This document shows, one piece after another, positions 1-54,582 of a stretch of DNA of 54,582 nucleotides. A program made the position numbers and the translations under genes. The notes under the pieces were generated by a model, which worked only from the letters and a program-made list of their open reading frames with translations, did not search any database and was not told where the DNA came from. Positions within the stretch are counted from its first letter, which is position 1. Every line of letters begins with the position of its first letter. Origin of the DNA: Rhodanobacteraceae bacterium (GTDB lineage: Bacteria; Pseudomonadota; Gammaproteobacteria; Xanthomonadales; Rhodanobacteraceae). Where the stretch lies: positions 1-54,582 of the forward strand of contig JAEUPP010000023.1 of the NCBI GenBank assembly GCA_016790075.1, given 5' to 3'.

Positions 1-879
1 CTCGCCGACAACACGCCAGTAACGCGAACCGATGGCCTTGACCCGCACCGGCCAGCGACTCGCGTCTTTCTCTATCTGTTCAACGATCCCTGGTGCTGCT
101 TCGGAAATCGTCCCACTGTGGCCATCCCGTAGCTGCTTGCCAGTCCAGTCCACCAGAGCCAGATAGTCCCGCAGTCGTATATCCGGCACAGTCGGGGTGA
201 TTGTCGCGGCTCGGGGTTGCACCACACAGGCCAGCAGTTGCGGGTGATCGTTCGCTTCCTGAACCCGCTCGCGCACGCTGGTGTGTTGTTGATCTTCCAT
301 CCGGTTGGCGATGCCCGCCCGGATCGGGTTCAAGTCCACATAGGCCATCGCCGCCAGCAACGCCTTTTCATCTTTCAATACCTGCGACTTGAAGCGGCCT
401 TCCCAGAATCGTCCCTTGCAGAGGTCTTCTGCGTTCGCGCGGCGGGCAATCGGTTCAACCAGACACTTCATCAGCCAGGACAAACTGCCCAGACGTTGGC
501 GGATCACGCCCAGACGAATCGGGTCATTCATCACCGACTGGCATTTCATCTCGAAAGCCGACGCGGTGGCCTCGCGCGGCGGAAACAGTCGCACCCAGCG
601 TTGTGCAATGTCTTCAGCACACCAGTGCGCAGGTGCCAGCGGATCAACTTCCAGCACCAGATGCAGGTGATTGCTCATCACGGCATAGGCATGGATCGCG
701 ACAGCAAAGCACTGCCCAACCAGGGCTATTCTGTCCGTGATCCAGTGCTTGCGATGTTCAAAGGAAATGCCGGTGTACTGGTCCTCACCACACAGCCAGG
801 CCCGGCGCACACAGCGTTGCACGCAGTGGAATACGCCGCGTTCATCCGAAGAGACCAATTGGGAGCGGGGCTGGGCCAT
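1..879 (-). CDS. REP-associated tyrosine transposase (RAYT/Y1 family), partial at window edge
   Basis: The frame is open for 293 codons and runs off the left edge, so the C-terminus is missing. The Y1 (IS200-like) signature is clear: NHLHLVLEV gives the metal-binding H71-x-H73 pair, and AMAYVDLNPIRAG carries the likely catalytic Tyr180. The segment GRFWEGRFKSQ before it is typical of the RAYT (former DUF1568) group. These single-copy HUH-type nucleases act on palindromic REP sequences and move or spread them rather than forming an ordinary insertion sequence. The start is the ATG at 879; the first residues (MAQPRSQLV) match the short family N-terminus. The start overlaps the last 38 bases of the gene upstream on the same strand, and a tandem repeat lies about 80 bp upstream. 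The family call is secure; activity is unknown. Confidence 0.85.
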   Translation of the reverse strand, partial: MAQPRSQLVSSDERGVFHCVQRCVRRAWLCGEDQYTGISFEHRKHWITDRIALVGQCFAVAIHAYAVMSNHLHLVLEVDPLAPAHWCAEDIAQRWVRLFPPREATASAFEMKCQSVMNDPIRLGVIRQRLGSLSWLMKCLVEPIARRANAEDLCKGRFWEGRFKSQVLKDEKALLAAMAYVDLNPIRAGIANRMEDQQHTSVRERVQEANDHPQLLACVVQPRAATITPTVPDIRLRDYLALVDWTGKQLRDGHSGTISEAAPGIVEQIEKDASRWPVRVKAIGSRYWRVVGE

Positions 880-1444
880 AAAGGCATTGTCTCGCCGCTG
901 CTTTGTGAGCGCATGCGAAAACATCCCGGTGCCGCGTCAGATTGTTCTGGTTTGTGCGTGGCTGTGTTTGCGTGGCTGTGTTTGCGGCTGTGTTTGCGGC
1001 TGTGTTTGCGTGCGGTCGGTTCGCGAGAAACGCCGTCACCGGCGGCGAAAAAAGGTCATTGTAGATATCGACCTCGATGCCCGCTGTCGGGTCGAGCTCG
1101 AATTCGAGCCAGTCATTGCCGAACTCGAGCAAGTCGCCATACGAACCGCCAGGCAGCGTGATCTCCAGGCGGTACAGCGGCACGTCGTCGAACGGATCAT
1201 TCCCGGCAAGGTGGTTTTCCCGACGCGAGAACCACGTGCGCTGCCAGTTGCGTATCTGATCGGGTGCATCGAGGTCGAACGACATGCCCGCACGGAAACC
1301 CGGCCAACCCGCATCGACGGTGTCGTACGCGAACACGACTTCGTCGCTGCTCGCGGGATTCACGGGTTCGGTCTGGTCCAGTCGCGCATACAGCCGGCGC
1401 GGCAATAAGGTTTCGCGGTACTCCGGTGAGAAGAAGCGATTCAT
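842..1444 (-). CDS. hypothetical protein, probably with a disrupted C-terminus
   Basis: A 200-residue acidic protein that I do not recognise. The ATG at 1444 is chosen because GAGGTG sits 7 bases upstream; a longer frame to 1477 has no such site. Residues up to about 145 look like a genuine folded protein rich in Asp, Glu and aromatics (for example DPFDDVPLYRLEITLPGG). From about residue 145 the frame enters a 12-bp tandem repeat that translates as Ala-Asn-Thr repeats. It then continues into unrelated-looking sequence overlapping the transposase start. The last third is therefore probably not native: the repeat and transposase seem to have replaced the original end. It has no signal peptide or membrane segment. 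Confidence 0.5.
   Translation of the reverse strand: MNRFFSPEYRETLLPRRLYARLDQTEPVNPASSDEVVFAYDTVDAGWPGFRAGMSFDLDAPDQIRNWQRTWFSRRENHLAGNDPFDDVPLYRLEITLPGGSYGDLLEFGNDWLEFELDPTAGIEVDIYNDLFSPPVTAFLANRPHANTAANTAANTATQTQPRTNQNNLTRHRDVFACAHKAAARQCLYGPAPLPIGLFG
961..1010 (+). repeat. 12-bp tandem repeat next to the RAYT transposase
   Basis: Four copies of GCTGTGTTTGCG lie at 961-972, 975-986, 987-998 and 999-1010, with an extra TG between the first two. The array sits about 80 bp upstream of the transposase start and forms part of the 3' end of the minus-strand hypothetical gene. On the plus strand it has a GTG-S-GTGT-like core (GTGGCTGTGT) that resembles two other arrays in this window. Confidence 0.85.
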
Positions 1445-1757
1445 TCGGGCACCTCGGCGATGTGGCGCGTCGTGCACTCGGGATCAGCAAAGCAAGCATG
1501 CGCAGTCAAGTCTCAACAAGTGACTTCACTGCGGGTTTCCTGTCACCGTCGAGTGATGCGACGCAGCACGCGCAGAGCGACTCCTGCGGGTGTCTAGCAA
1601 CAATCGTCTAGCGACAGTCTGCGCATTTACATCATCTGCTGGCGAGCCGCTCGCGGCGGCAGGTCGCTGCGCGATGCCGGCGCGGCCGGGTGCCAATCGC
1701 TCGAATCGCATGGCGGGGGTTCAGTGACAGCCTCGAATAGCCGTCTTCGACGAACCT
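1445..1757. other. intergenic stretch, no gene seen
   Basis: This 313-bp gap lies between two minus-strand genes. I see no reading frame with a convincing start or composition, no clear terminator with a T-run and no repeat. It should hold the promoter of the hypothetical gene that starts at 1444, but I could not pick one. Confidence 0.5.
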
Positions 1758-2282
1758 TCAGTTTGCCGGTTTCACCCGCGCCGCGCTGTTGTAGCCCTCC
1801 ACACGCAACCACCAGCTGCCGAACGTTCCGGGCTGGACCGTCACGGCGGGGCTGTCCAGCGGACGCGTCACCAACGAACTGCCATCAGTGACGCGCCATC
1901 GCTGCCCGTTCTCGAGCGTCAGCGTCGTGCCGGAGCTCCAGCCCTTGAACACGCCGGCTATGCGGCTCGATACGCGATTGTCAGCGGGCTCGGATTTCTT
2001 CTCAGCGCGTTCCGCGCGCGCCGGGTCTGCGGCGACGACCGCGGCGGCTGAAGCGGTGTCGGACGCCGGCGTCAAGGCGCGAAGCTCGCCGGCGTGTTCG
2101 ATCATGAATTGCTCGAGGACGGCGATCTCGGCGGGCGTGGCGCGCTCGAGTCCGGCTTCGCGGAACTTCGGCCCCATGAGCTGCTCGAGTCGAGACTTCG
2201 CGCTGTCGCCGAAGGCGGTGCCGGCAAGCGTGAGTACCCCGAGCAGTGCGCAGGCGGCGGAACGGATCAGGGCGCGGCACAT
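1758..2282 (-). CDS. small secreted protein of unknown function
   Basis: The product has 174 residues. The ATG at 2282 is chosen because GAGG lies about 8 bases upstream and a signal peptide follows at once (basic CRALIRS, then ACALLGVLTLAGTAFG, cleavage near residue 25). The mature part has a helical, acidic segment with a QFMIEHAGELRAL stretch, a low-complexity Ala-rich linker, and a beta-rich C-terminal part (residues about 110-170) with VFKGWSSGTTLTLENGQRW. Short secreted proteins with a similar G-W-x-G-x-x-L-x-NGQ-W block are, from memory, common as conserved hypotheticals in this bacterial group. It likely acts in the periplasm. No functional assignment is possible. Confidence 0.7.
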   Translation of the reverse strand: MCRALIRSAACALLGVLTLAGTAFGDSAKSRLEQLMGPKFREAGLERATPAEIAVLEQFMIEHAGELRALTPASDTASAAAVVAADPARAERAEKKSEPADNRVSSRIAGVFKGWSSGTTLTLENGQRWRVTDGSSLVTRPLDSPAVTVQPGTFGSWWLRVEGYNSAARVKPAN

Positions 2283-2731
2283 GGTGTGGTCCTCGGTGAG
2301 CCGCATTGGCGCGACCCGCGGATTCTCACGTGTCGCGGCGCGCGCGCCAAGCCCGGGGGCATACAGGATGTCCGGCAAACCGAGGCTGGTGAGGCACTCG
2401 AACTTGCCAGGTGGCGAGGACATCCGGGAGACGAAGAGCGCGGCGGGTTTCGTCACGGGTGCGCGTGAAGCTTCTCGCGGACCGAAACGGGACGACCGAA
2501 ACAATAGCCAATCGTGCTAGCAAATCGTGCCACCCACGAATCAGACTTTTCCCAGGCGTAACCGGGTCATTTTCCTACCCGCCCGCCGTAGTCGAAGGAC
2601 GCGCGGCGCTGTCCGGCGCTGTCTCCAGAGGACACGCACAACGCTTCCGTGACGTTTCATCCGGGCGCCCGGTTCGGGCGCTGCAGGATCGGCCCCCGGC
2701 CAACACCGTGAGACCGTCCGCACCGAGCCGC
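2283..2731. other. intergenic stretch, no gene seen
   Basis: This 449-bp gap lies between two minus-strand genes. Long frames cross it on both strands, but they are Arg-rich readings of high-GC sequence without start signals. I see no hairpin terminator, repeat or recognisable operator. Confidence 0.45.
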
Positions 2732-3982
2732 TCAGCGACTTGCTTGCGGGAGGCGATCGCGTGTGCTGCCTCGTGCAACAACCAAGGCCGCTACCACGGA
2801 TACAGCCAGCGCAGCGGCGGCGGTCGCATTCAGCGCAATGCTCCAGTCCGCACCAAACCAGCTACCACTGAGCCCGAGAACAAGCAGCGCCATCATCAGA
2901 CGCGCCAGATCCAGCGCCAGGGCATGGCGAGCTCCTTCCAGCCAGGCACAGAGTGCGGCCAGGCTGGCTACGGTCCAGGCCGCATAACCCAGCCCGCAGG
3001 CCATAGGCAGCTGCTCGGCACGGGCCAGGCAGTCGGCGCCGATCAGCATCAGTAGCGCAAACTGCAGGGCGGCGTAGACCTGTACCCCACGCGCAACACG
3101 CGGTGCATATTTGGCGCGTGTATACGGATCGAACGCGGGTTTGGTATTGGCTGCGGCGAGATCGGCCGGCTGCCAGCCCGGCGGCTTCCACCAGACTGCG
3201 AGCTTGTCGCGCCAGCGCCGGGTGCGCCAGCTGTCGCGCGCCAGTGCGGCATAGACTTCGAGGTTGGACCAGATGGGGTCGTAGCGGCGTAGGGGCGAGC
3301 GCGTGCCATAGATCACGGGCTCATCGGCGTCTTCATCGGCATAGGTGCCGAACAGCCGGTCCCAGAGTATCAGTATGCCGCCGTAGTTCCTGTCGAGATA
3401 ACGCTCGTTGACGCCATGGTGTACGCGGTGGTTCGAGGGCGAGGCGAATACCCTGTCGAACCAGCCGAGCTTGCCGATCTGCTCGGTATGTATCCAGTAC
3501 TGATACAGCAGGTCGATCAGGCCTACCGCGACGAACAGCAGCGGTGGATAGCCGAGCACGGCCATGGGCAGATAGAAGATCCAGCCGAGCAGGAAGCCGG
3601 AGCTGGTCTGGCGCAGCGCGGTGGAAAGGTTGAATTCTTCACTTTGGTGGTGCACCACGTGAGCGGCCCAGAGCACGCCGACCTCATGCCCCATGCGGTG
3701 ATGCCAGTAGTACAGAAAGTCGTACAGCAGCAGGCCGGACAGCCAGACCGCGACGCTGTCGACCGGCAGGCTCAACATGCGCAAGTGTTCGTAAACGGCG
3801 ACATAGACGCCGAGCATAATGAGTTTGGAAAAAATGCCGCTGACCTGCGACATGGCGCCCAGCCCTATGCTGCAGATGGCATCGGCGAAGTTGTAGGCCT
3901 GCATCCGGCGCCGATGTGCGACCAGGAGTTCGATGCCGATCAGTGCGAAGAAGACCGGTATGGCGTAGAGGATGGGATTCAC
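2732..3982 (-). CDS. fatty acid hydroxylase / sterol desaturase superfamily membrane protein
   Basis: An integral membrane di-iron oxygenase-type protein of 416 residues from a GTG at 3982; the same frame stays open to 4069 and no strong ribosome site decides the start. The His clusters that bind the di-iron centre are present in order: WHHRMGH, HVVHHQSEEFN and HRVHHGVN. They lie among hydrophobic segments in the first 230 residues, as in the fatty acid hydroxylase domain (Pfam FA_hydroxylase). The family includes alkylglycerol monooxygenase, sterol desaturases and carotenoid hydroxylases. A C-terminal extension of about 170 residues adds further membrane helices, which resembles the alkylglycerol-monooxygenase-like bacterial proteins. 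The substrate cannot be read from sequence. Confidence 0.85.
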   Translation of the reverse strand: MNPILYAIPVFFALIGIELLVAHRRRMQAYNFADAICSIGLGAMSQVSGIFSKLIMLGVYVAVYEHLRMLSLPVDSVAVWLSGLLLYDFLYYWHHRMGHEVGVLWAAHVVHHQSEEFNLSTALRQTSSGFLLGWIFYLPMAVLGYPPLLFVAVGLIDLLYQYWIHTEQIGKLGWFDRVFASPSNHRVHHGVNERYLDRNYGGILILWDRLFGTYADEDADEPVIYGTRSPLRRYDPIWSNLEVYAALARDSWRTRRWRDKLAVWWKPPGWQPADLAAANTKPAFDPYTRAKYAPRVARGVQVYAALQFALLMLIGADCLARAEQLPMACGLGYAAWTVASLAALCAWLEGARHALALDLARLMMALLVLGLSGSWFGADWSIALNATAAAALAVSVVAALVVARGSTRDRLPQASR

Positions 3983-4141
3983 GGCAGGCAGCTGGCGACG
4001 GGGTCTGGCCACCCTACAAAATTGTGCGAGAGGGCGGAAGTCGAAAAGCGCGGTGGCCCGACGTCGCAACGGCTGGGCCCTCCTGCGGTTGGGCGGATTC
4101 GGTGCGAAACCGGCCTGTATACGCCAGGTTTTCGCTGCGGA

Positions 4142-4362
4142 TCAGAATGTGATCGACCAGTTGTCGATCCTGCCTGTGTCGCAGCCTGCGTTGTGATTGA
4201 CACGCAGCTTCCAGGTACCGCTCAGTGATTTGCCGGAGAGATCCAGGCTCACGGTCTTGTTGATGCCGTTCGCGCTGCAGTCGCTGCGGCGCGGCTTCCG
4301 CCGGCGAACAGCGCCGTACCCAGGGCGAGGCAAAGTGCGGCAAGGCGAAACTGTGGTTTCAT
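4142..4362 (-). pseudogene. remnant of a secreted P-domain (proprotein convertase-type) protein
   Basis: Two halves of a gene lie in different frames. From the ATG at 4362, with GGAG 8 bases upstream, runs a clean signal peptide (MKPQFRLAALCLALGTALFA) that goes out of frame and stops about 40 codons in. In a shifted frame, ending in a stop at 4142, is the end of a P/Homo B domain: GINKTVSLDLSGKSLSGTWK, then a tail with DTGRIDNWSITF. That motif normally caps S8 peptidases or other secreted hydrolases and needs hundreds of residues before it. The simplest reading is a large internal deletion that joined the signal peptide to the last 45 residues out of frame. Confidence 0.7.
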
Positions 4363-4591
4363 CGACATTTCTCCACACCAGGACCGCGCAGCCGCGCACG
4401 CACTGGCGGCAACAGGGTCGCTAGTTTCGATATCCGGGTTTACCGGTGACGAAACGCCGGTACTATCGGTATTCCGGTTGCGTGGGTATTGACCGGTCCT
4501 GACATGCGGGGTGTTGGACAGGAGCGTAGCGAACGCGGGGGCGTCGCTGGCGTCGAGGCGGCAATAGTTGCCGCGGGCACGGGAGGGTGCG

Positions 4592-5365
4592 ATGTACACG
4601 TTTCAGCAAAGCGCCGGCAACGCGTCGGCGGGCGGTATTTCCTTGTCCATGCAGTCGGCTGCATGTGTCGCCGAACGATTGTTCGATTGTGCGCAGGACA
4701 CACTTTTCTTCGTGAAGAATCGCGAGGCGCGCTATGTCGCGGTCAACCATACCCTGGTCGATCATTGTGGCGGGCGCAGCAAGGGGGACCTCATCGGCCG
4801 CACGGCGGAAGAGCTGTTTCCGGAGCCCTATGGCTCGTTCTACTACGCGCAGGACCGGTCCGTACTTGACCAGCGCGTCGAGATCCACGATCGGCTGCAG
4901 CGCGTGCCTCGGGCCGGCCGTGATTCGACATGGTGCATATCAAATAAATTTCCAATAGTAGAAAACAACAGTGTTGTCGGATTGTGCGGAATCTGCCGAA
5001 GCATCAATCCGTCCGACGAAAGCATCAACCGGGTCGCGCGAGCAATCGACTATCTGCAGCAGCATTATGGCGAGACCGTGCGCATAGAGGGGTTGGCGCA
5101 TATCGCCGGGCTCGGTACGCGGCGGCTCGAACGCCTCGTGAAAAAACTGTTCGACCGGACTCCGATGCAATTGCTCGCCCGCGTGCGCATCGAAGCCGCG
5201 GCGCAGTTGCTCGTCGGCGGTGAGGACAGCGTCGCGACGATAGCCAGTGCCTGCGGATATGCAGACCAGAGTGCCTTTACGCGGCAGTTCAAGGCGCTGA
5301 TCGGCGACACCCCACGGAGCTTTCGCGAACGCCGGCGGCGCAGGGCGGCGGTGCAGACGCAGTAG
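4592..5365 (+). CDS. AraC-family transcriptional regulator with N-terminal PAS domain
   Basis: The protein has 257 residues, starting at the ATG at 4592 with GGGAGGG upstream. Residues about 25-135 form a PAS-like sensor (NREARYVAVNHTLVDHCGG, then the GDLIGRTAEELFP stretch). Residues about 150-250 form the AraC/XylS double helix-turn-helix with the family signature ATIASACGYADQSAFTRQFK. It likely binds DNA in response to a small ligand or redox cue sensed by PAS. It lies about 350 bp upstream of, and codirectional with, the candidate metallophore operon, so it may be a local regulator; that is inference from position. AT-rich codons near 4940-4980 differ from the surroundings. Confidence 0.88.
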   Translation: MYTFQQSAGNASAGGISLSMQSAACVAERLFDCAQDTLFFVKNREARYVAVNHTLVDHCGGRSKGDLIGRTAEELFPEPYGSFYYAQDRSVLDQRVEIHDRLQRVPRAGRDSTWCISNKFPIVENNSVVGLCGICRSINPSDESINRVARAIDYLQQHYGETVRIEGLAHIAGLGTRRLERLVKKLFDRTPMQLLARVRIEAAAQLLVGGEDSVATIASACGYADQSAFTRQFKALIGDTPRSFRERRRRRAAVQTQ

Positions 5366-5534
5366 AGAGCCGCGAACGCGTCAGCAGCACCGCGCAACAA
5401 CTCTAGTAGTTCCACAATGCCTCCCGGTGCTCGCTCTGCAAGCGCCGGGCGGCCACTTTGAATCAGCCGGGCAAGAACAGACTGCAGCTTGATCAGAGGT
5501 CCGCCGGCTTCACGGTGAGCGGGGCGGGTAGTTG

Positions 5535-5605
5535 CGGGACACGCGCACCAAGGCCAGGACACGCACCAAGGCCAGGACACGCACCAAGGCCAGGACACGC
5601 ACCAG
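5535..5605 (-). repeat. 18-bp tandem repeat array
   Basis: Three near-identical copies of GGCCAGGACACGCACCAA lie at 5552-5569, 5570-5587 and 5588-5605 (last base changed). A degenerate fourth copy precedes them at 5535-5551. Read on the minus strand each unit contains GTGCGTGTCC, close to the GTGGGTGTCC of the array in mreC. Confidence 0.85.
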
Positions 5606-5660
5606 TGCGGCTTCGGAGCAATGGGTGGCCAGGCTGATTTCAGCCCGCCTTGATATAACC

Positions 5661-5688
5661 TTGTGAACATGAAATGTTATGTTATAAC
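5661..5688 (+). promoter_or_regulatory. predicted sigma-70 promoter of the TonB receptor operon
   Basis: TTGTGA (5661-5666) and TATAAC (5683-5688) are separated by 16 bp, a reasonable -35/-10 pair in otherwise GC-rich DNA. The -10 lies inside the Zur-like palindrome, the usual geometry for repression by a bound zinc sensor. Confidence 0.5.
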
Positions 5689-5693
5689 GTAAC
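5671..5693 (+). promoter_or_regulatory. Zur-box-like operator
   Basis: The 23-bp site has the core GTTATGTTATAAC, an inverted repeat GTTAT/ATAAC. It matches the gammaproteobacterial Zur consensus (GTTATANTATAAC core, flanks GAAAT and ATTTC) at about 18 of 22 defined positions, with the left flank GAAAT exact. Zur is the zinc-sensing Fur-family repressor; it would shut the operon when zinc is plentiful. The site ends 28 bp before the receptor start codon and overlaps the -10 element. A Fur box (GATAATGATAATCATTATC type) does not fit. Confidence 0.65.
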
Positions 5694-5720
5694 TATTCTG
5701 TGTTCAGAGTGGGCAGCTCC

Positions 5721-7940
5721 ATGCGTCTTCGTTTCCGCGACACCCCTGCGGCATTGGTTTGCAGCCTCGCGCCGCTATTGTTTTCTCCGAGCGCGCTTGC
5801 CGGGACCGCTGAGCCGGCAACCGCTATGAAGAGCAAGCCGACGACGACGCTCGACAAGGTCGATGTAACGGCCGCGTCCCGCAGAAAGTCACGGCTGGAT
5901 GCGCCGGCAGAAACAGCTTCGCGGCTGGGATTGAGCGCGCGGGAGACACCGGCCAGTGTTGACCTCCTCACGCAAGAGGACATGCAAGCACGCGGCGCGC
6001 GCAGCACCAACGAGGCTGTTCTTGCCGCGCCCGGAGTAACCGCTGCCAATCTGCCTTCGGCACCCGGCTCCCTGTCCTTGCGGGGGTTCACCGGTGGAGC
6101 GATTTCGCTGTTGTTCGACGGTGTGCGGCAGACGGCTGCGCCGCTGGTCGCGCGGGACTTTGACCTCTGGAGTTTTGAACGGATCGAAGTACTGAAGGGG
6201 CCGGCTTCGGTGCTGTACGGAGAAGGTGCGCTTGCTGGCGCGGTCAATCTGGTGCCGAAGCGTCCGCTACGGGACACCCACCTGATCAGCGGCATGTTGA
6301 GCGGCGGCAGTTTCGGAAGTACCCGGCTGGGATTCGATGCGAACGTCGCGCTCAACACCGATGCCGCGCTGCGGACCGTACTCAGTCACCGTCGCTCCGA
6401 CGGCTATGTCGACGATACGGCCAGCGAGGCCTTTGCCGGCACCTTCAGCGCGAGCTGGCAGCCGCGGGACGATCTGCAGATTGATCTGGCCTATGACCAT
6501 TTTTCCGACGACTATGCCACCGCCTACTGGGGTACGCCCCTGGTCCCGCTGGCCACTGCTCGGAATCCGAGCAGCCTGGTTCGCAGCGCAAATGGACAAG
6601 TTCTCGATCGCGCGCTGCGCAAGGCCAACTACAACGTCGACAACGGCCTGCAGGACGCGGAAAGTGATTGGCTGAGGACCCGGATGTCCCTGCAGATCAG
6701 CGACAGTCTGCGCTTTTCAAATGAACTCAGCGCTGTCGACACGACGCGGCGCTGGCGCAATGCAGAGACGTACACGTTCAACGCTGCAACCGGATTGCTC
6801 GATCGCAGCCTGACCCACATCCAGCACGATCATCAGTACTGGCTGGAGCGCGCCGCGCTCTCGTCCGATACGGAAATCGGTTCCCGCCGCAACCGGTTCA
6901 CGGTGGGTATGGAGCTGAGCAGGAACGATTTCTTCACCGTACGGCGCTTCGGCACTACGACCAGCGTCGATCCTTACCGGCCAATGCGTGGCCTGTTTCC
7001 GCTTGGCGACACATCGGCCATGTTCCCGGGAGCTGGCAACCGGGCGAACTTTGACTCGGCGACGACGGTTCGATCTGTTTTCCTGGAGAACGCGTTCAAT
7101 CTGACGCCGCGCTGGCTGATGCTGGGTGGTGCACGTTATGACCATATCGTCCTGGACCGGTCGGTGCGGGATCTGAATGCGAACACCCTGACCGAGTTCG
7201 ACCGCACCTATCAGCCCCTGTCGTGGCGTGTGGGCACGGTCTTTGAGCTGACGCCTGATGCGCAGCTGTATGCGCAATACAGCGTCGCCAGTGCGCCCGT
7301 CGGCTCGATGCTGCTGATCTCGCTGGCCAATTCGCGCTTCAACCTGACGACAGGCCGTGCTCTGGACGCCGGGCTCAAGATGTCGCTGCTGGATGATCGT
7401 GTTGATTTCACCGTCGGCGGCTACGCGATCCAGCAGGACGACATCATTACCCGTGATCCGGCCAACCCTGCGATCTCCGTTCAAGGGGGAAGGCAGTCCT
7501 CACGCGGACTGGAAGCCGCTGTATCGGCCCGGCTCTCGGAAGCTTTGCGCATCGACGCGAATCTGGCCGTGCTGGACGCGCGATTCGATACCCTGGTCGA
7601 AGCCGGTGGCGCCAACCGCGCAGGCAACACACCGCCCAATGTGCCGCAGCAGATGGCGAGTGTGTTCGCGGCTTACCAGATCAGTGGCACGCCGCTGACC
7701 GTGAGCGCGGGGCTGCGCCACGTTGGGTATTTTTATACAAATAACGCCAATACCATCCGCGTCGGCCGGCATACGGTGTACGACGCGGCCATTGCTTGCC
7801 GGTTGCCGTTCGGTGAGCTGGCGCTGCGTGGCCGGAACCTGTCGGACGCACTGTACGCCGACTGGGCAGGCGGCGCAGCCAGCCAGGTAGTGCTGGGTGC
7901 GCCGCGCAGCGTTGAGCTTGGCCTGACGGTGGCGTTTTGA
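5721..7940 (+). CDS. TonB-dependent receptor, siderophore/metallophore type
   Basis: An outer membrane receptor of 739 residues. The ATG at 5721 opens a signal peptide (MRLRFRDTPAALVCSLAPLL, cut near SALA-GT). A plug domain follows at about 60-170 with familiar landmarks: SVDLLTQEDMQARGA, GSLSLRGF, FDGVRQT and FERIEVLKGPASVLYGEGA, which leads into AGAVNLVPKRP. The rest is a beta-barrel ending in Phe (LGLTVAF), as such barrels do. The plug resembles FhuA-type siderophore receptors. The Zur-like operator directly upstream suggests that the cargo is zinc or a zinc chelate, by inference. Its stop overlaps the start of the ABC ATPase gene, so the transport genes are translationally coupled. Confidence 0.92.
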   Translation: MRLRFRDTPAALVCSLAPLLFSPSALAGTAEPATAMKSKPTTTLDKVDVTAASRRKSRLDAPAETASRLGLSARETPASVDLLTQEDMQARGARSTNEAVLAAPGVTAANLPSAPGSLSLRGFTGGAISLLFDGVRQTAAPLVARDFDLWSFERIEVLKGPASVLYGEGALAGAVNLVPKRPLRDTHLISGMLSGGSFGSTRLGFDANVALNTDAALRTVLSHRRSDGYVDDTASEAFAGTFSASWQPRDDLQIDLAYDHFSDDYATAYWGTPLVPLATARNPSSLVRSANGQVLDRALRKANYNVDNGLQDAESDWLRTRMSLQISDSLRFSNELSAVDTTRRWRNAETYTFNAATGLLDRSLTHIQHDHQYWLERAALSSDTEIGSRRNRFTVGMELSRNDFFTVRRFGTTTSVDPYRPMRGLFPLGDTSAMFPGAGNRANFDSATTVRSVFLENAFNLTPRWLMLGGARYDHIVLDRSVRDLNANTLTEFDRTYQPLSWRVGTVFELTPDAQLYAQYSVASAPVGSMLLISLANSRFNLTTGRALDAGLKMSLLDDRVDFTVGGYAIQQDDIITRDPANPAISVQGGRQSSRGLEAAVSARLSEALRIDANLAVLDARFDTLVEAGGANRAGNTPPNVPQQMASVFAAYQISGTPLTVSAGLRHVGYFYTNNANTIRVGRHTVYDAAIACRLPFGELALRGRNLSDALYADWAGGAASQVVLGAPRSVELGLTVAF

Positions 7941-8665
7941 GCGCTGTGCGGCCGGAGTCGCCTGTACTGCGGCTGCAGGCCGTCACCAAGTCGTTCGCAG
8001 GCCGGCCCGCGGTGGATGAGCTGTCGCTGGAGCTTGCCGCGGGCGAGGTCTATGCGTTGCTCGGCCCCAACGGTGCGGGAAAGACCACGACGTTGAATCT
8101 GATCCTTGGCTTCGATGTGCCGGACAAGGGCACGATCGAGGTCGGTGGCAGTTGTGTGACGCGCGACCCGGTCGCGGTTCGCGCGAGGATGGCCTATCTC
8201 CCGGAAACGGTGATGCTGCATCCGTCGCTCAGTGGAATGGAAAATCTCCACTATTTTTCCCTGCTTGGCGGGACGAGGCTGTGCGCCGCGCAGATGGGCC
8301 GGCTGCTGACGGAGGCCGGGTTGCCGGCCGCTGCGCACAGCCAGCGCACGGCGGTGTACTCCAAAGGCATGCGGCAAAAAGTTGGACTGGCCATCGCCCT
8401 GGCCAAACAGGCGGAATTGCTGCTGCTGGATGAGCCGACTTCAGGTCTGGATGTCAGCGCCGCCAATGAATTCTCGCAGTTGGTGCGCACTGCCTCCGGC
8501 CGCGGTATGGCCGTACTGATGGCGACCCATGACCTCAGCCGCGTTACGGATGTGGCGCATCGCCTGGGTGTGCTGCGAGCCGGGCGGCTGGTGTTCGAGT
8601 CGGCGACGGCGGCGTTGTCGCCGGCAGATCTTGAGGCGTCCTATCTGCGCCAGATCGCGGCATGA
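7937..8665 (+). CDS. ABC transporter ATP-binding protein (ABC-2 type)
   Basis: The protein has 242 residues. The frame starts at a TTG at 7937 that overlaps the receptor stop (TTGA); a GTG at 7946 is the alternative. Walker A is GPNGAGKTT (residues 43-51), the signature is YSKGMRQKVGLAIALA, and Walker B is LLLLDEPTSGLD, followed by the H-loop in LMATHDLS. The YSKGMRQ-type signature is common in ATPases that drive ABC-2 permeases. It should pair with the two permeases that follow without gaps, at the cytoplasmic face of the inner membrane. Confidence 0.93.
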   Translation: MSAVRPESPVLRLQAVTKSFAGRPAVDELSLELAAGEVYALLGPNGAGKTTTLNLILGFDVPDKGTIEVGGSCVTRDPVAVRARMAYLPETVMLHPSLSGMENLHYFSLLGGTRLCAAQMGRLLTEAGLPAAAHSQRTAVYSKGMRQKVGLAIALAKQAELLLLDEPTSGLDVSAANEFSQLVRTASGRGMAVLMATHDLSRVTDVAHRLGVLRAGRLVFESATAALSPADLEASYLRQIAA

Positions 8666-10053
8666 ACTGGCGGCTGCTCCTGCTGGAATTCACGCTGCTG
8701 CGGCGCGAGCGCCGTGTGTGGTGGTCTCTGGTAGCGCTGGCGCTGCTGGTAGTGGGCGCGTGCCTGGTTACCGCGCAGGAGCAGATCCGCGGCAGTGCCG
8801 CCAAGGCGGATATCGCCGCAGCCGAACGCCAGCGCTGGCTCGGTCAGGGGGTCAAGGATCCGCATTCGGCAGCTCACTACAGCATCTATGCACTCAAGAC
8901 CTCGCCGGCACTTTCGCTGCTGGATCCCGGCGTGGACCCGTACGTGGGGCAAGCGGTCTGGCTCGAGGCGCATCATCAGAACGACGGGCTCTATCGCACC
9001 CAAGACGAAGCACCGGTGCTGCAGCGCGAGGGGCTGGCCAATCCTGCCGCGCTGTTGATCAGCATTGCGCCGCTGTTTGCCTTCTTGCTGGCATTCCGTG
9101 CCGTCGCACTGGAAAGGGAACGCGGAACACTGCGCCTTGCACTTGGCGTCGGCACAGCTCCGCTGCGCCTGATTGCCCTCAAGGCCACTGCCTGTGTCGG
9201 TGTGCTGGTGCTGCTGCTGATTGTGCCGGTGGGTCTGCTGGGTGCCGCATTTTGCGTACGGGAGGGCACGTTCTCCACCGATACGACGCTGCGGCTGGCC
9301 CTCTGGTGCATGGCGATGACGGTGTACTTTGTCATCGTGGTCATGATCGGAATGATCGTGGCGGCGCGCATCACGCATGGGCGAGCCGCGCTGGCAACCT
9401 TGTTCGGTCTGTGGACGGTACTGGTGCTGGCCTTGCCACGCTGGGCCAGCGACGCGGTAGCTGTCTCGTGGCCGCTGCCGTCGACCCAGTCCGTGCAGCA
9501 GGCGCTACAGGAACGTGCACCGGCTTACTGGTCGGCTGAGCAAGGCGCGTCACAGCATGCCGCGCTGCTCGCGCGTCACGGCGTCCAGCGCAAGGAAGAC
9601 CTGCCGGTCGATCTGCGTGGAGCGGAGCTGGACATGGCCGAACGGCATTCCCACGACGTGTTCGATGAGGTGCTGGGAGGCTTCTACGACCAGGTCAGCG
9701 AGCAGGATCTGGTGCATTCACTGCTGGGGTGGATTTCGCCGGCGATTGCGATGCAGAGCCTGTCGCCCGCGCTGGTCGGCAGCGACTTCGCCCATCACAG
9801 GGAGTTCATCGACACGGCGGAGCGATACCGCCGCGACCTGGTCAACCGCATGAATGCTGCGGTGATGAAGCCCGTGGCCAGCGCCGGTGCGGCGCAACCG
9901 GCTGGTGATGCGGCGCTGTGGTCGCAGGTTCCCGAGTTCCGCCACTCCAGGCCAGCCCTGTGGACGGCGCCCACGGCGCTGCCGGCGCTTGTCACCTGGC
10001 TGGTCGCGGGCGTGCTCCTGCTTGCGGTCACACTGCGGAGGTTGCGCCCATGA
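8662..10053 (+). CDS. ABC-2 type permease, DUF3526 family (first subunit)
   Basis: The protein has 463 residues; its ATG overlaps the ATPase stop (ATGA). Hydrophobic segments lie near residues 20-40, 130-150, 172-195, 208-235, 240-258 and 438-460. Two large hydrophilic regions lie between the first and second, and between the fifth and sixth segments, as in DUF3526-type ABC-2 permeases. The short ERERGTLRLALG stretch after the second helix is the usual cytoplasmic contact with the ATPase. ABC-2 systems mostly export or act on the envelope, so a place between two TonB receptors is notable. No substrate-binding protein is encoded nearby. Confidence 0.82.
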   Translation: MNWRLLLLEFTLLRRERRVWWSLVALALLVVGACLVTAQEQIRGSAAKADIAAAERQRWLGQGVKDPHSAAHYSIYALKTSPALSLLDPGVDPYVGQAVWLEAHHQNDGLYRTQDEAPVLQREGLANPAALLISIAPLFAFLLAFRAVALERERGTLRLALGVGTAPLRLIALKATACVGVLVLLLIVPVGLLGAAFCVREGTFSTDTTLRLALWCMAMTVYFVIVVMIGMIVAARITHGRAALATLFGLWTVLVLALPRWASDAVAVSWPLPSTQSVQQALQERAPAYWSAEQGASQHAALLARHGVQRKEDLPVDLRGAELDMAERHSHDVFDEVLGGFYDQVSEQDLVHSLLGWISPAIAMQSLSPALVGSDFAHHREFIDTAERYRRDLVNRMNAAVMKPVASAGAAQPAGDAALWSQVPEFRHSRPALWTAPTALPALVTWLVAGVLLLAVTLRRLRP

Positions 10054-11528
10054 ACCGTTGGGGTGCTCTGCTGGTCTGGGAGCTGCGCCAGTTCGCCGGC
10101 AATCCGGTGGCCTGGATCGTATTGGGTCTGCTCGCAGCGGCCATGGCGTGGGGTGCCTGTTCAGGTGCAAGTCTGCATCGCGCCCAGTCGCAGGCGCTGG
10201 CCGTGGAAAGCCAGGCCGACGCGGCCTGGCTGGCGAGCGTGAAGGAAAGGGCGCAGCAGTACACGAGGCCATCCGCCGAGCCTTTGCCCTACTGGCAGGA
10301 TCCCGGCGACGTTGCCGGCTTCAGTCGCTACTTTCTTCGCCGCCATGCGTTCAAGCCGCATCTGCCCCTGTCACCGCTTGCTGTTGGCGTCAGCGATCTG
10401 CAGCCTTCACGCGTCCCGGTCAAGCTGGAGACGCTGTTCGGTATCGCGCCGGTCTACGACTTCGAGCCGCCCCGTGTGCTGATGTCGGGTCGTTTCGATC
10501 TGGGCTTTGTCATCGCGTTCGTGATGCCGGTAGCCATTGTTTTGCTGATCGGTCTGCTCACCACGTTCGAGCGCGATCGCGGCATGTTGCGCCTGGTCGC
10601 CGCGCAGCCGATCTCGCCACGCCGGTGGCTTGGTATACGCGTGTGTTCCATCGCGGCGTGGCTACTGTTGGTGATAGCGCTGATGCTGGGCGGCGCCCTG
10701 TGGCTGGCGGGTGTGGATCCGGCCGCGGCGCCGGTCGAACTGGCGTCAGCCATGGCGCTGGTCCTCGTCTACGCCCTGTTCTGGGTGGCACTGAGTTTCG
10801 CTGTTGTTGCAGCCTGGCCGACGGCCGCCGGTGCGCTGGGCACGCTGGCCGCCATCTGGATTTTGCTGTGCCTGTGCGTACCGCTGCTCGGTTCGGCGAT
10901 TGTGCTCGGCACGGTGCGCGCGCCGTCGGCGCTCTATCGCATCGACGCCCTGCGCCGGGTGACTGACGCCGTCGAGGCGGAACGCCAGGCTGTCCTGGCC
11001 GCTGCCTTCGCCGGCCGCGCCGATCTGGCGCCTCACGCCGGCCAGATCGGCCGTCTGGACTACGCCACCCGACAGACCTTCCTGGTACCTGAGCGCGAAA
11101 GGCGCCTCGCCGCGCAGCAGCACGCCGTGCTGAACGTCAAGGAAACACGTGAGCGGGCCACAACACTGCTCGGGTTCGTTTCGCCTTCGTTGGGCGTCCA
11201 GTCGGCGCTGGCCACCCTGGCGGGTACCGACATGCAGCGGCACCGGCGCTTTGAAAAACAGGTGCGCGATTTCCAGCTTCATCTGCGCGACTTTTTTTTC
11301 TCACGCATCCAGCAGCAGATCGTCGCGCCGACGCCACGCCCTCCAGGCAGTTACTCGCGCCAGAACTTTTCTGAATTCGACGCCATTGCGCACTTCCGCT
11401 TTCAGGATGCCTCGGCAGCGTCGCGCGCAACAGCGGTGTTGCCCGTCACGCTCTGGCTGTTGGCGCTGAGCGTGGGCCTGGTGGGAATAGCCGCGCGGCG
11501 TCTGCGCCGCTGGCCAGCAGACCTGTGA
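10050..11528 (+). CDS. ABC-2 type permease, DUF3526 family (second subunit)
   Basis: The protein has 492 residues from the ATG at 10050, which overlaps the stop of the first permease. It has the same plan as its neighbour: one N-terminal helix (VAWIVLGLLAAAMAWGACSG), a long periplasmic loop with YWQDPGDVAGFSRYFLRRHA, and a helix followed by TFERDRGMLRLVAAQPISPR as the ATPase contact. Three more helices, a second long soluble region (about 300-460) and a final helix follow. The two permeases are diverged paralogues and probably form a heterodimer. An FFFSRIQQQIV segment before the last helix looks amphipathic. Confidence 0.82.
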   Translation: MNRWGALLVWELRQFAGNPVAWIVLGLLAAAMAWGACSGASLHRAQSQALAVESQADAAWLASVKERAQQYTRPSAEPLPYWQDPGDVAGFSRYFLRRHAFKPHLPLSPLAVGVSDLQPSRVPVKLETLFGIAPVYDFEPPRVLMSGRFDLGFVIAFVMPVAIVLLIGLLTTFERDRGMLRLVAAQPISPRRWLGIRVCSIAAWLLLVIALMLGGALWLAGVDPAAAPVELASAMALVLVYALFWVALSFAVVAAWPTAAGALGTLAAIWILLCLCVPLLGSAIVLGTVRAPSALYRIDALRRVTDAVEAERQAVLAAAFAGRADLAPHAGQIGRLDYATRQTFLVPERERRLAAQQHAVLNVKETRERATTLLGFVSPSLGVQSALATLAGTDMQRHRRFEKQVRDFQLHLRDFFFSRIQQQIVAPTPRPPGSYSRQNFSEFDAIAHFRFQDASAASRATAVLPVTLWLLALSVGLVGIAARRLRRWPADL

Positions 11529-11536
11529 GAGCCACG

Positions 11537-13462
11537 ATGCGAATCATTCTGTTGAGTTGTACGCTGCTGTTGTTCGCTCAGCCCGCCACGGCACAGCGCG
11601 CCGGAGACAACGCGGTGACGGCGGCCGAGGATGCCTTTGGCGTGACCCTTGGAAACGAAAGTATTGGCATCTACAGCGCGCGGCGTGTGCGTGGCTTTTC
11701 GCCGGTTGAAGCGGGCAACGTTCGCCTTGAGGGGCTGTACCTGGATCGTCAGGGCGCGTTGCCCCCGCCGTTGGTAGAAGGGTCGGCGATCCGTGTGGGC
11801 TTGTCGGCGCAGGGTTATCCATTTCCCGCTCCTACGGGGATCGTCGACTATCGTTTGCGCAAGCCCGGTGAGGAGCGGGTGATCAGTGTGATTAGCGCCT
11901 GGGGGCCATATGCCGGACGCGCGCTGGAGGTCAATGCCAAGCTGCCGCTGGTTACGGACAAGCTCGGTGTTTCTGCCGCGATTTCGCATTCCCAGGAGGA
12001 GTACTACGACGGGGCTGACGCCGACTATGTCCGGGCCGGGCTCGTTACGCGCTGGCGTCCGACGGAGACGATAGAGATCACGCCGTTCTGGAGTCTTTCC
12101 CGCGGCCGTGATGAAGAAGCGCCGCCGTCGATCCGCACCCGGGGGGCCTTCCTGCCGCCGCGCCTGGAGCGCCGCCGGCTCATGGGGCCATCCTGGGCGG
12201 ACAACGAGACCGAGAGCGTCAACTATGGCGTGATCGCCAAGGCGCGGCTTGGCCATGACTGGGCGTTCGCGCTCGGCGCCTTCAGCTCCCGCTACGAGCG
12301 ATCCAGCGGCTACTCCAACGTGTTTGCCGATACAACGGCGGAAGGCACGGCACGCCACTGGTTGATCGCTGATCCCGAACAGCGTTATGCCTCGACCAGT
12401 GGCGAATTGCGCGCAAGCCGCAGTTTTACCGAGGGGCCACGCCTGCACCTGCTGCACGCAATCGTCCGCAGCCGCCACCTGCAGAGCATTTATGGTGGGT
12501 CGGCCCGGCCGCTGGATCTGGGGCTGCGCCAGCTCACGATGCCGGCAAGTTTTGCGCCTGCGCCGCCGTTCGTGTTTGGCGAGCGCACTCGTGATGTGGT
12601 CCAGCAAAGCAGCGTCGGCATTTCCTACGAAAGCCGGTGGCGTGAGGTGGGCAGCGCCAGCCTGGGCCTGCTGCGCACGCGGTACGAAAAGCGCGTCGAC
12701 CAGCCAGGGCTGGACCGGACTGCTACTCATGATGAACCCTGGCTGGTCAATGCGGCGTTGTCCGCCCATCTGTCGCCCCAGGTTGCCCTATACGCCGGAC
12801 ATACCCGCGGGCTGGAGGAAAGCGGAATTGCTCCGGCCGACGTGGCCAACCGCAACGAGGCGCTGCCGGCGATACGTACGCAGCAAAGCGAGGCCGGTTT
12901 GCGCTGGGCGATTTCACCGTCGATGAAGCTGGTCGCCGGGCTGTTCGATGTACGCAAACCCTACTTCACCACGAACGACAGCGACGTATACACCACCTTG
13001 GGCGAAGTGCAGCATCGCGGGCTGGAATTGAGCCTGAGCGGCAAGCCAGCCGAATCACTGAGCCTGGTCGTGGGCGCCGTGCTGATGCGGCCGCGCGTGA
13101 CTGGCGCAGCGGTTGAATCGGGCAGCATCGGCAACAAGCCGGTTGGGCAGAGTGATCACCTGCTGCGTGCGGACATCGACTACCGCCTGCCGTTCGCACC
13201 ATCCTGGTCGGTGGACTTGTCCACAACCTACAGCGGTGCGCGTACCGCTTCACGTGACGGCAAGAACCGTGTTCCGGCGTATGCCGTGCTCGACATCGGC
13301 GCACGCTACCGATTCCAGATTGGTCCGGCGAAGTCGACCCTGCGCCTGCAGGTTGCCAATGTGTCCGATACCTATGTCTGGAATATCTATGGCAGCAACA
13401 GCTTCGGCCTGAGTGACGAACGTAGGTTCCTCGCCCAGTTGGCGATCGACTTTCCTGAATAG
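11537..13462 (+). CDS. TonB-dependent receptor, second of the operon
   Basis: The protein has 641 residues from the ATG at 11537; a GTG at 11525 overlaps the permease stop and is an alternative start. The signal peptide is MRIILLSCTLLLFAQPATA. A compact plug follows (NVRLEGLYLDRQGAL, then VDYRLRKPGEERV), and then a barrel with aromatic-rich strands. The C-terminus (RFLAQLAIDFPE) lacks the usual final aromatic. The plug is shorter and less canonical than in the first receptor, and no clear TonB box was found. The gene is in the same tight run as the ABC genes. Its cargo may be the product of the biosynthetic genes that follow. Confidence 0.85.
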   Translation: MRIILLSCTLLLFAQPATAQRAGDNAVTAAEDAFGVTLGNESIGIYSARRVRGFSPVEAGNVRLEGLYLDRQGALPPPLVEGSAIRVGLSAQGYPFPAPTGIVDYRLRKPGEERVISVISAWGPYAGRALEVNAKLPLVTDKLGVSAAISHSQEEYYDGADADYVRAGLVTRWRPTETIEITPFWSLSRGRDEEAPPSIRTRGAFLPPRLERRRLMGPSWADNETESVNYGVIAKARLGHDWAFALGAFSSRYERSSGYSNVFADTTAEGTARHWLIADPEQRYASTSGELRASRSFTEGPRLHLLHAIVRSRHLQSIYGGSARPLDLGLRQLTMPASFAPAPPFVFGERTRDVVQQSSVGISYESRWREVGSASLGLLRTRYEKRVDQPGLDRTATHDEPWLVNAALSAHLSPQVALYAGHTRGLEESGIAPADVANRNEALPAIRTQQSEAGLRWAISPSMKLVAGLFDVRKPYFTTNDSDVYTTLGEVQHRGLELSLSGKPAESLSLVVGAVLMRPRVTGAAVESGSIGNKPVGQSDHLLRADIDYRLPFAPSWSVDLSTTYSGARTASRDGKNRVPAYAVLDIGARYRFQIGPAKSTLRLQVANVSDTYVWNIYGSNSFGLSDERRFLAQLAIDFPE

Positions 13463-13479
13463 CCGACACAGGTATTCGT

Positions 13480-14412
13480 ATGGACCGTGCTGAGATCCTC
13501 AATGCTCCGGCGCTGCCCTTTTCCGCGGCATCGGGTTGCCCGCAGTCGCGCCAGCGCATATTCAGCGGTGTATGCCATGGCACGCTCGGCGAGCTGTTGC
13601 AGGGGCCGTTCGTGAGCAACCGCCAGGTATGCATCGGGTTGATCTCGCTGCCCATCAAACGCTACAGCTGGATGCATTTCACGTATGGCGACGACGGTGA
13701 CCTGCTGGTCGATCTGGCCGAGAAGGAGAAGTGCCGCCGGGTGATCGAGCTGTACCTGTCGCGGCATCGCCGGGCGCTTCCACGTGGCCGCTGGAGCTGC
13801 GAGTCGGAGTTGCTGCAGGGCAAGGGCATGGCCAGTTCGACGGCCGACATGGTTGCGACCATACGCTGCCTCGATGCCTTGTTTGGCACCAGCTCGCCGC
13901 ATGCGCTGATTGCAGATCTGCTGCGCCAGGTCGAGCGTTCGGACAGCGTGTTTCTCGACACCTATGCACTGTATCTGAGCGCCCGCCAGAAGGTCATCCG
14001 GTATCTCGGCAGCGAGCTCCAGTTTCACGCCTGCTATATCGACGAAGGCCATGTGGTCGATACCGAGCAGGCAGGCCCTGCGCTGCTGACGTATTACCAG
14101 CAGCATCTGGCGGCCTACCAGCGCAACCTTGATGCAGCGCTGGATGCGTTCCGGCGGCAGGATTCTGCCGCGATCGCACACTGCGCCACGATCAGTGCAC
14201 GGCTCTCCCAGGGGGTTGTTCCGAAGCAGCACCTGGACACCTTGCTCTCGCAGCAGCGCCGCTTCGCCGCGGACGGGATCGTGGTCGCCCATACCGGGAG
14301 CTTGATTGGTTATCTCTTCGTGACGCGGCCCGACCCCGTTCACATGGGCGAGCTGTCGGCCTTCTTCCGCAGCCTCGGCCATCAATGCCGTTTCGCTCAA
14401 ACCGGATTCTGA
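13480..14412 (+). CDS. GHMP-family kinase, PduX-like (predicted L-threonine kinase)
   Basis: The protein has 310 residues. GTLGELLQGP (residues 34-43) is characteristic of PduX-type kinases. GKGMASSTADM (114-124) is the GHMP phosphate-binding loop, and a C-terminal DGIVVAHTGSLIGYLF is the third GHMP motif. PduX phosphorylates L-threonine for the cobalamin side chain, but no cobalamin synthesis genes are present here. The next gene is a cysteine-synthase-like PLP enzyme, which would use O-phosphothreonine as an activated substrate. This pairing is known from 2,3-diaminobutyrate pathways (dab genes of friulimicin). The substrate is inferred from family and context; serine is possible. Confidence 0.82.
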   Translation: MDRAEILNAPALPFSAASGCPQSRQRIFSGVCHGTLGELLQGPFVSNRQVCIGLISLPIKRYSWMHFTYGDDGDLLVDLAEKEKCRRVIELYLSRHRRALPRGRWSCESELLQGKGMASSTADMVATIRCLDALFGTSSPHALIADLLRQVERSDSVFLDTYALYLSARQKVIRYLGSELQFHACYIDEGHVVDTEQAGPALLTYYQQHLAAYQRNLDAALDAFRRQDSAAIAHCATISARLSQGVVPKQHLDTLLSQQRRFAADGIVVAHTGSLIGYLFVTRPDPVHMGELSAFFRSLGHQCRFAQTGF

Positions 14413-14415
14413 GCC

Positions 14416-15489
14416 ATGTTCGAGCACATACATGACCACATCGCCGACGCGGTCAAGTCGCCAAGCCTGATCCAGTTGTCCGGCAATTTATACGTTGCGC
14501 GTTTTGAGACAATGAAGGTCTATTCCACCCTGGTCGCCGTCGAGCAGCTTCTGCACCGGGGGATCGTCAGGCAGGGCGACACACTGCTCGACAGCTCCAG
14601 CGGTATCTATGCCTATGCACTGGCGCTCGCGTGCCACAAGTTCGGCATGAAGTGCCATATCGTGGCATCCAGGACCGTCGACCGCACCCTGATGATCCAG
14701 CTGCAGATACTGGGTGCCACCGTTCAGCAGGTTCCGCCGCAGGCAACCCTGAAGCTGGACCAGAGCTTGCGTGTCGAATTGATTCAGAACCTGCTGCGCT
14801 CCCGCCCCGACATTCACTGGATGCAGCAGTACCACGATGACATTCACTACCTGGGCTATGAACCGGTTGCGGAGATGATTGCCCATGCCCTCGGTACCAG
14901 CCGGCTCAGCATCGTCGGCGGGGTAGGGTCCGGCTGTTCGACGGGAGGCATCGCCGAGTCGCTGCGCAAACTAGACGACACCGTGGAACTGATCGGTGTG
15001 CAGCCGTTCGGCAGCCTTACTTTCGGCTGCGCCCACATTGACGACCCGGGAATCATCATCGCCGGCATTGGCAGCTCCATCCCGTTCCGTAACGTCCGGC
15101 ACGCGTTGTACGACTCGATCCACTGGGTTTCGTTCGACTACGGGCAAGCGGGAACTGTTGATCTCCTGCGCGAGCACGCGATTTTCGCCGGGCTGTCCAG
15201 CGGATGCTGCTACCTCGTGGCCCGGCGGGAGGCAGAGCGGCAGCCTGGGCGGAACATCGTGTTCATGGCGGCCGATACCGGTCACCGGTATGTGGATGGT
15301 GTGTTTTCGCACCATGCCGAAGCGCTCGATTCGCGTGCGCTGCTACCGCTGCAGGCCCACGAGCTGTCGGAGTTGGCGCTGCCGTGGTCGTGCATGGCCT
15401 GGAACCGGCGCCCTTACGGCAGCGATGTCATGCCCGCCGGCGGGCCGCAGGCCATGCCGAACGTGCGCGAAGCCGTGTCCGAAATGTAG
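14416..15489 (+). CDS. PLP-dependent cysteine synthase-like / SbnA-like enzyme
   Basis: The protein has 357 residues and starts 3 bases after the kinase stop. Fold-type II features are readable: Lys34 in FETMKVYSTL as the likely Schiff-base lysine, SSSGIYAYALA in place of the TSGNTG substrate loop, GVGSGCSTGGIAESL as the phosphate-binding loop, and GLSSGCCYLVA near the end. The asparagine loop is altered, so plain cysteine synthesis is unlikely. In SbnA-type enzymes an amine nucleophile replaces the phosphate of O-phosphoserine. With O-phosphothreonine from the previous enzyme the product would be an N-substituted 2,3-diaminobutyrate. That reaction is a prediction. No ornithine cyclodeaminase-like partner (SbnB) is present. 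Confidence 0.82.
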   Translation: MFEHIHDHIADAVKSPSLIQLSGNLYVARFETMKVYSTLVAVEQLLHRGIVRQGDTLLDSSSGIYAYALALACHKFGMKCHIVASRTVDRTLMIQLQILGATVQQVPPQATLKLDQSLRVELIQNLLRSRPDIHWMQQYHDDIHYLGYEPVAEMIAHALGTSRLSIVGGVGSGCSTGGIAESLRKLDDTVELIGVQPFGSLTFGCAHIDDPGIIIAGIGSSIPFRNVRHALYDSIHWVSFDYGQAGTVDLLREHAIFAGLSSGCCYLVARREAERQPGRNIVFMAADTGHRYVDGVFSHHAEALDSRALLPLQAHELSELALPWSCMAWNRRPYGSDVMPAGGPQAMPNVREAVSEM

Positions 15490-15604
15490 CGCGTCGCCAC
15501 GCAGGCGACCGCGGCTGCAGCGATGTACTTGCGCAGGCCGCCTGTCTCCACGAACACCAACACTCAACTCTGTAGTGATCAATACGCTTGCGCTAGGAAA
15601 AAAA

Positions 15605-16867
15605 ATGGCACACCTCCTGATGATCGAAAGCTGGGTCGGTGGTACCGGCCGTCTCTTTCCGCCGGCAATCACCAGCCTCGGCCACCGGTATACCTTTGTG
15701 ACGCGGAATCGCGGCCACTACCTTGATGCGAAAGCCAGGGAAATTCATCCGGTGCTGGAGCACGCGGAAAACGTTCTTACGACGGAAACCAACGATGTGC
15801 CGGCGCTGATCGAATTCCTGCGCCGGCAGCACGGCATTCTGCAATTCGACGGTGTGGTGACGGTGTGTGACTACTACATCGACACCGTTGCACAGGTCGC
15901 TCAGGCCTTGGGGCTGCCACAGGGTTTTTCCACCCATGTTGCGCGGGAGCGACGCAAGGATCTGGTGCGCGAGGCCATTCAGCGTGCTGGCCTGCCCAAT
16001 CCCCGCTTCGGGGTCGTGGCGTCGTGGCATGAAGCCTGCGACGCAGCGCGGGACATCGGTTATCCGCTGGTCATGAAACCGACGGACCTTGCGTCCAGTG
16101 CGTTTGTGCGTCTGGTCCACGATGAGGCCGAGTTGCGTGATGCCTACGAGGCGCTGGAGCGTTTCGACAGGAACTTCCGCGGGCAGCCGCGTGAACGGCG
16201 CTGGCTGCTGGAGGAATACATGACGGGTGAGGAGGTCAGCGTCGAGGCGGTCACGTTCCGTGGCGAAACGACCATCGTCGGTGTTACGGACAAGAGCCTC
16301 ACTGGCTTTCCGTACTTTATCGAAGACGGTCACATGTTCCCTGCTCGTCTTGACCCGGGGCAGGTAGCCGAGATCGAGACCTTGGTCCGGGGCGCACTCG
16401 ACGCCGTCGGCCACGATCACGGCATCAGCCATACCGAAGTAAAGCTCACTGCGGTCGGCCCGCGTATCGTCGAGATCAATCCGCGGCCGGGCGGCAATTA
16501 CATCGCCGAACTGGTGCAGCGGGTGACGGGCATCGATCTGCTGTCAGCTCAGATCGAGCTTGCGCTGGGACGCCGCCCCGACCTGCAGGCAAGAGATACA
16601 GGTATACAAAGTGCGGCAATCAAATTTCTGGTGCCGCCAGCAGCGGGCCGCGTCGTCGCAATGCATGGCCTGGAATCGCTGAACGGCGATGGTCATCTCG
16701 TACGCTCGACGCTGAGTGATGTCACGGGCAGCGAACTTGCCGCGCCGATCGACAATGCCTGCTACCTCGGGCACGTACTGGCCGTCGATAGCGGTGGGCA
16801 TGAAGCGCGACGGCATGCCGAGCAGGCGATTGCCCGCATCGCCCTGCAGTTTGCACCGGCCACCTGA
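15605..16867 (+). CDS. ATP-grasp ligase
   Basis: The protein has 420 residues from the ATG at 15605, with AGGA 7 bases upstream. The first 110 residues form a Rossmann-like preATP-grasp domain. The ATP-grasp core follows with FSTHVARERRKDLVREAIQR, PLVMKPTDLASSAFVRLV, WLLEEYMTGEEVSVEAV and the metal-binding EINPRPGGNYIAEL (Glu290). A C-terminal lobe of about 110 residues resembles that of dapdiamide or bacilysin-type amino acid ligases. Such enzymes form amide bonds through acyl phosphates. Here it would join the PLP enzyme product to another acid or amino acid, making this a non-NRPS assembly; the substrates are unknown. A 115-bp gap precedes it, the only real gap in the operon. Confidence 0.88.
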   Translation: MAHLLMIESWVGGTGRLFPPAITSLGHRYTFVTRNRGHYLDAKAREIHPVLEHAENVLTTETNDVPALIEFLRRQHGILQFDGVVTVCDYYIDTVAQVAQALGLPQGFSTHVARERRKDLVREAIQRAGLPNPRFGVVASWHEACDAARDIGYPLVMKPTDLASSAFVRLVHDEAELRDAYEALERFDRNFRGQPRERRWLLEEYMTGEEVSVEAVTFRGETTIVGVTDKSLTGFPYFIEDGHMFPARLDPGQVAEIETLVRGALDAVGHDHGISHTEVKLTAVGPRIVEINPRPGGNYIAELVQRVTGIDLLSAQIELALGRRPDLQARDTGIQSAAIKFLVPPAAGRVVAMHGLESLNGDGHLVRSTLSDVTGSELAAPIDNACYLGHVLAVDSGGHEARRHAEQAIARIALQFAPAT

Positions 16868-16880
16868 GCGGAGTCCTTGC

Positions 16881-17705
16881 ATGAATCACCTCACCACCGT
16901 GCCACCTGCCTCTATCGACGGTCTGATCAGCGCCGTCCGCGAGGGCCGATATGGCACCGATCCCGCCGCGCTGCATGCCGTCGGCGCATTCTGGGTGCGG
17001 CAGAGCACCCAGTTTCCCGGTACGGTGCAGAAGTACCGGAATTACTACCTCGTGCTTCGGGTTGGCGCGAACTTCGGCGGATGTTGCGTCGAACGCGACG
17101 ATCTGGATTCCGCGGTCGCTGAGGAACTGTCCGGGAGCAGCGTTGCTGACTTGCTCGGCGATCAGCGATTGCCAGTACGCATAGCGGCGCTGGATGCCTA
17201 CCTGGGGGCGGTGCGGCCGCATCGCGAAGCCACGAACGCGCGCGTGAAGTTGCTGCCGCACGGTACGCCGCTGGAGCGCGCCCGGGTGCGCGACGAGGCG
17301 ATCGCAAGCCTACTGGCGATAGAACGTGGACAGCGGGTTGCGTTGATCGGTGTCGTCAATCCGCTGGTGGAGGCTATCCGTTCGCATGGCGGCATCTGCC
17401 TGCCCTGTGACTTCAACATGGAGCGGACGGCCGACGGCACCCCGGTAACCCGGGACATGCAGCAGGTGCTGGATGCGGCGGACCTGGTCATCGCCACTGG
17501 CATGACGCTGAGCAATGGATCCTTCGACCGCATTCTCGCCCGGTGCCGCCAGCGGGAGATTCCGCTGGTCGTATACGCGCAGACGGGCAGCGCCATCGTG
17601 CCGTGTTTCCTCGGCAGCGGCGTTTCGGCGATTTCTGCGGAGCCGTTTCCGTTTTCCCAGTTCAGTGCGGATCCGACGCCCATCTATCTCTACCGCTTGC
17701 CATGA
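16881..17705 (+). CDS. DUF4213/DUF364 protein (putative heavy-metal chelation family)
   Basis: The protein has 274 residues, with GGAG about 8 bases before the ATG at 16881. The N-terminal 100 residues fit DUF4213 (YYLVLRVGANFGGCCVE, then a LPVRIAALDAYLGA helix). Residues about 145-270 fit the DUF364 Rossmann-like domain: VALIGVVNPLVEAIRSHGG, then DAADLVIATGMTLSNGSFD, then QTGSAIVPCFLGSGVSAIS. Pfam labels this family putative heavy-metal chelation, and no enzymatic role is firmly established. Linked members often sit with metal-uptake genes. Here it may handle the metal, release it from the ligand, or take part in ligand synthesis. Its stop overlaps the start of the MFS gene. Confidence 0.8.
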   Translation: MNHLTTVPPASIDGLISAVREGRYGTDPAALHAVGAFWVRQSTQFPGTVQKYRNYYLVLRVGANFGGCCVERDDLDSAVAEELSGSSVADLLGDQRLPVRIAALDAYLGAVRPHREATNARVKLLPHGTPLERARVRDEAIASLLAIERGQRVALIGVVNPLVEAIRSHGGICLPCDFNMERTADGTPVTRDMQQVLDAADLVIATGMTLSNGSFDRILARCRQREIPLVVYAQTGSAIVPCFLGSGVSAISAEPFPFSQFSADPTPIYLYRLP

Positions 17706-18913
17706 ACGTTGTAGGCGTCGATTCCCTGCCGGAGCGTGGCCAGCGACGCACGCTCAATGGCCTGCTCGTGTATACCTTTTTTATGGTCGTCGGCTTTTCC
17801 ATGCTGATGCCGCTGGTCGCCGTGCATTTTGTGAACAACCTCGGCCTGGCCGCGGCTGCCGTCGGTCTGGCGCTGGCGGTACGCCAGTTTGCGCAGCAGG
17901 GGCTGGCCGTGGTCGGTGGGGCATTGTCGGATCGTTTCGGTGTGCGCCCCATGATCTGCCTGGGTGTGCTGCTGCGGGCCGCGGGTTTCGCCAGCCTCGC
18001 CTTCGCCCATACGTTGCCGATGCTGTTTGTCGGGATGCTGGTTTCGGCACTGGGGGGGGCGCTGTTTGAAGCCCCTTACCAGGCCTCGATCGCCGCGCTG
18101 ACGACGGAGCAGACCCGGGCGCGTTACTACGCAGTCAGCAACTGGGTCAGTGGCGTGGCTTCCACCGTCGGGCCACTGCTGGGTGTCTTCCTGCTGCGTT
18201 TTGATTTCCAGCTCGTCTGCCTGGCCGCAGCGGCCTGTTTCGTCCTGAACTTTGCTATCGCGCGGTGGTTGCTGCCTGCCGTCAGCATGCCGGCACAGCC
18301 GCCAGCTTTGAGTCATGGCGTGGGGCTGGTGGTGCGTGACCGCGCCTTCATGACGCTGGTTGTGCTGATGATGGCTTATTGGATCTGCGCGGTGCAGATC
18401 AATCTGACGTTTCCCCTGCTGGCGCAGCAACTGACCGGCAGCACTGACAGCGTCGGCGTGATGTTCGCCCTGAGCGCCGGCCTGACGGTTGTGCTGCAGA
18501 TTCCGCTGGTCCGGCTGCTGGAACAATGGCTGAGTTCAGCCCAGATCCTCGTGCTGGGCGCGACACTCATGGCGCTCGGAACCGGAGCGATTGGCTTCGT
18601 GCACACGTTTGCCTCGTTCCTGCTTTGCGTTGCTGTCGTTGCTGTTGGTGCGGTGATGACTCGGCCGACGCAGCAGGCACTGATCGCACGCATGGCGAAC
18701 CCACAGGCGCTCGGCACCTTTCTCGGCGTAAGTTCGCTCAGCCTCGCGGTTGGTGGTGGCATCGGCAATATCGTCGGCGGCCTGCTGTTTGATCTGGCGG
18801 CGCGGCAGAACGTGCCACTGCTGCCGTGGCTGGTTTTTGCGGCCGTTGGGCTGGCCAGTGCGCTGGGCCTGCATCTGCTCACGCGTTCACAGCCGGCGCC
18901 CGTCGTCACTTGA
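17702..18913 (+). CDS. MFS transporter, predicted exporter (MdtH-like)
   Basis: The protein has 403 residues in about twelve membrane segments; its ATG overlaps the DUF364 stop (ATGA). Motif A appears as GGALSDRFGVRP after the second helix. The layout (two halves of six helices, short loops, NWVSGVASTVGPLLGVFLL in helix five) resembles drug or siderophore exporters of the MdtH/EntS type. As the last gene of a biosynthetic run it most likely secretes the small molecule made by the kinase, PLP enzyme and ligase; import of the complex back into the cytoplasm is the alternative. Confidence 0.88.
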   Translation: MNVVGVDSLPERGQRRTLNGLLVYTFFMVVGFSMLMPLVAVHFVNNLGLAAAAVGLALAVRQFAQQGLAVVGGALSDRFGVRPMICLGVLLRAAGFASLAFAHTLPMLFVGMLVSALGGALFEAPYQASIAALTTEQTRARYYAVSNWVSGVASTVGPLLGVFLLRFDFQLVCLAAAACFVLNFAIARWLLPAVSMPAQPPALSHGVGLVVRDRAFMTLVVLMMAYWICAVQINLTFPLLAQQLTGSTDSVGVMFALSAGLTVVLQIPLVRLLEQWLSSAQILVLGATLMALGTGAIGFVHTFASFLLCVAVVAVGAVMTRPTQQALIARMANPQALGTFLGVSSLSLAVGGGIGNIVGGLLFDLAARQNVPLLPWLVFAAVGLASALGLHLLTRSQPAPVVT

Positions 18914-18992
18914 CGGGTGCGCGGCGTCGCGTGTGTTGCGCAACAGGACTGCTGGCAGCGTTGCGGAGCGCATTGCCGGTCGCTATTGCAGG

Positions 18993-20630
18993 TCAGTCAA
19001 AATGGCAGGCAAACACCCTGTCGCTGGTGGCGGCAGTCGTTGCATAGGCGCCGTACAGCCAGCGTCCGTCAGCCTGCGGACGCGGCACACCGAGCCAGTC
19101 CTGCGGATAGGCCTGGGATACCAGCAAGCTGGTGCTGAACGCGAATGCAGAGAGGATGCTGGGGTCTGCGGTTGAGGCTTGAAGCCCATTGACCCATTCA
19201 TTGCGCAGGCGCAGGTCGGCATCCACCACGTCGGGAATCCCGGTCGCATTCAGTGTGTTGGTCAGTTCCTGCCGGGTGCTGGATATCAGATTGTCGCGGC
19301 CGCGCAGGGTGTTGTCCGCACCCGGAGATCCGCCGTTGAATACGATGTCGTCGCCGTTGTGGGCGTTGTCCCAGCTCAGGTTCAGATACAGATGGGCGGT
19401 CGAATCCTGTAGCGCCAACGCGGCACCGCCGTTGCGGACAATGGTGTTGCTGACCAGGGTGATGAAGTTGCGATCGTGGTTGCCATTGGGCCCGGCACAG
19501 CTATTGGAGCAGGCACCGTCGACCAGCACGACCGCCGGGCCGTGGTTGGCCGTCATCACGTTGTTGATCACATAGCCAGCGTGGGTCTGGTCCAGGAATA
19601 CTGCCGAACCCGCGCGCCCGGCGCGATTGCCGACGAACCAGTTGTTCTGCACTTTGATCAGTGCGTTGGTCGTATCCGAGCTGGTGCCGTGCTGGGCGAT
19701 CAGGCCGCCGCCGACGCCAAAATGGCTGCCGTTGCCTACGGTGTCGTTGCCGATGAACTCGTTGTGGTCGACGATCGTATTCATGCCGACGGCAGCACCG
19801 GCGCCGTGCGGCAGGCTGGTTTCGTAGATACGATTGTTGCGGATGATATTGAATGCGACATCGGCGATGCCGGCGGTCTGGCTGCCTATCGTGCCAAAGC
19901 CGTCGTTGCTGCCATCGCGAGTAATCGGGTTGCCGGAATTCGCGCCGATGGCCAGGCCACCACCGTGATGCCAGCCGGAATTCTCTTCGATCAGGTTGTT
20001 GGTTACGGTGATGCTGGGGTGGCGGCCGCCACCGATGCGGATACCACCGGTGGCGTTGGATGAGCCAGGATTCGTGGTCGTGCCGTTGTGGTGCACGTGG
20101 CAGTTGCGCACCACGACCACTTCGTTGTCGGGTGGCGCGCTGTCCCAGAGGCTGATGTTGATGCCGCGGCGCTGGCTGCCGCTGATCTCCATTCCGTCTA
20201 TCGTGAGCTGGGATGGCGATTGCGCTGCGATCAAGTCGGTGGACGGCGAAGCCGGAACCAGGCGGCTAGGACTGGTCGCGGGGGCGCGGCTTGCATAGCC
20301 TGGCGCAAAGCCACCCGCCAGGACAATGCTGCGGCGTGTGCCAAATGAGATGTTTTCCACATAGTCGCCGCTGGTGACGCAGAGCACGGCCCTGGCCGAG
20401 CTACCTGCCGCGGCGAGTGCGGCATTGACGCTGCCGTAGGGTGCGTTGATGCTGCCGTCGCCGTTGCTGCCTGAGGCCACGTAGCGCATTACCCAGCCGG
20501 CCGGCGGCGTGCCGGTGTCGCAACCGTAGAGGTTCAGGCCCCCGGTCGCGATACCGGCACCAGGTATATACGCACCGGCCAGTACAGCCGGACCGAAGGC
20601 TGACAGCAGCAGTGTCATGGGCAGTCGCAT
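18993..20630 (-). CDS. secreted parallel beta-helix repeat protein
   Basis: The protein has 545 residues with a signal peptide (MRLPMTLLLSAFGPAVLAGA). From about residue 110 on, it is built of right-handed beta-helix turns rich in Asn and Gly, for example SITVTNNLIEENSG, VAFNIIRNNRIYE and ITLVSNTIVRNGGAALALQD. This is the pectate-lyase-like fold of polysaccharide-active or adhesive proteins; I see no catalytic signature. The protein ends DRVFACHFD, similar to the DRLFADGLD end of the divergent neighbour. It is probably exported to the cell surface or medium. It is convergent with the MFS gene and shares its upstream region with the RCC1-like gene. Confidence 0.85.
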   Translation of the reverse strand: MRLPMTLLLSAFGPAVLAGAYIPGAGIATGGLNLYGCDTGTPPAGWVMRYVASGSNGDGSINAPYGSVNAALAAAGSSARAVLCVTSGDYVENISFGTRRSIVLAGGFAPGYASRAPATSPSRLVPASPSTDLIAAQSPSQLTIDGMEISGSQRRGINISLWDSAPPDNEVVVVRNCHVHHNGTTTNPGSSNATGGIRIGGGRHPSITVTNNLIEENSGWHHGGGLAIGANSGNPITRDGSNDGFGTIGSQTAGIADVAFNIIRNNRIYETSLPHGAGAAVGMNTIVDHNEFIGNDTVGNGSHFGVGGGLIAQHGTSSDTTNALIKVQNNWFVGNRAGRAGSAVFLDQTHAGYVINNVMTANHGPAVVLVDGACSNSCAGPNGNHDRNFITLVSNTIVRNGGAALALQDSTAHLYLNLSWDNAHNGDDIVFNGGSPGADNTLRGRDNLISSTRQELTNTLNATGIPDVVDADLRLRNEWVNGLQASTADPSILSAFAFSTSLLVSQAYPQDWLGVPRPQADGRWLYGAYATTAATSDRVFACHFD

Positions 20631-20710
20631 GGAAGCTCCGGTCTTTGGGACATGGTCCAGGAGCCGCTACGTGCGGCGGGGTGCAAGTCCGCCATGGCGC
20701 CGGCCAAAAC

Positions 20711-20726
20711 TGTGACGGCAGTCACG
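20711..20726. promoter_or_regulatory. CRP/Clp-like binding site
   Basis: TGTGA-CGGCAG-TCACG matches the CRP consensus TGTGA-N6-TCACA at 9 of 10 arm positions. It lies in the 247-bp region between two divergent secreted-protein genes, about 80 bp from one start and 150 bp from the other, so either or both could be controlled. In Xanthomonadales the CRP homologue Clp controls secreted proteins. Confidence 0.5.
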
Positions 20727-20877
20727 CAAATGCGATTGGCAAGCGCAGGTGCCCCGCCGCCCGCCATGCGCGACGTCATGTTCACGCAAGCCGTGTGCCT
20801 AGCCCGCCTTCCTTACGGGGCTTGTGCGGGCAAGGCTATGATGCGGTACTGGATCAGGTCAGCGGTGGTTTGCAGCC

Positions 20878-23127
20878 ATGCACTTTCGTTACCGCAATGT
20901 TGTGTTCGCCGCAGCACTGTTCGTCGCCGGTGCAGCATCGGCTGCGTTCGACGCGCGTGGCGTGCTGCTGCCGTTGCAGGCGGTGGAGCACCTTGCGGTG
21001 GGCGGCGCATTCACCTGCGCGGCGCTGGGGCAGGGCGAGGTCTATTGCTGGGGCAACAACCTGTTCGGGCAGATCGGCAACGATTCGGAATATCCCTCGG
21101 TCGATCCACAACGTATCGAAGGCCTGCCGCAAGTGCCTATAACCGCGCTGGCTGCCGGCGGCGGCCATGCCTGTGCGCTGGTGGCGGGCGAGGCCTGGTG
21201 CTGGGGTTACAACCAGTATGGCCAGTTGGGTGATGAGAGCACCGCCGACCGTTCCGTTGCGGTGCGCGTGCGGCAGCTGGGGGGCGTCGCCACGCAGATT
21301 TCAGCTGGCGACTATCACACATGTGCCGTTGTGGAAAAAAGCATAAAGTGTTGGGGTAGTAATTTATACGGCCAGCTGGGCAGCGGTGATGATGTCGATC
21401 ATGCACTGCCGCACAGCGTGGTCGGGCTTTCCGGCAGCGAGCTGCGGGTCAGTGCGGGCAGCTTGCATACCTGCGCCGTGGCCGCTGGTTCAGCCTGGTG
21501 CTGGGGCAACAATTTGTCCGGCCAGATCGGCAACGGCGAGACCGCAGCGGCGCAGTACAGTCCTGCTGCGGTTGCGGTGCTCAGCGGCGTTGCCGAGGTT
21601 TCCGCTGCAGCTACGCATAGCTGTGCCCGGCGAGCTGCGGGTGGCGTGTTCTGCTGGGGGGACAACACCTTCGGTCAGCTCGGTACCAGCAATACAAAGC
21701 CCGAACTGACGCCTGTCATTGTGGACAACCTCGGCCCGCCGGCGCGGTCCGTCGCCGCGGCCACGCAGCATAGCTGCGCCCGCACGGCGGATGCGGTCTA
21801 CTGCTGGGGCAATGGCAGATTCGGCCAGCTCGGCGCTCCGGGCAGTACGGCAACTCCCACTCTCGTTGCCGGCGTCGGCGCAACCGCGGAACTTGCCACG
21901 CGCAATGCACATACCTGCGTGCGCACCTTGAGCGGCGGCGTGTTGTGCTGGGGGTTGAACCTGAACGGGCAGCTTGGTGACGGCTCGGCGCATGTGCGTA
22001 CGGCGCCGGTCGCGGTGGCCGGTGATTACGGTAACCCGGCGCTGATCACGGCAGGAACCAACCACACCTGTGCAGCGCTCGGCAACGGCTTGCAGTGCTG
22101 GGGCTACAACGCCGACGGCCAGCTCGGACGCGGCGTGTTCTCGACCAACGAATCATTGCCAGCGCCCGTCTTCGTCATTGCAACGCGGCCAAGCTCGCTG
22201 GCTGCGGGTGCCAATCACACCTGCGCAGCAGTCGCCGGTGGCGCGCTGTGCTGGGGCGACAACGAAAAAGGGCAGCTCGGTATCGGTCATGTGATGCCGC
22301 GTAGCGTGCCCACGCCAGTGGCAGGTCTTGCCAGCGGCGTGACCCAGGTCGCGGCCGGCGACCGGCACAGCTGTGCGTTGCAGTCAGGTGGCGTCTGGTG
22401 CTGGGGCTTCAATGGCAATGGCGAGCTGGGCAACGGCAGCACCAGTGATAGCAAGGTACCGACAGCGGTCAGCGGCTTGAGCAGCGGCGTCAGCTTCATC
22501 GAAGCCGGGGCCAATCACACCTGTGCCGTCCACAACGGTGCGGCGAAATGCTGGGGACTCAATACCGATGGCCAGCTTGGTCTGGGCAACAATGAGGGTT
22601 TTCGCGCGACACCCCAGGCTGTGAACACGCTGCAAGCCGGCGTCACGCGCATCAGCGCCGGCATATCCCACACGTGCGCGGTTCAAGACGGGGCGGCCAG
22701 ATGCTGGGGTTACGATGGTTATGGTGCGCTCGGCAACGGCGTCGTCAACGATCACCAGTTCGTGCCCGATGCAGTCAGCGGTTTCGACAGCGGGGTTATG
22801 GACGTCGTGGCCGGCGACGATATCTCCTGCGCGATTCGTGCCGGCACAGTCTGGTGCTGGGGCGCCGACTACAGCGGCGATCTCGGCAATGGCGGCGATG
22901 TGCGCAGTCTGCGCCTGTTGCCGACACCCGTGATAGGGCTGGCCGGTGTGGCTGCCGGATCCCTGACGATTGGCGGCACGCATGCCTGCGCCGCAACCAG
23001 CAGCGGCAGCTTGCGCTGCTGGGGCGATGACTTGCTGGGAGCGCTGGGCATAGGCCGGGTCGTCATTGCCTACAGCCCGCTGCAGGTGGTGCGTCAGGAT
23101 CGCCTGTTTGCTGACGGGCTCGATTGA
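20878..23127 (+). CDS. secreted RCC1-like repeat (beta-propeller) protein, cysteine-rich
   Basis: The protein has 749 residues with a signal peptide (MHFRYRNVVFAAALFVAGAA). The mature part has 14 copies of a roughly 50-residue RCC1/ALPI-type repeat, each with an H-x-C-A or similar half and a C-W-G-x-N-x-x-G-Q-L-G half, such as AWCWGYNQYGQLG and ALCWGDNEKGQLG. Two repeat sets fold into seven-bladed propellers, so 14 repeats would suit two propellers. Almost every repeat has two cysteines, which suggests one disulfide per blade in an exported protein. It ends DRLFADGLD. Function unknown; binding or adhesion is plausible. Confidence 0.9.
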   Translation: MHFRYRNVVFAAALFVAGAASAAFDARGVLLPLQAVEHLAVGGAFTCAALGQGEVYCWGNNLFGQIGNDSEYPSVDPQRIEGLPQVPITALAAGGGHACALVAGEAWCWGYNQYGQLGDESTADRSVAVRVRQLGGVATQISAGDYHTCAVVEKSIKCWGSNLYGQLGSGDDVDHALPHSVVGLSGSELRVSAGSLHTCAVAAGSAWCWGNNLSGQIGNGETAAAQYSPAAVAVLSGVAEVSAAATHSCARRAAGGVFCWGDNTFGQLGTSNTKPELTPVIVDNLGPPARSVAAATQHSCARTADAVYCWGNGRFGQLGAPGSTATPTLVAGVGATAELATRNAHTCVRTLSGGVLCWGLNLNGQLGDGSAHVRTAPVAVAGDYGNPALITAGTNHTCAALGNGLQCWGYNADGQLGRGVFSTNESLPAPVFVIATRPSSLAAGANHTCAAVAGGALCWGDNEKGQLGIGHVMPRSVPTPVAGLASGVTQVAAGDRHSCALQSGGVWCWGFNGNGELGNGSTSDSKVPTAVSGLSSGVSFIEAGANHTCAVHNGAAKCWGLNTDGQLGLGNNEGFRATPQAVNTLQAGVTRISAGISHTCAVQDGAARCWGYDGYGALGNGVVNDHQFVPDAVSGFDSGVMDVVAGDDISCAIRAGTVWCWGADYSGDLGNGGDVRSLRLLPTPVIGLAGVAAGSLTIGGTHACAATSSGSLRCWGDDLLGALGIGRVVIAYSPLQVVRQDRLFADGLD

Positions 23128-23152
23128 GCGACTCTGCGAAGGCGCTGGTCTG

Positions 23153-23183
23153 GCTGGCGCGGGCAACGACCGCCCGCGCCAGC
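23153..23183. terminator. hairpin between convergent genes, likely bidirectional terminator
   Basis: Perfect 12-bp arms GCTGGCGCGGGC and GCCCGCGCCAGC enclose a 7-base loop, between the RCC1-like gene and the end of gatB. There is no clear T-run on either side, so the evidence is the stem and its place. Confidence 0.6.
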
Positions 23184-23193
23184 GTAACGCGAC

Positions 23194-24648
23194 TCAGTTT
23201 CCGGCGAGTTTTTGCTTCAGCAGTTCGTTGAGCTGTTGTGGATTGGCCTGGCCGCGGGTGCGTTTCATGGTCTGGCCGACGAAGAATTGCAGCAGTTTTT
23301 CGTTGCCGTTGCGGTAGTCGGCAACCTGTCCGGCGTATTCGGCGAGCACGGCGTCGATAGCAGCAGCAAGCGCACCGGTGTCGGAAATCTGCTTGAGGCC
23401 CCGCGCCTGGATGATGGCGTCCGCGTCGCCTTCGCCATTCCACATCGCGGCGAACACATCCTTGGCGATCTTGCCGGAGATGCTGCCCTCGCGCAGACGC
23501 GTGAGCAGCTGGGCGAGACCATCTGCGGTGACCGGGGCTGCGCTGATCTCAATCACAGCTTCATTGATTTTCGCCGCAACTTCGCCCAGCACCCAGTTCG
23601 CGCAAAGCTTGGCCTGGCCGGGCAGCGCAGCGAGCACTGCCTCGAAATAGTCCGCGGTCGCACGGTCGCTGCAGAGCTGATCCGCGTCCGCCTCGGGCAG
23701 ACCAAGCTCGGTGACATAGCGCACACGCCGCGCCTGTGGCAGCTCCGGCAGGGCGGTGCGTTCGCGCGCTATGTCGGCTTCGGCGATGGTCAGTGGCGGC
23801 AGATCGGGGTCGGGGAAGTAACGGTAGTCGTCGGCAGTTTCCTTGCTGCGCATGGGGCGCGTCTGATGCCGTGTCGGATCGTACAGCCGGGTTTCCTGCA
23901 CGATGGAGTCGCCGTTCTCCAGGGCGCGGATCTGGCGTTCGATCTCGTATTCGATGGCCTTTTCGACGAAGCGGAACGAATTGACGTTCTTGATCTCCGT
24001 GCGTGTACCCAGCTGGGTGTCGCCGCTGCGCCGTACCGAAACGTTGCAATCGCAGCGGAACGAACCTTCCTGCATATTGCCGTCACAGATGCCGAGCCAA
24101 CGCACCAGCGTATGCACGGTGCGCATATAGGCCACCGCCTCGGCGGCTGAGTGCATGACCGGCGCCGACACGATTTCCAGCAGCGGAGTGCCGGCGCGGT
24201 TGAGGTCTATGCCGGTCTCGGCATGAAACGCGTCGTGTACCGACTTGCCCGCGTCCTCTTCCAGGTGCGCGCGCTGGATCAGTACTTCGATAGTCCGGCC
24301 GTCGTCGACCCGCACCGACAGGCGTCCAGCGCCGACCACGGGCAGCTCGTACTGGCTGATCTGGTAGCCTTTTGGCAAATCGGGATAAAAGTAATTTTTA
24401 CGTGCAAATACCGAGTGGCGGGCGATCGTCGCATCGATGGCGAGACCGAACTGGATAGCCTTGCGCACAGCCTCGCGATTGGGTACAGGCAAGGTGCCGG
24501 GTATAGCGCAGTCTACGAGCGAGGCCTGGGTATTGGGGTCCGCACCGTAGGCCGTTGCGGCGCCTGAGAACAGCTTGCTTGCGGTGCTGAGCTGGGCGTG
24601 GATTTCCAGGCCGATGACGGCCTGCCAAGGTTGAGCGGCGGTTTTCAT
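23194..24648 (-). CDS. gatB: aspartyl/glutamyl-tRNA amidotransferase subunit B
   Basis: The protein has 484 residues from the ATG at 24648; a GTG one codon upstream overlaps the gatA stop. It opens with [22 protein letters not shown] and contains [12 protein letters not shown] and [19 protein letters not shown], all GatB hallmarks. It ends in the YqeY-like tail with [19 protein letters not shown]. GatB activates the glutamyl or aspartyl group on mischarged tRNA(Gln/Asn) for amidation with ammonia from GatA. It is the last gene of gatC-gatA-gatB. The length is normal. Confidence 0.97.
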
Positions 24649-26105
24649 CACGGTGTTCCTGCGGGAACCTGGAGATGCCAGTCGGTGGCCTGCTGCAGCT
24701 GGTGGGCGGCGTTGAGCAGGCGTGCTTCGGCGAATGCCGGCGCTATCAGTTGCAGGCCAACCGGCAGACCGTCGTCGGCGAAGCCTGCGGGCACGGAAAT
24801 GGCCGGCAGACCGGCGAGATTCACCGCGACGGTGTTCACGTCGGCGGCGTACATGGCGAGCGCGTCGCCGGACTTCTCGCCAATGCGGAACGCGGTCGTC
24901 GGCGCAGTCGGGCCGGCGATCAGATCCACGCCGGCGAACGCCGTGGCGAAATCCTCGGCGATCAGGCGACGTACCTTTTGTGCGCGCAGGTAATAGGCAT
25001 CGTAGTAGCCGGCGGACAAGGCATAGGTGCCGACGAGAATGCGCCGCTGCACTTCGGCACCGAAGCCTTCGGCGCGGCTCAAGCTGTAGAGCTCATCGAG
25101 CGAACGTGCCTGCGCCGCGCGATGGCCGTAGCGCACGCCGTCGTAGCGTGCGAGGTTGCTTGAGGCCTCCGCCGGCGCAATGACGTAGTAGGCCGCAATC
25201 GCGTGGTGCGCATTGGGCAAGCCGATGTCGACCAGGGTGGCGCCGCAGCGCTGCAGTTCGCGCAGCGCTGCGTGGACGCGATCGGCAACGTCGGCCTGTA
25301 CGCCGCCGCTGAAGTATTCGCGTGCCACGCCGATACGCAGGCCGGCCAGAGGCTGCGACAGTGCCGCCGCTGTGCGTTCGCCGGGGCGTTCGACGCTGGT
25401 CGCGTCACGGGCATCGAAGCCGGCAATGGCGTCGAGCACGACGGCACAATCGGCTGCCGAGCGTGCCAGCACGCCGGCGCAGTCGAGGCTTGAGGCGTAG
25501 GCGATCATGCCGTAGCGCGAGACCCGGCCGTAGGTTGGCTTGAGCCCGGTGATGCCGCAGAACGCAGCCGGCTGGCGCACGGATCCACCGGTGTCGGTGC
25601 CGGTTGCAAATGGCACTATGCCGGCGGCAACCGCTGCCGCAGAGCCGCCCGACGAGCCGCCAGGCACGCGCGTGTGGTCCCAGGGATTGGCCGCGGCGCC
25701 GTAGGCGCTGCTTTCGTTGGACGAGCCCATCGCGAACTCGTCCATGTTGGTTTTGCCGATGCTGACCGCGCCGGCCTGGGCGAGCCGTTCGACCACGTGC
25801 GCATCGTAGGGTGGAACGAAATTCTGCAGCATGCGCGAGCCGCAAGTCGTCGCGATGCCGCGGGTGCAAAAAATATCCTTGTGTGCGAAAGGGATTCCGG
25901 CGAGGGGCTGCAGATCGCTGCCGTTCGCGCGCATCGCATCAATGGAGCGCGCGGCGCCGCGCGCGGCGTCGGCATCGAGGCGGATGAAGCTGTTCAGCGC
26001 TGCGGCGTGTTCGGCGCGCGCAAGTGCCTGGTCCGTCAGCTCCAGCGCAGAAACACGCTGCGCTGCAAGCTCTGCGCTGATCGAGGCAATCGAGACGGGG
26101 TTCAT
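24648..26105 (-). CDS. gatA: aspartyl/glutamyl-tRNA amidotransferase subunit A
   Basis: The protein has 485 residues. The amidase signature is complete: Lys in [13 protein letters not shown], the [14 protein letters not shown] loop and the nucleophile Ser in [16 protein letters not shown], forming the Ser-cisSer-Lys triad. GatA releases ammonia from glutamine or asparagine for GatB. The start overlaps the gatC stop (ATGA) and the stop overlaps the gatB start, so the three are coupled. Confidence 0.97.
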
Positions 26106-26389
26106 TCGATCACCTTCGGTACCAGGAAGTAACCGCCCTGCGCCGTGGCAGCGAGTGCGAGCAACTGCGCGCTACGGTCGTCTTCGCTGACGATATCGTC
26201 GCGCAGCGCTAGCGTCTGATCGTGCGGATGGGCCAGTGGTGCCAGGTGATTGACGTTCGCGGCGGCCAGGTCGTCAAACAGGTGCAGCACGCGTTCGAGA
26301 TCAGAACGCAGGCTTTCTAGCTGGTCGTCGGCGATGGCGAGCCGGGCCAGGCGGGCGATATGGCGAACCGCGGCGTGGTCAAGTGACAT
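26102..26389 (-). CDS. gatC: aspartyl/glutamyl-tRNA amidotransferase subunit C
   Basis: The protein has 95 residues from the ATG at 26389; a TTG at 26398 would add three residues. The typical GatC features are [21 protein letters not shown], then [19 protein letters not shown], and a C-terminal YFLVPKVIE that packs against GatA and GatB. It stabilises the complex and heads the operon, divergent from mreB. Confidence 0.95.
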
Positions 26390-27782
<1,393 letters not shown>

Positions 27783-27836
27783 ACTCAGGCGCCAGCCATG
27801 GCCGTGCCGCTCTGATGTCCTGCAGCGGAACCCCTC

Positions 27837-27869
27837 GACTGCGGCCAACCTCGTGTGTTGGCCGCAGTC
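27837..27869 (+). terminator. strong hairpin between mreB and mreC (terminator or attenuator)
   Basis: Perfect 13-bp arms GACTGCGGCCAAC and GTTGGCCGCAGTC enclose a 7-base loop, 54 bases after the mreB stop and about 110 before mreC. No T-run follows, so full termination is uncertain; partial termination or an RNA processing and stability role would also make MreB more abundant than MreC/MreD. Confidence 0.6.
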
Positions 27870-27982
27870 CCATTCGAGCTAGCTCCCGCCGCACGAGTGC
27901 GCTGACTGATATGTCGCGTTTCTCTAGTTCATGTCGCGCGCGGCGGCCCACCGGTCCAAGCGCGATTCCTGGCTGACTCTGC

Positions 27983-29053
27983 ATGCCGCTTGCCCGCACT
28001 GATACCAACCCCCTGTTCGGCGTCGGTGCGACCAGCACCTTGCGTCTGGTCGTTTATCTCGCACTCGGGGTCACGCTGATGGTCGCGGACTACCGCGGCC
28101 ACTACCTCGCACGCGCGCGCCAGTACGCGGCAGTAGCCATTGAACCCCTCTACCGGATTGCGGCCATGCCGGCAGACGCGGCGCGCAATGTGCGTCTGGC
28201 GGTTGCCGATCGTCAGGCGCTTACGCAGGAAAACCAGCGTCTGCGCGAAGCGCTGCTGCTGACTCAGGCGCGGCTGAACCGCCTTAGCGCGGTGGCGGAA
28301 CAGAACACGCGGCTCAAGGAGCTGCTTGAGGTACAGCAGTCGCTGGGCCTGGGCGTGCAGTTGGCCAAGCTCATCGACATCGTGCTTGATCCCTACCGCC
28401 AGCGCATTACGCTTGATGCTGGCGCGCGCCAGGGAGTCGTCGTCGGCCAGGCAGTGCTCGATGCCTATGGAGTCATGGGCCAGATCAGCGAAGTGTTGCC
28501 AACCACCTCCACAGCAGTTCTGATTACCGATGCCAGCCATGCGGTGCCGGTCGTGATCGAGCGTACCGGCCTGCGCACGATCGCCTATGGCAGCGGCAGC
28601 AGCGATCGCCTTGATGTGCCCAATATTCCGGTCAGCGCCGATATCAAAGCCGGCGACAAGTTGCTCACGTCGGGCCTCGGCGGCAGTTTTCCACCGGGTT
28701 TTCCGGTCGGAGAGATCGTCTCGGTCGCTGCCGAGCCCAGCGGCATGTTTGCGGTTGCGGTCGCTCGCCCGGCGGCTGCACTTGAGCGCAGCGGCGAAGT
28801 GTTGCTACTGAGACCGCTTGTCGATCCAGTCGGCCCGCCGGCGCTGACTCCGGAAGTCGGCCCACCAGCGCCGCCGCCTGGCGAACTCATGAATTTACCG
28901 CCCGCCTCGGAATCTACTGGAGGCGCAGCAGCCAGGCCTGCCAGGGGACACCCACTCAGTACGGGACACCCACTCAGTACAGGACACCCACCAATCACGG
29001 CGGTGCACGTCCCGATGCAGTCTGCTTCCCCCAGCCCCAGGGCTCGGTCATGA
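27983..29053 (+). CDS. mreC: rod shape-determining protein MreC
   Basis: The protein has 356 residues: a short cytoplasmic tail, one membrane helix (LRLVVYLALGVTLMVAD), a coiled coil (about 75-115, QALTQENQRLREALLLTQAR) and the beta-rich periplasmic domain (about 120-280) with DAGARQGVVVGQAVLD and LLTSGLGGSFPPGFPVGEI. MreC links MreB and PBP2. The C-terminal tail from about residue 285 is Pro-rich and includes repeats of GHPLST encoded by an 18-bp tandem array, which looks like a later insertion into a tolerant tail. The stop overlaps the mreD start. Confidence 0.95.
   Translation: MPLARTDTNPLFGVGATSTLRLVVYLALGVTLMVADYRGHYLARARQYAAVAIEPLYRIAAMPADAARNVRLAVADRQALTQENQRLREALLLTQARLNRLSAVAEQNTRLKELLEVQQSLGLGVQLAKLIDIVLDPYRQRITLDAGARQGVVVGQAVLDAYGVMGQISEVLPTTSTAVLITDASHAVPVVIERTGLRTIAYGSGSSDRLDVPNIPVSADIKAGDKLLTSGLGGSFPPGFPVGEIVSVAAEPSGMFAVAVARPAAALERSGEVLLLRPLVDPVGPPALTPEVGPPAPPPGELMNLPPASESTGGAAARPARGHPLSTGHPLSTGHPPITAVHVPMQSASPSPRARS
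28945..28998 (-). repeat. 18-bp tandem repeat inside mreC
   Basis: Two exact copies of GGGACACCCACTCAGTAC (28945-28962, 28963-28980) and a degenerate third (28981-28998) encode GHPLST repeats in the MreC tail. Eighteen bases keep the frame. On the minus strand each unit reads GTGGGTGTCC. Confidence 0.85.
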
Positions 29054-29541
29054 GCCGGCATCGCGCCCATTTCGCCCTATCTCTTCTGAGCCTGCTTGCG
29101 GCCTGTTTGCTACAGCTGATGCCGCTGCCAGACCTGTTGCTGCCATTCCGTCCGTATTGGCTTGGCCTCATCCTGATCTACTGGGCGCTGGAAGAGCCCG
29201 AGCGTGTAGGCCTGGGCCGCGCATTCCTGCTCGGTCTGCTGGGCGACCTGCTTCAGGGTGACCTGCTGGGCGACCAGGCGCTGCGGCTGGCTGCGTTGGC
29301 CTTTATCGTGCTGCGGTTTCGGCCACGCCTGCGTTTCTTCCCGATGTGGCAACAGTCGTTGGCGGTATTTGCGCTGCTGCTCAACGACCGTGTGCTAAGC
29401 CTTATGGAGCGCGCGTTTACCGCTGCACCCATGCCACCAGTCTCGTTCTGGTATGCCCCGGTTGCGGGCATGCTTGCGTGGCCCTGGGTATTTCTGTTGC
29501 TGGATGATCTGCGCGCCCGGCTGCGCGTACAGGACACATGA
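29050..29541 (+). CDS. mreD: rod shape-determining protein MreD
   Basis: A small integral membrane protein of 163 residues with about five helices. It has the MreD-typical RPYWLGLILIYWAL near residue 34 and GLLGDLLQGDLLGDQALRL near 65. It starts inside the mreC stop and ends over the mrdA start. MreD supports MreC in the elongasome. Confidence 0.93.
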   Translation: MSRHRAHFALSLLSLLAACLLQLMPLPDLLLPFRPYWLGLILIYWALEEPERVGLGRAFLLGLLGDLLQGDLLGDQALRLAALAFIVLRFRPRLRFFPMWQQSLAVFALLLNDRVLSLMERAFTAAPMPPVSFWYAPVAGMLAWPWVFLLLDDLRARLRVQDT

Positions 29542-31466
29542 GTCCGCGCCGCTCCGAGCTCAAGGACAGCGGCCGCGAGGTCGCCCTGTTTCAGCGTCGT
29601 GCGCTGGTCGGGTTTCTCATTATCGTGGTCTGCCTGGGCGTGCTGGCCGCGCGATTTGTGCATCTGCAGGTCGTGCGCCACGACGAGTTCGTGACACGTG
29701 CCGACCAGAACCGCATCAAATTGCGGCCAATTCCGCCGGCCCGCGGGCTGATCTTCGATCGCAACGGGGTGCTGCTTGCCGACAATACGGCGGCGTTCCG
29801 GCTCGAAGCCACACCGGAACAGATCAAGAATGTGGACGCCATGCTTGAGCGTCTGCGCGAGGTCGTGCCGCTGACCGACGAGGACATCAAACGCTACAAG
29901 GAGCAGCGCAAGGGGCGCCGTGGCTTCAACAGCATTCCCCTGCGCTTTCGCCTGTCCGAAGACGAAGTCGCTAAGTTTGCGGTGAATCGCTGGCGCTTCC
30001 CCGGGGTGGAGGTGGTGCCTTACCTGACGCGTACCTATCCACGCGGTGCAGAGTTTGGCCATGTCGTAGGTTATGTCGCGCGTATCGATGAGGCGGACCT
30101 GCGCGATCTGGATGTGACTCGCTATGCCGGCACTACGCATATTGGCAAGACCGGCATAGAGCGCTATTACGAAAAGCTGCTGCACGGCGAGCCAGGTTAT
30201 GAGCGGGTGGAGATCAATGCCGATGGCCGCGCGCTGCGCGTGCTTGATTCCACGCCACCCAAGCCCGGCAAGAACCTATACCTTTCCATCGACGCGCGCC
30301 TGCAGGAAGCTACGGAGGCGATTTTTGAAGGCAAGCCGGGTTCAGCGGTTGCCATTGACCCGCGCAATGGCGAAGTGCTGGCCATGGTCAGTGTGCCAAG
30401 CTTCGATCCGAATCTGTTCGTCAACGGCATCAGTCATGTCGACTACCGCGCGCTGGTGACCTCGCCGTTGCGTCCGCTGCTGCATCGTGCGCTGGTCGGC
30501 ACCTACAAGCCGGGCTCGACGATGAAGCCGTTCATGGGCGTGGCCGGCCTGGAGCAAGGCTTGCGCCGGCTTGACGACACGGTGCTGTCAGTTGGCGAGT
30601 TCCATATTCCAGGGCAGAGTCGCGGCTATCGCGACTGGCGCCGCGGCGGTCATGGCCGGGTCGATCTGGTCGAGTCGCTGGCGCAGTCGGTCAATACGTA
30701 TTTCTATTCGCTGGCGCTGGACATGGGCATAGACCGCATGTCGAGTTATCTCGCCAAATTCGGCTTCGGCGCGCGCAGTGGAATAGATCTCGCGGGCGAG
30801 GGCAGCGGCATTTTGCCGTCCAAGGAATGGAAGCGCGCGATGTACAACAAGCCCTGGTTTCCGGGTGAAACCGTGATTGCCGGAATAGGTCAGGGCTATT
30901 GGGTGGTAACGCCGGTGCAGCTTGCGAATGCGACCGCGATCCTGGCTGCGCGCGGCCGGCACTATCCCATCCATCTGCTGCGGGCGACACAATCGGGATT
31001 CAGCGCGCCGGTAGAACCTATGCCGGTTGCGCCCAGCGGCCCAAGTTTCATCGTGAATATGACGAACTGGGATCGGGTGCGTGACGGCATGGTCGCCGTC
31101 GTTGCCGGGCCGACTGGTACGGCGGCGCGCGCGTTCGCCGACGCGCCCTACGTAGCGGCCGGCAAAACGGGCACCGCGCAACGCTTTTCGCGCACGGGAA
31201 ACGAGGTCGATACACACGGCCTTGATGCCGCGCAACGTCATCAGGCCCTGTTTATCGCGTTCGCGCCAGTTGATGAACCCAAGCTGGCACTGGCACTGGT
31301 CATGGAATACGGCGCCAGCGGTTCGCTTGATGCAGCGCCGCTGGGGCGCAAGATTCTCGATGCCTGGCTTGCACCGCCACCTAGCGCTGTGCCGGTGCCC
31401 GGTGCGGCTGTGCTGCGTATGCCGCCGAATGCTGTTCCGGCGCAGGCGGCGGAGCCGGCGCGATGA
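29538..31466 (+). CDS. mrdA: penicillin-binding protein 2 (elongasome transpeptidase)
   Basis: The protein has 642 residues. One membrane anchor (LVGFLIIVVCLGVLAARFVHL) is followed by the PBP dimer domain (RGLIFDRNGVLLADNTAAF) and the transpeptidase domain. Catalytic motifs: SxxK as STMKP (Ser327), SxN in LAQSVNTYFYS, and KTG in AAGKTGTAQRF. It crosslinks peptidoglycan during elongation and works with RodA, the next gene, whose start overlaps its stop. The C-terminal 35 residues are Ala/Pro-rich. Confidence 0.97.
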   Translation: MSPRRSELKDSGREVALFQRRALVGFLIIVVCLGVLAARFVHLQVVRHDEFVTRADQNRIKLRPIPPARGLIFDRNGVLLADNTAAFRLEATPEQIKNVDAMLERLREVVPLTDEDIKRYKEQRKGRRGFNSIPLRFRLSEDEVAKFAVNRWRFPGVEVVPYLTRTYPRGAEFGHVVGYVARIDEADLRDLDVTRYAGTTHIGKTGIERYYEKLLHGEPGYERVEINADGRALRVLDSTPPKPGKNLYLSIDARLQEATEAIFEGKPGSAVAIDPRNGEVLAMVSVPSFDPNLFVNGISHVDYRALVTSPLRPLLHRALVGTYKPGSTMKPFMGVAGLEQGLRRLDDTVLSVGEFHIPGQSRGYRDWRRGGHGRVDLVESLAQSVNTYFYSLALDMGIDRMSSYLAKFGFGARSGIDLAGEGSGILPSKEWKRAMYNKPWFPGETVIAGIGQGYWVVTPVQLANATAILAARGRHYPIHLLRATQSGFSAPVEPMPVAPSGPSFIVNMTNWDRVRDGMVAVVAGPTGTAARAFADAPYVAAGKTGTAQRFSRTGNEVDTHGLDAAQRHQALFIAFAPVDEPKLALALVMEYGASGSLDAAPLGRKILDAWLAPPPSAVPVPGAAVLRMPPNAVPAQAAEPAR

Positions 31467-32581
31467 TAAGCGCACTGCGCCTGGACCGCCTTACGGCAAT
31501 GGCCAAGTCACAGCTGCGCCGGCCGCGTGTGGACCTGCCGCTGCTGATCGCGCTGTTGCTGGTCGGCAGCATCGGTCTGGTCACGCTCTACAGTGCAGGC
31601 GACAAGGACGCCAGCATTGTTTTCAACCAGGGCGCGCGGTTTCTCATGGGAGGCATCGCGCTGGTCGTCATGTCGCGCATTCCGCCGTCGTCGCTACGCA
31701 ACTGGACACCGTGGTTCTATGCCGTCGGTGTCGTGTTGCTGGTGCTTGTCGAACTCGTTGGTGAAGGGCGCGGTTCCAATCGCTGGCTCGATCTGAAATT
31801 TGTGCGCTTCCAGCCCTCGGAGCTGCTCAAGCTTGCGACGCCGATGATGGTTGCCTGGTACCTGCATGCGCGCAGGCTGCCGCCGGACTGGCGCGATCTG
31901 CTGGTGGTCGCGGTCATTATCGGCATTCCGGCCGGACTTATTGCCGAACAGCCTGACCTCGGCACGTCGCTGCTTGTAGCGGCAAGTGGTGCCTTCGCGC
32001 TGTTTCTGTCGGGCCTGTCCTGGTGGCGCATCGGCGGTCTGCTTGGTGTGGCCGCCGCCGCTGCCCCCGTCGCCTGGCACTTTCTGCACGAATACCAGCG
32101 CAATCGCGTGCGCATGTTCATGGACCCCGAATCCGACCCGCTGGGCAACGGCTGGCACATTATCCAGTCGGAGATCGCCGTCGGTGCCGGTGGTGTGTTT
32201 GGCAAGGGCTGGCATCAGGGCAGCCAGTCGCGCCTGGAGTTCCTGCCCGAACACACGACCGATTTCGTGTTCTCGGTCTTCAGCGAGGAATTCGGCCTGA
32301 TCGGCGTGCTGCTGCTGATTGCCCTCTACGTGTTCATCATCGGACGCAGCCTGTGGATCGCGGCGAACGCCAAGGACACCTATTCGCGGCTGCTGGCCGG
32401 CTCCATCGGCATGTCGTTCTTCGTCTACGTCATGGTCAACGGCGGCATGATCACGGGTCTTCTGCCCGTGGTCGGTGTGCCGCTGCCGCTGGTGAGCTAT
32501 GGCGGCACGTCGGCGGTCAGCCTGCTGACCGGGTTCGGTGTGCTCATGTCCATCCACGCGCACCGGAATTTCGCGCGCTGA
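31463..32581 (+). CDS. rodA: peptidoglycan glycosyltransferase RodA (SEDS family)
   Basis: The protein has 372 residues in about ten helices. The SEDS landmarks are GSNRWLDLKFVRFQPSELLK, AEQPDLGTSLLVAASG, FLPEHTTDFVFSVFSEEFG and GVPLPLVSYGGTSAVSLLTGFG, ending close to HRNFAR. RodA polymerises lipid II for the lateral wall with PBP2. Its start overlaps the mrdA stop. Confidence 0.97.
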   Translation: MISALRLDRLTAMAKSQLRRPRVDLPLLIALLLVGSIGLVTLYSAGDKDASIVFNQGARFLMGGIALVVMSRIPPSSLRNWTPWFYAVGVVLLVLVELVGEGRGSNRWLDLKFVRFQPSELLKLATPMMVAWYLHARRLPPDWRDLLVVAVIIGIPAGLIAEQPDLGTSLLVAASGAFALFLSGLSWWRIGGLLGVAAAAAPVAWHFLHEYQRNRVRMFMDPESDPLGNGWHIIQSEIAVGAGGVFGKGWHQGSQSRLEFLPEHTTDFVFSVFSEEFGLIGVLLLIALYVFIIGRSLWIAANAKDTYSRLLAGSIGMSFFVYVMVNGGMITGLLPVVGVPLPLVSYGGTSAVSLLTGFGVLMSIHAHRNFAR

Positions 32582-32646
32582 GGAAACGGGCCACCGACGC
32601 CGAATAGGCGTAGCATGGCCCCACGCTACCAGGGAGGCTGCACGCA

Positions 32647-33087
32647 ATGGCCAATGCGCGCACGCGTTATGACACCATCGCCGAATTCATGACGCGCCAG
32701 CACGATGCGACCGCGACTACGCTATATGGCAAGCCGGCGGTGCAGATCAATGGCACGCCGTTTCTGTTCTACATGCTGCCGGGCATGGCGTTCCGTCTGC
32801 AGGGCCGCTCGCGGGAACAGGCGCTGGGGCTGCCGGGGGCGACGGCCTGGGCACCGCTGGGTCAGCCCAATGAACGCAGTCCCTGGGTGCTGGTGCCGGT
32901 TGCCTCGTTCCTGCGCTGGGATCGGCTTGCTATCGATGCACTGCGTTACGCCAACGAGGGCCAGGTCAACGTACCCAAGGCCGAACCGGTGCAGGGACCG
33001 CCGGCCGATCCCCCGGCAGCCCAGCGCTGGCGCGACAACATCAAGTCGCTGTGGGAAAGGGCAGCGAGTTTTCGCCTGACGCGCTGA
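32647..33087 (+). CDS. conserved hypothetical protein
   Basis: The protein has 146 residues, with a strong AGGGAGG ribosome site about 9 bases before the ATG. It is soluble and without a signal peptide. Features are an N-terminal helix (RTRYDTIAEFMTRQHDA), a beta-like AVQINGTPFLFYMLPGMAFRL, and PWVLVPVASFLRWDRLAIDAL. The look recalls the small TfoX-N/MmcQ-type folds, but I do not recognise a named family. It sits between rodA and mltB on the same strand, perhaps as a passenger of the wall operon. Confidence 0.75.
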   Translation: MANARTRYDTIAEFMTRQHDATATTLYGKPAVQINGTPFLFYMLPGMAFRLQGRSREQALGLPGATAWAPLGQPNERSPWVLVPVASFLRWDRLAIDALRYANEGQVNVPKAEPVQGPPADPPAAQRWRDNIKSLWERAASFRLTR

Positions 33088-33186
33088 CACGCCGGCGACC
33101 AAACCGTGATCGCGTGGCCGGTCAGGTGCTGCAAGGCGCGTGATACGCTAGCGGCCGTTTGTATCGACGAGTGGTCAGGCGCTTCG

Positions 33187-34191
33187 ATGCCCGTGTTTTC
33201 CCGAGTAATCCTTGCCGTGGCGGTGCTTTCCGCCGTCCCCTATGCCGCTGCGCAGGATGCACAGCCGCCCGCGCCGACTGCTGCTGAACTGGCGTTTGCC
33301 GCCGAACAGGCGCGCGACTACGGCCTCGACTCCGATGCCGTGCTCGCGATTCTGGCCAAGGCCGAGTACCAGCAAAGCATTATCGACGCGATCTCGCGGC
33401 CGGCTGAGGCGGTCAAGCCATGGAAGGACTACCGCACTATCTTCATCAGCGATCTGCGCCGGGACGGCGGCATCGCGTTCTACCGCGATAACCAGGAGCT
33501 GATCGACGCGGTCGCGGCCGAGTTCCAGGTCGCACCCAGCGTGATCGTCGCGATCATCGGAGTGGAGACCAGCTACGGCAAGATTACCGGCAAGTACCGT
33601 GTGCTTGATGCGCTGGCGACATTGGCCTTCCACTATCCGCCGCGGGAAAAGTTCTTCCGTGGCGAGCTGTCGCAGCTGCTTCGGCTCAATGATGGCCACC
33701 TGGCCTACCCGATAGAGGAACTGCGCGGCTCGTATGCCGGGGCCATGGGCTGGGGCCAGTTCATGCCGACCTCGATCGCCAAATTCGCCCGCGACTACGA
33801 CGGCGACACACGTATTGATCTGTGGAATTCGCGGCCTGACATTGTCGCCAGCATAGCCAGCTATTTTCAGGGGCATGGCTGGGAGCAGAACGGCCCCGTG
33901 GCGGTGCGTGCGCAGCGGCGCGAAGACGCGCGCGAGGTGACGCCGGCGAACAGCGAGCCGGTTTATCCGCTGGAGCAGCTGATCGGCTGGGGCTATGTGC
34001 CGGAGACACCGTTCGATCCGCAGCGCCCGGCGACCCTGTTGAAGCTCGAGGGCGAAGAGGGCACGGAATACTGGATCACGTTCCAGAATTTCTACGTGAT
34101 CACGCGTTACAACCGCAGCCCCCTGTACGCGATGGCGGTCAACCAGCTTGCTGACCAGATTGCTGCCGGCATCGAGGGTGCAGGGCCGTGA
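33187..34191 (+). CDS. mltB: lytic murein transglycosylase B
   Basis: The protein has 334 residues from the ATG at 33187, which opens a signal peptide (MPVFSRVILAVAVLSAVPYA, then AAAQ). Upstream in-frame codons would hide the signal and are rejected. The slt/MltB fold shows the catalytic Glu127 in IIGVETSYGKITGKYRVLDAL, then AGAMGWGQFMPTSIAKFARDY. There is no lipobox, so it is soluble or periplasmic, unlike the E. coli lipoprotein. It cleaves glycan strands to 1,6-anhydro ends. Its stop overlaps the rlpA start. Confidence 0.93.
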   Translation: MPVFSRVILAVAVLSAVPYAAAQDAQPPAPTAAELAFAAEQARDYGLDSDAVLAILAKAEYQQSIIDAISRPAEAVKPWKDYRTIFISDLRRDGGIAFYRDNQELIDAVAAEFQVAPSVIVAIIGVETSYGKITGKYRVLDALATLAFHYPPREKFFRGELSQLLRLNDGHLAYPIEELRGSYAGAMGWGQFMPTSIAKFARDYDGDTRIDLWNSRPDIVASIASYFQGHGWEQNGPVAVRAQRREDAREVTPANSEPVYPLEQLIGWGYVPETPFDPQRPATLLKLEGEEGTEYWITFQNFYVITRYNRSPLYAMAVNQLADQIAAGIEGAGP

Positions 34192-35150
34192 CACGTGGTT
34201 TCGTCCTGCTGCTCGCCGCCGCGCTGCTGGCCGGCTGTGGCGGGAAAAAAACGCACAGGGCTGCGCCGCCTGTAGCGACGCGCCCGCCGCCGGCCAGCAC
34301 GGCGCCTGGATCTGCCTCCGCCGTGCCAGAAACCAGCCTCAGTCAGGCCGAACGCTATCGCCAGACCCAGGACGACGGTCCGCGTGAGGCCATCGATGTC
34401 AGCCGTATCGAGGAACCCGAACCAAAAAGCGAGCCGCTGTCACGCTACGGCAATCGTTCGCCTTACAGCGTGCTCGGGCGCACTTACGAGGTGTTGCCGA
34501 CTGCACGCGGTTATGTCGAGCGCGGCATCTCCTCGTGGTATGGCAACAAGTTCCACGGTTACATGACGTCGAGTTTTGAGCCTTATGACATGTATAAATT
34601 TACCGCGGCGCACAAGTCGTTGCCGCTGCCGAGCTGGGCGCGTGTGACCAATCTGGAGAACGGCAAGAGTGTGGTTGTGCGTGTCAACGACCGCGGGCCG
34701 TTTCATGAGAACCGGCTTATCGATCTTTCCTATGCTGCAGCGGTCAAGATCGGAGTCTGGCCCAAGGGTACGGGGCTGGTCGAGGTGCGTGCGTTGATGC
34801 CAGGCGAGATCGAGCCCGAGGCGCGGGTGGCGGCTACTGTTTCGCCTCCATCACAAAGGGCCAAGCCGGTTGCGACGCCGCGCTCGGCGCCAGCGGGTAC
34901 GGCGGCGGTAGTGCAGCCACGCATTTATCTGCAGGTCGGTGCGTTTGGCGAGCAGTCCAACGCCGAGCGCGCGGCGCAGCGTGTTGCCGCGGCGCAGTTG
35001 GGTGAGGTCCGTGTGGTCGAGGCTTCGGTCAATGGCCGCAGCGTACGGCGTGTAAGGCTGGGTCCGCTGCGCGACGTGGATGAAGCGGACCGTCTGGCCC
35101 AGGAGTTGCGCCGTCTCGGCCTCGGCGAGCCGCGGGTGGCGATTGACTGA
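34188..35150 (+). CDS. rlpA: septal ring lytic transglycosylase RlpA (lipoprotein)
   Basis: The protein has 320 residues from a GTG that overlaps the mltB stop. The lipobox LLAGC near residue 17 follows a short hydrophobic stretch. The double-psi beta-barrel (about 105-195) carries ISSWYGNKFHGYMT and VVVRVNDRGPFHENRLIDLS, with the catalytic-type Asp. A SPOR domain ends the protein (IYLQVGAFGEQSNAERAAQR to the end) and binds denuded glycans. RlpA cleaves naked glycan strands. Confidence 0.94.
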   Translation: MTRGFVLLLAAALLAGCGGKKTHRAAPPVATRPPPASTAPGSASAVPETSLSQAERYRQTQDDGPREAIDVSRIEEPEPKSEPLSRYGNRSPYSVLGRTYEVLPTARGYVERGISSWYGNKFHGYMTSSFEPYDMYKFTAAHKSLPLPSWARVTNLENGKSVVVRVNDRGPFHENRLIDLSYAAAVKIGVWPKGTGLVEVRALMPGEIEPEARVAATVSPPSQRAKPVATPRSAPAGTAAVVQPRIYLQVGAFGEQSNAERAAQRVAAAQLGEVRVVEASVNGRSVRRVRLGPLRDVDEADRLAQELRRLGLGEPRVAID

Positions 35151-35347
35151 AGTCTGCTTGGCGATGGTCCGAGCGCGCATACGCATCCACCCTTTCCCAG
35201 GCCCGATGGGCCCCGAGATTCCCTAACGCCGGCAAAATCAGTGCATGCAGCCCCCTTGACGCGAAGGGGCACAATCTTCAAAAGCGCCTTCGGGTTTGTC
35301 TGAGTCCCCACTGCCGGTCCGCGCCGGCCTACACGTACGGAAGAATC

Positions 35348-36595
35348 ATGTCGTATCGCTTGAATCTGCTCGCCAGCGTCCTGCTGACCCTAAGCGCCGG
35401 TCTGGCCGCCGCACAAACCCCGGCTCCGACGCCAAAACCCGCAGCGCCAGCACCTGCCGCGATCAATGCACCGATGCCGCCGCCGCCGACCCTGGACGCG
35501 AAGGCCTGGGTGCTGATGGACTACACGACCGGACAGATACTGGCAGCCAGCAATCCCGACGAACGCGTAGAGCCTGCCTCCATCACCAAGATCATGACCT
35601 CCTACGTGGTCTCGGCAGAACTCGCCGCAGGCAAGGTCAAGCCTGATGACGAGGTGTTCATCAGTGAAAACGCCTGGCGCGGCGGCGGTGCGGGTACCGA
35701 CGGCTCAACCAGCTTTCTGGCCTTGAATTCCAAGGTGAAGTTGCGCGATCTGCTGATGGGCATGATCGTGCAGTCAGGCAACGATTCAGCGATTGCCCTG
35801 GCGGAACATCTGGCGGGCTCGGAGGCGGTGTTCGCCGATCTCATGAATGAATACGCCAAGCGGCTAGGCTTGACCAATACCCATTTCGTGAATGCCAGCG
35901 GCCTGTCGGCACCGGACCACTACACCACGGCACACGACATCGCCACCTTGTCGCGCGCCCTGATCCGCGATTTTCCTGAGGACTACAAGATCTACGCGAT
36001 CAAGGAGTTCGAGTGGAACGGCATCAAGCAGCACAATCGCAACGCGCTGCTCTGGCGGGATGGTTCGGTCGACGGGATCAAGACCGGGCACCATTCGGCC
36101 GCCGGTTACTGCCTCGCGGCGTCGGCCAAGCGCGATGATGAGCGCCTGATCACCGTAGTCATGGGGACCAAGGGCGAAAAAGTCCGCGCCGACATGACGC
36201 AGGAACTGCTGAGCTACGGTTTCCGCTTCTACGAGACCCACAGGCTCTACAGTGCCGACAAGCCGGTTGCCGAACCGACCTTGTGGAAAGGGTTGGCCGA
36301 CACCGTGCAGCTCGGGGTGGCCGAAGACGTGCTCGTGACCTTGCCGCGTGGCCGCTATGGTGACCTGAAGGCGGCCATGGACGTACCAGGCCGTTTCGTC
36401 GCGCCTTACACCAAGGGCCAGAGCCTGGGTACCTTGCGCATTACCCTGGACGGAAAGCTGCTGGCCGAACGCCCCATCGTCGCGCTGCAGGAGTACCCTG
36501 AAGCGGGTTTCATGCGGCGCCTCGGCGACGGCATCATGCTCTGGTTCAAGAGTGATGAAGCCGTGCAGCCGAGCAAGCAACCGGATACGAAGTGA
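35348..36595 (+). CDS. dacC: D-alanyl-D-alanine carboxypeptidase (PBP5/6 family)
   Basis: The protein has 415 residues with a signal peptide (MSYRLNLLASVLLTLSAGLA). The S11 peptidase motifs are SITK (Ser78, Lys81), SGN in IVQSGNDSAIALAEH, and KTG in VDGIKTGHHSAAGYCLAAS. A C-terminal PBP5-type domain follows, and the end (GFMRRLGDGIMLWFKS) is an amphipathic membrane anchor. It trims the terminal D-Ala of stem peptides. Whether to call it dacA or dacC is a naming choice. The stop overlaps the next start. Confidence 0.94.
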   Translation: MSYRLNLLASVLLTLSAGLAAAQTPAPTPKPAAPAPAAINAPMPPPPTLDAKAWVLMDYTTGQILAASNPDERVEPASITKIMTSYVVSAELAAGKVKPDDEVFISENAWRGGGAGTDGSTSFLALNSKVKLRDLLMGMIVQSGNDSAIALAEHLAGSEAVFADLMNEYAKRLGLTNTHFVNASGLSAPDHYTTAHDIATLSRALIRDFPEDYKIYAIKEFEWNGIKQHNRNALLWRDGSVDGIKTGHHSAAGYCLAASAKRDDERLITVVMGTKGEKVRADMTQELLSYGFRFYETHRLYSADKPVAEPTLWKGLADTVQLGVAEDVLVTLPRGRYGDLKAAMDVPGRFVAPYTKGQSLGTLRITLDGKLLAERPIVALQEYPEAGFMRRLGDGIMLWFKSDEAVQPSKQPDTK

Positions 36596-36885
36596 TGCGC
36601 AATCTCGACGACATACAGCCCGAATCGCCGAAACAAGGGTTTCAGTTTCCCGGGCTGTTCGAGATCACCGCCATGGGCAGCGCGACCGCCGATCTGGTCG
36701 CCCGTGTACCCGCGCTGCTGGCTCGCATCGGTCTTGGCGTGATCGAGGGCAGCATCCGCACGCGACCTTCTCGCGAGGGCAAATACGTTGCGGTAAGTGT
36801 CAGTTTTACCTGCCCCAGCCGCGAGAAATATGACGCCGCACACGAAGTGCTGCGTGCCGATCCGGATATACGCTGGACCCTGTGA
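36595..36885 (+). CDS. ybeD: DUF493 family protein (YbeD-like)
   Basis: The protein has 96 residues from the ATG at 36595; a GTG one codon earlier overlaps the dacC stop. It shows the YbeD fold of about 90 residues: [46 protein letters not shown] and a terminal DIRWTL. It is a small ferredoxin-like protein of unknown role, commonly between a D,D-carboxypeptidase gene and lipB, exactly as here. Confidence 0.92.
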
Positions 36886-37568
36886 TGAACAAGCCTTTGC
36901 CGGTATGGGTGCGTGAACTGCCTGGGCTGTGGCCTTACGAGCCGGTCTGGCGTGCCATGCAGGCATTTACCGATGCGCGTACGGCGGAAACGACGGACGA
37001 GTTCTGGCTGCTGCAGCACGAGCCGGTATTTACCCTGGGCCAGGCCGGCAAGCGCGAACATGTGCTCGCGCCGGGCGATATTCCGGTGATTCCGGTCGAT
37101 CGCGGCGGGCAGGTCACGTATCACGGGCCGGGGCAGATCATGGCCTACGTCCTGCTTGACCTGCGCCGGCTGGGGCTGGGTGTGCGTGAGCTGGTTTTCC
37201 GCATTGAGCAGGCAGTAATAGACACGCTGGCCAACTGGAACATTCTTGCCCAACGCCTGGAGGGTGCGCCCGGCGTCTATGTTGCCGGGGCCAAGGTGGC
37301 GGCGCTGGGGCTGCGCGTGCGGCGCGGCTGCTCGTTCCACGGTCTGGCCTTCAACGCCGCCATGGACCTGGAGCCATTCCACCGCATCAACCCCTGTGGT
37401 TATAAGGGGTTGGCGGTGACGCAGGTGCTAGACTTGGGCGGCCCCACCCGTCTGTCAGTGTTGCAGTCCAGTCTTGTCGAGGAGCTTTCGCGACAGCTGG
37501 GGCTGCAGCCTCAGGCAGCCGATCCCCTCATTCCATCGGTGCCGCTGCCGGCTGCCGCCTTCGCGTGA
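36885..37568 (+). CDS. lipB: octanoyltransferase LipB
   Basis: The protein has 227 residues. The LipB motifs are [36 protein letters not shown], the catalytic Lys in [21 protein letters not shown], and the acceptor Cys in [13 protein letters not shown]. It moves octanoyl groups from acyl carrier protein to lipoyl domains, the step before LipA. The ATG at 36885 overlaps the ybeD stop. Confidence 0.96.
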
Positions 37569-37573
37569 GTTGC

Positions 37574-38557
37574 ATGGAACCTTCGACCTCCAAGTCCATC
37601 CCCATTGTCGTTGTCGGTGAAAAACAGCTGGGCGAAGACAAGATTGCGCGCAATCGCGCTGTATTTGAGCAGGCGCCCAAGCTGCGCAAGCCGGACTGGA
37701 TTCGCGTACGCATTCCGCCGGGCAACGCCGTGGCGAAGCTCAAGGCCAAACTGCGCGAAAACCGGCTGGTAACGGTCTGCGAAGAAGCTTCCTGCCCGAA
37801 CATCCACGAGTGTTTCGGCAAGGGCACGGCCACGTTCATGATCCTGGGTGAGGTCTGTACGCGGCGTTGCTCCTTCTGCGACGTCGCCCACGGCCGGCCA
37901 AAGCAGCCTGATGCGGACGAGCCGCGTCACCTCGCCGAGACCATTCGCGACATGGGATTGCGCTATGTCGTGATCACCTCGGTCGACCGCGACGACCTGC
38001 GCGACGGCGGTGCACAGCATTTCGCCGACTGCATCCGCCTGGTGCGTGAGCAGAGCCCGGACATACAGATCGAAATCCTGACCCCGGATTTCCGCGGCAA
38101 GGGCCGCATGGAACGCGCGCTGGAAATTCTCGCGACATCGCCACCGGATGTGTTCAACCACAATCTCGAAACCGTGCGCGAGCTGTACCGCGAAGTGCGG
38201 CCAGGTGCGGACTACGACTGGTCGCTGGATCTGCTGCAGCGTTTCAAGGCGCAGCATCCGGAGGTACCGACGAAGTCCGGCATCATGCTCGGTCTCGGCG
38301 AAACCTTGGTGCAGGTCGAGGGTGCCTTGAACGATTTGCGCGCCCACGCGGTCGACATGGTGACCATCGGTCAATACCTGCAACCCACACCACATCACCA
38401 TCCGGTAATTCGTTACTGGACGCCAGCGGAGTTCAAGGCGCTGGAAGAATTGGGCTATCGTCTGGGTTTCCAGCACGTGGCTTCAGGGCCGATGGTGCGT
38501 TCGTCCTATCATGCGGACGAAATGGCTCATGCTGCCGGAATTGTTCAGACCACCTAG
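37574..38557 (+). CDS. lipA: lipoyl synthase LipA
   Basis: The protein has 327 residues from the ATG at 37574; a GTG at 37565 overlapping the lipB stop is an alternative start. Both Fe-S clusters are visible: [13 protein letters not shown] for the auxiliary cluster and [13 protein letters not shown] for the radical-SAM cluster. The C-terminal RSSYHADEM supplies the serine ligand. It inserts sulfur at C6 and C8 of octanoyl groups made by LipB. Confidence 0.97.
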
Positions 38558-38585
38558 GCAAGATTGCGTTTCGCTGGAGACCTAC

Positions 38586-40808
38586 ATGCGCAAGACCCTG
38601 ATCGTCCTCGCCCTCCTGGCCTCCGGCATCGTCGTGGCCAAGCCGACCAGCCAGTCCGGTCCGTTGCTGCGGCCCGCCGAAGACCAGGCGGAAGCGGCCA
38701 TCTGGGCCTCGCGCTTTCTGACGCGCTTCCACTACAAGGCCATACCACTCGACGATGCGATGTCGGCCAAGATGTTCGACGCCTACTTCGAGTCGCTGGA
38801 TGGCGAAAAGCTGTTCTTCCTGAAGTCCGACGTCGCACGGTTTACCGCCGCGCGCGAGCAGCTCGACGACGCGATCTTCAACAAAGATCTGACCATGCCG
38901 TTCGCGGTGTTCAATCTCTATCTGCAACGCGTGGCGGAGCGCACGGCCTATTCACGCAAGCTGCTGGAGAAGCCGTTCGATTTCAGCACGCAGGAAATCT
39001 ATGCCTTCGATCGCGAGCACGCGGAATGGCCGGCAACCACGGCCGAACTCGACGATCTGTGGCGCAAGCGAGTCAAGAACGATGCGCTGCGGCTGAAACT
39101 GGCCGGCAAGAAGGACGATGAAATCCGCAAGACGCTGGACAAGCGTTATGCCGGCTTTGGCGACCGGGTCGCGCAGATCAACAGCGAAGATGTGTTCCAG
39201 ACCTTCATGAACGCCTATGCGACCTCGATCGAGCCGCATACGAACTATCTGGGGCCGCGCGCCAGCGAGAATTTCGATATCTCGATGCGGTTGTCGCTCG
39301 AAGGCATAGGCGCCGTGCTGCAGCGCGAAGACGAATACACGGCGATCCGCGAAATCGTGCCCGGCGGCCCGGCAGCGCTGTCGGGCAAGCTCAAGGTCGG
39401 CGATCGCATACTCGGCGTTGGCCAGGGCGAGAACGGTCCGATCAACGATGTCATCGGCTGGCGTCTCGACGACGTGGTCGAGCAGATCCGCGGCCAGAAA
39501 GACACGGTCGTACGCCTTGAAGTGCTGCCGGCTGATGGCGGCCCCGATGCCAAGCATCAGACTCTTTCGCTGGTGCGCAAGAAGGTCAGCATCGAGGAGC
39601 AGGCGGCCAAGAAGCAGGTTATCGAGGTCAAGGAAGGTTCGACGCTGCGCCGCGTCGGCGTGATCCAGCTGCCAACCTTCTATCTCGATTTCGACGCGCG
39701 TCGACGTGGCGATCGCGACTACAAGAGTGCAACGCGCGACACCGCCAGGCTGCTCGCCGAACTCAAGCAGGAAAAGGTCGACGGCGTCGTCATTGATCTG
39801 CGCAACAACGGTGGCGGCAGTCTCAGCGAGGCGACTGAACTAACCGGACTGTTCATCGACCAGGGCCCGGTCGTACAGGTGCGCAGCGCCCAGGGCCGTG
39901 TCGAGTCAGAACAAGACCACCAGAGCGGCATGGTCTGGGATGGCCCGCTCGCGGTCATGGTCAACCGCGGTTCGGCATCCGCATCAGAGATCTTTGCTGC
40001 TGCGATCCAGGACTATGGCCGTGGCCTGATCATCGGCGAGCCGACCTTCGGCAAGGGCACGGTGCAGATGCTGGTCGACCTCGACAATGCTGCGCAGAAC
40101 GAAAAGCCGAAGTACGGTGAACTCAAGATGACGAGTGCGCAGTTCTTCCGCATTAACGGCGGCACCACGCAGTTGCGTGGCGTAGTGCCGGACATCGCCT
40201 TCCCCGATGGAGGTGAAGCCAAGGAGTTTGGCGAGTCCAGCTATCCCAACGCATTGCCGTGGAGCTCGATCACCCCGGCCAAATACGAGGCCGTTGCGGA
40301 CCTCAAGCCCATACTGCCGATGCTCGCCGCGCGCCACGAGGCCCGCACTGCCAAGTTGAAGGAGTGGCAGTACTACGCAGAAGACCAGGCAGAAGTGAAG
40401 CGCCTGCGTGCGGAAAAGACGGTTTCGCTGAACGAGGCCGAGCGTCGCAAGGAGCGTGACGAGCAGGAAGTGCGCAAGAAAACCCGTGATGCCGAGCGTG
40501 CGGCTATCGAAAAGAGCGCCGCCGCCGAAGTCTCCATCGCGACGTCAAACGCGGTCGCGATCGCTGAAGGCAGCACGGCCGAAGACGGCCACGCCGTTGC
40601 ACAGCCGACCAGCGATGACGGTCTGCAGGCCGACGAGCGCAGCATCAGGAATCAGGTCGAACGCGAAAAGCAGGCCAAGCAGCGCAAGGATGTCGCGCTC
40701 GAAGAGGCTGCACGCATACTCGCTGACGAGATCGGCCTGATCCGTGCTGACACCAAGCTCGCACAGCAGGTGCTGCCGCAGCCGGGTGGAAAGATCAGCG
40801 TCGACTGA
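38586..40808 (+). CDS. prc: carboxy-terminal (tail-specific) protease Prc
   Basis: The protein has 740 residues from the ATG at 38586, with GGAGA upstream and a signal peptide (RKTLIVLALLASGIVVA). An N-terminal helical domain is followed by PDZ (about 225-310, IVPGGPAALSGKLKVGDRILG) and the S41 core with DGVVIDLRNNGGGSLSEATEL, the nucleophile Ser in NRGSASASEIFAAA and the Lys in FGKGTVQML. A C-terminal DUF3340-like domain has a charged, probably coiled-coil tail. It acts in the periplasm on C-termini of envelope proteins, including PBP3 and hydrolases in E. coli. A 10-bp-stem terminator follows. Confidence 0.95.
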   Translation: MRKTLIVLALLASGIVVAKPTSQSGPLLRPAEDQAEAAIWASRFLTRFHYKAIPLDDAMSAKMFDAYFESLDGEKLFFLKSDVARFTAAREQLDDAIFNKDLTMPFAVFNLYLQRVAERTAYSRKLLEKPFDFSTQEIYAFDREHAEWPATTAELDDLWRKRVKNDALRLKLAGKKDDEIRKTLDKRYAGFGDRVAQINSEDVFQTFMNAYATSIEPHTNYLGPRASENFDISMRLSLEGIGAVLQREDEYTAIREIVPGGPAALSGKLKVGDRILGVGQGENGPINDVIGWRLDDVVEQIRGQKDTVVRLEVLPADGGPDAKHQTLSLVRKKVSIEEQAAKKQVIEVKEGSTLRRVGVIQLPTFYLDFDARRRGDRDYKSATRDTARLLAELKQEKVDGVVIDLRNNGGGSLSEATELTGLFIDQGPVVQVRSAQGRVESEQDHQSGMVWDGPLAVMVNRGSASASEIFAAAIQDYGRGLIIGEPTFGKGTVQMLVDLDNAAQNEKPKYGELKMTSAQFFRINGGTTQLRGVVPDIAFPDGGEAKEFGESSYPNALPWSSITPAKYEAVADLKPILPMLAARHEARTAKLKEWQYYAEDQAEVKRLRAEKTVSLNEAERRKERDEQEVRKKTRDAERAAIEKSAAAEVSIATSNAVAIAEGSTAEDGHAVAQPTSDDGLQADERSIRNQVEREKQAKQRKDVALEEAARILADEIGLIRADTKLAQQVLPQPGGKISVD

Positions 40809-40818
40809 GTGTGGTCTC

Positions 40819-40847
40819 GCGTGAGGAGGCTTTGACGCTCCTCACGC
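40819..40847 (+). terminator. hairpin terminator after prc
   Basis: Perfect arms GCGTGAGGAG and CTCCTCACGC with a 9-base loop lie 11 bases after the stop. The T-run is missing, so this is a terminator by stem strength and place. It marks the end of the housekeeping block before the accessory pair. Confidence 0.65.
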
Positions 40848-41084
40848 CATAACCGCCGCGGTAAGTAATGATTGAAGTGCTGCATCGTGCAGTTATTGAC
40901 CTGACTGCACGGTCGCCTTCATGGCAGTGGGCCGAAATCCGCACAACTTTTTTAGGAATCTTACCGGGTTATCAGGAATGGCGGTCTGCCGGTTGCGCGG
41001 CGCGCCACTCGAGATGTTGTGTCGGTAGTCTGCAGCATAAGATCCGCCGCGCAACTGGCATGTGTTCAGACCTTCCTTGGACTG

Positions 41085-42296
41085 GTGACGATCGTGACGG
41101 ACGATGAGCTGATCCAGCTGCTTGACTCACTTGAGTCTGACCGTGTGGAACGCAAGCGCAATTGGGCAGGAGGTGCGCCAACGGCTATTGCGCAGGCGAT
41201 TTGCGCTTTTGCCAATGACCTCCCGCGCCATGAACAGCCGGGCGTGATTTTCATCGGTGCTGAAGACGATGGTGCACCGGCGCGGATACAAGTGACAGAC
41301 CAGTTGCTGCTGACCGTCGCTGATCTGAAGGGCGATGGCAGGATGCTCCCGCCGCCATCGCTGGTCGTTGAGCGAAGGCACCTGAAGGGAGCAGATATGG
41401 TGGTCGTGACGGTAACGCCGTCGGATACCCCACCCGTGCGATTCGAGGGCCGTGTCTGGATTCGTATCGGGCCGAGGCGAGGTATTGCTACTGCGCAGGA
41501 CGAGCGCATTTTGAACGAAAAGCGTCGTTATCGGGATCGCACGTTCGACATCCGTCCGCTTACGAGCTGCCCTCTCCATGAACTGAATCGTCACGTATTC
41601 GAGAACGAGTATCTGCCGCGCGCCGTTGCGCCCGATGTGCTGGAGGCGAATGGCAGAAGTTTCGAGCAGCGCCTGGCAGCACTGGGCATGATTGCTTCCA
41701 TAGATGACCCGACTCCCACCGTCGTCGGCATGCTGACGCTGGGCAACACGCCGCGCACCTGGCTTCCGTGTGCCTATGTGCAATTTCTGCGCATCCGCGG
41801 GACTGAACTCACGGACCCGGTGGTTGACGAGCAGGAGTTCGACGGGACGATCGATCTGACCCTGCGGCGGCTCGACGACAAGCTACGCGCAACGCTGGCC
41901 AATGCGGTCGATTTTACTTCTGGCACGACAACCGAAATCCGCCGCTCCGCCTATCCGCTCGTAGCACTGCAGCAGATCGTGCGGAATGCAGTAATGCACA
42001 GGAATTACGAAGGTACCAATGCGCCAGTGCGTGTCTACTGGTTTGACGATCGGATCGAAATCACCAATCCCGGTGGACCCTACGGCATGGTGAACCGCCA
42101 GAATTTCGGAAGACCTGGCGTCAGTGACTATCGCAACCCGAACCTTGCTGCAGTTCTGAAGACTTTGGGCTTTGTGCAGCGGTTCGGCGTTGGAATTGCC
42201 CAGGCGCGCCAGGCGCTGGTTGCCAATGGCAATCCGGAGCTGGAATTTGTGGTTGAGGATGCCATCGTGCTGGCAACGATACGGAGAGCGCCATGA
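41085..42296 (+). CDS. AlbA_2 (Schlafen-type) DNA-binding / RecG-like ATPase-domain protein
   Basis: The protein has 403 residues from the GTG at 41085; GTG 41094 or an earlier in-frame start is possible. Residues about 20-145 match the AlbA_2/Schlafen domain: VERKRNWAGGAPTAIAQAIC, PGVIFIGAEDDGAPARI and a VRFEGRVWIRIGPRRGIA strand. Residues about 290-395 match the C-terminal HATPase-like domain of such proteins: LVALQQIVRNAVMHRNYEGT, RIEITNPGGPYG and FVQRFGVGIAQARQAL. These proteins are often annotated as ATP-dependent DNA helicase-like regulators and recur in defence and mobile regions. The next gene, an orphan ParA ATPase, overlaps by 4 bases, so the two form one unit. Confidence 0.85.
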   Translation: MTIVTDDELIQLLDSLESDRVERKRNWAGGAPTAIAQAICAFANDLPRHEQPGVIFIGAEDDGAPARIQVTDQLLLTVADLKGDGRMLPPPSLVVERRHLKGADMVVVTVTPSDTPPVRFEGRVWIRIGPRRGIATAQDERILNEKRRYRDRTFDIRPLTSCPLHELNRHVFENEYLPRAVAPDVLEANGRSFEQRLAALGMIASIDDPTPTVVGMLTLGNTPRTWLPCAYVQFLRIRGTELTDPVVDEQEFDGTIDLTLRRLDDKLRATLANAVDFTSGTTTEIRRSAYPLVALQQIVRNAVMHRNYEGTNAPVRVYWFDDRIEITNPGGPYGMVNRQNFGRPGVSDYRNPNLAAVLKTLGFVQRFGVGIAQARQALVANGNPELEFVVEDAIVLATIRRAP

Positions 42297-43315
42297 CGGT
42301 GCCGGTCCTGACGTTCTTCAACAACAAGGGCGGTGTTGGCAAGACATCATTGGTCTATCACCTGGCCTGGATGTTCTCGGTGCTGGGGCATAGGGTTGTT
42401 GCTGCCGACCTCGACCCACAGGCAAACCTTACTTCCGCGTTTTTACCGGAAGAGGAGCTGGAGGTGCTCTGGGATCAACCAAGCTCCGCTGGCAATCGAA
42501 CGATTTACCAGTGTGTGCAGCCGCTGACTGATGTTGGGGATATCAACGACCCTGAGGTTCGGCAAATTACTCCAAACCTTTTTTTGATTCCGGGAGATTT
42601 GGGCCTGGCTGGCTTTGAAGATTCCCTTTCTCAAGAATGGCCGAGCGCAATAGCCGCCACCAGTCCGCGCCCATTTCGGTTGCTTACGGCGTTCTGGCAG
42701 GTACTGCAGCGTGCTGCACGCGCGCAAAGTGCCAACGTGATTCTTGCGGATGTCGGACCTAATCTCGGGGCCATCAATCGTTCGGCGCTGATTGGTAGTG
42801 ATCACGTCGCAATTCCCCTGGCGGCTGATTTGTTCTCGCTACAAGGGTTGCGCAATCTGGGACCGACGCTGGCGCGTTGGCGAAAAGACTGGCAGGACCG
42901 GCTTGCGCGAGCCCCGCCGCAGCTCCCATTCTCATTACCTGCGGGCACTATGCGCCCAGCAGGGTATATCGTCATGCAGCATGGCGAACGTTTGTCGCGG
43001 CCAGTGCAGGCTTACAAGAAATGGACCGACAGAATTCCTGGCGTTTATTACTCGGACATTTTGGGCGCGCCCGGCTCGGAGCAGCCGATCGATAGTGATC
43101 CAGCGTGCCTAGCCAAGCTAAAGCACTACAGAAGTCTGGTTCCGATGGCGCTGGAGGCGCGCAAGCCAATCTTCCACTTGACCGCAGCGGATGGAGCAAT
43201 TGGTAGTCATCTCTATGCAGCACGAGACGCTGGGCAGGATTTCACGAAACTTGCCCTAAAGCTGCTTTCGGTGATGGGTTTACCCTCTGCGCCGGAGCAG
43301 CGGCCAGATCGTTAG
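42293..43315 (+). CDS. ParA/MinD-type ATPase, orphan
   Basis: The protein has 340 residues; its ATG overlaps the stop of the previous gene. The deviant Walker A is NNKGGVGKTS near residue 10, followed by RVVAADLDPQANLTSAFL (the ParA box) and a Walker B-like NVILADVGPNLGAINRSAL. The rest carries insertions not seen in chromosomal ParA, such as the 180-260 region with PAGYIVMQHGERLSRPVQAY. No parB or centromere-like repeats are nearby. Codon use is more A/T-rich than in the flanks (for example around 42540-42660), which suggests transfer. It probably works with the AlbA_2 protein; the job is unknown. Confidence 0.88.
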   Translation: MTVPVLTFFNNKGGVGKTSLVYHLAWMFSVLGHRVVAADLDPQANLTSAFLPEEELEVLWDQPSSAGNRTIYQCVQPLTDVGDINDPEVRQITPNLFLIPGDLGLAGFEDSLSQEWPSAIAATSPRPFRLLTAFWQVLQRAARAQSANVILADVGPNLGAINRSALIGSDHVAIPLAADLFSLQGLRNLGPTLARWRKDWQDRLARAPPQLPFSLPAGTMRPAGYIVMQHGERLSRPVQAYKKWTDRIPGVYYSDILGAPGSEQPIDSDPACLAKLKHYRSLVPMALEARKPIFHLTAADGAIGSHLYAARDAGQDFTKLALKLLSVMGLPSAPEQRPDR

Positions 43316-43565
43316 AAACGCTCCACCCAGCGCAGCCGTGTCCAGCCTGGATGAGTGCTGGGTATTTCACCGCGCACTGTCAATTTTCACTGGCGTTTCG
43401 CGCGTGACTGGCTGCGTGAGAATCTGGCGCCCTGACGGCGAGGCCAGAGTAGCGTGAACTACTGGCAGGGAAACACGTCGAAACCTTGGCGCTGGCGGGA
43501 TTACTGTCCGGCGCCATGTGGTGCTAACAGTGGGTCGCGTGTGGCACGGGCCGGACAGCACCGTA

Positions 43566-44930
43566 TCAGGTGTAGCGCCTGCGCAGGAACTCAAGATACG
43601 CGCGCAGACCCTGTGCCTCGCCGCCCTTGGGCTTGCCCGGTCGCTCGCTGTCATTCCACGAATAGACGTCCAGATGCGCCCAGGGAATGGATTCCGGCAC
43701 AAAGCGTTCCAGGTAGAGCGCAGCGGTAATGGCGCCGGCATGGCGTGAAGGGCCGGCGTTGGCGAGATCGGCGATGCCGGAATCGAGCATGGTCAGGTAG
43801 GGGCGCCACAGCGGCATGCGCCAGAGCGGGTCCTGCTGTGCCGTGCCGGCATCAAGCAGTTGCTGCGCCAGGTCATCCCGGTTGCAGAACAGTGCGGGCA
43901 GGTCCGGACCCAGCGCGATGCGCGCGGCACCGGTCAGGGTGGCGAAATCGAGGATCAGATCGGGCTTCTGCTCGGCCGCATAGGCAAGCGCATCACACAG
44001 CACCAGGCGCCCTTCGGCGTCGGTATTGTCGATTTCGACACTGATGCCGGCACGCGTTGTAATGACCTCGCCGGGGCGGTAGGCATTGCCGGCGACGGCG
44101 TTTTCGACCGCCGGAATCAGCAGGGTCAGGCGCAGTGGCAGCTTGTTCTGCATCACGAGACCGGCGAGGGCGATCGCATGCGCGGCACCGCCCATGTCCT
44201 TCTTCATCCAGCGCATACCGTCGGCCGGCTTGAGATCGAGGCCGCCGGTATCGAAGCAGACGCCCTTGCCGATGATGACTAGATGAGGGCCTTTCTTGCC
44301 CCAGGTCAGTTCCGCCAGCCGTGGCGCGCGGTGACTCGCGCGGCCTACTGCATGGATGGTCGGGAAGTTGTTCTTGAGCAGGGCGTCGCCGACCCATTCG
44401 CGATACTTCGCGCCGCTGTCCTTTCCAAGCTGGCGAACCGCGGCGCAGAGTTCGGCCGGGCCCAGGTCTTCGGTCGGCGTGTTGATCAGGTCGCGCGTGC
44501 GCGTAGTGGCCTCGATCAACGGTGCTAGCGCAGCCGAAACCGTTGCATCGACGACCAGCTGAGCTGGCGCACGGCGCGGTTGCTTGTAGCGCGTGAACTG
44601 ATAGGCACCTAGCGCCCAGCCCAACGCGGCACGTGCCGGATCGAGCAGGTCATTGGCAAGGCGGTAGTCACCCGGTGCAAGCCGCTGCGGCAGGCTGGCC
44701 AGCGCATAGATGTCATCGGCGCGTGCGACCCCGACCAGCACGCAGCGCAGGCTGCCGTCATCCGCGGGAATCTGCACCAGGCTACCGGCATCCGCCTTGA
44801 ACCCCTGTGCCTCGACCCAGCGCCGTGCCTTCGCGCCGAGGCTCTTGAGTTGTGCCTCAAGCCGGTCAGGCGTCAGAGCGATCAATTCGACGGCGCGGCT
44901 GTTGCGGCGGGGGTCGGTCAGTCCTTGCAT
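43566..44930 (-). CDS. leucyl aminopeptidase family protein (M17)
   Basis: The protein has 454 residues from the ATG at 44930, chosen because AGGA lies 6 bases upstream. The C-terminal M17 domain has the metal and catalytic motifs: VIIGKGVCFDTGGLDLKPAD, MKKDMGGAAHAIALA and the signature NTDAEGRLVLCDALAYA. The N-terminal domain is short, as in the PepA-related, YpdF/PepB-like group. It removes N-terminal residues from peptides in the cytoplasm, using two metal ions. The convergent accessory gene ends 250 bp away; the gap between holds nothing I can name. Confidence 0.93.
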   Translation of the reverse strand: MQGLTDPRRNSRAVELIALTPDRLEAQLKSLGAKARRWVEAQGFKADAGSLVQIPADDGSLRCVLVGVARADDIYALASLPQRLAPGDYRLANDLLDPARAALGWALGAYQFTRYKQPRRAPAQLVVDATVSAALAPLIEATTRTRDLINTPTEDLGPAELCAAVRQLGKDSGAKYREWVGDALLKNNFPTIHAVGRASHRAPRLAELTWGKKGPHLVIIGKGVCFDTGGLDLKPADGMRWMKKDMGGAAHAIALAGLVMQNKLPLRLTLLIPAVENAVAGNAYRPGEVITTRAGISVEIDNTDAEGRLVLCDALAYAAEQKPDLILDFATLTGAARIALGPDLPALFCNRDDLAQQLLDAGTAQQDPLWRMPLWRPYLTMLDSGIADLANAGPSRHAGAITAALYLERFVPESIPWAHLDVYSWNDSERPGKPKGGEAQGLRAYLEFLRRRYT

Positions 44931-44990
44931 ATGGTTTCCTGTCGGGGTCATGGGCGTTCGGTAGCTGCGGCAGTGCCGGGCGCCGCGATC

Positions 44991-45683
44991 TTAGGCCGCG
45001 AGCCTGAGCTCCAGCCAATCGGCGAGTTCGGTCAGGTCGTGAAATTCGATGTCGGGCCGGACCGCATTCGCCCAGCAGCGGCCGTCGCGGTTCAGCCAGG
45101 CCGACGACAGACCGGCGCCGCGGGCGCCATGTACGTCCAGTAGCGGATCGTCACCTACGTGCAGCACATGCTGCGGCTCCACCCCCACGCGGCGGCAGGC
45201 TTCGAGAAAAATACCCGGCTCGGGTTTGGCGGCGCCGAACTCGCGCGCGCTCACACAGTCGACGAACAGATGGCGCAGGCCGATGCGGCCCAGGTCGGCA
45301 TTGCCATTGGACAGACTGATCAGCGGCACGCGCGCGGCCAGACGTTCCAGTGCCGGACGTGCGTCGGCATAGAGCTCAACTTGGTTGCGCGCGGCATAGA
45401 ACACCTCGAACGCGGCTTCGACCATGTCTGCGCCGTAGCCATGGGGCTGCAGCGCCGTCGCGAGGCTGAGTTTGCGCTGTGCAGTGAAGTCGTGCGCGAG
45501 CTGCGGATTTTCTGCTGCAATGCGATCGCGCAGCGCGCGCATCGTGACGATGGGGTAGGCGGCAGCAACCGCAGGGCAGTGCCGCAGCAGCCAGTCGTGC
45601 AGGCGTTGCTCGGCACGGCTGACGATAGGCGCGATGGGCCACAGAGTGTCATCGAGGTCTAGGCTGATGGCCTGAATCTGCAT
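44991..45683 (-). CDS. HAD-family hydrolase (YigB-like)
   Basis: The protein has 230 residues. HAD motifs: DLDDT (Asp9, Asp11), LISLSNGNADL, Lys in EFGAAKPEPGIFLEA and VGDDPLLDVHGARGAG. The helical cap is of the C1 type. Homologues such as YigB dephosphorylate FMN and sugar phosphates. It sits just upstream of the aminopeptidase on the same strand. Confidence 0.92.
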   Translation of the reverse strand: MQIQAISLDLDDTLWPIAPIVSRAEQRLHDWLLRHCPAVAAAYPIVTMRALRDRIAAENPQLAHDFTAQRKLSLATALQPHGYGADMVEAAFEVFYAARNQVELYADARPALERLAARVPLISLSNGNADLGRIGLRHLFVDCVSAREFGAAKPEPGIFLEACRRVGVEPQHVLHVGDDPLLDVHGARGAGLSSAWLNRDGRCWANAVRPDIEFHDLTELADWLELRLAA

Positions 45684-45774
45684 GTGTTACCTGAGGCGTA
45701 AAGGGTCAATGGACGCCGTACCTCTGGCGCAGGGAGGCGCCATAGCTCTGGCAGGGGCTGGTCCAGGTGACTGG

Positions 45775-47052
45775 TCAGCCACCGCCGGCGGTGGCCGCCG
45801 CGTCTGCTTTGGGGTCAGCCTTCGCATCGGCCTTGGCCTTCTTCGCGGCGGCTCGCTTGCTGCGCGACTCGCTGGCCTCGGCCTTGGCTTCCTGAGTCAG
45901 GGGCGAAGTCGGTGCGACGCGGCTCAGTGCCGCAGCAGTTGCGGCCGGGGCGGCTAGCGGTGTTTCGTTGACCTTGCTTTCGATCAGGGCCAGGCGTGCC
46001 TCATCACCGTCCTTGAGCGCGAGACCTTCCGCATAGGGCACCAGCTGGCGCTTGATCAGGGTCGCCTTGGCGGATGGCGTATCAAGCCAGGCAATGAAGT
46101 CCTTGACCGCGGCCGCGTTCGGGCTGTCCTCGCGCAGGGCGATATAGACCGGGGTATACAGCGGATAGCTGCCGCTGCGCACGCTCGCCGTTGACGGCAC
46201 CACGCCTTCGACGTTGAGCAGCCGGAGCTTGGGATTGCCTGCCGTATTCGACAGCGTGCTGACCCCTAGACCGCCCGGATCCAGCGCGATGGCTTCTTCA
46301 AGCTTGGCAGTGTTGAGGTAGACGCGCGGCACGGCTACACGCTGGTCGCCGTTTCTGAAGATCAGCCAGCGCAGCGCATATTCAACGCCATCCAGAGGGC
46401 CGGCGACTGCAACCATGTTGATGGCCTTGTCGTTGCCGCCGAACAGCTTCCAGTTGTCGGCGCGGCCGTAGTACGCGCGCCAGATGTCCTTGAGCGAGAG
46501 ATTGGTTACGGGATTGGCCGGTGAGGTGATCATGACCAGCCCATCCCAGGCCACTGGTATAAAAGTGACGCCGCTTTCCTCGTTGCGCTTGGGATAGTGA
46601 GGACGCAGGCTGCCGGCGAGATCGGCCGTGCCCTGCTGTACCGCGTCTATGCCCGAGATCGTGCTGAAGGCGGTGAGCTGGATGCGGACTTTCTTTTCGC
46701 GTTCGTATTGTTTGGTGAGCTCATTCATGAAGCCGCGGGCACTGGCGATATCGCCGCGCCAGACCAGGGTCGGTCCTGTGGCCTTGCCGGCCGCCGGTTT
46801 CGCTGCTGGCTTTGCAGCAGGCTTTGTCGCGGCAGGTTTGGTTGCTTCTGCTGTTGCCGCGGTCGCTTTGGTTTCAGCTGGCCTGGCCGCGGCAGTCGCT
46901 GGCTTGGTATCGGTGCTCCTGCTGGCAGCGGGAGCTGTGGCCGGTTTTGCACTGGCGGGTTCGGCGGCGATTGCCGGCATCAGCCAACTGGCAGCGGCCA
47001 TGAGCAGCAGTGCGCACGGCAAGCTGCGACGGAGAGAATGTAGAGTGATCAC
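45775..47052 (-). CDS. PstS-like periplasmic phosphate-binding domain protein, orphan
   Basis: The protein has 425 residues from a GTG at 47052 that opens a signal peptide (ITLHSLRRSLPCALLLMAAA); an upstream GTG at 47088 is possible. A low-complexity Ala/Lys/Pro/Thr linker of about 75 residues follows. The ligand-binding domain (about 105-355) has TAFSTISGIDAVQQGTADLA, VAWDGLVMITSPANPVTNLS and LDPGGLGVSTLSNTAG, typical of PBP-like_2/PstS proteins. A second charged Ala/Lys tail ends the protein. No pstCAB genes are near, so it may sense or bind an anion rather than feed a transporter. The linkers suggest that it spans part of the periplasm or binds the wall. Confidence 0.8.
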   Translation of the reverse strand: MITLHSLRRSLPCALLLMAAASWLMPAIAAEPASAKPATAPAASRSTDTKPATAAARPAETKATAATAEATKPAATKPAAKPAAKPAAGKATGPTLVWRGDIASARGFMNELTKQYEREKKVRIQLTAFSTISGIDAVQQGTADLAGSLRPHYPKRNEESGVTFIPVAWDGLVMITSPANPVTNLSLKDIWRAYYGRADNWKLFGGNDKAINMVAVAGPLDGVEYALRWLIFRNGDQRVAVPRVYLNTAKLEEAIALDPGGLGVSTLSNTAGNPKLRLLNVEGVVPSTASVRSGSYPLYTPVYIALREDSPNAAAVKDFIAWLDTPSAKATLIKRQLVPYAEGLALKDGDEARLALIESKVNETPLAAPAATAAALSRVAPTSPLTQEAKAEASESRSKRAAAKKAKADAKADPKADAAATAGGG

Positions 47053-47224
47053 CGGAAGAGAACCCGACAGAAACCGAACCGGTCGCACGATACCATGTGC
47101 CCGCCGGGCTGCGTGTGGCAGTTGCCCTGCGTTTGACCTGCGTCACGCAAGCGGCCTGCAGGGCAGGCCGCGCTGTCCAGTCTGCTTCGTAGCAGCTACT
47201 GATCCGGTGCGGAAACCGGCGCGG

Positions 47225-48616
47225 TCACTCGCACATCACGAAGAATGCGTTCTGTCCGCGCACTATCGTCAGCAGCAGCTGGCGCGGGCGGCGCTTGGCG
47301 AGGACGTTCAAATCTTCCACATTGCGAATATCTACCTGATTCACGGCGACGACCACGTCGCCGTTGCGCAACTGGTTTGATTCGGCGCGGCTGCCTTCAG
47401 TGACACGGGTGATCACGACACCGCGCAGTCCCTGTTGCCGTTGCCGCTCGCCGAGATCGGCGAACTGCGCGCCGCCCAGCCGCGGGTCAAGGGTCTGGCC
47501 TTCGGCGCTGGCCGTATCGCGGCCGGCAAGTTTCGTGTTTGCCGTGATTTCCTCCCCGTCGCGTACCAGCTTGAGTTCGATGTCGCTGCCGATAGGCAGC
47601 AGACCTTCGGCATTGTGCAGATCCTGTTCGTTGTTTACCGGCTTTCCGTTCACGCTGACGACGACATCGCCCGCGCGCAGACCGGCCGCTTCTGCAGCGG
47701 AGTCCGCCTGTACGCGCGTGACCACGGCGCCGCGGCCCGGGGTAACGCCAAGCATGCGCGCGATTTCCGGCGTGAGATTCTGTGTCTCTATGCCGAGTGA
47801 GCCGCGCTTGACGGTGCCGGTCTTGATGAGCTGCTGCATCACATCGCCGGCCAGCGTCGATGGAATCGCAAAACCGATGCCGACATTGCCGCCCGAGGGC
47901 GAGAAGATGGCGGTGTTGATGCCGACGAGTTCGCCGTTGAGGTTGACCAGCGCACCACCCGAATTGCCGGGATTGATCGAGGCATCGGTCTGGATGAAGT
48001 TCTGGTAGCCGAGCCCGCGCAGGCCAGAGCGGCCCAGTGCCGAGACTATGCCGGATGTGACCGTCTGATTGAGGCCGAAAGGATTGCCGATGGCGACGAC
48101 GAAGTCACCGACGCGCAGGCGGGTAGAGTCGGCGAGGCTCACGGCCTTGAGGTTTTCGGGCGGTATCTGGATGACGGCGACATCCGTGTCCGGGTCGGTG
48201 CCGACCAGCTTGGCCTTGAGCGTGCGGCCGTCGCTGAGGGTGACGCTGATGTCGTCGGCGCCTTGCACCACGTGATTGTTCGTCAGCACGTAGCCTTTGT
48301 TCGCATCGACGATCACTCCTGAGCCCAGCGATTGTTCGACACGTTCCCGGGGCATGTTGGGAACGCCGAAGAAGCGGCGGAAGAAGGGATCGTCGAGCAG
48401 GGGATCGCGCACGCGGGTGTGTGTCTTGGAGGAGATATTCACGACCGCCGGCGTTACACGCTCGATCATGGGGGCGAGTGAAGGCAGGGCCTGGCCGTCG
48501 ATGACCGCGGGTAACGCCGCTTGAGCTGGGTGCTGCATCGACAGGGTAAGTGCACCGGTGGCAGCAAGGCCGATGACTAGCACCGAAGCCAGTGCAATAC
48601 GGGTCAGCCGGGACAT
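47225..48616 (-). CDS. degQ: periplasmic serine endoprotease DegP/DegQ-like (Do family)
   Basis: The protein has 463 residues from the ATG at 48616, with GGAG upstream and a signal peptide (MSRLTRIALASVLVIGLAAT). The HtrA protease triad is His115 in LTNNHVVQGADD, Asp in TDPDTDVAVIQI and Ser219 in NPGNSGGALVNLNG. Two PDZ domains follow (about 270-360 with GAVVTRVQADSAAEAAGL, and about 380-460). The short LA loop (about 45 residues) is closer to DegQ and MucD than to DegP. It degrades or protects misfolded envelope proteins. Confidence 0.94.
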   Translation of the reverse strand: MSRLTRIALASVLVIGLAATGALTLSMQHPAQAALPAVIDGQALPSLAPMIERVTPAVVNISSKTHTRVRDPLLDDPFFRRFFGVPNMPRERVEQSLGSGVIVDANKGYVLTNNHVVQGADDISVTLSDGRTLKAKLVGTDPDTDVAVIQIPPENLKAVSLADSTRLRVGDFVVAIGNPFGLNQTVTSGIVSALGRSGLRGLGYQNFIQTDASINPGNSGGALVNLNGELVGINTAIFSPSGGNVGIGFAIPSTLAGDVMQQLIKTGTVKRGSLGIETQNLTPEIARMLGVTPGRGAVVTRVQADSAAEAAGLRAGDVVVSVNGKPVNNEQDLHNAEGLLPIGSDIELKLVRDGEEITANTKLAGRDTASAEGQTLDPRLGGAQFADLGERQRQQGLRGVVITRVTEGSRAESNQLRNGDVVVAVNQVDIRNVEDLNVLAKRRPRQLLLTIVRGQNAFFVMCE

Positions 48617-49017
48617 AGGAACTCCATTCGGAAAGGTTGGCGACATGGACCGTCAGATAGGGGATTCGGTTTCCGATTTCAGCGGTGGTAAGTGCACGTC
48701 GTTGCGTCACGCGGGGCAATGGAAAAATTCCGGCGCCTTTGTCGCCATTCATGATCGCCTTCACGTTCTCGCGATTGACACCATGGATGGTGGGGCGTAG
48801 GGTTGCCGCCGCTCGCAATCACAAGATGTTGTGCCTGCCCATCAGAAAGTAACCCAGTATTTGGGTTTATGCAGGCACGGCCGCAGGGGAGGTACGACGC
48901 TGGTTCCGCCGCGACATGCGTGCGGCAGCGCGTGCTGCCGCGGCATGGCACGGGAGTACGAGCGTCCAGACCGATCACGATCGGGCCGGCCAAGGGATTC
49001 GGGAGGACGAGAGAGAG
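48617..49017. other. divergent regulatory gap between degQ and nrdJa
   Basis: This 401-bp region holds an inverted repeat AACCCA-N5-TGGGTT at 48851-48867 and a strong GGGAGGA ribosome site for nrdJa. I looked for an NrdR box and a cobalamin riboswitch and could not recognise either. I see no gene. Confidence 0.5.
48851..48867. promoter_or_regulatory. inverted repeat of unknown function upstream of nrdJa
   Basis: AACCCA and TGGGTT are separated by GTATT in an A/T-richer patch about 150 bp upstream of the nrdJa start. It does not look like a terminator and could be an operator for nrdJa or the divergent protease gene. I do not recognise the factor. Confidence 0.3.
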
Positions 49018-52000
49018 ATGAGTACGGTGCGCCTTGAAGAGCTCGCGCGCGGCGCGGTCAGCATTCCGTTGCAGCCTGCCTCACAGGATATCTGGGAGAA
49101 GAAATACCGCCTCAGGACCAAGCAGGGCGAGCCGGTAGACCTGTCGATTGATCATAGCTACCAGCGCATTGCCAAAGCCCTGGCCGAGGTCGAGAGCACG
49201 CCGGACAAGCAGCAGTACTGGAATGAGCGCTTTCTCTGGGCACTGCGCCGGGGTGCGATTCCGGCCGGTCGCATCACCTCGAATGCAGGCGCGCTGGACC
49301 ACAAGCCTGCCACCTCGACGATCAACTGCACCGTCTCGGGCACCATCGAGGATTCGATGGACGGCATCCTGCAGAAGGTGCACGAGGCCGGTCTTACCTT
49401 GAAAGCCGGTTGCGGCATAGGCTACGAATTCTCGACCCTGCGGCCGCGTGGTGCGTATGTATCGGGCGCCGGCGCCTACACCTCGGGCCCCATGTCCTTC
49501 ATGGACATCTACGACAAGATGTGTTTCACGGTGTCCTCCGCCGGTGGACGCCGCGGCGCGCAGATGGGCACGTTCGATGTGAGCCATCCGGACGTCAAGG
49601 ACTTCATCCGCGCCAAGCGCGAAGACGGGCGTCTGCGCCAGTTCAACCTGAGCCTGCTGATCACCGACGACTTCATGCAGGCCGTCCACAGCGATGGCGA
49701 CTGGCCGCTGGTGTTTCCGATCAACGTCAAGGAAAAGGACGAGATCGATTTCACCGACGCCGACGCCGTGATCTGGCGTGACTGGCCGACGACGGCGAAC
49801 TATGTCGTGCGCGACGACGGCCTCGTTGCGTGCAAGGTGTACGGCCATATCCGGGCGCGGCACCTGTGGGACATGATCATGGTCTCGACCTATGACTATG
49901 CCGAGCCCGGTTTCATCCTGATTGATCGCGTCAACGAGATGAACAACAACTGGTGGTGCGAGAACATCCGCGCGACCAATCCCTGTGTAACCGCCGATAC
50001 CTGGGTGCAGACAGCGCACGGTCCGCGCCAGGTTGCCGAGCTCATAGGCACGCCGTTCCGGGCGCGTGTCGACGGTGTCGATCATGCTAGCGGTCCGCAA
50101 GGGTTCTTTCTGACCGCGCACAAGCCCGTAGTCGTACTGCGCACGCGGGAAGGGCATAGCCTGCGGCTGACGGCAGACCACAAGGTGCGGCGCCTGAACA
50201 GAGTCACACGCTGGAGTAGCGAAACGCAGTGGTGCGCGGCCGGAGACCTCGTTGTCGGCGATCGCGTACTGCTGAACGACCATCGCTCCAATTCGCACTG
50301 GGATGGCGCGCTGAACTTCGATCAGGGCTATCTGCTTGGTCTGCTCGTCGGCGACGGCACTTTGAAGACCGATACGGCCGTGCTGTCGGTATGGGCGGCG
50401 CAAGCGGTTGCGAATGGCGGCCACGCGGACCTGCGTGCTGGTATTCGCGCGCTGATGGCGCAAGCCGAACGCGCAGCACGCACCCTGCCGCATCGCAAGG
50501 ATTTCGATGGCTGGTCCGCCGTGAGCGGGCGTGGCGAGTGGCGGCTGAAGTCGTCAGCTCTGCGCGATCTCGCGAACTCGCTTGGGCTGCGGCCCGGCAG
50601 CAAGGCCATTACTCCGGCGCTCGAACGCGCATCCAGCGATGCTTGCCGTGGTTTCCTGCGCGGGTTCTTCGACGCCGATGGCAGCGTGCAGGGCAGCCAG
50701 CTCAAAGGGGTTTCGATTCGTCTCGCGCAGTCGGATCGGGCGCGCCTGGAAGCCGTGCAGCGTATGTTGCTGCGCCTGGGCATCGAGTCGACGATCTACC
50801 CCAACCGGCGCGCCGCCGGCACGGCGCTGCTGCCTGATGGCAAGACCAGTCGTGCGGTCTATGCGACCCTGGCACAGCACGAACTCGTGATCGCCGGCGA
50901 AAGTCTGCAGCGCTATGCGGAACTGGTCGGTTTTGGCGACAGCGACAAGGCTGCGCAGCTCGCCCGCCTATGCGCGGCTTACCGGCGTGCACCGAATCGC
51001 GCACGCTTTCATGCGACAGTCGCCGCAATCGAACCCGCCGGCGAAGAAGCCGTCTTCGACGTGCAGGTCCCCGGTATCAACACCTTCGACGCCAACGGCC
51101 TGCATGCGCACAACTGCGGCGAACAGCCATTGCCCCCCTACGGCAGCTGCCTGCTCGGCTCGATCAACCTCACCGTATTCGTGCGTGATCCATTCGGCCC
51201 CAAGGCGCGCTTTGACTGGGACGAATACCGCGAAGTGGTGCGCGTGTTCACGCGCATGCTCGACAACGTGGTCGAGATCAACGGCCTACCGCTGCAACAA
51301 CAGCGCGAGGAAATCCTGTCCAAGCGCCGCCATGGAATGGGGTATCTCGGTCTGGGCTCGACCCTGACCATGCTCAAGCTGCGCTATGGCTCCAAAGAGG
51401 CCTGCGTCTTTACCGAAGACGTCAGCCGCGAGATGGCGCTGGCCGGCTGGGAAGTCGGGCTGGCGCTTGCTCAGGAGAAGGGGCCGGCACCCGTGCTCAC
51501 GCAGGAATACCCGGTGACAGCCGCCATGCTGCGCCGCCGCCCGGAGATGGAGCGGGACGGCTGGAAGCCGGGTGACCTGATTCCGGGCCGCGTGCTGCAC
51601 GCCCACTACAGCCGCTACATGCAGCGCGTGGCCACGGTCGCGCCCGAGCTCGTGAATGCGCTCGCCGAACACGGTTCGCGCTTCACCCATCATTCCTCCA
51701 TCGCACCGACGGGCACTATCTCGCTGTCCCTGGCCAACAACGCCTCCAACGGCATCGAGCCTTCGTTTGCGCACCACTATTCGCGCAACGTGATTCGTGA
51801 AGGCAAGAAGACCAAGGAAAAGGTCGAGGTATTCAGCTTCGAGCTGCTGGCCTATCGCGAGCTCATCAACGCCAAGGCCATGCCGTTTTCGGACAAGCCC
51901 GACGAAAAGCTGCCCGAGTACTTCGTCGCGGCCGATGACATCAGGCCGACCGAGCATGTCGACATCCAGGCAGCTGCGCAGAAATGGATTGATTCGTCGA

Positions 52001-52296
52001 TCTCCAAGACCGCAAACGTCCCGACCGACTACCCCTACGAGGACTTCAAGAACATCTACACCTACGCACATGCGCAGGGGCTCAAGGGCTGCACCACGTT
52101 CCGCTTCAATCCGGCTGCGTTCCAGGGCGTGCTGGTGAAGGAGGCGGACCTGGAAAACACCATCTATCGCTTCGAGCTCGACGACGGCAGCAGCGTCGAG
52201 GTCAAGGGCAACGAGCAGATCGAGTACGACGGCGAGACGCATACTGCGGCCAATCTGTTCGATGCACTCAAAGAGGGTTACTACGGCAAGTTTTGA
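49018..52296 (+). CDS. nrdJa: adenosylcobalamin-dependent ribonucleotide reductase, catalytic subunit, with intein
   Basis: The precursor has 1092 residues; the host is about 715 after removal of the 377-residue intein. It reduces ribonucleotides to deoxyribonucleotides, using coenzyme B12 for the thiyl radical. Host motifs: INCTVSG with Cys104 of the redox pair, LTLKAGCGIGYEFSTLRP, NP-CGEQPLPPYGSC with the radical Cys at precursor 700 and Glu at 702, and HHSSIAPTGTISL. The second redox Cys is likely 711 in PYGSCLLGS. The start at 49018 has GGGAGGA upstream. The C-terminus stops early, and the missing cysteine tail is likely supplied by the nrdJb product further on, as in Pseudomonas. Confidence 0.95.
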   Translation: MSTVRLEELARGAVSIPLQPASQDIWEKKYRLRTKQGEPVDLSIDHSYQRIAKALAEVESTPDKQQYWNERFLWALRRGAIPAGRITSNAGALDHKPATSTINCTVSGTIEDSMDGILQKVHEAGLTLKAGCGIGYEFSTLRPRGAYVSGAGAYTSGPMSFMDIYDKMCFTVSSAGGRRGAQMGTFDVSHPDVKDFIRAKREDGRLRQFNLSLLITDDFMQAVHSDGDWPLVFPINVKEKDEIDFTDADAVIWRDWPTTANYVVRDDGLVACKVYGHIRARHLWDMIMVSTYDYAEPGFILIDRVNEMNNNWWCENIRATNPCVTADTWVQTAHGPRQVAELIGTPFRARVDGVDHASGPQGFFLTAHKPVVVLRTREGHSLRLTADHKVRRLNRVTRWSSETQWCAAGDLVVGDRVLLNDHRSNSHWDGALNFDQGYLLGLLVGDGTLKTDTAVLSVWAAQAVANGGHADLRAGIRALMAQAERAARTLPHRKDFDGWSAVSGRGEWRLKSSALRDLANSLGLRPGSKAITPALERASSDACRGFLRGFFDADGSVQGSQLKGVSIRLAQSDRARLEAVQRMLLRLGIESTIYPNRRAAGTALLPDGKTSRAVYATLAQHELVIAGESLQRYAELVGFGDSDKAAQLARLCAAYRRAPNRARFHATVAAIEPAGEEAVFDVQVPGINTFDANGLHAHNCGEQPLPPYGSCLLGSINLTVFVRDPFGPKARFDWDEYREVVRVFTRMLDNVVEINGLPLQQQREEILSKRRHGMGYLGLGSTLTMLKLRYGSKEACVFTEDVSREMALAGWEVGLALAQEKGPAPVLTQEYPVTAAMLRRRPEMERDGWKPGDLIPGRVLHAHYSRYMQRVATVAPELVNALAEHGSRFTHHSSIAPTGTISLSLANNASNGIEPSFAHHYSRNVIREGKKTKEKVEVFSFELLAYRELINAKAMPFSDKPDEKLPEYFVAADDIRPTEHVDIQAAAQKWIDSSISKTANVPTDYPYEDFKNIYTYAHAQGLKGCTTFRFNPAAFQGVLVKEADLENTIYRFELDDGSSVEVKGNEQIEYDGETHTAANLFDALKEGYYGKF
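49984..51114 (+). mobile_element. intein with LAGLIDADG homing endonuclease in nrdJa
   Basis: A 377-residue in-frame element. It starts with Cys (CVTADTWVQTAHGPRQVAEL, splicing block A), has block B with the TxxH in LRLTADHKVRRL, and ends VFDVQVPGINTFDANGLHAHN with the terminal His-Asn and Cys as the first extein residue. Between lie two LAGLIDADG-type motifs, LLGLLVGDG (near 50333) and FLRGFFDADGS (near 50655), so the homing endonuclease looks intact. All residues needed for splicing are present. Insertion is between Pro and the radical-bearing Cys of the NPCGE motif, so the enzyme is inactive until the intein leaves. Confidence 0.95.
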
Positions 52297-52375
52297 GCGG
52301 ACGCGGAATGGAGTAATGTCCACACCGCAACACCCGATCATCTGACCAACCCGTACGAGGAGCTGGAGGGTTCTT

Positions 52376-52894
52376 ATGCAAACCGTAGGTGAAGCAGTAA
52401 GCAATGCAATCGAGGCAGTCAAAGAGACTGCGCAGAACGTCGGCGAAGCCGTAGCCGAGAAGACCGAGGCGGCGGTGGCCAGCGTCAGTGCTGCCGCGAC
52501 TGACGCGAAAGAGGCCGTAGCCAAGCGCGCCAAGGCTGCCGTCAAGAAGGTCAAGGAAGTGAAGGAAGCGGCGCAGGAAACCGTCAAGAACGCGGTCGAG
52601 AAGGCCAGGAAAGTCGTGAGCAAGGCCAAGCCCGCGGCGAAGAAGGCAGCCAAGAAGGCGGCCGGCAAGAAGGCTGCGGTGAAGAAAGTCGTCGCGAAGA
52701 AAGCCGCGGCGAAGAAGACCGCCGTGAAGAAAGCCGCGAAGACGGTAGCCAAGAAGGCCGCCGGCAAGAAGGTTGCCAGCAAGAAGCCCGTAGCGAAGAA
52801 AGCCGCCGCCAAGAAGGCACCGGCCAAGAAGGCCGCCGGCAAGAAAGCGGCGGTGAAAAAAGCGCCGGCCAAGAAGGCGGCCAAGCGCCGTTAG
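52376..52894 (+). CDS. histone H1-like Lys/Ala-rich protein
   Basis: The protein has 172 residues with GGAGGG before the ATG. The first 60 residues are an Ala/Glu/Lys helix ([20 protein letters not shown]) of apolipoprotein or LEA type. The rest is KKAA-type repeats ([13 protein letters not shown] and similar) ending AAKRR, as in bacterial H1-like DNA-binding proteins. It would bind DNA or RNA non-specifically. It lies between nrdJa and nrdJb, all codirectional. Confidence 0.85.
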
Positions 52895-53239
52895 GCAATC
52901 CAGCCTTCTGTCCTCAGCAACCCTGGATAAGGGGCGCGGACGGAAGTGATGCCGCGATGGCAAGGCTGCGTCGCGGTATTTACTGGCGGTGTGAAAGTAC
53001 GCCGGTCGTCAGGTTCGTCGCAGCGCGTTGGTATCGCGCACGTTCCGGCGGCGTCGCTTCCGCATCAGCAAGACCCGCTGCCAAGCAAGCGCGGCAACGC
53101 GCCACAGCCTTGTTTCCACTCCGCGCCGGTACGCCGGCGCGGAGCCCCTTTCGGCACCATTCACCGGTTCCGGATACCCCTATCCAGCGGATGCCGCAAG
53201 GCGAGCCGCTACCCGGCTGCACGGTTCAGGAACAGCGTC
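52895..53239. other. gap between the histone-like gene and nrdJb
   Basis: This 345-bp stretch has no convincing gene. It contains a strong hairpin at 53119-53144, then the nrdJb ribosome site CAGGA near 53227. A possible nrdJb promoter between hairpin and start was not recognised. Confidence 0.5.
53119..53144 (+). terminator. strong hairpin (terminator/attenuator) upstream of nrdJb
   Basis: Perfect 11-bp arms CTCCGCGCCGG and CCGGCGCGGAG have a TACG tetraloop and are followed by CCCCTTT. It is the most terminator-like structure in the window, placed 95 bases before the nrdJb start. Confidence 0.65.
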
Positions 53240-54028
53240 ATGGCGATCAAGATTACGAAGAAGATCACCGGCTACAGCGTCGAGCAGCCGAACGACAAGG
53301 CGGCTCAGGTCACGACCACGCTGGCGCCCGCCGCTGCGGCACCTGAGCTGGCCATGGCCGAAGTCATCCAGATGCATGAAAAGGTCGAGCGCCCCGACAC
53401 GCTGATCGGCGCGACCTACAAGATCAAGTCGCCGCTGTTTGAACACGCGCTCTACGTGACCATCAACGATATCGTGCTGAACCAGGGCACACCGCACGAA
53501 TCGCGCCGTCCGTTCGAGATCTTCATCAACTCCAAGAACATGGACCACTTCCAGTGGATCGTGGCCCTGACGCGGATCATGTCGGCGGTGTTCCGCAAGG
53601 GCGGTGACGTGACCTTCATCGTCGAGGAACTCAAGGCCGTATTCGATCCGCGCGGCGGCTACTTCAAGGCCGGCGGCGTCTACATGTCGTCCATCGTGGC
53701 CGAACTCGGTGCCGTGGTCGAACAGCACCTGAAGTCCATAGGCCTGATCCACGACCCCGAACTCAGCATCGAGCAGCGCGCACTGATCGCGGAAAAACGC
53801 GCAGCCTACGAGCGCAGCGCAAAAAAAAACTCTGAAGTAGGCGAAATGCGGCAAACCGGCACGGCGTCTGTTGCCCCCGCCGCTGCGGCATCGAGCGCGC
53901 GCGAATCCACGGATACAAACGCCTTCCCCCCCGGCGCCACGCTCTGCCACAAATGCAACGTCAGCGCGACCATCCTCATGGACGGCTGTGCGACTTGCCT
54001 CAATTGTGGGTATTCCAAGTGCGGGTAA
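53240..54028 (+). CDS. nrdJb: class II ribonucleotide reductase small partner NrdJb
   Basis: The protein has 262 residues from the ATG at 53240, with CAGGA about 8 bases upstream. The middle part (about 50-190) fits the TSCPD/NrdJb domain: SPLFEHALYVTINDIVLNQG, PFEIFINSKNMDHFQWIVAL and RKGGDVTFIVEELKAVFDP. A low-complexity Ala/Ser/Thr linker leads to a C-terminal cysteine cluster (CHKCN, then CATCLNCGYSKCG) that resembles a zinc ribbon or a thiol shuttle. In Pseudomonas NrdJa and NrdJb are separate chains and both are needed. The histone-like gene between them is unusual. Confidence 0.9.
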   Translation: MAIKITKKITGYSVEQPNDKAAQVTTTLAPAAAAPELAMAEVIQMHEKVERPDTLIGATYKIKSPLFEHALYVTINDIVLNQGTPHESRRPFEIFINSKNMDHFQWIVALTRIMSAVFRKGGDVTFIVEELKAVFDPRGGYFKAGGVYMSSIVAELGAVVEQHLKSIGLIHDPELSIEQRALIAEKRAAYERSAKKNSEVGEMRQTGTASVAPAAAASSARESTDTNAFPPGATLCHKCNVSATILMDGCATCLNCGYSKCG

Positions 54029-54480
54029 GTGGCGGCGTGCTGCACGTGTAGTGCACGCGCGTGGATCAGCCGGAGTCCGCACCGGCTGACTCGCGGAAGC
54101 TCACGACCTCATCCAGCGCTTTGCGCGTAATCGCCGGCACCTGCCAGTCCGCTGCAGCATGGCCCACGACCAGTGGTCGACAATGTCGCTGATGCAGCTG
54201 CTCGTTGCACTAATTCTCATGCTGCCAATGATTGCGGCCCATGCGTGTTTGCCGCTGCTCTTGATTTGGCACCGCGGCGTGCCAAAGCCGGAGATTGTGT
54301 TTGACGGCCTAGCCCAGCTCAGCGGATTCACCCCCGATTTCGCTCGATTTCCGGCGCCGGCGTCGCGTAACTCATTGACAGGAAAAAGAGCGCTGGTCGA
54401 AAAAGAGTTAAAAGCGCTGTAGTGAAGACTTTGCTTGTTTTCAGGGTCTTCCGGAACTCGTGTGGGTGATTTTCTGTGAT
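54029..54480. other. gene-poor stretch with possible remnants beside an insertion element
   Basis: On the minus strand a short frame ending at 54066 (VGHAAADWQVPAITRKALDE) looks like the tail of a real protein but has a stop about 47 codons back. On the plus strand 54183-54422 could encode a small hydrophobic peptide without a ribosome site. A/T content rises toward 54420. These look like debris next to the ISL3 element rather than working genes. Confidence 0.4.
54444..54466 (-). repeat. putative terminal inverted repeat of the ISL3-like element
   Basis: GGGTCTTCCGGAACTCGTGT lies just outside the transposase 3' end, as ISL3 ends do, and resembles ISL3 terminal repeats that begin GGGT or GGCT followed by CTTCC. 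The other end is beyond the window, so the repeat cannot be confirmed. Confidence 0.4.
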
Positions 54481-54582
54481 TCAGAGCGGCGGCAGCATGC
54501 AGGTGAGTATCTTCAAGCGCAGATAATCCTCATCGCGTAGGCCGTACGCTCGACGCTGAATGACCCGGATCTTGTTGTTGAG
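54481..54582 (-). CDS. ISL3-like transposase, C-terminal end only
   Basis: The last 33 codons run in from the right edge: LNNKIRVIQRRAYGLRDEDY, then LRLKILTCMLPPL and a stop. NNKI-x-VI-x-RRA-x-G-x-R is the usual C-terminal signature of ISL3-family DDE transposases. The rest lies outside the window. This marks an insertion sequence at the right boundary. Confidence 0.65.
   Translation of the reverse strand, partial: LNNKIRVIQRRAYGLRDEDYLRLKILTCMLPPL

Follow-up and report, generated by a model that had tools for sequence, protein, structure and literature searches.

A candidate Zur-controlled metallophore operon encoding a GHMP kinase, an SbnA-like PLP enzyme, an ATP-grasp ligase and a DUF364 protein

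Introduction

The zincophore [S,S]-EDDS is under the control of Zur and is described as the product of neither typical NRPS nor typical NIS pathways (PMC4993170, PMC9252823). In clusters for opine-like zincophores, export genes are of the MFS or EamA type and ABC import genes of the Opp or FecCD type, with TonB receptor genes besides; opine metallophores are reported also to bind iron, copper, cobalt and nickel (PMC7438024). The enzymes SbnA and aspergillomarasmine A synthase use O-phosphoserine and either Glu or Asp as condensation partners; aspergillomarasmine A synthase is described as not releasing free diaminopropionate (PMC12751119). A role in heavy-metal chelation has been predicted for the protein family DUF364 (PF04016; PMC2954201).

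The window analysed here, a stretch of 54,582 nucleotides of contig JAEUPP010000023.1 from a Rhodanobacteraceae bacterium, contains an operon that probably specifies a complete Zur-repressed metallophore system of neither the NRPS nor the IucA/IucC kind. The family of clusters to which it belongs is probably for the most part a Zur-controlled metallophore family, with an amino-acid-derived chelator as product. A published description of the ten-gene set was not found in the open-licence literature, which is a weak absence, as most subscription papers lay outside the search.

Gene content and organization of the operon

Ten codirectional genes occupy positions 5700-18913 of the plus strand (Table 1), and coordinates together with Pfam and NCBIfam matches account for all ten genes listed in an earlier note made from the sequence alone. 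Their ends, described in that note as overlapping or nearly touching, are so at eight of the nine junctions (five 4-base overlaps and gaps of 3, 13 and 17 bases), but a wider gap of 115 bases separates the stop of the PLP gene at 15489 from the ATG of the ATP-grasp gene at 15605; a scan in and around this gap found no promoter-like site. The product families likewise stood, GHMP kinase and DUF364 included, except that the DUF4213 model gave no score at E 0.001.

The ten proteins contain no adenylation or condensation domain (Pfam), as would mark a nonribosomal-peptide metallophore, no IucA/IucC synthetase domain, as would mark an NIS pathway, and no nicotianamine-synthase-like or opine-dehydrogenase match (Pfam and NCBIfam for both). 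The operon does combine a presumed MFS exporter with importer-type genes in the manner of opine-like clusters (MFS or EamA with ABC or TonB).

Table 1. Features of the operon, with positions in the window and the matches on which each assignment is based
Feature	Position	Strand	Basis or remark
Zur box (predicted)	5671..5694	+	23-bp palindrome 5671-5693; 20-bp motif 5675-5694; 5 bases ahead of GTG start 5700
TonB-dependent siderophore-type receptor 1, 746 aa	5700..7940	+	PF00593, PF07715; TIGR01783 231.3 bits (cut-off 223.5)
ABC transporter ATPase, 242 aa	7937..8665	+	PF00005
ABC-2 / DUF3526 permease 1, 463 aa	8662..10053	+	PF12040, PF12679
ABC-2 / DUF3526 permease 2, 492 aa	10050..11528	+	PF12040
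TonB-dependent receptor 2, 645 aa	11525..13462	+	PF00593 only; Pfam plug match absent
GHMP kinase, presumed amino-acid kinase, 310 aa	13480..14412	+	PF00288
Fold-type-II PLP enzyme, SbnA/cysteine-synthase-like, 357 aa	14416..15489	+	PF00291
ATP-grasp ligase with L-amino-acid-ligase C-terminal domain, 420 aa	15605..16867	+	PF13535, PF18603
DUF364 protein, 274 aa	16881..17705	+	PF04016 47.1 bits (cut-off 23)
MFS transporter, presumed ligand exporter, 403 aa	17702..18913	+	PF07690

Conservation and distribution of the gene set

With DUF364 as bait, at least 512 relatives were confirmed by tblastn, and the best 80 of these were kept as loci. Among these best 80 of at least 512, 78 have an MFS gene and 77 a PLP gene; importer-type genes occur in 71 loci and ATP-grasp in 20. 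The kinase is found in 51 and missing from 29. All ten genes recur in identical order in seven Lysobacteraceae loci of the same best 80 (L028-L032, L035 and L036, in which the locus edge cuts the first TonB gene), so that the conservation for which the earlier note had proposed to search is present; L036 belongs to Lysobacter enzymogenes ATCC 29487. Gene content, conservation and the placement of the box discussed below are direct observations. The cluster family extends through Pseudomonadota, Actinomycetota, Chloroflexota and an Acidobacteriota bin, with related forms in other soil bacteria, and its named hosts include strains of Lysobacter, Massilia, Streptomyces and Kribbella. A search with the kinase in 369 genomes of the class, which returned the window's own genome and one distant match of 32% identity, had suggested that the set was unique to this genome, a view overturned by the DUF364 searches.

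The Zur box and its recurrence in relatives

A palindrome, GAAATGTTATGTTATAACGTAAC, lies at 5671-5693, and an overlapping 20-mer at 5675-5694 agrees at 19 of 20 positions (one mismatch) with the Zur motif published for E. coli, TRWNAYRWTATAWYRTNWCA (PMC6103462); ten Markov resamples of the window yielded no match at the 19/20 stringency. The published motif was used in the genome-wide search because the motif first used there had been drawn from the site itself and was therefore circular. Three places in the 5.6-Mb genome have two or fewer mismatches to the E. coli motif, the operon box being the best of them, and at two mismatches the motif, defined as it is in E. coli, gave 7 matches in this genome against 5 for a backwards control. 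A 15-mer, TGTTATNNTATAACA, at up to two mismatches was dropped as genome-wide evidence because control matches outnumbered real ones, by 18 to 11 in this genome and likewise in 6 of 13 genomes (four Massilia, Exilibacterium and Aliikangiella). The earlier note had placed a promoter over a Zur-box-like palindrome; the palindrome holds, but a simple scan for sigma-70 hexamers found none at the operon head, and for this reason the box is confirmed and the promoter is not.

The same genome encodes a Zur-like protein, which scores 140.7 bits on NF008646 (cut-off 167 bits) and far less, 45 bits, on the next Fur model, and a ZnuD-like receptor whose gene has a two-mismatch Zur box in its promoter; no member of the ZnuA family was found in it. 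The upstream motif and the gene for a Zur-like protein place the operon, by sequence, in a predicted Zur regulon.

In Lysobacteraceae, the E. coli motif occurs without mismatch upstream of the first TonB gene in all six operons given. Each of these six genomes (4.5-6.3 Mb) contains the exact motif at a single place, the operon's promoter, 89-232 bases outside the TonB match, and the control pattern at none. The motif is absent, at up to two mismatches, from three of three paralogous TonB loci and from locus L033. The actinobacterial Zur motif was found in 50 of 70 actinobacterial loci (56 matches, against none in the reversed sequence) and, at up to one mismatch, is absent from the other 20, some of which are truncated. 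The 350-base stretches upstream of cluster-type genes make up 13.4% of the DNA and hold 42 of 53 such matches. A shared upstream Zur motif, the second check proposed in the earlier note, thus recurs in two phyla, each with its own form of Zur box, and predicted zinc control of the operon family is well supported. The conserved gene set and this recurrent motif together give good support to a metallophore operon under Zur.

Identity of the metal

Zinc need not be the ligand's only metal, and it is possible, if unlikely, that the ligand is a metallophore for iron or for metals in general and that Zur control represents lineage-specific wiring. The four Massilia loci all lack the Zur motif and have a different palindromic box, and a Fur-family gene in locus L037 scores better on Fur/PerR models than on the Zur model; actinobacterial importers are often of the FecCD type, and the wider metal range of opine metallophores (PMC7438024) is consistent with the same interpretation. 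The recurrence of the Zur motif in two phyla with differing boxes argues against it. The box in Massilia differs from the Zur motif, and no more is claimed for it: a "Fur-like" label was rejected, as a 19-bp Fur consensus was not matched within six mismatches at the operon-head box in any of the four loci, and one second Massilia box has five mismatches to that consensus. Because these four clusters have another box in place of the Zur motif, the metal may vary within the family. The zinc ligand proposed in the earlier note is thus well supported as a metallophore under Zur, while its restriction to zinc is doubtful.

Enzymes of the cluster

The kinase, which the earlier note likened to the L-threonine kinase PduX, has both the GHMP N-terminal domain (PF00288) and the corresponding fold: its AlphaFold2 model (pLDDT 91.9) has mevalonate kinases as top Foldseek matches (E 1.4e-12), and no PduX model or structure scored in profile and structure searches. 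Its substrate may be threonine, serine or another hydroxy amino acid, so that the 2,3-diaminobutyrate core proposed in the earlier note is no more than a possibility. For the PLP enzyme, the best NCBIfam model is SbnA (TIGR03945) at 127.3 bits, which does not reach the equivalog cut-off of 349.95, and the lysine is conserved in RFETMKVYS. The ATP-grasp ligase matches the L-amino acid ligase structure 3vot (E 3.9e-25) and resembles the ligases BacD and BL00235. DUF364 is the "putative heavy-metal chelation" family, for which a first structure was published in 2010; the window's member scores above the family cut-off (Table 1) and has the fold of solved members, since 3npg and 3l5o fill Foldseek ranks one to six for its predicted model (pLDDT 93.2). 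Foldseek revealed the folds of the DUF364 protein and the kinase, and not their substrates.

Proposed pathway and remaining alternatives

We infer the following scheme, including every chemical step, the direction of transport, the identity of the metal and the zinc response itself. At low zinc, Zur would leave the box at 5671-5694 and the ten genes would be transcribed. The GHMP kinase would activate a hydroxy amino acid, presumably threonine or serine, by phosphorylation, and the SbnA-like PLP enzyme would exchange the phosphate for the amino group of a partner amino acid; by analogy with SbnA and aspergillomarasmine synthase, this partner is probably dicarboxylic. The resulting aminopolycarboxylate adduct would be retained intact, since the enzyme of argininosuccinate-lyase type that accompanies related kinase-PLP pairs is absent. 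In the proteobacterial version, the ATP-grasp ligase would append another amino acid, and the DUF364 protein may carry out an additional step in synthesis or in handling of the metal complex. The MFS protein would export the ligand, and the TonB receptors and ABC-2 set would take the zinc complex up again, a part played in actinobacterial clusters by ABC importers of the FecCD or Nik type; the ABC-2 set could also export instead of import.

It is rather improbable that the cluster belongs or is homologous to the [S,S]-EDDS (aes) aminopolycarboxylate family of Amycolatopsis and is thus already known under another name. EDDS matches the scheme in its Zur control and in the absence of typical NRPS and NIS synthesis (PMC4993170, PMC9252823), and a DUF364 cluster was found in three Amycolatopsis loci (L080, L086 and L105). 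EDDS genes were sought via SbnA-like paralogues in eight actinobacterial genomes, and three regions were examined; L162 and L163 were rejected as EDDS loci, since each has an SbnA-like followed by an SbnB-like gene and no Zur motif and, from a reading of open reading frames, looks staphyloferrin-B-type. EDDS assembly involves an argininosuccinate-lyase-like enzyme, whereas argH occurs in none of the best 80 of at least 512 loci. Among the ten window proteins there is no SbnB-type score, and PRK02186, the sole model named for argininosuccinate lyase, is matched by its ATP-grasp third only. That the product is instead an antibiotic peptide or antimetabolite made with a diamino acid and an amino-acid ligase (compare dapdiamide and bacilysin), with TonB and ABC genes for self-protection, is very improbable given the Zur boxes and the prevalence of importer-type genes (71 of the best 80 of at least 512 loci), despite the BacD-like and BL00235-like ligase, an MdtH-like MFS protein and related kinase-PLP-ATP-grasp trios in clusters with no detected metal importer.

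A broader form of the Zur-controlled metallophore reading, to which we give about even chances, is that the family constitutes an undescribed, cross-phylum class of zincophore with a core of GHMP kinase, SbnA-like PLP enzyme and DUF364. The ligand of this class would be a short peptide or an aminopolycarboxylate that stays uncleaved, with DUF364 serving as a dedicated metallophore enzyme and with ATP-grasp, methyltransferase, epimerase or PhyH oxygenase genes as tailoring variants. If so, the "heavy-metal chelation" family would gain its first pathway role, and the few known types of zincophore would be joined by one spread across several phyla. As far as found, this is the first placement of DUF364 inside a defined kinase-PLP metallophore cluster, which offers a concrete context for finding its function. 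The single exact Zur motif in each of the six Lysobacteraceae genomes amounts to unusually clean predicted zinc control, and makes the idea of zinc control directly testable.

Comparison with known systems

The kinase, PLP and ATP-grasp genes have homologues in the same order in clusters of Sulfuriferula (L023), Azospirillum (L024) and Mesorhizobium (L025). Unlike the operon, these contain an argininosuccinate lyase (in L025 as a fusion with ATP-grasp) and lack a DUF364 match; the importer queries used found no metal importer in them. As to homology to a pathway unrelated to metals, which the earlier note had set against its own reading, related trios with a lyase and no detected importer do occur, but this lyase is found in 0 of the best 80 of at least 512 loci.

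SbnA, of staphyloferrin B synthesis, and aspergillomarasmine A synthase are cysteine-synthase-like PLP enzymes, as is the enzyme of the window, which nevertheless scores far under the SbnA cut-off and has a lysine loop unlike that of the SbnA-like proteins of L162 and L163. The operon also departs from the SbnA system in having its own kinase and no SbnB partner among its ten genes. The DUF364 protein has as its top structural matches Dhaf4260 (3L5O) and PH1506 (3NPG), with TM-scores of 0.55-0.61 by query length and an identity of just 12-15%.

[S,S]-EDDS of Amycolatopsis japonicum resembles the proposed system as a Zur-controlled zinc chelator made without typical NRPS or NIS enzymes (PMC4993170); the portions of the EDDS literature drawn on here describe no set of kinase, ATP-grasp and DUF364. 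The opine-like zincophores staphylopine, pseudopaline, yersinopine and bacillopaline have transporter types that match those of the window and of the family clusters (PMC7438024).

Operon Organization and Genomic Setting

The window is an entire contig within a 5.6-Mb draft genome. Pfam and NCBIfam matches bore out the ten gene families that an earlier note had read from the sequence, assigned here as two TonB receptors, an ABC ATPase, two ABC-2 permeases, a GHMP kinase, a PLP enzyme, an ATP-grasp ligase, a DUF364 protein and an MFS protein. Of the nine junctions, five are 4-base overlaps, three leave 3, 13 and 17 bases between genes, and the remaining one, immediately 5' of the ATP-grasp gene, leaves 115 bases. 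The Zur-box-like palindrome described in the same note lies directly before the first start codon (see table).

An AraC-type regulator gene with a PAS domain is located just 5' of the operon; regulators of this type are involved in siderophore sensing in some cases. Between this gene and the Zur box, an 18-bp unit is perfectly repeated in tandem (3.4 copies). Elsewhere in the window, a large ribonucleotide reductase ORF with LAGLIDADG and intein-splicing matches appears to bear an intein, and ARAGORN calls a tRNA-Cys whose anticodon, aca, is odd and which is possibly false or degenerate.

Coordinates of features in the window and in loci from other sequences or other parts of the genome
Feature	Sequence	Coordinates	Strand
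AraC-type regulator gene	window	4568-5365	+
Tandem repeat	window	5544-5604	
Zur-box-like palindrome	window	5671-5693	
20-mer compared with E. coli Zur motif	window	5675-5694	
Ten-gene operon	window	5700-18913	+
tRNA-Cys(aca)	window	34232-34304	
Ribonucleotide reductase ORF	window	48916-52296	
Zinc-gene region, own genome	L026	2336-15331	
Sulfuriferula plasmid cluster	L023	6960-17759	
Fur-family gene, Massilia	L037	6184-6660	
PhyH-type oxygenase gene, Kribbella	L058	9189-9992	

The Zur Box and Zinc Genes of the Same Genome

The 20-mer at the operon head is identical to the E. coli Zur motif TRWNAYRWTATAWYRTNWCA (PMC6103462) at 19 of 20 positions. With two or fewer mismatches, this motif occurs at three separate places in the genome: the operon head (1 mismatch), the promoter of a ZnuD-like receptor gene (2 mismatches) and an AT-rich site (2 mismatches). 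The count at two mismatches is by itself not above chance, because a backwards control gives similar numbers (2 forward and 3 reverse matches vs. 4 and 3 for the real motif), and the argument therefore rests on the one-mismatch site and on the position of the sites. The box with 2 mismatches at the second locus (L026) lies between the ZnuD-like receptor and MerC genes, and Zur-like and ZitB-like genes are present there as well; the ZnuD-like, MerC and ZitB-like genes are within ~9 to 13 kb of the Zur-like gene on the same contig. The Zur-like gene scores 140.7 bits with NF008646, below the cut-off of 167, and the best model for the ZnuD-like gene, NF038289, gives 434.8 bits, below its cut-off of 950. 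The ZnuA family was not found in this genome (95.65% complete), and a separate zinc route would therefore be useful to the bacterium.

Conservation of the Gene Set

A six-sequence DUF364 alignment, scanned against genome contigs, yielded at least 512 confirmed relatives, of which the best 80 were kept. Genes were counted anywhere in a locus, many loci being cut by contig ends; enzymes and MFS proteins were scored by profiles, and transport genes and argH by tblastn. Among these best 80 of at least 512 loci, MFS genes were found in 78, PLP enzymes in 77, importer-type genes (FecCD, Nik/Opp, ABC-2 or TonB) in 71, kinases in 51 and ATP-grasp ligases in 20, at least two of the latter being off-cluster on the opposite strand (L077, L102). 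Argininosuccinate lyase was found by tblastn in none of the 80. The cluster lies at a contig end in all three loci without a PLP gene (L034, L077, L095).

The ten operon genes of the window are present in the same order in seven of the best 80 loci (L028-L032, L035, L036), where the locus boundary truncates the first gene; six of these carry the title Lysobacter, and L032 is a Lysobacteraceae bin. Four Massilia loci closely resemble this arrangement but have a divergent TonB gene. Among close relatives of the window's species the gene set is patchy; a search of 61 relatives found the DUF364 gene in its own genome and in two of the seven others in the genus, together with one weak, distant match. 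Two kinase-less actinobacterial clusters that were checked (L058, L060) have an extra ORF between the PLP and DUF364 genes. That of L058 encodes a PhyH-type 2OG oxygenase (Pfam), which suggests a hydroxylated product variant, and that of L060 is similar-looking.

Nine plasmid records also contain a DUF364 relative (tblastn), five of which were inspected. In three (Streptomyces, Tsukamurella), DUF364 accompanies a GHMP-type kinase, PLP enzyme, MFS and metal-chelate ABC genes; in those of Streptomyces angustmyceticus and Rhodococcus, it accompanies ATP-grasp, PLP, dipeptide epimerase, MFS, methyltransferase and Nik/Opp-like ABC genes. In a DUF364 tree of 86 rows (the window, the 80 loci and five from plasmids), which carried long-branch warnings, all 61 Actinomycetota rows fall on one side of a branch (support 99/91), and the window is placed with L027 among Pseudomonadota rows joined by a single Acidobacteriota row (support 98/92). 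This grouping argues for an old family rather than a recent jump between phyla.

Zur Motifs in Other Lineages

Lysobacteraceae promoters, which lie beyond the edges of the baited loci, were obtained by searching the genomes that have all ten genes, except that of L029, with TonB receptor 1 (six genomes). The exact E. coli motif is located 5' of the operon in all six, 89-232 bases outside the TonB receptor 1 match, and occurs at one place in each whole genome (4.5-6.3 Mb), where a control pattern gave no matches. No motif at two or fewer mismatches accompanies the three paralogous TonB receptors found, and none occurs in the reversed sequence of the nine loci (six operons and three paralogues). 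In three gammaproteobacterial loci the kinase and ATP-grasp genes diverge, and a box stands between them, with 0 mismatches in L043, 2 in L044 and 1 in L045; reversing these sequences left a single match, in L043, with 2 mismatches.

The Actinomycetota Zur motif differs, TGANAANNNTTNTCA being the centre of a computed motif (PMC5472717). With at most one mismatch, TGANAANNNTTNTCA is present in 50 of 70 actinobacterial loci (56 matches vs. none in reversed sequence). In the 61 of the 70 loci that come from genome contigs, 42 of 53 matches fall in the 350 bases preceding a cluster-type gene; such positions make up 13.4% of the DNA, and a single Markov resample yielded no matches. Two unlike predicted Zur motifs before the same genes in two phyla constitute the strongest single argument for zinc.

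Some loci do not fit this pattern. The four Massilia loci lack the E. coli Zur motif and carry GATAATAAGTTCTCATTATC at the operon head and another box, related to it, next to the kinase gene. In the one Massilia locus read (L037), a Fur-family gene separates the permease and kinase genes, and boxes of the GATAAT/ATTATC type lie nearby; Fur and PerR models give the product of this gene its highest scores and the Zur model a low one, none of them reaching cut-off. The operon-head box does not fit a 19-bp Fur consensus. An Acidobacteriota bin (L033) has no Zur box at two or fewer mismatches, and the two Herpetosiphon loci have a repeated element. In view of these exceptions, the ligand may be a broad metallophore whose regulation was rewired between lineages, a possibility compatible with how broad opine metallophores are (PMC7438024).

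Proposed Transport and Chemistry

The MFS protein is likely an exporter, because it is found with both importer types, and the ABC-2 set of Gram-negative form, which replaces FecCD or Nik importers, may be an importer. The PLP enzyme has a cysteine-synthase fold, and its best named model is SbnA, far below cut-off; in the alignment its catalytic lysine is conserved within RFETMKVYS, vs. NPGGSMKDRS in the SbnA-like proteins of two actinobacterial loci (L162, L163). SbnA joins O-phosphoserine and glutamate, and SbnB is then needed for diaminopropionate release; aspergillomarasmine synthase uses O-phosphoserine and aspartate without such release, leading to metal-chelating products (PMC12751119).

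Sulfuriferula, Azospirillum and Mesorhizobium have homologous trios of kinase, PLP and ATP-grasp genes accompanied by a lyase, which could free the diamino acid from an aspartate adduct. The Sulfuriferula plasmid cluster (kinase, PLP, ATP-grasp and argH) adjoins an acyl-homoserine-lactone synthase gene, and its product is perhaps quorum-controlled. The match of the window's ATP-grasp protein to PRK02186 covers only the ATP-grasp third of that model and nothing of the lyase part from which the family takes its name. Because no lyase is found in this match or in the best 80 DUF364 loci, we infer that the adduct of the PLP enzyme would itself be kept as the chelating core, which in the proteobacterial form would be coupled further by the ATP-grasp ligase.

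In the kinase model (pLDDT 91.9) the fold is of the GHMP type, with mevalonate kinases as the nearest matches. The DUF364 model (pLDDT 93.2) best matches two solved DUF364 proteins (TM-score 0.55-0.61), other listed matches being at or below 0.39. The first solved DUF364 structure led to a proposal of condensation or hydrolysis in metal-chelator synthesis, partly from genome context (PMC2954201), which fits the operon context but does not prove the role.

Comparison With Known Metallophore Systems

No description of this gene set was found in searches of open-licence literature, in which seven papers use the term DUF364 or DUF4213. In antiSMASH 7, rules exist for metallophores of the aminopolycarboxylic acid and opine-like types (PMC10320115). 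The main caution on novelty is the [S,S]-EDDS zincophore of Amycolatopsis japonicum, which follows the same logic; there is a real chance that the operon represents a class of its own.
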